Assembly: GCA_023078555.1 (NCBI GenBank)
Contig: CM041204.1
Location: 3,688,430 to 3,752,429, forward strand
DNA: 64,000 bases
Direction of reading: 5' to 3'
Source of the DNA: Ulva prolifera
Lineage: Eukaryota; Chlorophyta; Ulvophyceae; Ulvales; Ulvaceae
A program made the translations under genes and the position numbers. Of this stretch, positions 1 through 64,000 are shown in pieces (position 1 is the stretch's first letter; each line of letters begins with the position of its first letter). Under the pieces are notes generated by a model. It ran no database searches. It saw nothing but the letters and a program-made list of their open reading frames with translations, and had not been told where the DNA came from.

Positions 1-1475
1 CTCCGCCAGCCGATTCAAGTGATTCATGGCAGGCCGCCCCAAGCGACCATGCGTCTCATGCGACAACGGCACGAAACTATACGCATCAGGGTCGTACAAA
101 CGATAAGCAGTGCGTTTCTGCACGTCCCGCGTCTCCGCAGCACCCCCGTCCTCGCGGGCCGCACGGCCGCAATAGGAACCAGCACAGGGGTTCACAACCG
201 ACACATCTCCTATGCACAAAGGGTCGCCCGGCGGCATAAACATGATGTCCCCCAGTTTCTCCTGGGCCACTGCCCTGAACACCTCATCCAGCGCCGTTGC
301 CTGCGCGGCAGCGGCCTGCTCCCCAGGCCCCGCTGGATCCTGACCACCCGGCGCCGCCGCCGCCGCCAGGGCCGCAGCCTGCGCTGCGTCTGGCGCGTGG
401 CGCCCCATCTGGGCGCTGTGTCCAGCATCGGCGTCGGCGGCCGGAGCAGGCGTAGGTGCCGGCGCCTCGTCCGCGCGCGCGGTCGGCGGCGGCGGCGGGG
501 CTGCAGGCATCGGCGCCGCGGGCAAGGCTGCCCCACGCGAAGGGCCCGCGACCTGGGAGGCGGGCTGGGGCGGAGCAGGGGGGGGCGGGCCCAACGGGCC
601 AGCATGGATCTGCCTCGATGCGGCCGCGAGCCGCGCGCGGACGAACGGCGCTGTGCGCGGGATGCGCGTGGATGCCACACACGCGTGGGACCCGATCTCG
701 CGCCATTGTTTTTCAACGATATTGTGGCGCGAAGTCCAGGTCCCCGCATTGTGTGTGCAATTCATCGCGTGATCGAGATCATGCGGCTGTATGAGAGTGC
801 CACATTCGCAGCGCGAGCCGACCGCATTGGGAGGGGCTGGGGACATGCCCAGGAGATACCTGATGCACAGCATGAACTCAATGTCAGTCATGCGCAGCGC
901 CTGGGAGAGCGGCAGGGTGCTCAACCAAAGGGTGGCTGCACGGCAAGCACAGCTGCGAAGCCGTGCCAAGTTGCATGCACCCTCGAGCGTGGCGACGTCA
1001 TGGCTGGCAAGCAGAGCTGCCCGGCGGCGCAGGGCAACCAATTTTGTGATACGCTGCTGCATACCAGGTAACACCTTGGCGATGGTGTCGCCGCTCGCCG
1101 GCCCGGGCAGCTCCGGATGGAGCTGCTGAGCGACGTTGAGGGCCTGCCAGGTTTCCTGCAATTGTTGCCCGTGCGGCCCCCGGTACGGCTGCATGCACTC
1201 GGGGCCTCCTGCGAACGCCTTTTGGCTCACCGCCGCTGCAGCGAGGTACGCTCCGTCCGCGACCTCCTGCGGCGTGGACGTGACGCCCAGGCCTCCGAGG
1301 CGCGCTGGAAGGACGGCTTGTGCGGCCGCACGAGTGTCGTCCCGCGGGACGCGCATGATTTCATTCACCGCAGCCAGGACGGACGCCTCCGTCCGGCGCA
1401 TGTGATCGGAAATGTGCGCCCACGGCACCGCCCTGGCGTAGTGCAGCATACGGCGTTGGCAGGATACGGCGTTGG
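1..1475 (-). CDS. LINE retrotransposon ORF2, C-terminal fragment (continues past the left edge)
   Basis: The minus strand is open without a stop from about 1475 to the window edge. The translation contains the block LPARLGGLGVTS and, further on, a Cys/His zinc-binding motif (C-x-C, then H and C, ending in SRHNIV). Both are typical of the region after the reverse transcriptase in non-LTR retrotransposons. A Pro/Ala-rich linker follows, then a tail with GDVSVVNP, QKRTAY and SHETHG, which resembles the C-terminal nuclease-like domain of some LINE proteins; that last assignment is inference. The 5' side is cut off by a second LINE that inserted at about 1475-1480. The reverse transcriptase core is not in the window, so this is a remnant or the end of a longer element. 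Confidence 0.6.
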
Positions 1476-1502
1476 CAGGTGTATGTATGTATGTATGCAC
1501 GA

Positions 1503-2930
1503 TTACATAGCCGTATCCATTTGGACATTGGCAACTCCGAAATCCGGGACCGAAAGAGGCATCCAAGCAACATGCTGCCGCAAACTCTGACTTGCGCCAC
1601 AGAATGCAACAACACGAGCCAATTCACCTAGAGGGGACGGGCGATTTGCAACACCCGACACCCCAGCATCACCACCAACACCATCAACACCGACAATAAG
1701 AACAACCGCTACATCAGACCACGAAACACCAGAGGCACTGTCATAAGGACCTGGCCGTGCGAGCAACTGCCGCACCAAAACTGCAACGGCGGAGACATGC
1801 CGATCACGATGTGCCACTGGGACAGGTGGCAGAACTGCCCCGATGGGTGCACGTGCGATGTAGGATGTGAAGACATCAGCAGCACGTGAATATTCCAAAT
1901 GCTTTTCACTACGGTGCCTACACAAGAAAGGAGACAGACCAGAACGAGCAGACATTAGCACACGCACAAGACCGGGCTCAACGGAGTCCAGAAACGGGGC
2001 TAGTGACCCTAGTTCGTGTGTTATCACACCACGCAACCACTCTCCAGTGACCTTATTGTCGCGACCACGCTTCTCAAATCGTTGTTCAAGGTATGCCAAC
2101 CACATGACAGCCACGACCTTCTCACGGGTAAGATTTGAGTACGTGATTGTGAGAGGGCTTTGTTTGGACGGCTGATCATGCATGCCGAGACGTTTGGACA
2201 CCCTGGGTGGCCCACGTCGGCGGCGATGCTCAGGCTCGGGTGGAGCCTGTAAGGCAAGTCTGATGTGTGCATATCGTTTCAGTTCTGCCGCAATGGCCGT
2301 GATGCGGGAATGAAAGTCCCCGCCCACCCCCGGCCCCCGTTGAGAGTGACCCCGAATCGCGGTGGATTCCACCGCAACCGGGAATCGCTCCGCCCCCATG
2401 TGTGTCAGCTTTGCGTACCAGCAAAGTTTAGCTGCCTTGATCATTGAGCTCACAGGCAGGAGGCCCGTGTCGGAAAAAAGAATCTCCTCCCTGCAATCGA
2501 ACTGGTGCAGACCAAACACCATGCGGATTGCCTTTTTACAGATGGTATCAAGTTTGTCGAGTTCAGTTTTTGGGCCAATCCAGACCTCAGCCCCATACAA
2601 AGCAGGAGTATATATGAACGCATAAACAAGGCGGAGCCGGGCGGTCACCGGGAGGTAGTGGCAACGCAGCACTGGCCGCCACGCGCCAAGTGCCTTGTTC
2701 ATCTTTGCGCGTACATGATGCATATGTTCAGACCAAGAGCCATTTGACTGGAAGAAAACACCCAAGTATTTGTAGGTGTGAACAGTCTCCAACTGCGACC
2801 CCCGCAGCTGGAAGACAACTGGTGCGCCGCCCTGCGGCTGATTGAACACCATAGTTTTAGACTTCAACACATTTGGTAAGGAGCGCCATTGAAACAACCA
2901 AACAATGCTGCCAGTAGGCAGCATTGTTGG
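1503..2930 (-). CDS. LINE reverse transcriptase, C-terminal part (truncated)
   Basis: The frame encodes the end of a non-LTR reverse transcriptase. It starts in a segment matching the conserved K-S-K-T-M-V-F region just after the catalytic palm. It continues with YKYLGVFF, with ARLRLVYAFIYTPALYGAEVW and with a long C-terminal domain. These blocks are characteristic of the thumb and connection regions of LINE ORF2. The catalytic Y-x-D-D box lies upstream and is missing, so the copy cannot be active. The frame stays open toward 3296, but beyond about 2935 the DNA is LRR-relic sequence, so that extension is chance. Confidence 0.7.
   Translation of the reverse strand, partial: PTMLPTGSIVWLFQWRSLPNVLKSKTMVFNQPQGGAPVVFQLRGSQLETVHTYKYLGVFFQSNGSWSEHMHHVRAKMNKALGAWRPVLRCHYLPVTARLRLVYAFIYTPALYGAEVWIGPKTELDKLDTICKKAIRMVFGLHQFDCREEILFSDTGLLPVSSMIKAAKLCWYAKLTHMGAERFPVAVESTAIRGHSQRGPGVGGDFHSRITAIAAELKRYAHIRLALQAPPEPEHRRRRGPPRVSKRLGMHDQPSKQSPLTITYSNLTREKVVAVMWLAYLEQRFEKRGRDNKVTGEWLRGVITHELGSLAPFLDSVEPGLVRVLMSARSGLSPFLCRHRSEKHLEYSRAADVFTSYIARAPIGAVLPPVPVAHRDRHVSAVAVLVRQLLARPGPYDSASGVSWSDVAVVLIVGVDGVGGDAGVSGVANRPSPLGELARVVAFCGASQSLRQHVAWMPLSVPDFGVANVQMDTAM
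2901..2928. repeat. 12-bp perfect inverted repeat with 4-nt loop at the LINE 5' junction
   Basis: The arms AACAATGCTGCC and GGCAGCATTGTT flank AGTA. The hairpin sits where LINE sequence meets host sequence, so it may be junction filler made by template switching during integration. Confidence 0.6.
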
Positions 2931-2997
2931 ACTTGTTCGACACACCACGAGTGAAGCGGCACTGCCCCTGGCAAAGCACACAGCACGCACCTGAGGC

Positions 2998-3240
2998 TCA
3001 GTGGATGCACACGTGCCCGAGTCCGGCAAACAGGCCCGCTGCCGGACGCTTGCCCAGCACAAGAACGTCTGAGTCGACCCGCAAGCGGCGCAGCTTCGGC
3101 AGAGCTTACAGCGCCTTGGTGACGGCGCGCGAGCTCTGCCGCATCGGCGCACGTAAGGGCGCTGCCGCTGATGTCGAGGCCGCGCAACGCTGCGGCAGAC
3201 GGGCCCGCCGCAGCACCCGAGCATGGCGGGCGCCCTGGAT
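2998..3240 (-). pseudogene. LRR gene relic, 3' end only
   Basis: The minus strand encodes RGLDISGSALTCADAAELAR, then, after a frame change and an internal deletion, LPKLRRLRVDSDVL and LFAGLGHVCIH before the stop. These match the C-terminus of genes A, B and C. The flank just left of it (2939-2997) also matches the array's 3' flank at 13520-13580 and 19680-19720. This is an outlying remnant of the same tandem family, cut on one side by the LINE. Confidence 0.7.
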
Positions 3241-6200
3241 TGGGAGGAGCTTGTCACCTGCACCTTCACATCCACCTTCAAATCCACCGCCGCCACCTCG
3301 CCCGCATCCCGCCTTCCCCGTCCCGCCTCCGCCTAGTGTGTCCAGCACGGCGCACGATGGCAGGCACCCCGGCCCAGCATGCGCAGCACGCAGCGCAGTA
3401 TCCACCGCCGGCCCGAAACATGCCTCTGCCTCGACTGCACGGCGAGCCTGACAGCTCAGACGGAATGATCGCTGCTTCGCAAGCCGCGCGCGATCATGAT
3501 CAACGCCCGCTGCCAATGTACGTACGCGGCGCGTGCTGGGCGATGTGCTTCCCAGCAGCGCAGCATGCCCAGGAGGTGTCCGCGGCAGCCGGCGGCCGCC
3601 CTGGCCCTCGGCGCCGCGGCTCATCACAGCGTGCCAGCACCCGCCAGCCGCCGCCCGGAGGCCTCCTCACATTCCCGCCCCAGCGCGGCTGCAGACCCGC
3701 AAGGCAGCAAGCATGAGCTCTGGGACGACCGCCCGCGGCAGTGCCGACCGCCCCGTGTGCCAGAGCAGAGCACGCAGCACGGCGGGGGGCTGCACAAGCG
3801 TGACCGGCCGCGACCAGCCGCAGCAGCTTCATCAGTGACGCGCCGCCACGCCTGTCCACGTATGGCTCGGGGTCGGCCGGCAGCAGGGAAGATGGAGCGG
3901 CAGCAACGGTCTGTCTGGACGCTGAGCGTCCTGGACCATCGGGCGGGCGGGCAGCTCCAACTCGCAGGCCCATTCCATGGCCCGGCAAGGCGCGCCGCAG
4001 AGGCTTGGAAACACTGCGGCGTCTGGCCGAGGACGAGAAGCACATCGGCAGCATGCGCAGCAGTGGCCACACCTTGAAACGCTTGCCGCAGCCCGCGGCA
4101 GTAGGCCTGTGTCGTCCGTCCAAGCATCTAGTCCGACCACGCAATCGCCCTGCAAATCATGTGGCAATTGACATGGTCGGTCGCAGCGTGGCAGATGCAT
4201 GTCCAGGACCACTCGTTCGAGGTCGTTCCAGTAGTCATCGCCCGACTGGCTCGAGATGTCGGCGGGCCACACGTGACCAGCGCAGCCGCTTTGGTAACAG
4301 GGCTGCCGCATGCAAACCCGCTTGGCAAACCCGCTTGGCGCAGGCAGAGAACGACGCGGGTACTACACGAGAGCGGCGCGCTGCAGCCCCACGGCACTGA
4401 GGCGTGCCTGTGGCATTAAGCAGGGGAGTCTCAGTTGTGACAAGGTGATACAGGGAGCACACCTCGAGTGCCCTACTGGTAGGCTTGTGTGGGTGGCAGC
4501 GATCGAAGGAAGAGTGCCCCACCGGCCACAAGCGCTCGGCTGAATCAGACTCCAGGTCACCTGAGCCACTTCATCAGCGAGACATCTGGCTGCCTGCATG
4601 ACCTTGTCTTATGACCCACGAATCTCAGATGCAGCGGTAGCAAGCCTGCCTTGTTTTTTGTTGGCACAGGTGGAGCTCCTCAAGGGGATGACCAGACAGC
4701 GCCGCGGCCCGTGCACACCACCCTCGTCCAAACCACCGCTGCACGAATCGCTGGTACGAAGTGGTGAATTTGTGGGGGATGTTGTCGGCTCTTGATTCCC
4801 TGCTGCCGCACATGCACACAGCTCAACACAGGTCATTGAGACAGGCTGCGGTGGCGACCCTGTCGGGTTCACTTCATGCAGCACGAACTGCATGCAGCTT
4901 CAGTCATAGCACTTGTGCAGAGAAGGTTTTTTCAGCTTGGAGACAGCAGACACCCCCGACCACCTTTGGAAGATCACTCAAGCTGGCCTGCGAGGGCTCC
5001 CTTCACGGAGCCATTGACCGTGCCTCTCACGTCCATGGGCTCCCGGGATCGACAGTGGGGACGCCACTTGAGCATCTGTTCCAACTGTTCCACGAACACC
5101 TGTGTTCACTGGCAGCTGCGGCTGCTGAGCCAGTCCGATTGAGAGGTCAAGACAAACCGTCCCAGGCTCACAGGACACGCCAGCGGGCGAGGCAAGTGAT
5201 TCGAAGCTCGGCACACTGACCAGGACGTCTTGATTGCTCCACAGCGTGCGCCAGAGCCTGGAGCACGCTATGGAGCACTCTGTGGGGACTCTGGCAGCAA
5301 CGACAGCCGAGAGTCTGCGAAGCCTTGGAAGCCGTCAAATGTGGTATACATGCAGTGCATCCGAGCCTCGAAACACAATCTAATCGGCATCTACATGCAC
5401 CGCTCTGCGTGGTGCATCACCCTATGTATGGCTCGTGCTGCTCACTGACGAACGTGCTGAGAGACGCAGTCCGCGGCTCAATCTCACTCTCCTGCGCTGC
5501 GACCTGATGCGAGAGACAAAAGCATAGCGACACCCATGTCCTGGCTGTGTCGTGTATCCGGTAGCCGTGCCATGTATGCGCTTCGTCGGACAGCAGGGCT
5601 GTGTCGGCATACCGGAGCGACTCCGAGACGGCAGCAAGGAAACATATGCCTACGTGCTATTCGATGTCTGATCAATCGATCCGAAAGGCTGCATGCGAGC
5701 GTGAGGCGCAGCGATCTGCACATACGCACCTGTCGAAGCAGGTATCCACGTGAGCAGAGTGCATGAGCTCAGGATCCAGTCCACCCAAGCCACTGGCACT
5801 GCTGCGTGGCCTTGAGAAAGTGAGCAAGCCATGCGCGACATTGCAGCACGTTGCTGCTTCCCGAATCACATAAAGCGCACGTCGTGAGCATGTGAGGCAC
5901 AGGTGGAATAATTCGTGGCCGAGGTAGCGGGGAGACTGCTCGAGGCCAGTCCCTTTTGATCTGGGGAGGACTCTGCTGCTGTTCACCAACGCCGTCGTGA
6001 AGCTTGCAGACTGCACTTGAATCAGGTTTGCAGCCGTCATTATGAGTGCAGGGTATGTGTGCTGTGGGCTTCCCGTTGACGTTGCAGAGAAGTACTGTCT
6101 CGATGGCAGGCTCGCCTCCCGCATCCGCTTGGCCTTGCTTGTTTACGAGCGGCGATTTCTGCAGGGCTTCGATAGCATACATTTCCAGCTGTCTCAGGGG

Positions 6201-6850
6201 TGTGGAAGTCACACGCTGGGCGCTGCAGATGGACGCTGTCTGGAGCGTTGCAGCGACGGAGGTCTGTAGCCCAGGCGCACGATGGCTATCAACTGTCTGA
6301 GCGCTGTGAAGGCTGCCATTGGACAGGCGAGGGCGTTGGAAGTTGTCTGAAGGATCTTGGTTGACCCTGGGCCTGGTGCGAATCCCGATACCAACGCAGA
6401 GACCGGCTTGGAGCGGCGATGGTAACAGAGCAGCCGCGTAGCTGCTGCTGAATGGAAGATGGTAACACACACACACACACACATTGGTGTAATTGGGCTG
6501 CTTGTGGTGCTGCAGCGCCTCGACGGTGCAGGCCGCAGGGCGTTGTTGACCACTTGCCAACTCTGCCAGGTACAGCCCCGGAAAATAGGTGATATCTGGG
6601 GTCGCAGCCCTGGACGCACTGCAGATGCAGCGCTCCACTCCCGAATCCTGGACCAGCCCTCTGGCAGCAGATGCACAACGCTGCCAAGTCGTGTGGTGCA
6701 TTTGACTGGATGTTAGTTTGGACTGAGATGTGTATTGTGGCTTGTCGTGGCGTGGACAGCTATGGATCCGAGCCATGGACATGCCTTCAATGTTCATGTG
6801 GCTGGCACTGTGGAATCAGGGCCCGAGAGGCCTGGTACTCTGAGGACGAT
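3241..6850. other. Intergenic stretch without a recognised gene
   Basis: No domain was recognised on either strand. The DNA is GC-rich up to about 4500 and mixed after that. It holds a short tandem duplication near 4315-4340 and an (AC)n tract at 6465-6482. A 342-codon open frame runs on the minus strand from 6797 to 5769, but it reads through the simple repeat, has no domain signature and looks like chance. Confidence 0.5.
6465..6482. repeat. (AC)n microsatellite
   Basis: Uninterrupted AC dinucleotides. Confidence 0.9.
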
Positions 6851-6918
6851 TGGCACATGCATGCAGGAGGTGCCAAAGGGCGCCTGCGATGTGTGAGGGC
6901 CCAGCTGCCACCGGAAGC

Positions 6919-7313
6919 ATGCCACACAGCAACACCCCCTCAACCGTCCATCAATCCTCCCCAGGCATCACCGCTGCTTCAGCCACCACCAGTCCCTCAG
7001 CCACCACCGCCTGCCCTCGGCCACCCACGATCATCTGGATCCCCCCCGAAGACGCCGGAGGCTGGCCCAAACCGCTGCTCGCTCTGGCGCCAGCGACCAA
7101 GGGTGGCACGGTGTCTCGCGGGAGCAGCTCTATCTCAGATGTCCCGGACTATCTGAAGCCACAGGCAGGCGACAACGCAGAGGACATCGATGACTTGGGG
7201 TTGTATTTGGAGCAGGACGTGGAAACGGGGGTGACACCGCACGCAGCAGCAGGTGCGCCGCAGTCCTCAAAGCAGCAGAAGTTGCAGAGTGTCTCACATA
7301 CTGCCCGCATCTG
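6919..7313 (+). CDS. Possible upstream exon of the exonuclease gene
   Basis: An open frame from the ATG at 6919 encodes a Ser/Thr/Pro-rich stretch, then an acidic segment (around DNAEDIDDLGLYLEQD), and stops at 7313. It lies directly upstream, on the same strand, of the exonuclease exon that begins near 7478. A disordered acidic N-terminal region would suit such a protein. A GTGCG donor-like site occurs at about 7252, but I could not find a donor/acceptor pair that clearly keeps phase, so joining it to the exonuclease is inference. Confidence 0.3.
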
Positions 7314-7477
7314 AGCTGCGCATGCTCGCAGGGCCTGATTGCAGCATCTTCCGCTTGGCCGAGCTCAGGATTCCCCCGACCACGAAAGCGTGCGCCCCCA
7401 CCCTGTTCCCATCGCACAGATCGGCTGTGAACACATGCTGCAAGCGCTCGCCGCTGACGCCCCAAAGACGCATGCAG

Positions 7478-8480
7478 GGCATTCTCGTACAAGAGGAGCT
7501 TGCTCCGCGACATCCAGAAGCGCGCAATGCGTGCGCATCGCACCGCGCGAAACGGCCAGCGAGGGCAGAGCCCGGTCATCCCGTACCGGCGCTACACAGG
7601 GTACATCGTCGTGCCCAGATTCGAGGCGCATGCCGCCCGGATGATAGCGCTGATACGGCAGTGGGGGCGCAAGCATCGCACATGCATCCTCGGAGTGGAC
7701 GTCGAGTTTGGGCGGCCGCAGCCCGGCCGGCCTGACCCCGCCGCAGTGGTGCAGTTTGCGCTGGATGAGTTTGTCGTGATCATCCCCCTAGTGGTCCTCA
7801 CCCGGCCTGCGAAGGGTGAGCCAATCCGGCAGCGCGCCCTCACGGTGCGGCCCCCACCCCCATTGTGGCCTGCAACGCTCACCGCTGCCTGCTGCGTGTG
7901 CGGTGCTAGCTGCGCCCAAGGTCTGCGCAATCCCGGTGACCTGATGGGTGATACGTGGGGGCTGCTGCAGCTTCTGGCGGAGCTTCTCGCCGACGAGAAC
8001 ATCCTCAAGTGCGGCGTCGGCATCCGGAAGGACATGATCGGCCTGTGGCAGTTCTTTGCCTCGCTCGGCCTCGAGTTTGATGCCCGGTGTGACCCCAGCT
8101 GCTGCCTTGCCTGCGTCACCGCGTCACGAGGCTGGCGGCCCTCTTGGACCCCGTGGCCACACCCTCCCATGTGTATGAGACCGCCGCAGCCTGTATGCAG
8201 CGGCCTCGTTGATCTGGGCCGCGGGGAGGACGGAGCCAGCTTGCAAGCCCTGTCAGCTTGGCACCTCGGGTACACCATCGCCAAGGCCCGACGCCCACAG
8301 ACCAGCTGGACACGGCTACCTTACAGCACCAGCCAGATTGGATACGCGGCAGATGATGCATGGGTGTCGCTGGAGCTGGGGCGGGCTTGGCAGGTACTGA
8401 ACGCGCCCGGCCGCTTGATCGGCCGCATCGGCGACAGCCGGCCACGCCAGGCGCGCCGCACAGATGCCTCCAGCTGCTAA
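7478..8480 (+). CDS. DEDDy-family 3'-5' exonuclease (WRN-exonuclease-like)
   Basis: The protein contains all the DEDDy exonuclease motifs. Motif I is GVDVEF, giving the D-x-E metal ligands, followed by an AVVQFAL strand. Motif II is KCGVGIRKDMIG with its Asp. Motif III is SQIGYAADDAW with the Tyr and last Asp. The order and spacing fit the 3'-5' exonuclease domain of WRN-like and plant WEX proteins, which degrade DNA or RNA 3' ends using two metal ions. Two exons are proposed: 7478-8086 and 8201-8480. The 114-nt intron has a GTGTGA donor and TGTATGCAG acceptor, phase is kept, and it removes a poorly conserved insert between LEFDA and GLVDL. The 5' start is uncertain; a TGCAG acceptor at 7473-7477 suggests an upstream exon. 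The domain itself is intact. Confidence 0.75.
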
Positions 8481-10950
8481 GGCGGCACCGGGTAGGCCCG
8501 TGTACAGCCGACTCACGACGGCAGCGGCCAGTGAGCGCCCGTCGCTCAGCAGTGTTGGGTTGGCGGGCCTGATCACATGGGACCATTCCAACTGTATGGC
8601 TCTGGTTTCTGGATCATAGCCCTGAAAACTCTGCAGGGCGACCCATCCCTGCTGGAGAGGCTGAGCATGGTGGTGGTGGCGGTTGCCGGTTGTTCCCCGC
8701 GCCGCGTGTGGCGCAACCCTGCAAGGGCGAGGTTGGGTGCAAGCTCTTGGTTGTGCGATCTGTGGTGGTGAACGCGCGAGGCGTGATGGGCGTGAGTACG
8801 TGTGGCACCTGGTGGCAGTACCTGGAAGCCCAAATGATAGTCAGTGCATGCCAACAGGGCTGGCTGTGGTTCTCTCTCTGTTAATAGCGGCCGCTCACAT
8901 GAACCATGCACAATGTGTCGGAGCTCGGGTGCCCTTGAATCCACAATGCCATGACGATCGCTGCAGGGTCAGTGATGACCCTGCAGCGGGGTGACCACAG
9001 TACCCAACACAGCTTCCAAAGCGTCTGCCCTGTGCAAGCCGCCCACATGGATGCCGCACAGCAGTATGTCTGCAGAATCCAGTTGTCCAGTGTGCTTCGT
9101 GCTCGACGTGCCCTGACGTCCTGCCCACCCCTTCAGCCAGGACGACGAGTATGCAGCCCAGAGAGTGCCGACCAGATGCAGCTGTCGTCCATGCTATTCA
9201 CAGGATCAGGCCCCACTTGTGCACTCAAATTTAGATTTACTTTACTTTACTCCAGATCGATCCACACTCGACAGATACACTAGTGCCAGCATGAACGTGT
9301 GGGACAGGCAGTGCAGCCTCGACATCTGCAGCCCACATCCAACACCAGCGTTCGTCATCATGAGAGCAAGTGGCGGTCCTTGCAGGTTGACGTTGGAGCT
9401 GCTCAGCTCAGTTTGCAGCGGATTGTGCATGTGGGGCGATGAGACCGAGCACGGCACAACCCAAGACAGGAGCGCAGACAACCATACAGGCACTGCTGCC
9501 AATTCTGACAGCGAGTCAAGCCGTGGTGCAGGTGCAGGGCATGCAGATGCTGCTGCAGTGCAGAGCATACTCCAATTCGGGCACGGACCACGAGTGCCCG
9601 GAGCAACACGGCATTGTCGCGACGGACCACACAATAATACCCAAACTTACTGGCCTGCAACAGTCATACTCGACGTCTTGCGCAGAGGACACGACGCGGC
9701 AAATTCGCTCAACGCTTGCGTGTCCGCCTGGCATCAGAACCTATGCATGAATGCGCCAGCAGCAGTGTGTACTCTTCACTCAAACGAAAGCATCTAGACT
9801 CTACAGGTGTATAGAGCGTAGGTACTGTTGGCCGACTGTGCTAATACAAATCGTGTTCTTGTGTCACGAAGGCCGCAACATCGTCAGGCACACCGAGTCC
9901 TCCCAGTGGATTGGCGCCGCGGGACGTACAACCGTACGCGGCGAACAAAGTTAAGAGATCGACACTGGCAGGCTCCTTGGGTGCCCCCCCTTTTTTGGTC
10001 CCTCACATGTTGCCATTAGTGCTAGCGAGTGCCGAGGTACGCGAGCACCTGTGAGGGCAAGGCGCGGTCACCACCACAGCAAGAACAGAGAACGGATTTC
10101 ATTAGTAAGCCTCTAGTCGAGGCCGAATCGAGATGCGCTGGAGCGCCGCTGCTAAGAGGCCGCTGGCCGGCGAGCAGTGAAACGGGCGACAGCAAGATGA
10201 ACAGCCGCCAGTGCCACGAACGTGTTCAAACTGAACCGATATGAGACATTGAAGTTTGCGGATTCAGAAGGTGAGAAGGACAGGCATGGCTGCATGGCCG
10301 TTGCCAGCGGGGTCGCGAGAAACACCTGGATGCCCTGCGCAAGCCATAGAGCGTCGATAGCAGTGATGATCTGCTCGACCATGGAGGTCAGCGACGGCCT
10401 GCTTGCGCTTTCAGGTCGCCTGACTGCTCGCGACCGCTGCGCTGCTGCGGGCTGCACGCGCAGCTGTCCGCGCGTCTCTGGTGGCGACTCTAGCTATTCA
10501 ACACTCTATAGGTTAACCTACGGACACGCACGACGCGTTTGCAACATGCTGCCAACAGAATCCATGCCGCCGATACAGACCACAGCGACGGTTCCGAATC
10601 AAAATGAAACACGATCGATGGCAAGGCGACCGCGATCTGGCACCACACACGCACAAATTCACTCGAATACAGATCTTGCCACAATGGAAGGCGCCTGCAC
10701 AAGTATGCCCACTGCGTTTGTGCTGGGATCGAAAGCATCGAAGCAGGTGCCTCGAGCGGTGGCTCTGGTCACCAAAGCCACCGTGGTCAGCGGCTGCCAA
10801 GTCAGCACATGTGTCATGCATATCAACCGCTGTAGTGCACAGCGACCATGGCAGTCCACGACAGTGTGCGCGTGCGCACGAGCACACTCATAGACACCCC
10901 AGGCCACTCAGACCTGACCGCCCCGGTATACTATAGTGTCCGCGTTCCTG
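8481..10950. other. Intergenic stretch without a recognised gene
   Basis: No conserved domain was recognised in any frame. At about 9225-9252 a short A/T-rich piece (AAATTTAGATTTACTTTAC) matches the 3' tail of the SINEs at 29963 and 60912 and may be a severely 5'-truncated copy. Confidence 0.45.
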
Positions 10951-11352
10951 CTCTGCTGCCCACTGGCCCCCTCGGCCCTCGGCATGCGCCACCTCTGCGT
11001 CGTGAACCACGCGAACCGCATTGTCGGCATCATCACGCGCAAGGACATCGAGCACGCGGCCGAGGCTGCCCACCACGGCCACGTCGACGCGAACCCGGAG
11101 TCGCCGATGTTCACCGCCTCGCGCTCCATCGTCGCGAGCTCCTCAGGGGTGCGGCTGCGCCTGCCGGTCGGCCGGCGGCCGCGGCCGGGGCTGCTGACGC
11201 CAGTCGGGGAAGGCGTCGCGGAGACGGCCGAGGATGGCGGCAACGGCCAGGAGCCGCCGGGTGATGATGCTGCCGCTGCTGAGGAACGCAGGATGAGCCT
11301 GCTGCCGGCCTGTGTGTGCCGCTGTTGGTGCAAACGCCTGCATGCATGGTGA
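10951..11352 (+). CDS. CLC-type chloride channel, C-terminal CBS-domain fragment
   Basis: The translation contains LGMRHLCVVN followed by NRIVGIITRKDI. This is the hallmark of the second CBS domain at the cytoplasmic end of CLC chloride channels and transporters (consensus glRHL-vV then vG-iTRkDL). A low-complexity tail follows and the stop is at 11352. No CLC membrane helices or first CBS domain were recognised upstream, so this is either the last exon of a gene with distant exons or a gene fragment. The 5' boundary is approximate. Confidence 0.5.
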   Translation, partial: LCCPLAPSALGMRHLCVVNHANRIVGIITRKDIEHAAEAAHHGHVDANPESPMFTASRSIVASSSGVRLRLPVGRRPRPGLLTPVGEGVAETAEDGGNGQEPPGDDAAAAEERRMSLLPACVCRCWCKRLHAW

Positions 11353-12830
11353 CCCAGATTGCTGCGGCATTGTTTTCGGAATGAGGGGCTCTCTGGGAGG
11401 GGATTGGGAGGGGATTTGTGCAGCAATTGTTGCGCCGCTCGGCGAGGCAAGCTTGCATGTGGCAGGCGTTCAAGAACGTGCTGCAAATGAAATCGGAAGT
11501 ACGTGCTGCCAATGAAATCGTGCCTGGACACATCACAGTTATCAGCCCGTCAGTCGCAGCACTGCATTGACACGCATGCAGCTGCAGCTTTGCGTCAACA
11601 CGAGTGCAAGCATGGATTCATTGCCCAACAGCAGCCTCCCATCGGTTGGGGGGTTGAGTTGGGGTCTGGGGTCTGTGGGGGCCAGCCCCCCTGGCGGCTT
11701 GCGCGTTGGGCCGGCGCCGGCCGGGCTGTCAGCTAGGGCCGCCGCGGCCGCGCGGGCGGCGGGGGCGTGTTGCGGGTGGGCGCGGGGGTGCGTGTGTTAG
11801 GGGTTGGTGCGGGGATGGGAATATGGGTGTGGTGTGTGGGTGTGTGGGTGCGTGTTCGGTGGGTTCCTGTCGGGTCGTGGCGGGGTGCTGTGTGCGGGTG
11901 CTGGCTATGCCATGGCCCTGCCTTCGGTCGAATTCGAGGTGGCTGTCGCTGTGTTGACACGCGTGCCTTGGGTTGTTCGTGTGCTTCTTCGTTGTGCTTG
12001 CGGTGCTACCGGCCCCTCCGCCTCTGTCCTTGTAACACAGATGCAGCGCTGCTGACTCCACGCGTGCTGCGTCCGCCACAACCCCTTCGGTAAGGCCTGA
12101 GCCACGTGCAGCCGTGGGCCGGGCTTCTTCGGTCTGCTCCAGGGTCAACACACACTTGCCATGATGAGGCCACGACGCGTTGCTTTTTGAAAGGCTAGAG
12201 GGTGAAACTGAAGCTGTACGTGTACACAGGCTGAATGAGCTCTGACGACTGTGTGCCAGGCTCCGAGGGTGACAAAGAAACAGGGCCGCATCTCGTCCGC
12301 GGGGGCACCTCGAGTCGAGGCTGGCGCTGTTGCCACGTGGCGGTCACCGGCTGCATATGTTGCATAGCTTAACCGTGGGCACTCGGGTGATCAACACTAA
12401 TGGACTTCCAGCTGAGCCTTCCGTAGGTGTGATGCACATGCTACAGAAGAATGACCGGGCACCGGCATTTACAGTACATTGAACTGTTCCGACCCAGCCC
12501 CCACACACACACACTGCCAAGCTAGGAAAGGCCCACACGCAGGAGCACAGACACCTTTGCTCAGCAGGGTCGGAACGTCACACCCAGCATCATGGAGCAC
12601 AGCTCTAAGAGCAGCCTCTGCCCTTGCGAAACAACAAGCCCCGGCTTCCGATATATCTCTGAACCACCCCCCATGCAATGCCACAAGCTGCTAGCGCATT
12701 AACCGCAGCACTGACGGACCCTTTAAAATGCTCCTGCTCGCCGCGGTACTGATCCCCAGCTTGCCGTTGCATGGGAAAGTGAGAAGATTCTCAGGTACCC
12801 ACACAATTCCACAGCACACGAATTCAAGCA
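11353..12830. other. Repeat-rich intergenic stretch
   Basis: No gene was recognised. The part from about 11640 to 12047 is G/T-rich and ends in a motif (GCACCG...CTGTCCTTGTAACACA) shared with 18070-18115, 18490-18525 and, inverted, 22592-22720; see the dispersed-repeat entries. Confidence 0.5.
11640..12047 (+). repeat. Dispersed repeat family R1, copy 1
   Basis: A G/T-rich body of (GGGTGTGT)-like runs leads to a conserved end reading, on the minus strand, TGTGTTACAAGGACAGAG and then GTAGCACCGC about 15 bp later. The same end occurs at four other sites in the window. The 22592-22801 copy has related sequence at both termini in opposite orientation, so R1 is probably a small inverted-repeat element. 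No target duplication was confirmed. Confidence 0.4.
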
Positions 12831-13580
12831 GAAGGCTGCATGAACAGCCACATCCTCCCAGACGGGAGCCCGGTGCCGGGTCTCCGCCCGCTGCGCCGCA
12901 GCACCCGCCGCCCACGGGCACCGGCCGCGTACGAGGCCGCCGCAGCAGGCATGTCCACGACGCCCACCGCAGCCTCTCCGGCCGTGGCAGGACCACGATG
13001 ACGTGCCCATGGCGAAGCTGCGCCGCGGGCCCGGTGACCCCCTGCGAGGGCGCTGCGGCGCGACTCTCCCGTTCGGACACGGTAGGTTGTGTCAGACACA
13101 GGAGCAGCGGTCCGAGCAGGCCCCTGCCCCTGCACTGCAGCACCACTGTCACAGCAAGCTCGGCAAAACATGCCATGTAAAGCGCACCTGGCACATTACT
13201 CCGCGCCTGATGCAGCCAGCGACGCAGTCTCAGTGCAGAAGCTGTACAAAGCGCAGCAGCTCCCATGTTGCACAGCATCCTAGGTGCCGTGAGTGCCAAC
13301 ACAACAGACATAACAATCCAAGCAGCGCACACACGTGGGGGCGGCGGTCGATGACCACAGCATGGCCAGCACAGCCAGCCCTGCACAGCACGCTGAGCCC
13401 AGACCTCCCAGCACGATGCTCTGATGCAATGACACCGCGCACCGCGCAAGTGCGCATGCGGCACATACAATACGACGCAGGTCTGCTGCGCATGCAACCC
13501 GTACATGCAAAACCCGTGCAGAACACACCACAAGTGAAGCCGTACTGCGCCGACTTTAGCACAGAGCATGCGCCTGAGGC
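12830..13580. repeat. Array unit 3' flank (downstream of gene A)
   Basis: This non-coding DNA is homologous to the flanks downstream of genes B (18540-19719), C (24070-25554) and D (57154-57667). Shared landmarks include the tract around the TGCACTGCAG motif and the GATGCAGCCAGCGA block. It marks the repeating unit of the tandem gene array. Confidence 0.5.
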
Positions 13581-16500
13581 TCAGTCGATGCAGACGTGCC
13601 GGAGTCCGGCAAACAGGCCTGCTGCCGGACGTTCGCCTGGCACAAGAAGGTCTGAGTCGACGCGCAGGCGGCGCAGGTGCGGCAGAGCCTGCAGTGCTTC
13701 CACGACGGCGCGCCATGCGCTCTCTGTGAGCTGCGTGTCCACGAGGTTGAGCGCCTCAAGGCGGTGCAGCCGCCTCATCAGGCGCGCAAAGTCTGCCGTA
13801 TCCGCAAACCTGAGGTCGTTGCCGCTGACGTCGAGCTCGCGCAGCCCCCGGGCAGACGTGCCCCCTGCAGCCTGGAGCAACCCCGCAGCCTCAAGAATAG
13901 CAGTTACCCCGATGTGCGAAGCATCATTCCGTCGGATTGAGAGGTGGGTTACATCTGGCAGGCGCGGCAGTAGCGCCGCGAGGCGCTCCAGCCCGGTGTC
14001 CCCGAGTTCATTGCTCCCCACACTCAGCGACCGCAGCGCCGGCATGTCCGCCAGCAGCGCCATGACAGCCTGCATGTGTGCAGCTGCAGCACCAGCAGAA
14101 TCCCATACATCAGGACCTTCATCATCCACATGTAATTTCAGGGCGGTCAGGTGGGACAGCCGAGCGGGGTTGTGCGCGACCAGAGCGGCATGGAGGCGCC
14201 CGGCTCCCAGGCCCGAAGAAATGGCCAGGCTCCGCAGCGCTATCAGCTCGGTCGCCGCAACGAGCGTCAGCAACACATGCGCGCCATCATCGAGGTTCCA
14301 CTCGGTCGTCCCGATGTCCAGCGTACGCAGCGCGGTCATCTGCTTCACAGCGAGCACAAAGTCAACACTGCCCCAGTCACCCGCAGCCCCCCAACGGGCT
14401 GTCAAAGACGTCAGCCGCGTGAGCCTCGACAGCTGCGCCACCTCCGGCAGCGGCTGTTCTTCATCGGCGTCTCCGACGTCCATGGTGCCGAGGTAGAAGC
14501 AGTTTATCAATGACAGCGCCGAAAGCTGCGTCAGCTTCACAACAGCGTCCAGCAGCAGGCCCTGCGACTCGTGCGACACACGTAAATCCTGATACTCGTA
14601 GCATTGCTGGCAGCTGACATGCAGCGCCTCGAGGGCGGGCAAGGCCAGCAGCGCCGCCCCGAGCGCCGCGGCGCTCAGGTGCGAGGCGTCAAGCGCGCTG
14701 ACGCTGAGGTGGCGCAGCGTGCGCAGCTGCGCCAGTGCGGCACACCACCGGGGCTGCTCCGGACCAGGCTCATCGCAGGCATAGCATGGCTCATCGTCGG
14801 TGTCCGTGCAGCATGAGACTGTAAGCGCAAGCTGCGACATCAAGGGCCTATCGGCTGCCAGGCTCCCCGTCGCTCGGGCATCGCCCGCCGGCCCCCCCGT
14901 AGCTGGTTGACGTAGGCACTGCTTCTTCTCCGGCGGCTCGCCATCGCCCAGCCCGCGCCCGGCTACAGCACTGCCACCACCTGTGCCCCCCTCGACGATC
15001 CCAGCATCTGCTGCGGGCGGAGCGCCCGCCGTTGCGGCGCCCGAGTGGAGCAGCTCCAGCGCGCCGGGGTTCCACGCGAGCTCGGCATCTCCCCCGGCAA
15101 GTGGCGCCGCCGCCGCAAGCAGCTGGAACAGGGGCGAGGCGCAGCTTCGGTTACAGAACCGCCCCTCTGGGTCCTCACACTCGTCATAGTTCTCATCGAG
15201 ATACTCCTCATCAGATTCAATATGCGCATAGTGCTCCAGGCATGTCTCACGGCAGGGAGGCATCGGCGGGATGCGGAACGCGCCTGCGCCAGAGGGGCAC
15301 TGGCAGCACTCCCGCACGATGGTCGGGTGGAGGCTGCGCGGGAGCAGCTGCAGCAGACGCACGATCTGTCGTTCGTCTGGGACTTTCGAGCGTGGCGTCG
15401 CCGCAGTCCAGGTGCCGTCGGCCAGTGTGTCCTTCGCGGTTGCAGCGCGTTTCGCGGTCGTCAACAAGCCAGGCAGGCAGTGCGGGGGCACAGCATCGAT
15501 GATCTACACACCACCGCCACGTCAGCGCTGTGCATGGGGGCTGCTACTGACAGTGCCTGCTGGTGGACCGTCGGGCTGGGGGACCATTATTTGATATCAA
15601 TTCAACCTGAAGGCAAGGACAGGCCGCCGCATGGGCCTATTGAAGCACGCTCAGATCGGCTCCTGGTGGAAGGAATAAGCTATTGTGTCTCCATTGGACA
15701 GTGGTTTCATGCTGCAAGGCAGGCGACGCCATGCACTCTGGAGCAGGACGAACTACATTTGCACACTGCAGCCAGTGCAGGCAGTGCAGGCATAGGCATC
15801 CGCACCTTGTACGCCCTGGCACACTCAGCGGATGAAGGCGGTGGTGTCATGTTAGCGTCTCCATCCGCATAGTCACCGAGGATGGCAGTAAGGAGTCGGC
15901 TCTGTATGGATGCGGCTGTCTCTGTGTCCCGCAAGAAGTCCGCAGCCTGCATGCAGGCGAGCGATGTGTCAACCTAGCATGCTGTGACGCCCTGGTCTAA
16001 AGCACCAGATGATGATGCTGTACGCTGCAACAGGCTTCCGCACGCGCACCAGGCATGCCTTCAGATCATGTCGATAAAGCTATAGTATATAGCTATATAC
16101 TATAGTACTAGCCCCTGTGCTATATACTATAGTACATCCGGGTGCTGTCTACAGATTCCCATCAGCGGATGGCGACACAATACGGACAGCATTGGCATGT
16201 GGTCAGACACGCCACAAGTGGGAGAGTCTCAGCATGGTGAGCGTACAAGCCTGGGTCAGATCCCACGATCTCATATAGTGCACAGACTTGGAGCGGACCA
16301 TCGCAAATGCAGGCATGTCCGAATGAGCCGAAAGGCATGACACAAGCAGGACAATGCCAGATCGAGTCTGCCTCAAGCAATTGAGTTTGAGACTGTTGGT
16401 CGCACTTTCAGGCCCTTCAGCAGAGTGTCCTCGTGCGCCAGGCACTGCTGATCGCCTTCGCCACCTCCTGCAGAGTCACTGTGCAGCGCGCACTGTGTCC

Positions 16501-16702
16501 AGGCCTTCAACTCCGCAACAGACAATGGCAGCGGAAGATTTACGCATGAGCCGTCTGCTTGTTCGCGCAGCTCAAGAAGCAGATCGCATCGCTGCGCCAA
16601 GTGCGTCGGAATGTCCACAGCTTCTGTTGCGCTCACGGACAACGCCGCACCGGCAGCCAGCCGGATGGATGCCCTAGAAGGAACAGCATCTGAAGTGTCC
16701 AT
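13581..16702 (-). CDS. Gene A: Skp1/BTB-like plus leucine-rich-repeat protein (3 exons)
   Basis: Three exons join in phase 0: 16702-16406 (99 codons), 15946-15806 (47 codons) and 15503-13581 (641 codons with stop), giving about 786 residues. Donors are GTGCGA and GTGCGG; acceptors are ATGCAG and TGTAG. Exon 1 contains IRLAAGAALSVSATEAVD, a hydrophobic DLLLEL and LPLSVAELKAW. Exon 2 opens AADFLRD. Together these follow the Skp1/BTB fold, whose LxAAxYL helix corresponds to LLKGLK-AADFL. Exon 3 begins with a Cys-rich motif (CCQC...PPC..TC) and then has ribonuclease-inhibitor-type LRRs such as LRSLSVGSNELGDTGLERLA. Such proteins commonly act as protein-binding scaffolds, for example in ubiquitin-ligase adaptors; that role is inferred. 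The copy looks intact. Confidence 0.75.
16080..16105. repeat. 26-bp perfect palindrome (upstream intergenic-facing part of gene A intron 1)
   Basis: Arm CTATAGTATATAG is followed directly by its complement, and a second copy of the half-site CTATATACTATAG lies at about 16120-16132. It is inside gene A intron 1 and has no known role. Confidence 0.8.
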
Positions 16703-18539
16703 GTTTTTGTGTAGAAAAAGCTGAGGCGCGTTACGTATTCCTGGGCCTCAGGCGCGCCAAAGATGCAAGACACATACACCAAAGGACACAGCGAGCGATG
16801 CTCACAAGAATGGACGGTGGGTACTCACGAGCTCGCGTACGGCATGATCGCATCACCATGCTGCAAAGTCGACGGTCGTCCTTGCGATGACTCGCCGATG
16901 ACATGCCTGCACGAGACAGACTGCCCCTTAGCCACAGGCTCAGTCAACGAGTCGCCTGGTACCACCACAGATACTGCCAGATCGTACTAACTTTCACACA
17001 CAGTGCAGCTGCTGGCAATGAGCTGAGCCTGCCTCGTGGAGAATGTGTGCACACGCACTACAACGGAGCTCGAGCCTTGCGCAAGGCCTGGGCGCATACG
17101 AGTGCACTTGGCGGGCACTTTGAACGTGTGCACGCATGGGAGCTCTGGGTGCCTGCGCATGAGGCAGGGTTCGACAAATCATGGGCGATTGTAGAGTAGA
17201 GCAAACATGCATTGGCGACGCCGTATCCTTGCCGCCAGTGACTCCGGTCAGCAAAACTGTGGGGAGCCATCTCACCCTGAAGTGCTAGCACCACGTGTTG
17301 CCTGCACGCGGCTTTTACGCGCCTGTTTCATGCTCAATGCGGTGTAGGCATGCACCGGCTGCAAGAAGCTGCACATAGTGCGCCCAGCGACTGAGCAGCA
17401 TGCATGCGACACACAGTCAGGCGCCCAGGCTCCCCCTCCTGTCACGTACGCAGCTGCTGTCTCTGCCTCGGGGTGTGCTCTCTGTGTCGCACCCGCCACC
17501 GACGCCGGCCCGACCCCCACCCCGGCTGAGCCCGGAGCAGCGGCGGCGGCGGCGGCGAGCCACGTGCATGACGCCCCTGACCCTCGGCAGCCTCGGGCGG
17601 GCAGGCAGCGTTCGCAGCAATTGGCCACCGTCCGGAGTGCCCCTTCGAATTCGGCTCCTCCTCCCCGGTCGCGCCGAGGCACTCAGCGCGGCGACATTCT
17701 CGCGTTCTTCTCCGGCTCGCCGGTGATCGCAGCTGCCACACGCAGCTGCCACACTCCTACACACTACCACACGAACCAACCCCCACACGCACCTCCGCAC
17801 GCACCCACCCCCAAACGCACCGACACACTGACACCCGACCCACGCACCCGCATGCGGCCCAGACCCAGCCCCCAACACACACACCCACACGCCAATACGC
17901 TACACGACCCCGCCGCCTGCGCGGCAGCGGCAGCCCCAGGGTGGGAGGCTTGTGTGTGTTTGTGGGTGTGTGTGTGGTCGTGTGGTTGTGGCCGGCGCAG
18001 GTGCTGACGTTGCGTGGGTGTGTTGATGTGTGCTACGTGAGGCTTGTTGCATGGTGTGCAATTCCCCTGGTTGTTGCTCGCGGTGCTACCTGCCTTGCTT
18101 ACTGTGTCCGTTTAACACACGGTCAGGTGTGTCTATCGCTTCACCACGTGGCCGCGCGCAAGAGGAATTATAGAAGCTTGAACGGGAACAGACAAACACA
18201 ACCAACGAATCTCATCCGAATCAAGAGCCCCACATCCACACACGGCCTCACTACACGGCATCGCCCACGCCTCAGTGCAGCAGCACCACGCGCAAGCATG
18301 AGGAGCTTCGGACGAGCACTCGAGGTCCTCTGAGCGCGGTGAATGTGTGCTGCTCTCCGCAGAGGCTGCGGGTACACCAGGGAGCTACATCGACCGCGCA
18401 GTGACCACGGCACACATGCCCGCCATCCTCGGCCTCGCTTTGCTGGTGGTGGCGTCGGTGGCGTCGGTGTGTTGGTGCCCTGCGGTGCTGCCGTCCTCTT
18501 TGGCTTTGTCCTTGTCACACAAACCCTCCAGCCCATTGT
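16703..18539. other. Intergenic stretch with simple repeats and R1 copies
   Basis: No gene was recognised upstream of gene A. It holds CA-rich sequence around 17750-17900, GT-rich sequence around 17945-18040 and two R1-type ends: CTGTGTCCGTTTAACACA at about 18099-18117 and TTTGTCCTTGTCACACA at about 18506-18522. Confidence 0.45.
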
Positions 18540-19719
18540 AATGTAAAGTGAATGACCAGGCCGTATCCTGAGAGGACATCAGCATTGTATGTGCCCGTGG
18601 GAGCAATCACTTGTCACTCACCGGCGCGTGGTTCTCCAGGGAGAGGGGCTCAACAAAAGAGCGCCTGCTGCGTATGCCGCTGCACCCCTGTGCCTGCATC
18701 GCCCGCTGACCCAGAAGAACAGGCCCCCTGCAGGTTCCCGCAATGCCATGGGGCCATCATCCCGCGCACAGACGCCGGCTCGAGCCTGCAGCCGCCGGCA
18801 GCCACCACAGCACGGCTGCCGGAGGGCAGCCCCTGCACCGCAGCACACACGTCACGCAGAGAATCGCCTCGACATCCGTCCAGCAGCATGCACGGGGGCG
18901 GCGCGGGTGAGCTCTGCAGGGTGCGCCATGCTGCAGGTGCGCCCCGGCCTGCCGGCGCGGCTGCGCAGCGCTAGTGGCACGGCTGTGCATGCAATCCCGC
19001 TCAGGCCCGCCAGGGGGGGGGGCAGCCCCCACATGTGCACAGCATCAATGCCGGCCGGGGCAGGCCCCTCGAGGCGGAGGGTCCTCTGCACTACCGCACC
19101 GTGGCCACAGCATGCACGGCACAGCACAGCAGGCCGGATGACAAGCACGCACCAGGGATGACACCCTCGGCACATCTCGCCCGGCACAGCACAGCAGGCC
19201 CAGCACAGGCGGCACAGCACGCCGCATCAATTGCAGCCAGCCATGCATTCCCTGTGCCGTTTTCCGTGCAAAGCGCAGCAGCTCCTGCAAGACAAGGTCC
19301 CTTATGCAGTGCATCCACACGTCAAGAGGATGTGCCAGCAGAGCGGGCGCAGCGCATACGCGACAGACGTGGTCTGTTGTGGCGGCAGAACCACCGCGGC
19401 TCGGCCGCCATTTGCCGGCCATGGCTGTGCCACCAGCGGCCCTACCAGTAGCATAGCATGTTGAGCCTGGTAAACCCAACGCAGGTCTGCTAGCTAACTC
19501 TAGTGCAGTACTGCTAGTGCTCAACACTACTAGTGCTCTCACAGAATGACGCACGCTGAATACATAGGCATGGGAGAGTGTGCGCCAGCCCCAACGGCGT
19601 GAGAGCTAGTTGCGACACAATTGCAGCCCGGACCCCAGAAAAAACACAAAACAAAAGCAGAGTACACGGTACTGCCCCAGGCAGTGCCCCAGGTATGACG
19701 CACAGCACGCACCTGGGGC
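18540..19719. repeat. Array unit 3' flank (downstream of gene B)
   Basis: This is homologous to 24230-25554 and, across the transposon, to 30222-30428 plus 57154-57667. The block CCGGCAGCCACCACAG at about 18796 is one of two empty-site counterparts of the CACTA insertion point. No coding potential was recognised. Confidence 0.5.
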
Positions 19720-22700
19720 TCAGTCAATGCACACGTGCCCGAGTCCAGCAAACAGGCCTGCTGCCGGACGCTCGCCTGGCACAAGAACGTCTGAGTCGAC
19801 CCGCAGGCGGCGCAGGTGCGGCAGAGCCTGCAGTGCTTCAACGACGCCGCGCCAGGCACTCTCTGTGAGCTGCGTGTCTGCGAGGTTGAGCGCCTCGAGG
19901 CAGTGCAGCCGCGGCATCAGCCGTGCGAGCTCTGACGCGTCCGCAAACCGGAGATCGCTGCCGCTGACGTCGAGCTCTCGCAATCCCCGGGTTGACGCAC
20001 CCGTCGCAGCCTGGAGCTGCCCCACAGCCTCCAGGACTACACTGACCCCGATGTGTGAAGCATCATTCCTTTGGATAGAGAGGTGGGTTAGATCCGGCAG
20101 GCGCAGCAGCAGCGCCGCGAGGCGCTCCAGCCCGGTGTCCCCGAGTTCATTGCATCCCACACTCAGCGACCGCAGCGCCGGCATGTCCGCCAAGAGAGCC
20201 ATGACAGCCTCCACGTGTGCACCTCCAGTACCAGGAACCCCCCGTGACTCGTGACCTTCATGTCGAGCAGGCAGCTGCAGGGAGGTCAGGCGGGACAGAA
20301 GAGCGGGATTGTGCGCAGCCAGCTCCGCATGGACGCGCCCGGCCCCCACACCAGATGAAATGGCAAGGCCTTGCAGCGCCGTGAGCTCCGTCGCAGCGAC
20401 CAGGCACAGCAGCGCTGGAGAGCCATCAGCCATGAGACTCCATTCACTTATCCCAACATCCAGCGAGCCCAGCGCTGTCATCTGCTTGACGGCTTGCACA
20501 AACTCGCCGGTGTTCTGATCGCCCACAGCGCCCCACATGGCTGCCAGGGACGTCAGCCGCGTGAGCCTCGACAGCTGCGCCACCTCCGTCAGCTGCTGGT
20601 CGTCGTCCCCGCCTCCACCGTCCATGGTGCCCAGGTAGAAGCAATTGATCAACGCCAGCCCGGAGAGCTGCGTCAGCTTCCCAACAGCGTCCAACAGCAG
20701 GCCCTGCGCCTTGTGCGACACCATGTTGTACTCATGGTTGTAGCAGACCTTGCAGTCAACTCGAAGAGACACGAGGGCGGGCAGGGCAAGCAGCACCCGC
20801 CCGAGCGCCGCGGCGCTCAGGTGCGAGGCGTCAAGCGCGCTGACGCTGAGGTGGCGCAGCGTGCGCAGCTGGGCGAGTGCGGCACACCAGCGGGGCGGCT
20901 CTGGACCGGGCTCTTCGCAAGCAACGCACGGGAATTCATCTCCACCGGCCACGAGGTATGAGACTGTCAGCGCAAGCTGCGAGATCACGGCTGTGCGTTC
21001 CGGCAGCCGCCCCTTCGGAGCCTCGGCATCGCCCGCCTGCCCTCGCTTTGCTGCTTGATGCAGGCGCCGTCTCTTTTCTGGCGGCTCGTCAGCGTCATCA
21101 TCCGGCCAACGGCCTACAGCGGCGTGTGAACCTCCACCGCCTGCGGCGCCGACAACCACAGCCTTTTCTGCGGGCGGGTCATTGTCGGTGGGACAGCTAC
21201 CGCCTGTGGCGCCGCTGTCAAGTTCAGCTGTTGCCGCGGGCAGGGCATCAGCGGTGGAAGTGCCACCGCCTGTGGCACTGGTGACGATCAGACAATCTGC
21301 TGTGGGCGCGGCATCTGCAGCGGCGGCGCCCGACAGAAGCAGCTCCAGCGCGCCGGGGCTCCACGCGAGCTCGGCATCTCCCCCGGCGAGTGCCGCCGCC
21401 GCTGCAACCAGCTGGAACGTCGTCGAAGCGCAGCTCGGGCTACAGCGCTGGGCCTCCTCGTCCTCAAACGGATAGTAGTCTGCCTCATCCGAAACGCGCG
21501 GCACGCAGTGTTCCGGGCAGGTGCTGCAGCAGACCGGCATCGGCGGGATGCGGAACGCGCCTGCTCCGGAGGGGCACTGGCAGCACTCCCGCAGGACGGC
21601 GGGATGCATGTGCCGGGGCAGCAGCTGCAGGAGCCGTGCGATTTTTCGTCCGTCTGGGACCTTCGAGCTCGGCGACGGCGCGGCCCACCTGCCTTCGTTC
21701 TGCTTGTCGGTCGGGGCCGCGGCGCGGGTCGCGGTCGCCAGGACGCCCGGCAGGCAGTGCCGGGGAACGGCCTGGACGATCTGTACACACCTGATGAGTC
21801 CGTGCTGTGTATGGGCTCTGCTCGCGACAGAACTCACTAACGGATCATCGAGCACGAGCGCCACAGATCAGGTTCATCTTGGAGGCACGTCACGGACAGG
21901 GTGCCGCATGGGGCTGGGTGCTCGACGTTGCATGCGCTCCTGATGGACGGCACCAGCTATCGTGTCGCGTTGCATGAACATGCGGTTGGTGTTGGGACTA
22001 ACAGGCGACGCCAGGCACCCTCTACCAGGCAGCGCCAGCAGACATATGCATAGCGACACCACGGCCATGCATGCGAGCAGCTCAGGCACAGGCGGCCGCA
22101 CCTGATATGCCCTGGCACAGTCAGCAGCTGATGGTGGCGGTCTCATGTTGTACTGCCCGTCCGCATAGTCGCCGAGGATCGCGAGAAGCAGCCGGCTTTT
22201 TATGGCGGCAGCTGTCTTGGAGTCACGCAGGAAATCCGCAGCCTGCATGCAAACAAGCAATCTGGCCGGCCGGCTCCAAACATTGCATGCTGTGAGGGTA
22301 CTGATCCAAATTTCTGGCGGAACGACGATGCTGCCCGCTACAACAGGTGACGCACGTTTGCCACGCAAACTGTCAACTCACGTTCAAAAGTGTGACATCC
22401 AGGCGCTGCCTATGAATTAGTGACAGGGCACCGCGACACAATATGGACAGAATTGGCACGTGTGGGACAATTTGCGGGACAGGTCACAAGCACGCGACTT
22501 TAATACCTGATGAGCATGGTGCTGGAATTTGCGGGGGTGTGGGTGTGTTGGGCTGTGTTGCGTGCTGGTGGTTGCGTGGGTGTGTCAAGTGTGTGTTACA
22601 CCAGGACGAAGCCGGAGGGGCCAGTAGCACCGCCGACGAAGCACACGAACAGCCCAAAGCACGCGCGTCAGGAGAGCGGCAGCCACATCGAATCCGCCCG

Positions 22701-23311
22701 AACTCAGGGCCAAGTCACAGCAAGCAGCTGGTGGTTGCATGGGTGTGTGGTGCCCCTGTTTGTGTCATGCGGTGCATCTTTGGGTCTGTCCTTGCAACAC
22801 ATGATGAGCACACCAGCATCAACAGCCCAACAAAATCCGAGACATATCACACAGAGTTGGATTGGAGGATCGCAAGTGCAAGAACCTCCGAACACAAATG
22901 AGCAGAGGCAACGGCTTGCTGGAGTTGATGACACGAGCAGGGCAACTTCCGATCGCATAGATCTCACACGACTACCTCACTAAGAGTGTTCAAGAATGTT
23001 GGTCGCACCTTCAGTGCCTTCAGCAGTGTATCCTCATGGGCCAGGCACTGCTGGTCGCCTTCAACACTTCCTGCAGCTGCGGACTCACAGGACAGCGCAC
23101 ACTGAATCCATGCCTTCAATTCGGCAGAAGTCAATGGCAGGCGAACGTCTTCGTATGAGCCGCCCGCTTGTTCGCGCAGATCAAGGAGCAAATCACATCG
23201 TCCGGCCAAGCGTGCCGGTACGTCCACAGCCTCTGTCGCGCTCACGGACGATGGTGTACCGGCTGCCAGCCGGATCAATGCACGAGACGTGACAGCACAT
23301 TTCGTGCTCAT
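19720..23311 (-). CDS. Gene B: Skp1/BTB-like plus leucine-rich-repeat protein (3 exons)
   Basis: This has the same plan as gene A. Exons 23311-23009 (101 codons), 22242-22102 (47 codons) and 21780-19720 (687 codons with stop) give about 834 residues, all junctions in phase 0. Exon 1 runs from MSTKCAVTSRALIRL to EDTLLKALK, and exon 2 begins AADFLRDSKTAA. Exon 3 carries the Cys-rich motif, then a linker about 45 residues longer than in gene A, rich in Ala, Thr and Gly with an acidic/basic patch before QLALTVSY. Regular LRRs follow up to a C-terminus ending FAGLGHVCID. The linker difference suggests rapid change between LRR copies. Intron 1 contains an R1 element. The copy appears intact. Confidence 0.75.
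22592..22801. repeat. Dispersed repeat R1 with inverted termini, in gene B intron 1
   Basis: The left end reads TGTGTTACACCAGGACGAAG; the complement of the right end reads TGTGTTGCAAGGACAGAC. The inner left arm (GTAGCACCGCC, AAGCACACGAACA) is the reverse complement of copy 1 at 11960-12030. Inverted termini around about 210 bp suggest a small non-autonomous DNA element. The flanks show no convincing duplication. Confidence 0.45.
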
Positions 23312-25554
23312 GCTGTCGAGTTTGACAAGTTCAGGCGCGCCGTACGTTTACTCCCGGACTGTTCCCAGATCAGCGCTGCAGAGACATGAGACGACCACGC
23401 CAAAGGACGCAGCGAGTGACGCACACAAGAAATGCACGGTGATCACTCACGAGCCTGCATTCTGCATGAGCGCAGCGACATGTTGCACTATCGATGGTCG
23501 CCCATGCGATAGCATGCTTCAACAGGACGAGTGCCCTTGGCCACAGGCTCAGTTGATGAGCCGCCTGGGACCACCGCGGATGCCCAGCACTGCCAGATTG
23601 CACCACCTTTAGCACACCGTGCAGCAGCTGGGCATGGAGTGACCCTGCTGCTTGGAGAACTGTTGCACACTTTCACAATAGTGTCAGCCTGGTGGCACAT
23701 GATTTTCACGTGCAGAAACTCGAGATCTCGGTGACTACATACGAGGCAAGATCCAGTATGTCATGCACAATGGTCGCCATCAGAGACTCCTGCGATGAGC
23801 GGTACTGTGCAACTTCATTTCATGCTGAATGATTGCGCCACATTTTAGCTGCATGCGGCTCTGGGTCACCTGCAGCTGTTGCTCGCCCACAGCATTGAAG
23901 GCATGAGCCGCTCCCGGAGGCTGCACAACCTGGAAGGCATCCAGCAGCCCAGCAAAACGCATGCAGCTAGCAACAGCGGCAGCGATGTACAGTCGGGCAT
24001 GTCTACATCAGTGTTGGGTCGTCGGGCCCGATCATATGTAACAATTCCGAATATTCAGGTCTAATTTCTGGGTGGCAACCCTGGAAATGCTGCAAAGCGA
24101 CCCGACTCTGGTCTACACTGCACCAGGTGGCTTGTCCGCAAGAGGCGCCTCGGCTACTCGCGGCCCGCCGAACGCTGCAGGGCCGCTGTCCGCATGGCGC
24201 ACAGATGCAACGATATCAACAGGGAGCACCATGCACAACACTCTCCCCACAACACACATGCCCGCTAGTCCCCGAATCTACCCATGGGGGAGCAACCAGC
24301 CGCTTGTCTCCTTGTCTGTGGCCGACTGGGGAGATGGAGTCCCAGATAAGCGCGCCTGTTGCACATGCCATGCCTGCAGCGAGGGCTGGCGCCGGCGAGA
24401 CAGCGCCCCTGCAGCTGCCTGGGGCCGCCCACAGACACCCTCCCCGACCGACAGCCGCCGTCAGCCACCTCGCCACAGCTGGCCGAGGGCGCCCCCTGCA
24501 TTGCAGCAGGCACGCCACACCTCAGAGCATCGCGTTGATGCGGCAGCACACAACAGGGCGGCAACACCGAGATCTGCAGGCTGCATCATGCTGCAGGTGC
24601 TCACCCGGCCGGCAGCGGCGCCCCTGTCATGCACGAGGTCCCACTCAGGCCCTGCAGCTGGGAGCAGGCATGAATTTTCGCTTTGAAAGCAGCGGCCTGG
24701 GCAGGCCCCTCCCGGACACTGCAGCACCGTGGACGCAGCATACCAGACACGCGAAAAGCACCAGGGACAGCACGCCCGGCACAGCCCCCGCTCGTCCGAT
24801 GCAGCCTGCAAGGGGAGGTCACTGGGACGTGTTCTGTGCAGACCACAGCAGCTCCCGCAAGACAGCATCTCCAATGCAGTGGATCCACAGATCAACAGAT
24901 GAGCAGAGCCAGCACAGTTAGCCCGTGGCGAAAGCTATCGATGGCGACAGACCGGCTGCGGGACGGCCATGACAGCCAACCAAGGATCAGGTATTGGAGG
25001 CCCTACTCAAGGCCTGCACGTGGGAGAAGGCCCCACAGCAGCGGCCCGGGCAGGCGCCTACCCTGCACTGCAGAACGGTGGTCACACCACGGTGGTCACA
25101 GCACACCCGAGAAAGCAAATCTGGCACAGTTCCCCTTATCTGACGCAGCCAGCGATGCACAACCTGTGCAAATTTAAAGCACAGCAGATACTGCATGATT
25201 ATTGCAGTGAGTCTGCAGATCAATAGAGTCAGCAGAGCCAACCGTGTGCACGCGGGGCAGATGTGTTGACGACCTGCTGCGGAACGTGCATATCAAGCAC
25301 CCCGACAAAAAAAGTCATTGCCCCGGCGGCCCTAGCTTGAACACTGAGCCTGCGAAACGCAGTGCCCTGACGATATGGCGTGCTCGGAACGCATGCCAGT
25401 GCATGCATACGTGGCAGACACAACACATCGCCACAACACTGCAAGAGTGACCCGACCGTTTAGAGAATTCCCTCAACGGTATACTTCAAAAAATACACGA
25501 GAAGCGAGAGGCAGTGCAGCGCCAGGCGCGACACAGCACACACCTGCAGGAGGC
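23312..25554. repeat. Intergenic part of array unit between genes B and C
   Basis: The sequence next to gene B (23312-24060) resembles the region upstream of gene C (29083-29640), and 24070-25554 is the 3' flank of gene C. At 24466-24492 the sequence lines up with the two flanks of the CACTA transposon joined together, without any insertion. No gene was recognised. Confidence 0.5.
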
Positions 25555-28500
25555 TCAGTCGATGCACACGTGCCCGAGTCCAGCAAACAGGCCCGTTGCC
25601 GAACGCGCCCGAAGTGGATCCGGGTCCGAGTCAACCCGCAAGCGGCGCAGGTGTGGCAGAGCCTGCAGCGCCTTCGTGACGGCGCGCCAGGCGCTCTCCG
25701 GGAGGTGTGTTTGTGCGAGGTTGAGCGCCTCAAGGCGTTGCAGCCGTGACATCAGGCGCGCCAGCGCTGCCGCGTCCGCGAACCTGAGATCGCTGCCGCT
25801 GACATCGAGCTCGCGCAACCCCTGGCCCGCCGCAGCCTGGAGCTGCCCCGCCGCCTCTAGTATGGCACTGACTCCGAAGTGGGAAGCCTCGTTCTGTTGC
25901 ATTGAGAGGTGGGTCAGATCCGGCATGCGGGGCAACAGCGCCGCGAGGCGCTCCAGCCCGATATCCCCGAGTCCATTGCTCCCCACACTCAGCGACTGCA
26001 GCGCCGGCATATGCGCTAACAGAGCCATGGTAGCCTTCATGTGTGCAGCTCCAGCATCGGGATATTCCCACAACAGATACTGAAAATCACGAACAGGCAA
26101 TTTCAGGGAGGTCAGGCGGGACAGCCGGGTGGGGTTGTGTGTGAGCAGATGTGTGCACACGCGCCTGGCTCCCACGCCAGGTGAAAAGGCGAGACTCTGC
26201 AGCGCTGTCAGCTCGGTCGCCGCAATCAGCTGTAGCAACACCGCAGCGCCATCCCCAACGTTGATCGAGTCGCATATCCCGATGTCCAGTGTGCGTAGCG
26301 CGGTCATCTGTTTCACAGCGTGCACAAACTCGACACTGCCCTCGTCACCCACATCTCCCCAGACGGCTGTCAGGGACGTCAGCCGCGTGAGGCTCGACAG
26401 CTGCGCCACCTGCGGCAGCGGCAGGTCACCATCGCTGGCGGAATCATCGCCTTCTATGACGCCCAGGTAGAAGCAATTGGTCAGTTCCAGCGACGAGAGG
26501 CGTGTCAGCTGCCCGACGGCATCCAGCAGCAGGCCCTGCGCCTCATGTGACACCATGTTGAAGTCTGAGTCATAGCACTGCTTGCAATTGATCTGCAGCG
26601 CCTCGAGGTCGGGAAGGGCCAGCAGCGCCGGCCCGAACGCATCAAGGCTTAGGTGCGAGACGTCAAGCGCGCGGACGCTGAGGTGGCGCAGCGAGCGCAG
26701 CTGCGCCAACGCGGCACACCACCGGGGCGGCTCCGGCCCGGGCTCGTCGCAAGCGATGTACGCATGATCCTCGCCGTGCGTGTGGTATGAGATCGTCAAC
26801 GCAAGCTGTGAGATCACAGCCCTGTTGGCCGGCACCCCCCCCATCAGTATCGGTCCGGCATCGCCCGTCGCCCCTCCCCTTATTGGTTGATCATGACATA
26901 CTCGCTTCCCTGCTGGCTCGGCATCATCACCATGCGGACTCCGAACCACGGCTGCGCTGTCTCTGGCACCGCTTGTGGCGCCGTCGACAATCACAGCATC
27001 TGCTGCTGGCGGAGTGTCAGCTGTGCCGGCATCTGAGACAGCGAGCTCGTGCGCTTCGGGGTCCCATGCGAGCTCTGCATCGCCCCCGGCGAGGGACGCA
27101 GCCGCCGCAAGCAGCTGGAACATGGGCGAGGCGCAGCTGGAGCAACAGAATCGCCCCTCAGGGTCCTCATACTCGTCGTAATACGCATCGGGATGCTCCT
27201 CCTGTAGATCGTGCTGCGTGCGGTGCTGCGGGCACGTCTCACGGCAGGGAGGCATCGGCGGGATGCGGAACGCGCCTGCGCCAGAGGGGCACCGGCAGCA
27301 GCTGCGCAGGATGGTGGGGTGGAGGTGCCGGGGCAGCAGCTGCAGGAGGCGCGCAATCTGGCGTCCGTCTGGGACCTTTGAGCTCGGTGAAGCCGCGGCC
27401 CAGCCGTCGTCGGCCACCTCGGCTGTCGCCGCCGCGGCGCGGGTCGCGGCCGCCAGGACACCCGGCACGCAGTGCGGCGGCATGGCCTGGACGATCTGGA
27501 CACCACCGCCGCGTCAGTGCTGTGCATGGAGACTGCTTGCGCCAGAGCTGACAGAAGACCATCGGGAGCGAGCGCATGACTAAGTGTCACTCTAGAGGCA
27601 CATCACTCACAGGATGCCGCACGGGGCTTGGTGCCTGAACTTGCAGTGGCGCCTGATGGAAGAAGTAAGCTATCGTGTCACGTTCCATGTACATGCGGTT
27701 TGTGTTGGGAGGGTCAGGCGATGCCATGCACCTTACAGCAGCCAGTGCCAGCAGATGTGTACAGCCGCACTGCGGCCATGCATGCGGGCGAGAGCAGACA
27801 GCGCCAGCACTGCTGTACAATTGTTAAGCTTAAGCACACCCAGCCAGAACACTGCGGGTAGGGGAGGCGCAGGCGGCCGCACCTGGTACGCCCTGGCACA
27901 CTCAGCGGCTGAAGGCGGTGGCTTCATGTCGAACGCCCCGTCCGCATAGTCGCCTAGAATTGCGACGAGGAGTCTCATTTCTACGGCTGAGACTGTCTTG
28001 TTGTCGCGCAAAAAGTCTGCAGCCTGCACGCGGACTGATCATCTGCCTGTAGCCGTCGCTAGAGATGGCATGCTGTGAACGTCCCGGTGCAGGAGCCTGA
28101 AGCAATGATGCTGGATGATACTGTGATAGGCATTCGGCTGGGAGCCCCCCGCTCATACGGTCCAAGCCATGGCACCCGGGTCCTGCCTACACCGTCATAT
28201 CAGCGGACCATGAAACAACATGCCGGCACGTGCGCGACACGTCAAAGTACCCAAGCTCCATGATTGATGAATGCACCAACACCGACAGCCCACCCGTGAC
28301 TTGTCGAGACATATACCAAAACACACAGCTGGGGCTAGGGCATGCAGCACAAGCGTCCCCGCATGAGCTCAGCGATTCAGGGGGTCATGCACTCCCGCTA
28401 AAGGGTGGGACCAGTAAGTGCGCGCCAAATTGACAGCGAACTTGGCAGGTTGGGGAGGCATCGAGCATTGTCTATGTCGTTTCGGCTCTCTGGGAGGTCG

Positions 28501-29082
28501 AGCCCAGCGTTGGGGAGCCTGCCCAACGCGAGGACTGATCGTACGAGTTAGACCTCCCAGATTGTGCAATAGACATAGCCAATAGTCAAAAGCTTGCCCT
28601 CTTCGTCAAATTCGCGGTCGATTTTGCGCGCCTTGCTGGTCCCACCCTTTAGCGGGAGTGCATGACCCCCTGGCGATTCTAGGTGAATCAACAGCATGCT
28701 GGATTTGATCACAGAAGCAGGACAGCATCAGATCGCATCTATCCCTGATAAATGTATGCATGACTGTTGGTCGCACTTTTAGGGCCTTCACCAGTGTGTC
28801 CTCGAGCGCCAGGCACTGCTGGTCGCTTTCACCAGCACCGCCTGCAGCTGCGGACTCACAGGACAGCGCGCACTGTGCCCATGCCTTCAATTCTGCGATG
28901 GACAATGGCAAAGGGAGATCCATGTGCGATCCGTCTGCTTGTTCGTGCAGATCAAGGAGCAAGTCAGATCGTTCGGCCAAGCGTGCCGGTATGTCCACAG
29001 CCTCTGTCGCGCAAACGGACAACGGCGCACCAGCAGCCAGCCGGATCGATGTACGAGACGTGACAACATCTATCGTGCTCAT
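25555..29082 (-). CDS. Gene C: Skp1/BTB-like plus leucine-rich-repeat protein (3 exons)
   Basis: Exons 29082-28777 (102 codons), 28023-27883 (47 codons) and 27495-25555 (647 codons with stop) join in phase 0 to give about 795 residues. Exon 1 starts MSTIDVVTSRTSIRLAAG and ends EDTLVKALK; exon 2 is the invariant 141-nt AADFLRD exon. The LRR exon has the Cys-rich N-terminal motif and repeats such as LQSLSVGSNGLGDIGLERLA and LRELDVSGSDLRFADAA. Intron 1 carries a 295-bp inverted-repeat element (28378-28672). The copy looks intact, and it is the last unit before the transposon. Confidence 0.75.
28378..28672. mobile_element. 295-bp MITE (hAT-like termini) in gene C intron 1
   Basis: The element has long terminal inverted repeats beginning CAGGGGGTCATGCACTCCC. 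The complementary arm closes at 28672, and similarity extends about 60 bp inward. It is flanked by the direct repeat GCGATT (28372-28377 and 28673-28678). CAGGGG-type termini suggest the hAT superfamily, although hAT duplications are usually 8 bp. There is no coding sequence. Confidence 0.8.
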
Positions 29083-29962
29083 GCTGCTAAGCTTGGGACG
29101 TCGAGGAGCGCTGCAGGTATTCCTGGACTGTTCTAAGATCTGCGCTGCAGAGGCACGAGACGACCACGCCAAGGTACCAGCGAGTGAAGCACACGACAAT
29201 GCACGGTTGGTACCCAAAATTCCACAATCTGCATGAGCGACGTATTGCAACGATGTCGATGGTCGCCCATGCGAAAGCATGCCTGAACGAGACCATGGCC
29301 CCTTCACCACAGCCTTAACGAGTCACCTGTGACCACAGCGCATGCCCAGTGCTGCCAGATTGCACAACCTGTACGACACCGTGCATCAGCTAGGCATGGA
29401 GTGACCCTGCTGCGTGGAGAACTGTTGCACACTTACATAATAACATGTCGGCATGGTATGGCATGCCACATGGCAGATGATTTGGACACGTGGAAACTCC
29501 GAGATCTAGGTGACTACACATGACGCTACCTTCGTTACGTTATGGATGATAGCTATGATCAGTGACTCCTGCGATGAGCGGAACTGTGCAGATTTATTAC
29601 ATGCTTGTTCGTTGCGCCACGTTTGAGCTGCACGTGGCTCTCGGCCACCCGGCCGATACATGCCTGAAATGTTGAAGGCACGCCCAGGTTCCCAGACGCT
29701 GCACGTACTGGAAGACCTCCAGCAGCTCAGAAGCATGCATGCATACAGTCAGCAGCAGCGATACACTGTCAGTTGTGTCTGCCACTGCACCAGGTGCCCG
29801 GGCGCACACGGAGGCTCCGGCCCGCTCGCGTCCAGCAGATCGTACCAGTGCCGGAGTTCGCGGTGGTGGAAGGATACAACACAACAAACATCAGACGGCG
29901 TCGTCCACCTAGCTCTCACTAAGTACCACACACGCCCGCCTGTCCACGACTTTTGGTCCAAT
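29083..29962. other. Upstream region of gene C
   Basis: No gene was recognised. Much of it is homologous to the region upstream of gene B (23312-24060), so it should contain the array-type promoter. I could not identify a specific core element. Confidence 0.4.
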
Positions 29963-30221
29963 GGGTTGAGGACGGATTAAAAGCTACCCCCTCCGTTTCA
30001 GGAGGTCGTGGGTTCGATTCTGCGTGCGCTTTGGGGAATCGAAACGGCCGTACGTGACCACCTCGCTTAGCACAGGAGGAGGCCCTATGAGTTGCGTACG
30101 GTCGTCTGAGGGGGGTTTCCAGGTGGTTTACCCCTTCGGCATATGTGGTCCCGTTAATTCGGAGTTGTCAATGTCCAATAGGGTACGGCTCAGTAAATTT
30201 AGATTTACTTTTACTTTACTC
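29963..30221 (+). mobile_element. tRNA-derived SINE, copy 1
   Basis: A 259-bp element nearly identical to 60912-61172. Its head resembles a tRNA gene with an A-box-like region (GGGTTGAGGACGG, ATTAAAAGC) and a B box GGTTCGATTCT about 45 bp later. A unique body ends in a short (TTTAC)n tail. RNA polymerase III transcription and LINE-driven mobilisation are expected for this class. It inserted in the array unit between genes C and D, close to the later CACTA insertion point. No duplication was seen at this copy. Confidence 0.75.
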
Positions 30222-30425
30222 TACCCATGGGAGCAACCTCTCACGTGTCTCCCTATCGGTGGCCGCCTTGAGATGGACTCCCAGACAAGAGCATCTGCTG
30301 CATATGCGATGGCATTCGCCATGCCTGCATCGAGGGTTGGCACCCGGGAGACAGCGCCCCTGCAGACTGGGGCCGCCGTCCCGCCCACAGACACCAGCCC
30401 GGACCTGCAGCCGTCGCCAGCCACC

Positions 30426-30446
30426 ACACACTAGGAGAATGGTGAC
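30426..30446 (+). repeat. Outer CACTA element, left target duplication (ACA) and terminal inverted repeat
   Basis: ACA at 30426-30428 is followed by the 18-bp terminus at 30429-30446. It matches the complement of the right end without mismatch. Confidence 0.92.
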
Positions 30447-30720
30447 ATTCCGGGGCGGAACCGAAGGCGTTCCGCTGACAGAGGAACGTTCCTACGAGGC
30501 TCTTGACCTTCCGCCCGCGTGCGTATGCTTCACAAGGAACGATGGTGGCGGAATGTCCTATGGCTTCCTCGGTGGCCGCGGAATGTCCGATGGCTTCCTT
30601 GGTGGCCGCGGAATGTCCTATGGCTTCCTTGGTTGCCGCGGAATGTCCTATGGCATCCTGGGCAACAGCGCTGACCGGAACGTACGCGTGTGCTCTTCCA
30701 TAGCGCGAGACCAGGCCAAG
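30447..30720 (+). repeat. Left subterminal repeats of the outer element
   Basis: TTCCG/CGGAA motifs are dense here (GGAACG, GCGTTCCGC, GGAACGTTCC). From about 30550 a roughly 30-bp repeat occurs as GCGGAATGTCC plus TATGGCTTCC, four times. CACTA transposase accessory proteins bind short motifs repeated near both ends, so these are likely binding sites; that role is inferred. Confidence 0.65.
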
Positions 30721-30984
30721 CAGTCTCCGCAGATGAAGAACACTGGAAAGCCATTGCAAGCTGTTGCGAAAGCTACAGCGCACATGCAGGTCCGGCAGAC
30801 CGAGCTTGGAAATGTGTTGACACATTATGTTGGTAAGGAGTGAGCACAGCAGGATTTAAATGCGGCGCACATATGCGTCGAGGATTCGCCTTATAGGCTG
30901 GTCTGGTGCAACGCTGGATTGTCTGGGTAAGATATGGACCTCATTCGTAATTTGGATCTGGCCTGCTAATGGTCGGTGTGGCAC

Positions 30985-31950
30985 CTTCCATGGCAGCGCC
31001 TGTGTGCCCAGTCAGCACCTTCGTGGAATGGTCGGTGCCTCACCAACCATTCTGTATGCGAGCAATGCATGTGCCCCTTCCAGGGCAGCGCCTGTGTGCC
31101 CAGTCAGCACCTTCGTGGACTGGTCGGTGCCTCACCAACCATTCTGTATGTGAGCAATGCATGTGCCCCTTCCAGTCCGCTCTGGGGCAGCGCCCGTGTG
31201 CCCAGTCAGCACCTTCGTGGAATGGTCGGTGCCTCACCAACCATTCTGTATGCGAGCAATGCATGTGCCCCTTCCAGGGCAGCGCCTGTGTGCCCAGTCA
31301 GCACCTTCGTGGAATGGTCGGTGCCTCACCAACCATTCTGTATGCGAGCAATGCATGTGCCCCTTCCAGTCCGCTCTGGGGCAGCGCCCGTGTGCCCAGT
31401 CAGCACCTTCGTGGAATGGTCGGTGCCTCACCAACCATTCCGTATGCGAGCAATGCATGTGCCCCTTCCAGGGCAGCGCCTGTGTGCCCAGTCGGCACCT
31501 TCGTGGAATGGTCGGTGCCTCACCAACCATTCTGTATGCGAGCAATGCATGTGCCCCTTCCAGGGCAGCGCCCGTGTGCCCAGTCAGCACCTTCGTGGAA
31601 TGGTCGGTGCCTCACCAACCATTCTGTATGCGAGCAATGCATGTGCCCCTTCCAGTCCGCTCTGGGGCAGCGCCCGTGTCCCCAGTCAGCACCTTCGTGG
31701 AATGGTCGGTGCCTCACCAACCATTCTGTATGCGAGCAATGCATGTGCCCCTTCCAGTCCGCTCTGGGGCAGCGCCCGTGTCCCCAGTCAGCACCTTCGT
31801 GGAATGGTCGGTGCCTCACCAACCATTCTGTATGCGAGCAATGCATGTGCCCCTTCCAGTCCGCTCTGGGGCAGCGCCCGTGTGCCCAGTCAGCACCTTC
31901 GTGGAATGGTCGGTGCCTCACCAACCATTCCGTATGCGAGCAATGCATGA
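30985..31950 (+). repeat. Tandem array with imperfect palindrome, about ten 96/109-bp units
   Basis: Each unit contains GAATGGTCGGTGCC then TCACCAACCATTC, which can fold on itself, plus a constant part with GCAATGCATGTGCCCCTTCC. Some units carry a 13-bp extra (AGTCCGCTCTGGG), which explains the two lengths. Open frames in several phases arise from the periodicity. The array lies between the left subterminal region and the plus-strand gene at 32231. A non-repeated piece (31960-32090) that is also present, diverged, at 43960-44062 follows. Confidence 0.85.
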
Positions 31951-32230
31951 GCCCGGCTGCTGAAGTGTCGACAGGATGCCCACGAGCACCGAGTATCGAC
32001 TTTGCTGAACTCTGGAGTGAGCGTGGTACCTTCCAAGCTTCCCAGAGCGCTGTGAGTCGCTTCAGACGAGGCAAGGTTGTTGTCGCGTGACCGCAGTCTC
32101 ATCACGGCATTGATATAGACTCAGAGTTGTGTATCTATCGCTGGTATCGTCCTGGCGTCTACTGCGGCTAGCTGATTGTGTGCTGCGTCCCGGAAGTTTT
32201 TTCAGATAATTTCGAAAAGTGTTGTAGAAG

Positions 32231-33607
32231 ATGTCTGTCGTGGGTGGTGAGGAAGCTGTAGCCTGTTGCCCTGGCGATGCCCAGCCTGACACAAGCGTTG
32301 CTGCGTTCACACCACCCGCCTGTCTGCGGCCGGCGCTGTCTCCCGTGATTGGCGCGCTGATATCTCGGTCAGGCCATTTTACGGACTTGGGGCGCGTCGG
32401 CCGTAAAGGACAGCCCGGCTCTGACAGCGCTTGCGACGCTTGGTTGAATGCCGGGCTACAGGCGGTGGGCCGTGTCTCGCAAACAGTAGAACAGGGCGTA
32501 GCATACGTGAAATATTCTGTAGTGCTCGCTTGTCTGCAACTCGGGGCGTGGATGCGCGAGCAGGAGGAGTTGTTGGTGCCAGCATGGGATGGAATCTCAG
32601 CACCTCCACCTGGACGTGACGCCCCTTGTGTGTTGGCGAAGTTGTACGGTCAGAAAAAGGTGTGCCCACCCCAGACCCAGGAGGTCCGATCTGTTTGGCC
32701 CCGACATTACACACGGCAAATGCACTGTCGGCGCCCATGCCCATCCGCCACACCCCCGCCCTTGTCACACCCGCCCTTGTTGGTGAATTCGCCATCCCGA
32801 GTCCCCCCGGATCATGTAGGTGCCTGTAACTGGGAATGTTCGCCAGCATGCCCCACCAGCGCCCGCTCGGGCGACTACCGAATCGGGTCACGCTGGGGCT
32901 GCTGGCTCCGAGACTGTGCAACAGAGCGACAGGGCGGCGCGCGGGCTCCCGCAGTTGAAGAGCTCCAAGAAGCGGAAACAGCCCGATGCCCCCCCGAAGG
33001 AACACGGCAGTATAAACCCCCCCCCCCCCCCTCTACGACACTTGTGTACTGTCGACAGTGCCTCCGTGTCGCCGTGTTTCCGACAGTTGCACGTGGTGTA
33101 TCACGTTGTGTGAGCGGGGTGTGTTTTGTAGAGTACTACGTCGCCACTCCTCGGGCCATGTTGTGGGCCTGGTGCTTTTTCTTCAGTGGCCTCCCCCCAG
33201 ACGCTCAGTGCATGGACGTGCCCAGCACCAAGCGTTCAGAGGCCGAGGAGGGGACGGGCGGTAAAAAGGGCAAAGCCAAACTCAAGGTGCCCGAGCCCAC
33301 CTGCAACGTGCCGGTGGGTTGTAACCCCCTGTGCTCGTTGTTTTTGTACGAGAAGACGAGGGCAGCACTTCTCTGCTCTGAAAGCGGGAGGTCTCCAAGC
33401 GATGAATTGGCAGTGCGGGTCTATCAGGAGACAGCTTGCCGATCCGTCCTGTCAGGGCACAAGGGTGAGGTGTCCAAAGCGGTGACAAACTTGGCCGCCT
33501 GTGGGGGTCTGCTTACCGACATCCACATATTCTACCCTCATCTCATAGACGTACATGTGCGTTCCTCTTCTCTGGGCACCCACTACAAACTTGCCTGGCG
33601 CATGTGA
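32231..33607 (+). CDS. CACTA-borne hypothetical gene, 5' block
   Basis: A 458-codon open frame begins MSVVGGEEAVACCPGDAQP and ends at 33607. The beginning is conserved, in degenerate form, at 44256 in the nested element at the same relative position after the palindrome repeats, which supports a real start. An intron is likely in the middle: a GTGTGC donor follows QKK near 32658 and a pyrimidine-rich TTTTTCTTCAG acceptor ends at about 33187. The last part has a Lys-rich stretch (GGKKGKAKLK). No known domain was recognised. It may be a transposon accessory protein like the second gene of En/Spm elements, but there is no direct evidence for that function. Confidence 0.5.
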   Translation: MSVVGGEEAVACCPGDAQPDTSVAAFTPPACLRPALSPVIGALISRSGHFTDLGRVGRKGQPGSDSACDAWLNAGLQAVGRVSQTVEQGVAYVKYSVVLACLQLGAWMREQEELLVPAWDGISAPPPGRDAPCVLAKLYGQKKVCPPQTQEVRSVWPRHYTRQMHCRRPCPSATPPPLSHPPLLVNSPSRVPPDHVGACNWECSPACPTSARSGDYRIGSRWGCWLRDCATERQGGARAPAVEELQEAETARCPPEGTRQYKPPPPPSTTLVYCRQCLRVAVFPTVARGVSRCVSGVCFVEYYVATPRAMLWAWCFFFSGLPPDAQCMDVPSTKRSEAEEGTGGKKGKAKLKVPEPTCNVPVGCNPLCSLFLYEKTRAALLCSESGRSPSDELAVRVYQETACRSVLSGHKGEVSKAVTNLAACGGLLTDIHIFYPHLIDVHVRSSSLGTHYKLAWRM

Positions 33608-33920
33608 CGTTGACCAGTAGCCTATCGCAGTTGTCCCCATTCCGGCCTTGCGTGTGTCTTTTTCGCCCGATCGGGGAATCAGGTCAGGGGTGCAGCGATT
33701 TAGCAAACAGACCGTCTGCAGGACATTGACATCATTGGGGAGTTTGTTGCGGCCGTCTATAATCTGGCCCCTTTTGTTGTGGAGTACGCAGCGGCACACC
33801 CTCTGCTGAATCCGAGGCTGGTGTGGCTCCTTCAAATACGAATCTCCCTGTAGCCACGACTACGGCGTGTGTTAGCTGCACATGTAGTCACTCAATCTAG
33901 GAGTTGTATACTCAACTAGC

Positions 33921-35919
33921 ATGCAGGAGTCTGATCAATCGAGGCTTTTTGCTGAATGCTTCGCAGATGTCACGACGTTCCACCAAGCCATGCTTAGTGC
34001 CTGCGTCGCGTACATGCCAGTACGTGGGTCCTCCTGCGGGTCGGGGCTGCAGCTTTGCTTCGCCGCCTACCAGGCTATGGTGTTTGGGTGGGCGCACGCA
34101 GACCCCGATGTCAAGCAGCGGGTCCCGGGGTGGGAATATGAACCCTATCGCGAGGCCGGGCCCTGCTTTTTGGATCCTCTCATGGCGGCCATACTGGTCA
34201 CCGCTGTGAACACTTCCTGTGCGTCCCTAGACTGCCTCTGCCTGTTCCGAGGTGTTTCTGGCTTGGCTCCCTGGTTTGGTAGTGTACGCGATGCCTTTCC
34301 CCCGGTGGGCCTCTAAACGGTACCCCGCTTGCAGGGCTGTCACCCACCGGCGTCGGGAGCCCGGTGCACCGTTTCACCTCCCTCCTCATTGACGTCTGCC
34401 CGGGCGATACCATCTGGCATTGGGCATTGAGGGCATGGCGGTTCCTGTGCACCACCAGTGTCCCTGAGATTGAAGGTGCCGCAGATCAAGGGGGCGCAAA
34501 GAAGAAGAGTAAGTTGCTTGCCCTTGTCCCAGCGTCGTTCCAGGACATTGAGGACTGGGGGTACGGCGCGGCGCAAATCCTGGCTACAAGGGCTATCGTC
34601 ATGGGGATGCAGGTTCCAGAATGCGCCAGGTGTGTCATGCCGCTCATGTGTGTTTTCCTGGATGCCCTGCAGTGTCATAACAGCCCGCGTGAGACACAGC
34701 TAGGGGGATGGTTTCAAACACACTCGCTGTTTGTACAGCGGCGAGCTTGGGCACCTCCCACATTGTGTACGCCAGCAGCTACCCCCCGATGCCCTGGGTG
34801 CACCGCTGGTGTCCATTGCGGAGGGGGGTGGGAATAGTTCCACCTGCACCACCGGCGGTGGAAAGGGATCTGGTAGCGACATGGACAAGGGTGATGGGGA
34901 CCTCGCCGGGCGCAGGGCGCAGCCCAAGCCACGGACTGGCGCGAGTGGGTCTGTCTGGGGCCTGCCAAAGGCCGCGGGTGGGGGGAGTGGTGGGAGTGGC
35001 CCCGCCGCTGCAGCTGCCGGCACTGACAATGCCGCAGCTGCGCTGTCGCAGCCGGCTCAGCAGGCAGCTGCAGCCGGGGGGGGCCTGCCAAAGGCCCCGG
35101 GTGGGGGGGGTGGTGGCAGTGGCCCCGCCGCTGCAGCCGCCGGCACTGACAACGCCGCAGCTGCGCTGTCGCAGCCGGCTCAGCAGGCAGCTGCTGCCGG
35201 GGGGGGCCTGCCAAAGGCCGCGGGTGGGGGGAGTGGTGGCAGTGGCCCTGCCGCTGCAGCCGCCGGCACTGACAACGCCGCAGCTGCGCTGTCGCAGCCG
35301 GCTCAGCAGGCAGCTGCTGCCGGGGGGGGCCTGCCAAAGGCCCCGGGTGGGGGAGGTGGTGGCAGTGGCCCTGCCGCTGCAGCCGCCGGCACTGGCAACG
35401 CCGCAGCTGCGCTGTCGCAGCCGGCTCAGCAGGCAGCTGCTGCCGGGGGGGGCCTGCCGAAGGCCGCGGGTGGGGGGGGTGGTGGCAGTGGCCCTGCCGC
35501 TGCAGCCGCCGGCACTGACAACGCCGCAGCTGCGCTGTCGCAGCCGGCTCAGCAGGCACCTGCTGCCGGGGGGGGCCTGCCGAAGCCCCTGGGTGGGGGG
35601 AGTGGTGGCAGTGGTCCCGCCGCTGCAGCCGCCGGCACTGACAACGCCGCAGTTGCGCTGTCGCAGCCGGCTCAGCAGGCAGCTGCTGCCGGGGGGGGCC
35701 TGCCGAAGGCCGCGGGTGGGGGGGGGGGGGGGGGGGGTGTCCGCAGATAGGCCAGGATCTGGCAGCAGCTCGGGGCCCAGGGATGATTGGGGCTGCGCGT
35801 CAGGGCCACCAACGGCCCTGAACGCATCATGGCCCGACGGAGGTACCCTTCTGGGTACTCTGGCCCGCGTGTCAGGCGTTGCCCCCCCCTCTTCGGATCC
35901 ATCCTCTGGGGTCTTGCCT

Positions 35920-35955
<36 letters not shown>

Positions 35956-36454
35956 CGGAGGGGGGGGCACCCCGAGCGTCGTGAGGTCCACCGCCTCACA
36001 GCCCCCAACGGTGGGGCCTCAGTATGACCCCGTCGACCCCACGTCGGGACCAGACCGCCCTATGTGGGACCCAGCGACCTCGCTGGTGCCAGCCGGTCCT
36101 GGGACTCTTGTAGTATCCGTTAACAAGCAGGACCGTGGCCGCAAGACCGTCATAACCATAAATGACGATCCGCCTTCGTCCGGTCCATCCACCTGCGACA
36201 GGGAGACGAATCTGCAGTGTGCCGCTGCCATGTGGGGGACAATGACGCGCTGCAACCCGCGTCTACAGTTACCCGGGGATGACCAGAGGATCATGCTCAT
36301 GGTGGTCCTTTCTGGCCATGGGCTGATTCCAGACGCCACCACCATGAACGAGGTCCTCTTGACGAGTCAGGAGGTGTGTCGCTGGTTGTATGAGTCCCCT
36401 GTCCACCTACGTCGTCCCTGTCCGGTCCACCGTATCTACGATCCCGAAGTGTGA
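33921..36454 (+). CDS. CACTA-borne hypothetical gene, 3' block with 41-residue repeats
   Basis: Several open segments lie in order on the plus strand. 33921-34316 contains FAECFADVTTFHQAM. 34320-34790 contains FTSLLIDVCPGDTIWHWALRAW. A 41-residue repeat block (34959-35743) follows, and then a terminal segment to 36454 with CAAAMWGTMTRCNPRL and EVCRWLYESPVHL. A TGCAG acceptor at 33922-33926 suggests it continues from the block ending near 33607. Frames change between segments, so introns or damage are present. No known family was recognised. It ends tail-to-tail with the protease gene. Confidence 0.4.
34959..35743 (+). repeat. 123-bp coding minisatellite (six full units plus a partial)
   Basis: Units start at 34959, 35082, 35205, 35328, 35451, 35574 and 35697. 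Each encodes 41 residues: GLPKA, a Gly-rich run, PAAAAAGTDNAAAALSQPAQQ and an Ala-rich end. Exact phase keeping and mostly third-base variation suggest it is translated. The last unit degenerates into a long G run. Confidence 0.85.
35920..35955. repeat. 36-nt G homopolymer
   Basis: There is an unbroken run of G, with further G-rich sequence on each side (35717-35738 and 35957-35969). It is a strong candidate for G-quadruplex formation and for length error in the assembly. Confidence 0.85.
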
Positions 36455-37004
36455 CCTCGTGATGTGGCCTAACTGGCGCCGTGTTTGCAGTCTCCCCAAG
36501 ACCCCATGAGTGAACTACGAGAGGCGCTGGGTAAACTGGAGGCGGATGACGGTGACATTGCCGGCGGGGAGTAGGCTGCCTGTAGATTTGTAGGGAATTT
36601 GAAGGGGTTCATTGCAGTGGCGTGTGTGTGTTAGCGTGGGGGTGCGATGTGCCACAACACAGATCTGTAACCTGCAGTCCGTGTATACCTATGCAATTAC
36701 TGGTACGTATTGTCTCGAGCTGATACTTATTTTCGTGATGCCATTTCGCTGCAGCTGCACTGTACCTCGTTATCTCGAGTACTGCAGCGCTGCGGGCTGC
36801 TGCCAGGGGGGCACAGTTGACACTGTTCTGAACACAATAGGTACATAAGGCAAGACGCCGTAGTCAACCTACGGATTTCGACTCAGTATCCCAATCGTTA
36901 TCGCGTGTAAACATAACTATCCATCCTCAATGGCTTCAGTTCGCGTGCAACACATGTCTGCTGTTAGTATTACAATCATCTACTGAGCAGCGCAGCTGCT
37001 GTAC
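36455..37004. other. Spacer between convergent genes in the outer transposon
   Basis: No coding potential was recognised. It should hold the 3' ends of the plus-strand gene (stop 36454) and the protease gene (stop near 37005). Confidence 0.5.
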
Positions 37005-38463
37005 TCAACATGCGCATATTCTGTATTTATCGCCTAAGGCTTGGCAATGACATTTGGAATAGGGATCCCTATTCCGCCGAGTATAAATCGATTTATACTC
37101 GGCGTTCAGGGCTTCCGCCGGCTTCTGAACACTGGGGACAATTTCAGTCCACAATGTCGTCCTGAACCAGTGCCTGCAGACAGATGCTCCGGCGTCAGAA
37201 GACATGCCAACTATCGATGGTGCCTGGACATGGACACGAGCAACGTACATGCATTGCACTGTGGGAGGCAATTGGTGGCTGGAGCGGTACCGTAGTTCCT
37301 CTTCCGTGAGGTCCGGGCAGATAGGCTCCTTCAGGTTCACATCCCACCTGGCATCAATTAAGATGCGTCGGGCCTCCTCTGAGCCTAGGCGACCAACGAA
37401 ATCCCCTGCACGCCCCTTATTCTCCCATTCTTGTAGCAGTGTACGTGCCATGAGGACACGGTATATCACTACATGCTCCGCCTTCAACAGCTTCAGCCGG
37501 CTGACAGCCCCCCGTTCCACAGTGGACCCGTCGCTGGGGGACAATACCACCATGTTCTGGCGACCCTGGTCGCACTGTTTAATGGCGTCACCCACAGCCT
37601 CTGCCATCAGGCAGGTGTGGACCCCGCAGTCAAAGGTATTCCGCTGTTCAGGAACACTTTTCACCTGCACACCGCGCCTGTGTTCAGAGGCCCCACTTGT
37701 GGCTGGCAGGACTAGTCCGCCACACTGTGATGCGGTGCAACTGACGGCGACAGTGAGGTGACACACAGATGAGACATACCACGCGTAAGTTGAGGCGGTA
37801 CTTCGGCTTCAGCGCTGGCAGGGCACCTTGTTTGGCTCCGCGCTTCGGCTGGAACTTCTGTCGACCAGGTGTCGATAACCCCTCTGGCAGCTCAGTTAGG
37901 GGGGGTACCCCGGTAAGGCCCTGACACAGCGCCAGGCTCATCACGTCTATGAGGGCAGTTGGTGCTGACGCCGACGCGTCGGCAAGTGAGTCGAACCAGC
38001 TCATTACGGGGCACTTCCCAAGCAGCAGAAGCCCTGCATGTAGGGGTGGTTAGAGTGTCCACAGCGGCACTGTGTCATACGGCACAAACGGGGGAAGGTG
38101 GGGAAATCGGGGGGTATAGGGGGGGTGTTAACATGCACAGTTACAAGTGCATACGATGGTATTTGGAATCGCACTTGGAGAGAACACCGCTGCAAGTGCC
38201 CAGTGCTTCCCCGTTGGCACCGGGATGAGGAGACACCTTGAGTTTAGTGCGTACGCCCTCTTCAGCCACTTGGCGAGGTGCATCAGCATTCTACGGGCCT
38301 CGGGGTCGCTGCTAGGGTCACGGGTGACCAGTCCTGCGATGTGGTCAGACGGGACCGCAATGACCCCCGGCCCGGCTAGGACAGCCGCCTTCACTACCGC
38401 ATACTGCACCGGGATGGAGCTGAACCACTCTGTCACCCAGAACTCCCGGAAGTGGTCGACAGC
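37005..38463 (-). CDS. C48/Ulp1-like cysteine protease, C-terminal catalytic part (gene split by a hAT-like element)
   Basis: The catalytic residues of a Ulp1-type (SUMO-protease-fold) peptidase appear in order. The His is in PTGKHWALAAVF (codon at 38203-38205). The Asp is in WFDSLAD (37990-37992). The Gln and Cys are in VPEQRNTFDCGVHTC (Cys codon 37626-37628). They lie on three exons. Likely introns are about 38143-38025 (donor GTATGC, acceptor ATGCAG) and 37771-37667 (donor GTATGT, acceptor TGTGCAG). C48 proteases are carried by some large plant and protist DNA transposons; their role in transposition is unclear. The upstream half continues at 39543. Confidence 0.78.
37056..37104. repeat. 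Two abutting perfect palindromes (20 bp and 30 bp) sharing one base
   Basis: The first is GGAATAGGGATCCCTATTCC (37056-37075). The second has arms CGCCGAGTATAAATC and complement (37075-37104). They share the C at 37075. They lie in the last part of the protease frame. The same layout recurs at 60770-60820. Confidence 0.85.
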
Positions 38464-39542
38464 TGGGTTGGGTGATCGGGCCCGATTGGGCAAATTTCCC
38501 GATTTATCGGGCCCGATGAGAAAAATCCCGATTAATCTCCCGATTTGGCCATCTTCGAGCTAGAATGAACTCTGTTGACGACTGTTAAGGTGTCATATGA
38601 TAGATAAACATGTTTGCGGATTGTGGCAAGTGTTCCTGTCAAAAAATTCGACCTGTGGACGTTTTCGTGTGCGACTAAGCTCGCCGTGGACCTATAAATA
38701 AACGACCACAGGTGCTCAGCGACGCACGGTTGCGCAAGATTTGAAAGCTCAATTTGCCTGTCAAAGACTGTGTGAGCGCTACACTCGATTTGCGGCATGG
38801 CGTGCAAGTACTGCTCATGGTCTCGTCAACGAGCTAGCACGAACGAGTACATGGCTCAATCGGCTGGCGAACAGACAACAACATCAGGAATGCATTGCAA
38901 AAGTCCATTGTGATTCAGAGAAGTCTTTCGCAATAGATTTGTTAGTTCAGGCCCGTGGCTGCGGCAAGTATTCGTGTCATCAGCAGTCTATGAGGCTACG
39001 CACGACCATGAGAGGGCAGCAATCGATCAAGAATCAATGTATCTGATGTCTCTGAGTGCATTTAATATCTTGGACATTCGTAATTCCATCGCAATCGTGA
39101 TCAGAATTGGACCTGGTTTCTGTGTATCATCACACAAGTGTGTCAGCTCTCTCTTAGATTAGACACACATATGTATATAAAGATGCAATGATAATTATTA
39201 ATCAGGTGGCTTTGGACCCACCGGATTGCATTGTGGAGTGCTGTTGTGATCTTATGATTGGACACATCCGAGCAGCCAGTCATAGCAGTGCCATCAGTGA
39301 ATGCTGCTCATATAAATCCATCACAAATCATGCAAGACTACAATTAAAGCGCTATGATGATGTGTTCTCGCTTCATTGGAATCAATTTTATGTCAAACTT
39401 TGGGCAGCTCGACTGAAGTGCGTCCAGTTGTAGACATCCCTAAATATTCAAAAATTTTATCCGGATCTAGCCGAAAATTCCCGATTTATCGGGCCCGATT
39501 TGAAAAATCCCGACATCGGGGGATCGGGCTCGACCCAACCTA
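38464..39542. mobile_element. AT-rich non-autonomous hAT-like element inserted in the protease gene
   Basis: The termini are inverted repeats, TGGGTTGGGT on the left and TAGGTTGGGT (complement) on the right. Repeated ATCGGGCCCGAT and AATCCCGA motifs lie just inside both ends. A direct repeat GGTCGACAGC flanks it (38454-38463 and 39543-39552), consistent with an 8-10 bp target duplication of the hAT type. The interior is clearly more AT-rich than the host transposon. No transposase was recognised. Confidence 0.75.
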
Positions 39543-40996
39543 GGTCGACAGCCACATGTACCGTCACTTTCGTGGCACCGAAATCTGCCAGGTGCACTTC
39601 AACACTGGGCACTCTAGTGCTGCCTGATGGACACTCCACGTCCACCACGTCGAGCTTCTGGCCGCGGAGGAGGTTCCCCGTGGGGGCCACGTGCGAAATT
39701 TCAGCGGCCAGCCGCTTCAGCGGCCGGGCATCCGACCTCTCCGGAGCCCGGTTCATTGGCTGTCTCCCTCCCCCGCCCTCCGGTGGCAGCAAGCTCTCTA
39801 GGGACAAGAACCCCTTCCCCACGGCGGGTGGGTGAGCTGCGCCTTCCCTGCCGTCGGGGGTGTCCACCTCCATCGGCCCAGCGGCACCGGCTAACTGGCC
39901 CGAAGCGGATGGGCGAGCTGCGCCTTCCCTACCGTCTAAGGTGTCCACCTCCATCGGCCCAGCGGCACAGGCTACCTGGCGCGGCGACGCCGGTGTGGGC
40001 CCAGGAGGGTCCTGGGCGGCTGCAGCCAACACTGCGCCGCGGCTGAACCTCCTGGGCTGGGCAGGGTGCATCATTGCACGCCCAGAAGCAGCAGCCCCCT
40101 TTGCCTTGGGGGCCGCGCACTCCTGTCGATCCGGCAGAGCCGCTGGCGGTGTTGCCGCCACTGCACGTTCCGCTGCGTCATCGTCCCGGGGGCTGTCGGG
40201 GGCTGGTGCCAGGCGGGACGCCACCGTGGTCCCCACAGCGCTCTGGCCGCAGGATTCTGCCCTCTCGGGAGGGCCAGGCTCGGGGGCCTGCGGTGACCCA
40301 GATGGCATGACACCGCCATGCGGGGCCGACAGTTGTGCACCCTGGGGTTCGAGCTGCGGCGGCATTACTGGCGCCGTTAAGCGGGCCTCGAGGACCGCCG
40401 GTCTGGGCCACATCGGTGTGGCATGTGGGGCGCTGGCCTGGAGCCTATCCCACCATGCTGCAATCGGCCGGCCACCGATGGTCATCCGGAGGCGAAGCAG
40501 AAGCCCTGCCATGGTCTCGTCGGGGCCTTGGGTCGTGGCGACGGACCTGTACACCATGATGGCACGGTGCTTCTGACTGGACGGCCCGCTGAAACGCGGC
40601 TTCTCGCATCGCGACCCATAGCAGCTTTAAATGGTGCGTAGCAGCTCGGTATGGAGTACTTGCGCCCGCTACTTCGCGGGTTAGTACCCTTCCCATGGAC
40701 GAGAAGCCTGCCATCATCCTGGACTCCGCCTTTTTATCGCCGGCAAGGATGGTATCTATCATAGCGACATCGCAAGCTGTCAGTACCCAGCCGGATTCCA
40801 TCATGTCCACCGGAAAGCCGTGTGGCCTGTCCATGACCAGCGACGGGATGCGGTTCCCAGGAACCCAGTTTCCCTGTGACGCTACCTCCACGAATCTATA
40901 AAAAGTAGGCTCATATTGAGCTCTACTATCTAATTCAGTGAGGTACGATTTCAGCGTTTGCACAGTGATCGTGCCAATGTTCAACGTTGAAGACAT
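39543..40996 (-). CDS. C48/Ulp1-like protease gene, N-terminal part
   Basis: The proposed start is MSSTLNIGTITVQTL at 40996. The first segment (to about 40590) has YEPTFYRFVEVASQGNW and STPYRAATHHLKLLWVAMR. After a frame change near 40570 (short intron or one-base indel) it continues MVYRSVATTQGPDETMAG. A long Pro/Ala-rich linker follows with two near-copies of GPMEVDT(L/P)DGREGAA. It ends VTVHVAVD at the hAT-like insertion. Removing the insert and one duplication copy continues directly into HFREFWVTEWF of the catalytic part, in frame. The long N-terminal extension has no domain I recognise. Confidence 0.65.
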
Positions 40997-41224
40997 CGGA
41001 ATGAATCGCGGGCCACGGGCTCGAACGACAATGGGAGCTAATACTACATAAGCTGGAGCGAGACGCGTGGTGTACTGTAAAGGAGGTACATGGATACAGC
41101 GCGTGTGAGAAGCGCGTGTCCTTGAGAAGCCAGGCTGGCCTTGGCCAACTCCACATGACGTCACAGCATCGACGCTGTGCACGCGGGCATCCTGTAGACA
41201 CTTGAGTGGTGCTGGGCACATGCA

Positions 41225-41300
41225 TTGCTCGCATGCGGAATGGTTGGTGGGCCACCAACCATTCCACGGTGGCGCTGACTGGGCACATGCATTCCGCATG
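41225..41300. repeat. Single palindrome unit between transposase and protease genes
   Basis: GGAATGGTTGGTGGG and its complementary arm occur once, with the flanking GGGCACATGCATT part of the left array in reverse orientation. The left flank (about 41165-41225) also matches the complement of 31955-32010, so this is a single inverted copy of the left-array unit and its adjacent segment, placed upstream of the protease start. Confidence 0.75.
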
Positions 41301-41327
41301 GTGGCCGCCATATGGGGGATGACCTCC

Positions 41328-43161
41328 TTACACAGTACGCCCGGAGGCCTTATTCGCTGTCTGCCAATACTGAACACCTCCTGCCGTCCGTTTCACCGGA
41401 ACCAGCTGCCCGGCCATAGCATCAATGTTCACTACATACCGGCCAGTGTAAGCTGAGGAACGGTGATGCACGCCATCACCCCTGTAAAACTCGGGAGCGC
41501 GGTTCAGCTCCTCATCCGCCTCCCTGCATCCGGGTGTATAGGGTGTACTACACTCGTACACGTCTGTCACACCGAGGTACAGTACGCTGGCCTCTACAGT
41601 GCAAGTTCTACAGATATTCGACCCGTCTGCCGTGCTGAGCCTGGCACGGACTATGTATTGCAAGTCGCCGACATAGTACCGATCCTGGCCCCTATTCGTA
41701 CCCTCTTCTAATACATGGTGCTTCAGCAGGCACCATCGATTGTCTTTCTTACCCTGACCAGTGTGCTGCGCACAAGTCAGGACATCCCCTACCAAAGCCC
41801 GCCCTCGCAGGAATTTTCGCAGGTGCACCTCACAGAGCTGCCGCTCAGCAACAACCTCCCCAGCAACCGGCAGCCCAAGCGCCCGCATGATGGCCTCTCT
41901 CCTGCCGTAGCCCACACCCAAGACCCGCTGGGTCGGCCACCCTGCATCCTGCAGGGCGTCCTGGTGGTAGAGCAGGTAAGGCAGCCCGGACAACTCACCG
42001 ACCCCAGTGTACCCCAGCGGCATCACTTCTTTCTTCTCTTCGGCGTCGAGGTCCTTACCCGCCCCAAACACCCTGTCGTCATCACCGTCATCAGAGTCGG
42101 TGTCGCCCATGTGCACAGCGGCCCGGACCTTGCGCCGTTTTGACCGACGGCGTTTCTCTGAGGCCACGGCCTCTTGCAACGTGCGCATGGCCGCCTCTGC
42201 CGTCTCGCTGCTGTGAAGCAGCCTCATGCATGTGCGCCGCAGCAGCTCATCGTTGACATACACTTTCTCTGGTGATTTGGTGGAACGATATTTGATCAGC
42301 CGTTTAAGTAGCTGCACCATGCGTTCGATCCAGAACTCTAGACAGAAGAACGCAGGCCCACAGCATCTCACCTGGTCCGGTAGGTGCCAGGCTGCAATAT
42401 GAAGCTTGAAGGTGCAGATCACCTCCACCCCAAAGAGATCTTCTGCCATCGCGCCGTACTTCATCAATGCGTCTTGAGCTGCTTTGATCCGGGGTGCGGT
42501 ATGCTGGAGCTCCTCGTACCGCAGGAAATACAGGGTGCCTGCCCGGAGGTGCGTCCACATCTCCTCGAACACCAGCCGAACATCCTCCTGGTCGGGCTCC
42601 CATTGGAGGTCGTGCAGCAAGTACAAGGAGAACGTCTCAGTGAACGCAAGCCAGTCCTCCATGAGCCACCGAGACCGGTGCCTGCAGCAGTGCAAACTTG
42701 AAGCGAGCCACCTGCTGGCCTCCACAAGATGTAAGGTTCACGACAAGTGTGCATGGGACAGCTGCCAACAGTAACCAGTGACCGCTGCCGTATTGTGGGG
42801 GGCCGCGGAACCGCACTTGGTGATGTCGGTGTACACTTTCTTGAACAGATAAGTGTGCATGATGTGGGACGCGCGGGCAGCGATCTGGGCCACCACCTCT
42901 TTAGGCAGCTGATACAACCGCCTGGGGCCTGCAGGGCGGGCTTTCTTACGCCTCTTCGAACTCGGCAGCCACTGATTCCAGAAGTCCATGAGGAGGCCAA
43001 GGAGGAACACGTGCGCGACACCGTAGCGGAAGAAGTGGCATGGACTGCAGAAACAACCTCCTTCACGGTGTATTCATGGGTCCAGATGACGGTACTGCAG
43101 CTGTCCTGTGGTAGGGGTGCGCACTTGAAGTATGAGAGGGTGCTGAACAGGGAAGACCCTT
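41328..43161 (-). CDS. TNP2-type CACTA transposase, C-terminal part (gene split by the nested element)
   Basis: The minus strand resumes at the insertion with KGSSLFSTLSYFKCAPLP. It then carries AHVFLLGLLMDFWNQWLP, a long helix-rich part and a large open block (42725-41328) with FKLHIAAWHLPDQVRCCGPA and FWIERMVQLLKRLIKYR. These match the post-catalytic region and DUF4218-like domain of TNP2/En-Spm transposases. The end has YYVGDLQYIV and YVVNIDAMAGQLVPVKR, like the family's C-terminal domain, and stops at 41328. An acidic segment (GDTDSDDGDDD) lies in the middle. Introns are likely near 43080-43010 and 42760-42710. The N-terminal half is at 50437-52964. Confidence 0.82.
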
Positions 43162-43179
43162 CACTAGGAGAATGGTGAC

Positions 43180-43470
43180 ATTCCGGGGCGGAACCGAAGG
43201 CGTTCCGCTGACAGAGGAACATTCCTACGAGGCTGTTGACCTTCCGCCCGCGTCCGTATGCTTCACAAGGAACGATCGTGGCGGAATGTCCTATGGCTTC
43301 CTTGGTGGCAGCGGAATGTCCTATGGCTTCCTTGGTGGCTGCGGAATGTCCTATGGCTTCCTCGGCAACAGCGCTGACATGATTGTGTGCTCTTCCATCG
43401 CGCGAGACAGGCCAATCAGTCTCCGCAGATGAAAAGCACTGGAAATCCATTGCGTACTGAGGCGAACGCA
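43180..43470 (+). repeat. Left subterminal repeats of the nested element
   Basis: This is almost the same as 30447-30770 of the outer element. It contains the CGGAA/TTCCG motifs and three copies of the 30-bp GCGGAATGTCC-TATGGCTTCC unit, one fewer than the outer element. Confidence 0.7.
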
Positions 43471-43789
43471 GCTGCGCACAAATAAAAACATTACAAACGA
43501 GCACATGGAAGAAGACAAACATCAAAGCAGCTGCGCCCATGTACGTCCAGCAGTCCGACTGCTCAGAGTTTGAGCTGGAACAAGTTTACAAAAGAGTTGA
43601 CGGAGAAGACATACATGCATGTACACCAAAGGATATTGAAAAGGATTGAGCACTCATGCCTGCATATCCGATGCCCACGGAAGACGAGGACGTGCCTGAC
43701 AAGTTGGTGCTACTCTCCAGTAGGTGGTCAAGCATGGACCGCGTTCAGAGGAGACAAATGGCGTGCTCCTGTCGCTGAGTGGTCAGTGT

Positions 43790-43930
43790 GGCACCGTCCA
43801 TTCCGGTCTGAATCGATGCAAGTGTGCCCAGTCAGCAACATCGTGGAATGGTCGGTGCCTCACCGACCATTACGGCCCAGTCAGCAACGTCGTGGAATGG
43901 TCGGTGCCTCACCGACCATTACGGGGTCGA
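43790..43930 (+). repeat. Short palindrome array in the nested element
   Basis: There are two tandem copies of GGAATGGTCGGTGCC then TCACCGACCATTACGG with CCCAGTCAGCAAC between them. It corresponds to the left array of the outer element but with far fewer units. Confidence 0.8.
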
Positions 43931-44255
43931 GTAATGCATGCGCTAGTCACCACTGCAGTGTCGATGGATAGCCCACGAGCATTGCATCTCGCCATCAACG
44001 ATCTCTGGAGCGAGTATAGTACCAACGGAGCATCTTCCCACAGCAATGTAAGCCAATTCATATGAGCTATTATAAGCGTCTGGAGTCTCTCGGCGTCGGC
44101 GTCGATATCGTCTCATGATAATGCATTTCTAGTTTATTTGTATCGACTCTCTTTGTATTTCTCTGGTACTGTCCTGACGTGCAGGGAGGCTAGCTGAAGG
44201 TTAGCAGCATGTGGCACGAATAATGCTTGCGATTCATTTGTATAGCGTGGCATAA

Positions 44256-44335
44256 CATGTCTGGCTTGGGTGGTGAGGGCGCTGTGGCCTGTCTTTAAGG
44301 CGATGGTAAGCCTGACCCTGGCGTGGCAGCACCCA
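44256..44335 (+). pseudogene. Degenerate start of the accessory gene
   Basis: ATGTCTGGCTTGGGTGGTGA and what follows align with the start of the gene at 32231 (MSVVGGEEAVAC versus MSGLGGEGAVACL). Here a TAA stop follows after 13 codons, and the rest has been replaced by minisatellite. Confidence 0.65.
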
Positions 44336-44339
44336 GACA

Positions 44340-45970
44340 TGAAGGGGGCAGAGGGCATAACAACACAGAAACACCAAGTGCCACTGTGATTCAGCAACGA
44401 TGGGCAGCATCACTGTCATCCCCGCAGCTCTGCGTGGGGGGGCGGAGGGTATAACAGCACAGAAACACCAAGTGCCACTGTGCTGCGGCAGCGATGGGCA
44501 ACACCACTGTCAACCCCGCTGCACTGCGTGGGGGGGCAGAGGGGGTAACAGCACAGAAACACCAGGTGCCACTGTGCTGCGGCAACGATAGGCAGCATCA
44601 CTGTCATCCCCGCAGCACTGCGTGGGGGGGCGGTGGGTATAACAGCGCAGAAACACCAAGTGCCACTGTGCTGCGGCAGCGATGGGCAGCACCACTGTCA
44701 ACCCCGCTGCACTGCGTGGGGGGGCAGAGGGGGTAACAGCACAGAAGGACCAGGTGCCGCTGTGCTACGGCAACGATGGGCAGCAACACTGTCAACCCCG
44801 CTACACTGCGTGGGAGGGCAGAAGGGGTAATTATAACAGCACAGAAACACCAGGCGCCACTGTGCTGCGGCAACGATGGGCAGCAACACTGTCAACCCCG
44901 CTACACTGCGTGGGGGGGCAGAGGGTATAACAGCACAGAAACACCAAGTGCCACTGTGCTGCGGCAGCGATGGGCAGCACCACTGTCAACCCCGCTGCAC
45001 TGCGTGGGGGGGCAGAGGGGGTAACAGCACAGAAACACCAGGTGCCACTGTGCTGCGGCAACGATGGGCAGCAACACTGTCAACCCCGCTACACTGCGTG
45101 GGGGGGCAGAGGGGGTAACAGCACAGAAGGACCAGGTGCCGCTGTGCTACGGCAACGATGGGCAGCAACACTGTCAACCCCGCTACACTGCGTGGGAGGG
45201 CAGAAGGGGTAATTATAACAGCACAGAAACACCAGGTGCCGCTGTGCTACGGCAACGATGGGCAGCAACACTGTCAACCCCGCTACACTGCGTGGGGGGG
45301 CAGAGGGTATAACAGCACAGAAACACCAAGTGCCACTGTGCTGCGGCAGCGATGGGCAGCACCATTGTCAACCCCACTGCACTGCGTGGGGGGGCAGAGG
45401 GGGTAACAGCACAGAAACACCAGGTGCCACTGTGCTGCGGCAACGATGGGCAGCACCACTGTCAACCACGCTGCACTGCGTGGGGGGGCAGAGGGGGTAA
45501 CAGCACAGAAGGACCAGGTGCCGCTGTGCTACGGCAACGATGGGCAGCACCACTGTCAACCCCGCTGCACTGCGTGGGAGGGCAGAAGGGGTAATTATAA
45601 CAGCACAGAAACACCAGGCGCCACTGTGCTGCGGCAACGATGGGCAGCATCACTGTCATCCCCGCAGCACTGCGTGGGGGGGCGGAGGGTATAACAGCAC
45701 AGAAACACCAAGTGCCACTGTGCTGCGGCAGCGATGGGCAGCACCATTGTCAACCCCACTGCACTGCGTGGGGGGGCAGAGGGGGTAACAGCACAGAAAC
45801 ACCAGGTGCCACTGTGCTGCGGCAACGATGGGCAGCACCACTGTCAACCACGCTGCACTGCGTGGGGGGGCAGAGGGGGTAACAGCACAGAAGGACCAGG
45901 TGCCGCTGTGCTACGGCAACGATGGGCAGCACCACTGTCAACCCCGCTGCACTGCGTGGGAGGGCAGAGG
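44340..45970 (+). repeat. 94-bp minisatellite, about 17 units, with 382-bp higher-order repeat
   Basis: The unit includes GGGCAGCACCACTGTCAACC, CACTGCGTGGGGGGGC, and AACAGCACAGAAACACCAGG. Every fourth unit is 100 bp because of an AATTAT insertion. This makes a 382-bp higher-order unit with starts at 44494, 44876, 45258 and 45640. All six frames look open for long stretches; this is a repeat artefact. Confidence 0.9.
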
Positions 45971-48040
45971 ACGCACTTTCGCCGACATCCCAATACATTG
46001 CCGAGCCATTGCTGCTGTAGCATGCTGCGTCACAGCCATACTATGCGCCTCTGCCATCTGAGAGGGGGGAGGCCACGCGACACATGATGCCCACCCGCAC
46101 AAACACGCTTGCACACCCACATTGGTACAACGTTCAACGGTACGTACTGCAGCAGCGGTGCATATACTACATTTTTGCCCGACTTGTCTTGCATCGGAAC
46201 CACTAAAACGATTTTATTACTTTACCACGTACATATGTATGGCTCATACTTCCGTTGTGTCTCTGCTTTCGGTGTCGCCAATCATCCGGGGTTCATGCTA
46301 GCGCCAGGAGGCACCATGAGATCTGTGTAATGGTGGCCTGGGGCTGTTTGGGTTGCGTGCATGGCTGGGTCCACTAACGCCACACTCACCGCGATGCTGT
46401 TTTTGCATGCATGCGTGCATGCGATGTGTTGCGGTAACGCTCGCCATTCCAGGCGCGATCTCCATATGTGAGCTGTCAAAACCTAAACATTGCATCAGTG
46501 AGCATAAATGTATTATCAATTCGTTGTGCTGTCTCAATGCGTTGGAGTGCAAGCCATGACATCCGTACTGCGTGTGCGGGCGCACCGACATGATCATTGC
46601 GGCGTACCTGGTTGAACAGAGCGCCTGAAGTCTTCTACAATCTCTGTCTGTGGGTATTATTGTATAATGTGGTGTGAATCGTAGGCGGGTCTTTCACTCC
46701 CGGGCTGGCGTCTAATTGTTAGCAAGCAGCAGCCGCAGGCGTCATCGCCGCTGCTCAACTTCCGACATGCTCAATTGAAGTATGCTGCAAGGTGTGACGT
46801 TTGTATATGTCTGACGGCGCTGTCGTGGACATCACTTCCTTGCGAAGGCGCCGAAGACGCAGCTGATGTGCCGATATCGATGGTCGAGGCGCACACATTG
46901 TTCTGTTCGAGATGGCACCTGCCACCAGTTTAGAACTACTTCGTATATCATATATGCTGTAGCTGTATGCTGTAGCTTTGGATATGTTGTAGCTTCGGAT
47001 GTGCGATGGCGCCCGATCGCATGAACCACGTTCACCTTGCTTGCAGAGCAGCTGCTTGAGGTGATTGCCGTCCGACTCCGTGTCTCAAACAAACTGACAT
47101 TCTTAGAGTACGCGTAAGCAGTAATGTTACTTGGAGCCTATCTACGCTTGCTTCTCTGCTGCTCGATCGAGATCATTGTGGTGCGCCTGGCATTTGCGTG
47201 CACCATCGGTTGTTGACCAGGTGTGTTTTCGCAGGTCACGGGTATCAGCATCTTCCGGTATACCTACGTAGCCTACCTGAGGAACACACACTCACGTGGA
47301 AGTTATTTCGAGCCGGCCATGGGATCGTGACATCAAGCAAAACCGCATGGCATGGAGGTGGTGCGATCCTATACCAAGTGCTTCCATTGTGGAGAGCAAA
47401 CATATGGAGTATGTTCTAGATTGACTATTGGACAGTACCGAACACTCTCGCGAGACTTGCATAAATCTCGGCGAACAAAGTTTACATGCACAACTGCCAT
47501 CGACAGTTACTTCGTGGCAACAAGCAGGCGCCCAAACATCGCATTTGTGTGTGCACACGTGCGTCCAAGTTTGACCTCGTTAGTACCCGCAGGGCGTCTA
47601 TAAGCATGCATGGGATCAAAACTGTAAGACAAGGCAGCCAAAGGATTAAGAGGACCGGAATATGTCGACAGCAGTGAGGGCTTAGAGAATTATCCGGCGC
47701 GTTCCTTGTTTGAGTGCGTTGTGTTGGGGTTGCAATCCTTCGAGTGTATACATGTATCATTTAGCTGCGTACGTGGTGCCTCCACGTGGTGTCCTGTCTC
47801 GCCTTGATAGCTGATGCACATTGCATATCCCAAGAGGCACGCGGAATACATCTGCACCATCGTAAGTTCGTTTAGTGTTCTTCTGCATGCCTGCTAGAGC
47901 GGGCAGTCCCGCACCGTTCGTTTTCAAGAGTCCGCGAGAGCGGATGGTGGAGCACCGTCCATTCGTAGTTACAAAAGAGTGAACGAGAGAAAAACAACAC
48001 TGAAATTCTTAGTCGCCACGCCGCGCATGGTTCGTCACAT
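45971..48040. other. Unassigned interior of the nested element
   Basis: No conserved domain and no counterpart in the outer element were recognised. A degenerate palindrome unit (GCGGATGGTGG...CCGTCCATTCG) at about 47939-47967 precedes the right array. Confidence 0.5.
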
Positions 48041-48051
48041 GCATGACTACT

Positions 48052-49178
48052 GGAATGGTTGGTGCCCCACCAACCATTCCGGGGAGCCTGGATCATGACA
48101 TGCATGACTGCCCGAATGGTTGGTGGCCCACCAACCATTCTTGTGCGTCGCGCCGTGCATGGATGCTTACATACATGACTGTCCGAATGGTTGGTGGCCC
48201 ACCAACCATTCCGGGGTGCCTGGATCATGACGTATGTCATGCATATGCATGACTGCCCGAATGGTTGGTGGCCCACCAACCATTCTTGTGCGCCGCGCCG
48301 TGCATGGATGCTTACATGCATGACTTCCCGAATGGTTGGTGGCCCACCAACCATTCTGGGGAGCCTGCATCGTGACATGCATGACTGTCCGAATGGTTGG
48401 TGGCCCACCAACCATTCCGGGGTGCCTGGATCATGACGTATGTCATGCATATGCATGACTGCCCGAATGGTTGGTGGCCCACCAACCATTCTTGTGCGCC
48501 GCGCCGTGCATGGATGCTTACATGCATGACTTCCCGAATGGTTGGTGGCCCACCAACCATTCTGGGGAGCCTGCATCGTGACATGCATGACTGCCCGAAT
48601 GGTTGGTGGCCCACCAACCATTCCGGGGAGCCGGATCATGACATATGTCATGCATATGCATGACTGCCCGAATGGTTGGTGGCCCACCAACCATTCTTGT
48701 GCGCCGCGCCGTGCATGGATGCTTACATGCATGACTTCCCGAATGGTTGGTGGCCCACCAACCATTCTGGGGAGCCTGCATCGTGACATGCATGACTGCC
48801 CGAATGGTTGGTAGCCCACCAACCATTCCGGGGAGCCGGATCATGACATATGTCATGCATATGCATGACTGCCCGAATGGTTGGTGGCCCACCAACCATT
48901 CTTGTGCGCCGCGCCGTGCATGGATGCTTACATGCATGACTTCCCGAATGGTTGGTGGCCCACCAACCATTCTGGGGAGCCTGCATCGTGACATGCATGA
49001 CTGCCCGAATGGTTGGTGGCCCACCAACCATTCCGGGGAGCCTGGATCATGATATATGTCATGCATATGCATGACCGCCCGAATGGTTGGTGGCCCACCA
49101 ACCATTCTTGTGCGCCGCGCCGTGCATGGATGTTTACATGCATGACTTCCCGAATGGTTGGTGGCCCACCAACCATTC
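48052..49178 (+). repeat. Palindrome array with about 206-bp higher-order repeat
   Basis: A 27-bp near-perfect palindrome (arms GAATGGTTGGTGG / CCACCAACCATTC) recurs about 16 times. Three different spacers alternate in a fixed order: one with TTGTGCGCCGCGCCGTGCAT, one with GGGAGCCTGCATCGTGACAT, and one with a smaller palindrome around CATATGCATGAC. This gives a three-palindrome super-unit. It occupies the position that in the outer element is intron 2 of the 53296 gene. Confidence 0.9.
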
Positions 49179-49201
49179 TCGGGCGCCGCGCCCCACATTC
49201 C

Positions 49202-49547
49202 CTGACAGACCCATCTGATGTAGACGTTGTGCTACTGCAAAACAAACACATTGGGCAACAACATACCAGTGCGCGTGAATGAGCGCAAGCCACTGACACA
49301 TAACCTATCCATGCAGTTGTCCAGACTCGGAGCGAGGACTGCTTACGGCGAGGGCACGATGAAGCCGGCCGCGCAGTGGGCACAAGAAGACGGACTGTAC
49401 GTGGCTGACTACGAGTACTTCAAGAAATTCATCCTTGGCGCACTAAAAAAGGAGGGGATAGCGGAATCTCCGTTGCATCCCACCCATAAGAGGAGCCAGA
49501 AGGTTGGCCTCGCGTTGAAGATTACCCGGAAGAAGTATGTCGATTAG
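49202..49547 (+). pseudogene. Damaged copy of exon 3 of the divergent accessory gene
   Basis: The frame is about 65% identical to 54972-55280 (shared LSRxGxRTAYGxGTMKxAAQWA and ESPLxPTHxRSQ). The splice acceptor TTAG used in the outer copy is TTGG here. The upstream exons are missing and the frame stops soon after RSQK. It is a relic left by internal deletion. Confidence 0.7.
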
Positions 49548-50080
49548 TTGTATACCAACGTGGGCTCGGAAAGAAACTGTACACATGCGGTGATCGTGAT
49601 TAAATGTATGAGTGGAGTATATGACATGTTAGAGGTGGCACTACATGTGATCGTAGTATCATCGTTCCTTATGGACATGATGAGGGCACCCAAGGTGACG
49701 AGATATCAATGTAAGCAATGTCTATGATATGCCTATGCAAGCCATGACCACCCCTGCCTACGAGCTCGTGTGAACACATCAATAAATCTGTCTTGTTCCG
49801 GAATCACGGTGTACAGTTGATGACATGCTGCTTGTATATGCACTCGAAACTGCCTTTCCCGTAGGACCGTATGTCCTGTGCACTAATCGCGATTCTCTGT
49901 CGAAAACGTGGTACACATGTTACAATAGAGTGAATGGGAGAGAACAAACATTGAGACCGAGTTGCATCCGAATCAACGGCAACCTACACGTGGCACGCAT
50001 GTAAAGAAGGCCTTGATGACCTCACCACTTACGTAATCTGTCTCCAGCACATCCGGGCAGAGATTAACCTCTCACGAACC
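49548..50080. other. Right interior of nested element, homologous to 56170-56760
   Basis: This is non-coding. It aligns with the outer element's right part (ACCAACGTGGGCTC, ATGACATGTTAGA, GTGAACACATCAA landmarks) but lacks the long fold-back found there at 56489-56618. Confidence 0.6.
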
Positions 50081-50089
50081 ATCCTGTTC

Positions 50090-50436
50090 TTCCAGGCTTC
50101 CGGGAGGCTTCCGCAAGGCTCTGCCGGAACGTTATCGGATCCGTAACCATTCCGAAATTTTAAGCATTCTTCCTCAAACAGTCCTCTGGAAGCATTGCGG
50201 ATCCTTCGCACGTTCCGGCATCACTCCGGAAACGTTCCGGCGGAACCCCCACGTGGAGTGCCCGTTGAAACACCCCGTCCGGAACGCTCGCGGAACTTCC
50301 GTCCACAATCCGGGCTGCCTTCCGGGCGCTCCGCCAACGGTCCTTTCGCCGTTCCCGGGGTTCCGCCAGGCCTCCGCCACTCTTCCTCAAACCATCCTCG
50401 CACCTTCCTCACCACCACGTCACCATTCTCCTAGTG
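50090..50436 (+). repeat. Right subterminal repeats and terminus of the nested element
   Basis: TTCCG/CGGAA motifs occur every 10-15 bp, ending in the 18-bp terminus at 50419-50436. Close to 56817-57153. Confidence 0.75.
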
Positions 50437-52964
50437 CTTTAACCCCCACGCGGATGTGCTCCTTCTTCGCAAGTTTCTGCCGTTCCAGCAGGGTGTCTTC
50501 GGCAGGGTAGCGGTCCAATGTGGGGCTGGTGGTCTGCATGCAAGCCTCCTGGTGGGCGTATTGGCAGAACATCGACCATGCATGCAGGCACATGGGCCGC
50601 ATGACAGAGGAAAGATTCAAATACAAGGGTAGCCGCACCTGATCAGTCAACTGGTCTGCTGTGTGGCCGCGAGCGCACATCTCTGAAGCAGAGTACTTCA
50701 GCCGGCAGTCCTTTGCCAGGGTCGCCGGGTCGATGGTGGTAACCTCGGACCACTTCGTGCGAGGGGGGGGGGGGGGGGCCCGGGGTCTGGTTCCAGACAG
50801 CCGGGCACCATCCTTGGCACCGCCCCCGCGGCAATGTCCGTCTCTTGCGCCGCTGTGAGGGGCTCTCCTTGATCAGGCCCCGCAGCGTGAACCGGCTGAG
50901 GCTGGATGACCGGGCCGTGGAACCCAAGCCAGCTGCACGGCGGATGTCTGATAAGGACAGTAGGGAGCCCCCAAGCCATGTCGGAGGGGGTGGCCGAGGC
51001 GGGCTTGGCAGGGATGCCAGGGGTAAGCAGGGGTGGTCAGAGGCAGCATGGCGACGGCACGGCAACTGGAGCCAACATACCGTACTGTGTTGGCTGCGAA
51101 CACCCAGACGCCGTTCTGGGCGCAACGGTAGCACGCCCTCTTGCCGTGCCCGATGCTGTTGGTCAACTTCTGCATCCATGGAATGTCGCCCTCCACACAG
51201 CAGAGCACAGGCCAGATGCGCAGAACTGTTCCGTCAGGCATCTCGACTTTGAAAGCCTCGATCCCGTCCTCCCCCTTCCTGGCTGCATCGTAGGGGGCTT
51301 ATAGTGAACACAGCCACATCAAGCACTGGCCGGACATGAGTGTGCACTGGGTACACACTCGGCAGACTGACACGTACCTGGGTCATGCTTCTTGAAGAAC
51401 TCGAGGACCTGTGCAAGGATGCTGTCCATGTTCGTGGGTTTAGTTGGGCCCTCGACTACCCCCAGGGGGATCCAGGCATCATTGCAATGAGACAGATGAG
51501 GGGGGAGGTCCAGCAGGCGGATGCCCCAGATTGTGGTCCTGTGTTGCTTGTTCGCGTACAGTTGGGCGCCGTCACCCCCTGCAAGCGGGCTCATTGTCAT
51601 GGAGAGGCTACTGCAGGCCCCACTGGACCCAGACGATATCGATGGCGTGGCAACTGAGTGATGGGGACGCAGGATAGGTCGAAATCAAGCCGAGCGCACC
51701 CAAGCTGAAAAGCAGTGCAATTTCGTCCGGGTCAGCCTTGTCGAAAATCCCGCCGCATGCGGCGTTCAGGGCACGTCCGGCAGGGGACTGCCAGAAACCG
51801 GCGGGATCCAGTAGGGCGTGCACTCGATGAGCACGAACCGCGGCTAGGACGCCGGGTTGCAGAATCAGGTCTTTCAGCGATTCGGCCTCCCCAAAGTAGA
51901 AGACACTCCGGCAAGGTGCACCCTTGCCTGCCAGGTCCACCTCGAAACGCTTCTGGGTGCACCCTGGGGTGTTGCAGACGTCGTCCAGGTGGTGGGTATG
52001 ATCACACGGCTTTATACCTGGGAAGAGAGTCCAGCACTGTGGGCACACGTGCCGGGTCACCGAAGAGACATCTGGTACTGCCAGGACAGCCTTGGCCAGG
52101 TGGAAGGAGGGGGGGAACATATTCCCATCTGGTAAGAGTAGATAATGCACAAAACGACACCACATGTCAACCACAACATCACTCATCCGGAACATGCTTT
52201 TCAGGCTGGCGATCCACATTGATACAGTCAACACTGTGAGACGGCAGGTGTCGGAGACATGATCCATCCGTCTCTGACGCCACCATGCGGCAGTCCCCTT
52301 CACGGCTGCAGCCTCGGCTGGGACCTGTGGACCCTCGCGGTCGTCGAGGGAGTCGCTCTCACCAGCCATTTACACCGACAGGGAGCAGGGGGTGGGTGCC
52401 CAGCACAAGAGCAAATCGGATAATCAGGCTGCGTCGGGAGACACCGAAAGGACAAACCTCAGTAGAGTCTGTGTCCCAGTCATCTCCTGACAGGCTGGAG
52501 AAGACACTGCTGGCGTCGTCGTATAGGCTGTCCGCATCGTCGTCTCCGTAGTCTTCTTCGGATACGTCGGAGCCCTCAGTGACCTGGCCACAGGACACCA
52601 ATCACGATCACCAGATAGTCAGCACTCGGAGAGCAGACGAGGTGATTAGGGACAGGCACACCTCGAAGAGGACCTCGTCGACTCGACCGAGGTCGACAAC
52701 GCCGGGAGGCTGGTTGCCCGCCACTGGCTGGTTGCCTGTGTCATCTCCAGTGCCCTCGTCACGAGTCTGAGCGCGCCCCGCGGGGCAGGCGCGGGGGTGG
52801 TTCTGGGCAGTTAGAAGCCTGTGAAACGGTTTACTACATTTTGTGCACTTGTATAGTAACTTTAGGTCCCCATCACGAACTGGAGGATCAAGGCGTAGGA
52901 TGCCAACGGTTGCAAGGTCGTCGTCGACAGCACGCTTGGCGGTGCGAGGCCTACGCGGAGTCAT
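50437..52964 (-). CDS. TNP2-type CACTA transposase, N-terminal and catalytic part
   Basis: The start ATG is at 52964. Exon 1 (52964-52662) has a C2HC-type zinc-finger-like segment (YKCTKCSKPFHRLLTA, then H and C). Exon 2 (from 52583) is acidic. Exon 3 (from about 52357) has RMDHVSDTCR and LLPDGNMFPPSFH. Exon 4 (51578-51378) carries GGDGAQLYANKQ and GVVEGPTKPTNMDSIL. The next (from about 51290) has RIWPVLCCVEGDIPWMQKLT and GKRACYRC. DG..l and GDiP..-GK.aC.rC are the Asp-containing catalytic blocks of TNP2-like DDE transposases. Splices use GTGTGC and GTACGT donors with GGCCAG and TTGCAG acceptors. The last part (50680-50437) ends HIRVGVK at the nested insertion and continues in frame at 43161. 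Confidence 0.85.
50763..50778. repeat. 16-nt G homopolymer
   Basis: A G run lies within the transposase region, probably in an intron or a damaged segment. Confidence 0.85.
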
Positions 52965-53295
52965 TATCTGCACATTAAACGTCGATGAATTCTGCGTGGA
53001 TGAATGGCAAGACGTCGCGGCAAGCGAGCGGCGTGGTATGAACGAGGCTCAGGCGTAGTGCAAGCGTACTCGGGGACGAGTGGAGTGGCGCGGGATCATC
53101 ATGCGGTGGGGATGTAACGAGGGAGTGTCCCTGTGGCCAATGGCCGGGCACCAACACGGGCCTGTGTTTTCAAAATCTTGGATACCAGCATTGACGGATA
53201 GGCCTTGCCAAGTACCAAAGAAGTCGGAGTGACTGTAAACGCATCGGCTGCTGAGTGTCTGTCAAGTTCCGGTCGTCGTTTGTGTGTACGTCGCG
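52965..53295. promoter_or_regulatory. Divergent promoter region
   Basis: The 331 bp between the transposase start (minus, 52964) and the accessory gene start (plus, 53296) is the only place for both promoters. No TATA box stands out. The inference rests on gene orientation only. Confidence 0.4.
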
Positions 53296-56133
53296 ATGTC
53301 GGACAGCCTTCAATTTCAGTTCAAGCGAGATGCCGCGATCGTCGTCGACAAAGACACTGCGGACGACAATTCTGAGAATGGGATGCTGGACGTGCTAGCG
53401 AGGAGTATCTGGCGAAGGGGAGGGGGGTCGGACGGCATGACACTGTCGTCGGCCAACGACAACAACGCCACCTTGGACGTCGACAACGTGGAGTCCCGAA
53501 AGACATGTATTGCTTTCTACTTCCAGAAGGGGAAGATCGCTGGCGGCATCGAGCCCCCGGTGCTGGTCCAGCCCATCAACCTCCGGAATCGAGGCTCCGC
53601 TCCAGGGGCGTCGGCACGCACAGCAGCCTCCACTGCTACCGCTGCGACGGGCGACAGCGATCATGTATGGGAGGTACTACAGTCGGGAGTGCTGATGTGG
53701 ACTGACAAGTTGTCGGCGATCCTGGGCCAGATGAGGGACGAGGACAAGGCGTCTCCGCTCATGCAGGCGCTGCTGAAGGACACCGGCGACCCAAAGCTGC
53801 GGATGTATGAAGGAAGTATGCTGATGCATCAGCACGTTGGTGCGATCGCAGCGGCAGCAGCGGGGGTACGCTTGTGCTAGCCTGCTAACAACTTGAGTCA
53901 ATTGACTCTGTATCGCCGGGCTGACTTGCTGGGGCGGTTGCCATACGGTAGTGTGAAGATTACGGTGGATTGTGATGATTTCGTGTTGTGTTGTATGGCT
54001 GAGCGTGTAGTGTGATTGACCCAAGTGCTGTTTTCGTGCTGGAAGTGGTCGCCGCGGACCGTGCGCCGCGGGAGGCAATGGCCACCACAGTACATCGATG
54101 ATGACCAGACTTGATTGACTTATGCAGGCGGGCAAAGAGGGGACGGCGTACACGGCTGCGAGGAACATAGCAAAAGCATTTCGGGGCCAGGAAAGCATGT
54201 TGAGGGACGTGAAGTACAAGTGCGTTCCCTCTTGAGCATGCGACATCACGACTGTGTCAGGATGCACATGTTCGGCCGTAATCGGTGGTCATCCTTTGTT
54301 CGTGTAAGCACGCACGCCAAGTCCTGACCAAGCCGACTCCTGCAGAGGTTTCCCTCGACGAGCCTTTGATCACAACAAAAAGATGCGGCGGAGCGAGCGA
54401 GACCGCAAGGACCCGAGAGTGACCGCGGCAGTGAAGGACGTAGAGGAAGAACAGGCGCGTGCTTCTTGCTCCCGGATCGTGACGTACATGCAGGACTGCT
54501 CGGAATGGTTGGTGGGCCACCAACCATTCGGGGCGCGTGGATAGTGACATGCATGCATGCCCGAATGGTTGGTGGGCCACCAACCATTCCGAGGCGCGTG
54601 AATACTGACATGCATGCCTGCCCGAATGGTTGGTGGCCCACCAACCATTCGGGGCCCGTGGATAGTGACATGCATGCCTGCCCGAATGGTTGGTGGCCCA
54701 CCAACCATTCCGAGGCGCGTGAATACTGACATGCATGCATGCCCGAATGGTTGGTGGCCCACCAACCATTCCGAGGCGCGTTAATACTGACATGCATGCA
54801 TGCCCGAATGGTTGGTGGCCCACCTGCCTGTTCCGAGGCGCGTGAATACTGACATGCATGCATGCCCGAATGGTTGGTGGGCCACCAACCATTCCGAGGC
54901 GCGTGAAAATACTGACATGCATGCATGCCCAAAAGGTTGGTGGCCCACCAACCATTCTCGTGCTCCGCGCCTAACTGACCCATCTGATGTGGACGTTTTG
55001 CTACTGCACAACGAACACATTAGGCAACAGCATCCTAGTGCACGCGACAAGCGCACGCCACTGACACATCACCTATACATGCAGCTGTCCAGATGCGGAA
55101 CTAGGACTGCTTACGGCGATGGCACGATGAAGTCGGCCGCGCAGTGGGCACGGGACGACGGAGTGTACGTGGCTGACAACCACTACTTTAGGGATTTCAT
55201 CCTGGGTGAGATGAAAAGGGAACAGACAGCGGAATCTCCATTGCGTCCCACCCACCGGAGGAGCCAACAGGGTGGCCGGGTACGTCTTCGCGGCCATGCT
55301 GTACATGACGCAGGGATATTAAAGCGATGTCAGCCGTGGAAGTCGCGTCGATACAGAATCGCGACATGCTTTGCTACGCAGGCCGAGACCAGCAACGGCG
55401 GGAGACGCGCCCGCAAGAGAGGCAGCGACAGATCAATCGCCGATCTCCCCCCTTCACCTCCGATTCTCAACCGAACACGGAAGGATGTACCTCCGACTGA
55501 CAGCGATGACGTAGAACTCGAGGTCCTACCCCACATAGTGGCAGCCGCCCCGGAAGTTGCGGACGACGAGATGCCACAGCCCAAGACTCGGCGAAGCGGC
55601 CCAGCAGACATGGACATACAGGAGGATGAACCGGTTCGCCTTGATCTGTACATACCTCCACAAGGTTGACATGAACTGTGCTTTCATCGGCCCAGGCTCA
55701 TGTACGCGCGTTCATGATGATGCAGTGCGCTTCCTGGCATCAATATCGCATATATTCTGGTCATGCTGTTGCCGTAGGTGCGAGAGATCGTGTGACAGCA
55801 TCGTTGTTCTGCAGAAGGCAAAGAAGAAAGATACGCATCCGGCTCTGGAGAAGCGCCAGGCAGAGGCCGACGAAGAGTCTCTCAGGCATGCCCTCAAGGT
55901 TCTCAATGAAAGAATAGCCAAGTCTGAAGACGAATTAGCGAAGCTGGCATCCGGCCCCGCCCGCAACCGGAAGGGTCAGCAGGCAAAGAAGCTCGATGAA
56001 TCAATCAAACAGGACAAGGTATGCCACAGTAAATCTGAACAAGTATATCTCAATATGTGTGTACTGTCAGCGGTATGATACAGCGGCAAAGCGTGCAGGA
56101 GGAGGTCCGGGAGCTTTAGCAGTCCTTGATTGA
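53296..56133 (+). CDS. CACTA-borne multi-exon accessory gene (five proposed exons)
   Basis: Proposed exons are 53296-53865, 54128-54219, 55024-55664 (3' end uncertain), 55815-56018 and 56071-56133. Exon 1 starts MSDSLQFQFKRDAA. Junctions 1-2 (phase 0) and 2-3 (phase 2, TACAA|GTGCGT to ACATTAG|GC) keep the frame. Exon 3 has LSRCGTRTAYGDGTMKSAAQ and FRDFILGEMKREQ, then a basic and an acidic tail. Exon 4 is a coiled coil (KRQAEADEESLRHALKVL, NERIAKSEDELAKLA). The phase between exons 3 and 4 is unsolved. The compact globular part of exon 3 could be DNA-binding, as in TNPA-type CACTA proteins, but no family was recognised. Intron 2 contains the palindrome array. Confidence 0.6.
54500..54957 (+). 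repeat. Intronic palindrome array, eight units of about 61 bp
   Basis: Palindromes with arms GAATGGTTGGTGG / CCACCAACCATTC are separated by short spacers with TACTGACATGCATGCATGCC. One unit (about 54810-54835) has lost its right arm. The array lies wholly in the intron between proposed exons 2 and 3 of the accessory gene, so it would be transcribed in a defined direction. Confidence 0.9.
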
Positions 56134-56488
56134 GATGCTGTCGTGATGTGAAGACTCAGGTTGAAGATGTCTGTCTATTAGCTGTACACCAACGGGGGCT
56201 CAGAAGACACTGTCCCTGAACACAGGCGGTCGTGACCAAGTGTATGAGTGGGGTATATGACATGTTAGACGTGGCAAGACATGTTATAGTAGTAATGTCG
56301 TTCCGTATGGGCATGCAGAGGTCACAAGGTGACGAGATCTCAATGTAAGCAATGTCTATGATAGTTTATGATTGCCGATGCATGACCGCCTGCCTACAAA
56401 CTCGTGTGAACACATCAACAAAGCTGTCTTGTTCCGGAACCACGGTGTACATGCTGCTTGTATACGTCATGAATATAGTTTCGCGGTC
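56134..56488. other. 3' region of accessory gene and right interior of outer element
   Basis: No further coding was recognised. The segment is about as conserved with 49548-49850 of the nested element as the neighbouring exon. Confidence 0.45.
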
Positions 56489-56618
56489 AAACGAGAATCG
56501 CGAATGGGGCGCACATGGCATACGGTCTTGCGGGAAAGGCAGTTTTGCGTACGCGTTCATGATGGTATGCGTACGCAAAACTGCGTATGTCAGGTGCGCA
56601 CCATTCGCGATTCTCGTT
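56489..56618. repeat. 130-bp fold-back near the right end
   Basis: The outer arms AACGAGAATCGCGAATGG and CCATTCGCGATTCTCGTT are perfect complements. The inner arms GCAGTTTTGCGTACGC and complement surround a 14-nt loop. Two stems make one long hairpin. The nested relative keeps only fragments (AATCGCGATTCTC), so it either gained or lost a hairpin arm. Confidence 0.8.
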
Positions 56619-56816
56619 GAAAACTTGGTGCACCTGTTAAAATAGAGTGAATAAGAGAGAACAAACACCGATACCGAGTCGCATCCGTATCAACGGCAAC
56701 ATGCACGTGGCACTCATGTAAAGGAGGCCTCGCTGACCTCACCATGTACGTACTCTGCCTCCGGCACGATCGAACAGAGAGTAACCAAGTAATAACCCCT
56801 CATGAACTAACATGTT

Positions 56817-57156
56817 CGTCCACGCTTCCGCAAGGCTCTGCCGGAACGTCCCCGGATCCGGAATCATTCCGAAATTTTAAGCATTCTTCCTCAAACAGTC
56901 CTCTGGATGCATTGCGGAACCTTCGCGCGTTCCGGCACCACTCCGGAAACGTTCCGGCGGAACACCCACGTGGAGTGCACTTGGAAACCACCCGGTCGGA
57001 ACGCTCGCGGAACTTCCTCCCACGCTCCGGACTGCCTTCCGGACGCTCCACCAACAGTCCTTTCGCCGTTCCGGGGGCTCCGCCACGCATCCGCCCCTCT
57101 TCCGCGAGCCGTCCTCGCACGTTCCTCACCACCACGTCACCATTCTCCTAGTGACA
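56817..57156 (+). repeat. Right subterminal repeats, terminus and target duplication of the outer element
   Basis: TTCCG/CGGAA motifs are frequent (GGAACG, TTCCGG, CGGAAC), ending in the 18-bp terminus at 57136-57153 and ACA at 57154-57156. Confidence 0.8.
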
Positions 57157-57667
57157 CCGCAGCTGGCCGAGGGCACCCCCTGCAGTGCAGCACAGACGTC
57201 ACGCCTCACAGCACCGCTTTGACTTGGCAGCGCACATCAGGCCAGCGCTGGTGAGCTCTGCAGGCCGCGTCATGCCGCGGGTGCTCGCCCGTCCTGGCCG
57301 CGGCGTCCCTACGCCTCGAGGCTCAACTCAGGCCATGCAGGTGGGGTCAGACCACTCCTCTGCACTGCAGCGCCATTGCCACAGCACGCCCAGCGCAGCA
57401 CGTGTACACCCCGTGACACAGGGTGCCAGGCACAGCATGGCCCAGCATAGCACGCTCCGCCTCAAACACCAACCTCACAACTCTGACATAATGGCACACT
57501 ACAAACGAGCAGGTCTGTGTGCGCCAGCCTCATCATGTGTCGCGCGTGCAGCCCGGGGCTGCAGAGCTAGACAAAAAAAAAACAAAAAAAAAAATCTAGG
57601 CAGACATGATAGGCAAACATGATAGGCGGAACTGCTGAAGGCACAGCACACAGCACGCACCTGGGAC
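57157..57667. repeat. Array unit 3' flank (downstream of gene D, right of the transposon)
   Basis: It continues the unit interrupted at 30428: CAGCTGGCCGAGGGCACC matches 24477-24494. An A-rich tract (57571-57592) has a counterpart near gene B (19635-19655). Confidence 0.6.
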
Positions 57668-60420
57668 TCAGTCGATGCACATCTGTCGACATGCCTGAGC
57701 CCGGCAAAGAGGGTCGCCGCCGCCACCGACGACGTACGCCTGATACCCTCGATCGCTGCCCGGTCGACCCCTAAGCGGCGCAGCTGCGGCAGCGCCTGCA
57801 GCGCGTTGGCGACAGCGCGCCAAGCACGCTCCGCCATCCGTGTGTCCGCGAGGAAGAGCGCCTCGAGGCGGTGTAGCCGCAGCAGGAGGCGTGCGAGCTG
57901 CGCGACGTCCGCAGCCCTGAGGTCGCTGCCACTGATGTTGAGCTGCCGCAACCTCTTGGCACCCAAGCCCGCCGCAGCCTCCAGGACGGCACAGATCCCG
58001 ACGTGCGAAGCGCTGTTGTGCTGAATTGAGAGGTGCGTGAGGTGCGGCATGCGGGTCAGGCGCGCCGCGAGGCCCTCCAGCCCGGCGTCCCCGAGATGAT
58101 TGCCCCCGACTCTCAACGATTGCAGCGCTGGCATTCTTGCAAGCAGAGCCACGACAGCCCGCACGTGCGCGGCTGTAACCCCGCGATACGTTCTTAAGAC
58201 ATGGTTTTGCACAGGTAGCTCCAGAGAGGTCAGGCGGGACAGCAGACCGGGGTTGGACGCGGCCAGAGCCGTGTGGAGGCGTTCAATCGGCAGGCCGGCT
58301 TCCATGCCAGATGAAATGGCGAGGCTCTGTAAGGCCGTCAGCTCAGGCGCTGCTGCCATCTGCACCACTGCATGCGAGTTGCCGTCCTGGATATATACAA
58401 CCGCTGATCCCGACGTCCAGTTTGCGCAGAGCTGTGACATGTCAGCAGAGCTGTCATCTGCCGGACAGCGTGCACAAACGCGGGGGTGTTCTCGTCGCCT
58501 GAAGCCACCCACCTGGCCGTCAGAGACGTCAGCCACGTGAGCCCTGACAGCGCTGACACCTGTGGCAGCGGCTGATACGAGTCGCAGGATTCCATTTGCA
58601 TGGCGCCCACGAAGAAGCAGTCGATGAGGGTGAAGGCAGAGAGCTGCGTCAGCTCCCCGACGGCTGCCAGCAGCAGGCCCTGCGCCTCGCGCGACACAAG
58701 CTCGGCCTCTGCGTACCAGCACTGCTCGCAGCTGACATGCAGCGACTCGAGGGCGGGTAGGGCTAGCAGCGCCGCGCCGAGCGCCGCGGGGCTCAAATGT
58801 GTGGCGTCAATTGCGCGGACGCTGAGGCGGCGCAGCGAGCGCAGCTGCGCCAGTGCGGCACACCACCGGGGCGGCTCTGGGCCCGGGTAGTCGTCGCCAA
58901 GGAAGGGGAGGGCCCCGCCGCCTGCGTGCGAGACCGTGACAGCAAGCTGCGCGATCATGCGCCCGTCAGCCGGCCGCCGCTTTGTTCATTCGGCAGCGCT
59001 ACTTCCCCCTGGTTGATGCAGGCACACTCGCTTTGCCAGCGGCTCGTTTTTGTCATCCGGCCTGACGCCAGCTGCTGCGATGGGACCGTCACCGCCAATG
59101 ATGCCCTCAGCTGCGTGCGGAGGGGCAGTGGTGGTGGCGCCTGAGAGGATGGCCTCCAGCGCACCGGGGTCCCATGCGAGCTCAGCATCTACGCCGGCTA
59201 GCGGCGCCGCCGCTGCAAGCAGCTGAAACAACGACGAGGCGCAGCTCAGGCTACAGGGCCTCCTCTCCTCCGCGTCAACCTCCTCGTAGTAGTCCTCGCT
59301 CTCAGAATCCTGTGAGTCGTGCGGCGCGCGGTGCTCCGGGCATGTCCGACGGCAGATCGGCATCGGCGGGATGTGGAACACGCCGGCGTCAACGGGGTGG
59401 CCGCAGCACTCACGCATGATGGTGGGCTGGAGGCTGCGCGGGAGCAGCTGCAGCAGCCGTGCGAGGTGCCATGCGTTTGGAGAGCTCCTGCGCGTCGGCG
59501 CCGTGGCCCACCCACCGTGAGCCATCACGAAGGAGCTATGCACTGAGACGTCGTCGCGGATTATAGCTGCCAGGATGCCCGGCAGGCAGTGCGGGGGCAC
59601 AGCATCGATGATCTACACACCACCGCCACATCAGCGCTGTGCGTGGGGGCTGCTACTGACAGTGCCTGCTGGTGGACCGTCGGGCCGGGGGACCATTGTT
59701 TGATATCAATGCAACCTGAAGACAAGAACAGGCCGCCGCATTGGCCTATTGAAGCACACTCAGATCGGCTCGAGAATCCTGGTGGAAGGAATAAGCTATT
59801 GTGTCTCCGTTGGACGGTGGTTTCGTGCTGCAAGGCAGGCGACGCCATGCACTCTGGAGCAGGACGAACTACATTTGCACAGCGCTGTGCGTGGGGGCTG
59901 TGACTACTGCGCTTGCCAGCGGATGATCGCGCGCGTTCAGACAGTTCAAGTGCAAGCGGGTGTGTCTGCACAGAGCACGTGCTCGTTCAGAGCGTCCACT
60001 GTGGCGTGGCTCGAGCTCTGAGGAGCGATGCCCGCGGTGCTTCCTGCCTCTCCGACGTGCTCCTGTAACATACTGCAAGGCACACCGAGCGACGGGATGC
60101 CCCAGGTGCTCCTGGGTATGGAACGCCTGATATACATACAGTCCAGCAACGACACGCCACTTTCTGCACAGCTGCAGTGTGCATTGATCTCGGGCAATGC
60201 CAGGCTGTTTGCAGCAGGCAGTGCCAGGAGGAGCACCCTGCTGGGGGAGTCTCGAGCTGCACGGCTCAGGGAGTCGCACCCTGTGCGCCCTAGCACATTC
60301 TTCTGCTGATGGCGGTGGACTCGGGATGCCCTGTGTGCTCGTGCACTCCCCCAGGATTGCGCGAAGAAGGGGCCTTTCCAGGGCTGACATCGTCTTGGAG
60401 TCACGCAAGAAGTCCGCAAC
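57668..60420 (-). pseudogene. Gene D: decayed Skp1/BTB-like plus LRR gene
   Basis: The LRR exon (59612-57668) keeps the family order but has an in-frame stop at about 58986 after GGSSAAE. It also has a frameshift near 58440, where a partial duplication (GCAGAGCTGT repeated) breaks the frame, and further indels at the 3' end. The 141-nt exon 2 is present (60420-60280, VADFLRDSKTM), but the AG acceptor in front of it is gone (CAATT instead of TGCAG). No exon 1 was found upstream, where palindromes and a SINE now lie. Several independent lesions mark it as a pseudogene. Confidence 0.75.
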
Positions 60421-60769
60421 AATTGTATGGGGATAAACAAATCGCAGCAGATTAATTCTGAATGAACCCCCATGACCACCCAGATGCTTGATTGTCTCAC
60501 AGTCACAAGTGAGTCGTTTGTCCTTCCCAGGTGTCGCCATATGTCAGTCCCGTCGATTTCTCATTGCTGCAGTGGCTAAGGTGGCCGGCCCAAAGGGATG
60601 ATCGGCGCAGATCACAGGATATGTCTGACCGCATCTTGCTGTCGCAATGCGCACGATCGCAGACACCATGTTCAGTCTCAGCAGCCTGTGGACCCCATAA
60701 AGCTCCATGCACCTCTGCACTCTTGGCATATCCCGGTCAAGCTGCTTCTTGATGCACTTCATTATCATT

Positions 60770-60820
60770 GAAGCTCTCTATAGAGAGCTTCAGCCAGCAT
60801 CTATATATAGATGCTGGCTG
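60770..60820. repeat. Two abutting perfect palindromes (22 bp and 30 bp) sharing one base
   Basis: The first has arm GAAGCTCTCTA plus complement (60770-60791). The second has arm CAGCCAGCATCTATA plus complement (60791-60820). They share the C at 60791. Same architecture as 37056-37104 but unrelated sequence. Confidence 0.88.
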
Positions 60821-60911
60821 GGAATTCTGTGACGAATATTACAAGTCACAGGTGGAAACATCGTCGATTCTTTGCAACATATTCGAGACGCACACAAATT
60901 TTATGCCACAT

Positions 60912-61172
60912 GGGTTGAGGACGGATTAAAAGCTACCCCCTCCGTTTCAGGAGGTCGTGGGTTCGATTCTGCGTGCGCTTTGGGGAATCGAAACGGCCGT
61001 ACGTGACCACCTCGCTTAGCACAGGAGGAGGCCCTGTGAGTTGCGTACGGTCGTCTGAGGGGGTTTTCCAGGTGGTTTACCCCTTCGGCATATGTGGTCC
61101 CGTTAATTCGGAGTTGTCAATGTCCAATAGGATACGGCTCAGTAAATTTAGATTTACTTTACTTTACTTTAC
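60912..61172 (+). mobile_element. tRNA-derived SINE, copy 2, with target duplication
   Basis: This is near-identical to 29963-30221 along its whole length, with the same B box GGTTCGATTCT and a (TTTAC)n tail. TGCCACAT occurs just before the head (60904-60911) and just after the tail (61176-61183), as expected for a target-site duplication. Confidence 0.8.
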
Positions 61173-62481
61173 ATCTGCCACATCTGCCACATCTCTAGCC
61201 CGGGCTGACTTGGCCAAGTCATCACATGCGGACATCCCTGCGGCCCAAAAGTTCGGAACAGACATCAAATGTGCCCAAGCAGCAGCCAGAATCATCCAGT
61301 TCAGAACGTGTACACAATAATTCTGCGATATATATCATGAGTCCCGTTTGGAGATAGCAGACAACCAAACTGCATTTCAGTTTTGTTGATGGCCACTGCT
61401 TCTGCCAGAGGCCTGATCCAGCATCTGCAAAGCACGGTCTGAACCTTGCAGGCCACGAACTACACTCGCGGGAACTGCAACAGCTCATGCAGGCAGCAAT
61501 TTCGGAGGTCACCGAGCACAGACCTGCACTGCTCGGGTGAGTCCTGAAACTCGCAATACTAAACGAGCCATCTCCACCATGTCAGAATATCCTACAAACA
61601 ATGAAGGTCATGGTAGGCAGGTGAACCTGTTCCTGCACTGCTTGCTGTCTCTTCGGGGCTGCATGCCTCCCCGTTTGGCCCCTTAAGCTTGCACCACACC
61701 AACTCGCAGAAACACCAGCCGCAGCCGCGGCCTATCCGAGATGGGGCCGTACATGGTGGCATGCTGATGAGTGATGGTTCGCGGCGCTATTTGGCCACTG
61801 CGGCCTGTTATTCTGAGGCGTTTGCAAGCAGAGATGACGCAGCCATCCCACCACATCGCAGCGGTGACCGACGCTGTTTCGAGAGAGGTTCTTGTGCTCA
61901 TTATTGTGTGTTGAGGCGAAATGATGATCAAGTGACTCTTCTGTGACAGCTCGTTGCGCTTTCGAAAGGCCGACCGACGCCCGATGCCCCACGTGGAGCG
62001 GTGCAGGACTACTGCAGGCGATATTTTGTCGGTGACACCATATCCATGATCGACCATACTGTGCATTCTCTGGCTATATATACACAAAATTTGACTACTG
62101 CTGTGCTGCCGCGCTTACTCGTTGGTGTGACCGTGAGCTGCTGGGTAGGCTTGCTGGGTATGGGTCGACCGCGGAAGTAGGTCAGCATTATCACCCTCCT
62201 GCACGCCTCAGACGTCACATCCTTGCATCAGTGTGTATAGTAGGAACGAGTGGGATGGACAGGTAGCACCGCCGGAACTTCGTGAAAGAACATCAACGCC
62301 ACCGTCATCGGCGGGCTCTCACTGTGAGCGCTGCAACGCGCCAGACCTCGAAAGCATGCCTGTATCGAATGCCTGATAGCCATTTCGAAGAAATGAAAGC
62401 AGCCCGTCAGGAGCTTCTGGCATAATAGCTCTCGTAACTTATATCCGTCCCATTCCTTTAAATATTTCAGCCAGATCCACG
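61173..62481. other. Intergenic stretch upstream of gene E
   Basis: No gene was recognised. An A/T-rich stretch (TTTAAATATTTCAG) ends about 13 bp before the gene E start and a TATATATA run lies at about 62073. Either could belong to the promoter, but neither is decisive. Confidence 0.4.
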
Positions 62482-64000
62482 ATGTGCGTGGTCGATTCCG
62501 ACAGCCCAGTGTTCTTCACACCCTCGGGCCCTGTTGACGTCTCGCCCGGTGCCTTGGTGTTCTACGATGTGGTGTCTCCCGAGATCGTGTCTCGCTGCAG
62601 CGCCTTGTCCTGCATCGCCGAGGCGGGCGGGGAGGCGAGGCTGCCCCTTGCGGTGTCTGTGGCTGACTTCAGAACCTGGCTCATGGCCGTGCCATGGCAA
62701 ACAAGCGCTGAATACGGACAAAAACTTACATTCAGCACGATATGTACTGCTGCAAAGGTGAGTGTACGTTTGGCGGTCTGAGCATTGCGTCAGGCACGCA
62801 AGCATCGCGATCGGGTGCGGCATGGCCCATGCGCAGTTACGAACGATACAATCATCTTATAGTAGTAACTACATGCAGGTAGCAGATGCAGTGGATGATA
62901 CGCGTGCGGATCAGTGGGTCCAGCTCGCTGCAGACCACCTGGTCGAGCAGCTGTCGCTGCAGTCGAGGCCGAGGAGGCATCGAGACTGGGCGGTTGGCCG
63001 CGGACAGGACCACCACCCGGACCCTGACAGCCAAAGGGTCATTGACAGCTTGGCCCAGCTGCCACCACTCGTCCAGGATCGCGTTTTTGCGGCAGTCGCT
63101 TCCCGCGGAGCACCCTCTCGAGCCGGGCGTCACCCACAGACCCCCTATCTCCACCGGCTGGTCAGCTTCATGCCCCCGTCCCTCCACGAGAGGATCGCTG
63201 CAGCCGCCATCACGCCCAGCCGAACCCTGAATACGCACCTCAGTGAAGCGTCCATCCCCTTCATCGATGCCCTGGCATGTCTTCCAGCCTCTCCTCCGCA
63301 GCTGCTGTCGCTCGAGATTGCGGGCGGCGCATGGTCACACAGCGCCGGGCAGAGGGTTGTAGAGCACCTCGCGGCAGCCCTACGCCACCACTCGAGGCTG
63401 GCCAGCCTCACCCTCGGCGCCCCCACCACCAGCGCAGACACGCTCGAGGTCCTCTCTTCAGGCCTCTCGACCCTGACGTCCCTGACGGCCCTGCGCCTGG
63501 GCACCCCCAGCGCGCCGGTGGCCGACGACAGAAGCTTGCCCCTCGCAGCGGACGCCGTCCGCAGCATGCCTTGCTTGCGCGAGCTGTCAATCAGCCTCGG
63601 CGCAGGGCAGTTTTACTTACGCAGGCTCCTCTCCTTACTCACTGCGGCTACAGGCATAACAGACCTTCGCATACGTTCCGCCTCGAGGTTGCAATTGTGT
63701 GATCGGATTTTTGAAGTACAGCTGCGCGACCTGCGCCACCTCAGCCTCGCTACAATCTGGAGCGAAGATGCAGTCGCCGTCATATATAGCCTCTATACAC
63801 AAACATGCTACGACAGCCTGACGCTGTCGCATGTGGCCACCAGCGACCCAGCAGCCGCCGTGGACGACACAGATGCCCACATTGACTGGTTTGTCACACA
63901 ACCGATGCACTACGTCCACGATCGTTGGCTTGAGTCGCAAGTCCCACGTGTGATACACGGTGAATTGCAATCATTTGATATCGTCAGGCTGCACGTGCCC
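62482..64000 (+). CDS. Gene E: diverged Skp1/BTB-like plus LRR gene, plus strand (partial)
   Basis: Exon 1 (62482-62757, 92 codons) starts MCVVDSDSPVFFTPSGPVDV and has LPLAVSVADFRTWLMAV like the array genes. The donor GTGAGT follows AAK. The acceptor ATGCAG ends at 62878, and exon 2 opens VADAVDDTRADQWVQLAADH, the position of A/V-A-D-F-L-R-D in genes A-D. The splice is phase 0. Exon 2 is then open to the window edge, with LRR-like strands (LLSLEIAGGAW, LASLTLGAPTT, LTALRLGTPS, LRELSISLGA). Here exon 2 and the LRR exon are one, so the intron between them is absent. It is the most diverged member and faces the opposite way. Confidence 0.7.

Follow-up and report, generated by a model that had tools for sequence, protein, structure and literature searches.

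The window, by which we mean the whole 64,000-nucleotide stretch of DNA that was analysed (G000:C9:3688430-3752429), contains a CACTA element into which a second CACTA element is nested. Inverted termini that start with CACTA, as in the superfamily, were found on both elements, and the 3-bp flanking duplications (TSDs), checked for these two elements, read ACA/ACA and CTT/CTT. The outer element harbors a predicted accessory gene with a row of 27-bp palindromes in one of its introns, and palindromes that match them are present toward the opposite end of the element. The features are as follows.

30429..57153, no strand assigned: outer CACTA element, both termini (TIR CACTAGGAGAATGGTGACA / ...ACG) and 3-bp flanking duplication (TSD ACA)
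31026..31930, plus strand: left-end array of the outer element, ten units, for the most part GAATGGTCGGTG-CCT-CACCAACCATTC, the first good one 598 bp from the terminus
41238..41264, minus strand: solitary palindrome, not an array, in an internal copy of a left-end-type segment
43162..50436, no strand assigned: inner CACTA element, nested in the outer one, termini and TSD CTT
43777..43921, plus strand: left-end array of the inner element, two good units (GAATGGTCGGTG-CCT-CACCGACCATTA) and one poor unit
48053..49178, plus strand: right-end array of the inner element, 17 units, with accessory exons 1 and 3 not detectable there
53296..53865, plus strand: accessory exon 1, 190 aa, dN/dS 0.21-0.65 against seven other copies
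54128..54219, plus strand: accessory exon 2 (predicted)
54346..54478, plus strand: accessory exon 3 (PRRAFDHNKKMRR...)
54479..55084, plus strand: predicted phase-0 intron housing the array, which homologous exons also flank in a diverged family
54503..54957, plus strand: intron array, eight 27-bp palindromes (six perfect) in units of ~61 bp, ATGCATG in the spacers
55085..55264, plus strand: accessory exon 4, conserved part (...DGVYV...), exon end not fixed

A search of the genome (88.9 Mb, 44 contigs) with the 16-bp terminus, allowing at most one mismatch, returned 199 matches (104 and 95 by strand), compared with 1 and 0 by strand for the reversed sequence. Composition and introns would fit a GC-rich eukaryote, conceivably a green alga. 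Among the 38 facing TIR pairs obtained from 100 of these 199 termini, the shortest element measured 6,027 bp. The putative identity of the element's transposase rests on one DUF4218 (TNP2-type transposase) match in the window, which is below the cut-off (E 0.0033); the genome gave ten DUF4218 matches at E <=0.01, none of them above the cut-off, and one control genome also matched. Transposase_21 had no match in the genome, a result that is uninformative since the control genomes were equally silent. Near the left terminus, both window elements also have a 30-bp repeat that is separate from the palindromes; its proposed likeness to half a palindrome was rejected as too weak, with 38 of 2,000 shuffles scoring equally.

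The inner element also carries a 94-bp tandem repeat of ~17 copies (44344-45970). An apparent further insertion with ATCGGGCCCGAT-type repeats at its borders occupies ~38470-39550 within the outer element, and sequence similar to it begins inside locus L056. A 268-bp direct repeat (29958-30224 and 60906-61172, 98% identity) flanks the outer element on both sides, outside the element, and diverged repeated gene-like blocks (~72-88% DNA identity) flank the transposons at 13.5-29 kb and 57.7-59.9 kb.

The accessory gene and the palindromes of the window

The accessory gene model is a prediction from the sequence, with no transcript behind it. In this model, the donor (54479) and acceptor (55084) of the array intron are both in phase 0, in agreement with the preliminary description, which had proposed that the splice junctions keep phase. 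That description had placed eight palindromes between exons 2 and 3; the number holds, six of the eight being perfect with 13-bp arms, and the location is corrected to the intron that separates exon 3 from exon 4. An alignment of 20 copies shows the acceptor CAG conserved in every one and the donor GT in 16. The array intron apparently starts with GC, not GT (AAGGCATGT or similar), in L063, L064, L065, L067, L069, L070, and L071, and with GT in L060 and L062. Of 19 other copies, 18 match exon 1 over its entire length with no stop, and, judged by its dN/dS in the seven comparisons, the exon looks to be under purifying selection. Exon 4 matches at 126 genome places (E <=1). No Pfam family reached its cut-off with the accessory protein, and an exon 1 profile found no solved structure at E <=1; a DNA-binding domain is, thus, not evident in the protein. 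No relatives of exon 4 or of the open reading frame at 41328-42737 were found among viral contigs.

The units of the intron array, which are of the type GAATGGTTGGTGGSCCACCAACCATTC, start at 54503, 54563, 54624, 54684, 54745, 54806, 54868, and 54931. The right arm of the unit at 54806 is broken, and the unit at 54931 has two mismatched positions that stem from a changed left arm (L035). Palindromes with 12-bp arms and at most one mismatch number six in the intron, compared with a mean of 0.0005 and a maximum of 1 in 2,000 mononucleotide shuffles. In the outer left-end array, one of the ten units has a changed base. Related arrays had been reported at four further places in the window; these were recovered, except that 41225-41300 holds a single palindrome and not an array. 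The proposed confinement of the arrays to the CACTA elements was borne out in the window, where a pattern-free palindrome scan found none of this sequence outside the two elements, only unrelated inverted repeats. A stray unit was found by pattern at 47938, and two more in L046, far from the L046 array. The segment with the solitary palindrome (41064-41300, minus strand, inside the outer element) is 92% identical over 239 bp to L055; from this similarity, an internal duplication of part of a left end appears to have taken place in the outer element.

Arrays at both element ends and two palindrome classes

Palindromes were present at 14 of 14 left ends examined. Seven of these (two in the window, five fetched) have the TIR ...GGTGACA and palindromes of the window type (class 1), and seven have the sister TIR CACTAGGAGAATGGCGACA (...GGCGACA) and palindromes of class 2. 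Two of the seven class 2 left ends were read from L037 and L033, and were identified by their identity to the left end of L061 (98% and 93%, respectively, over ~500 bp). The first good unit lies 481-685 bp in at the class 1 left ends, and ~530-575 bp in at the class 2 left ends. At the left ends of L061 and L072-L075, several class 2 palindromes are followed by TGACGTCA-type words.

Toward the right end, 41 loci were examined (30 close copies, L060, and ten diverged loci), and 40 of them have palindromes ahead of accessory exon 4. The exception, L034, has no palindrome and does not enter the unit counts; its match begins at query base 112. The distance from array to right terminus was taken for 22 of 30 rows, omitting C1:1027347 and C4:3437055, which are second hits within one array, along with six rows on contigs or stretches without a listed right end. 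Nine of the 22 arrays end exactly 1,255 bp from the terminus, one is at 1,270 bp, one at 1,518 bp, and seven are at 2,161-2,417 bp; for the other four, no right end lies within this range (5,661 bp, 8,801 bp, 11,265 bp, and ~3 Mb), the last being the L033 array, which is shortened by a class 2 left end. In L033, the class 1 array and exon 4 are truncated by a sister-TIR left end with class 2 palindromes, and both classes are adjacent. The number of right-end units varies from 1 to 21 between copies, and L051, L061, and L075 are loci with a single unit. In the element at C1:4755521-4772429, the left array (L055) and the right array (L037) have exact 27-mers in common, whereas their spacers show no excess likeness (mean identity 0.51 compared with 0.50 shuffled, 40 pairs).

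The preliminary description had named genome-wide scatter, as an unrelated satellite, as an observation that would speak against its proposal. This was checked in part, on the first 50 of 497 palindrome places (reaching as far as C1:4.77 Mb), of which 41 lie between facing TIRs and nine form one array beside an accessory exon. All are inside or beside elements, and a scattered satellite was rejected within these 50 places. Loci L005-L024 coincide with L035-L054 and were counted once, and the mutually overlapping L001-L004 were not used.

Diverged families carry the palindrome GAGTGGCCATTCGSCGAATGGCCACTC in place of GAATGGTTGGTGGSCCACCAACCATTC, with equal length, in the homologous intron and with an adjoining TGCATG motif. 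A sister-TIR element, for example, has the palindrome GAGTGGCCATTCGSCGAATGGCTACTC in an intron homologous to that of the window gene: the flanking exons 3 and 4 can be aligned with the window exons (47% and 39% identity), and the intron phases agree. A pattern-free finder detected palindromes of these two classes in nine of the ten diverged loci fetched, compared with 0.02 per locus after shuffling. In the tenth, L071, it gave only an unrelated inverted repeat (463-510 of the reverse complement, 21-bp arms, upstream of the decayed array), and three decayed units were found by pattern. Class 2 palindromes precede exon 4 in all nine fetched loci where this exon reaches an identity of 62% or more to family 2, and fetched loci with at most 47% identity have class 1 wherever units are present; the class 2 units inside L037 and L033 belong to adjacent sister-TIR left ends. 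The palindrome class, thus, tracks the TIR variant at left ends, and the accessory-protein lineage at right ends.

Symmetry of the units and competing explanations

The 435 units comprise 80 distinct 27-mers, in which 87.2% of arm cells are Watson-Crick paired, compared with 10.7-34.7% when the partner is slid by 1-3 bases; the 27-mers were collected from two patterns with up to five substitutions and are biased towards symmetry, a bias from which the pattern-free finds are free. Whether the arms differ with or without compensatory change had been put forward as a check, and as far as this was run, arms were found to differ with compensation. Watson-Crick pairs changed on both sides occur at 8 of 13 arm positions (3, 4, 5, 7, 8, 9, 10, and 12), but the slide +1 control likewise gives eight, so that the count of such positions alone is no proof, and most double changes represent a single difference between classes 1 and 2 inherited by many copies. 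Within-class double changes are found at position 8 in class 1 and at positions 4 and 5 in class 2, as in GAGCGGCC...GGCCGCTC of L072 and GAGTAGCC...GGCTACTC of L060. Class 1 mismatches concentrate at arm positions 7-8, and positions 1-6 and 9-12 vary little. Palindromes and TIR also have a 7-mer in common (GAATGGT or GCCATTC), a match reached by 11, 52, and 38 of 5,000 shuffled TIRs.

With somewhat better than even confidence, we favor the explanation that a dimeric DNA-binding protein specific to the element recognizes the arrays near both ends as cis-acting DNA sites, and that this serves transposition. Observed are the presence near both ends at recurrent places, the agreement of palindrome class with TIR variant at left ends and with accessory-protein lineage at right ends, the symmetry maintained under sequence change, the retention in an element with no detectable exons 1 and 3, and the 7-mer in common with the TIR; the binding, the protein and its dimeric state, and the role in transposition are inferred. 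The shortest length of 6,027 bp among the facing TIR pairs and the apparent purifying selection on accessory exon 1 also speak in favor. The favored candidate for the binder would be the accessory gene product, with the transposase second. A protein occupying many sites at both ends could hold the two ends in contact or load the transposase in preparation for excision; within the accessory gene's own intron, it could also tune accessory gene expression. The preliminary description had listed transposase binding sites, small-RNA precursors, splicing or export signals, and recombination traps; the evidence favors DNA sites, and the intron is one of two locations of the arrays.

A function of the pre-mRNA hairpins in splicing, in export, or as small-RNA precursors was judged quite improbable. 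It would account for the presence of the right arrays inside a predicted intron, and the 606-nt intron RNA folds far better than its shuffles (z -16.8, 20 shuffles), but strong folding is expected of any tandem palindrome, and Rfam searched over the whole window at gathering thresholds gave no match. The left arrays lie away from the accessory gene, and the matching palindromes near that other element end favor DNA sites. The inner element, when searched with exons 1, 3, and 4, yielded only exon 4 (70% identity), yet both of its arrays are retained, which again favors DNA sites. This element is probably non-autonomous. Selection on the transcribed strand would be expected to show in G.U as the favored mismatch. 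Sense-strand mismatches in the right arrays are instead more often A.C than G.U (189 to 79, or 39 to 28 among the 70 distinct units counted as right-end, a count that includes three class 2 units of neighboring left ends, one in L037 and two in L033, and a few strays); the units are related, hence these counts lean against selected RNA hairpins, and in favor of DNA sites, without proving either.

The main rival is neutral upkeep by template switching, in which the arrays are a functionless, self-maintaining palindromic minisatellite, copied from arm to arm during replication and spread by unequal exchange. Such a passenger would fit the wide range of right-end unit number and the finding that compensated and uncompensated units are adjacent in L072, and stems with double changes can arise and be repaired through template switching, according to PMC8794818. 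That the two ends carry matching palindromes but unrelated spacers is not, however, predicted by the model, nor is the agreement with TIR class at the 14 left ends examined or the clustering of class 1 mismatches at two arm positions, and uncorrected mismatches are common, which indicates that correction is not fast. We regard this rival as unlikely. Sites for a host factor, acting in transcription or silencing through the palindrome or the adjoining CATGCATG motif, appear very improbable. TGCATG or CATGCA does occur within 45 bp of 419 of the 435 units, compared with 17% of background 90-bp segments, and CATGCATG corresponds to the RY motif, which in plants is associated with B3-domain factors; the RY-like motif alone could be a host site. 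A single host factor would not explain why the palindrome class differs by element family in one genome.

Several observations count against the DNA-site explanation itself. The array is reduced to one unit, decayed, or absent at some loci (a single unit in L051, L061, and L075, decayed units in L071, none in L034), and the right arrays lie mostly 1.2-2.4 kb inside, farther in than the repeats of soybean CACTA elements. No DNA-binding domain is evident in the accessory protein, the double changes go back mostly to one class difference, and a single deletion may be the common origin of the short elements. A more specific, and doubtful, proposal is that the intron array, mirrored at the far end, constitutes a second tier of cis sites co-evolving with the accessory protein. 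One protein would then both sense its own gene and pair the element ends, and class switches (GAATGGTTGG... to GAGTGGCCATT...) would record changes in protein specificity that separate mobility groups within one genome.

Comparison with known CACTA repeats

The characterization of the arrays as an undescribed component was too strong, since palindrome-forming subterminal repeats are known in soybean CACTA elements, as described in PMC2613891. According to the same source, the soybean Tgmt* repeats can form palindromes, with two at the left border and 12 at the right, and the subterminal repeats of Spm/En are bound by TNPA. The TgmR* repeats were also described as stem-loop forming, in PMC4219821. 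The arrays described here would work like the TNPA-bound repeats of Spm/En, displaced inward, and resemble these TNPA-type repeats (Spm/En, Tgmt*, TgmR*) in having a repeated, family-specific motif near both ends and an asymmetric copy number. In Tgmt*, the repeats are found no farther than 159 bp and 732 bp from the termini, whereas the first good units here are ~480-690 bp in at the left and the arrays mostly 1.2-2.4 kb in at the right; the arrays are, thus, not confined to the terminal few hundred bp on both sides. They are retained in the inner element, as would be expected of subterminal repeats in non-autonomous copies if the element is indeed non-autonomous. Unlike those of Tgmt*, the units have the uniform form of 27-bp palindromes, with a TGCATG motif in their spacers, and on the right they sit in a predicted intron of the accessory gene. 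Given these differences in position, uniformity, and intron location, membership in the TNPA-type kind of subterminal repeat is incomplete. No report of palindrome arrays in CACTA accessory-gene introns was found in a search that covered mostly literature outside the subscription journals.

CACTA accessory proteins and their binding sites vary so much between elements that their co-evolution is hard to trace. In PMC2613891, variable subterminal motifs were proposed to accompany variable binding proteins, and whole-genome comparisons were suggested as a way to illuminate the co-evolution of binding proteins and sites. Here, many copies in one genome fall into two or more palindrome classes, and site class, TIR variant, and accessory lineage change jointly, so that protein-site co-evolution and the splitting of a family into mobility groups become directly testable. 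The arrangement suggests that cis requirements may lie at kilobase distances from the ends of an element, in a region whose tandem repeats are readily passed off as junk. Chenopodium CACTA elements, as described in PMC8978399, have captured satellite arrays, and there, as here, a tandem array is held inside the element near one end; the palindromes described here differ from those satellites in being located in or beside elements at the 50 genome places checked, in being present near both ends, in being common to diverged families, and in keeping their symmetry through sequence change.
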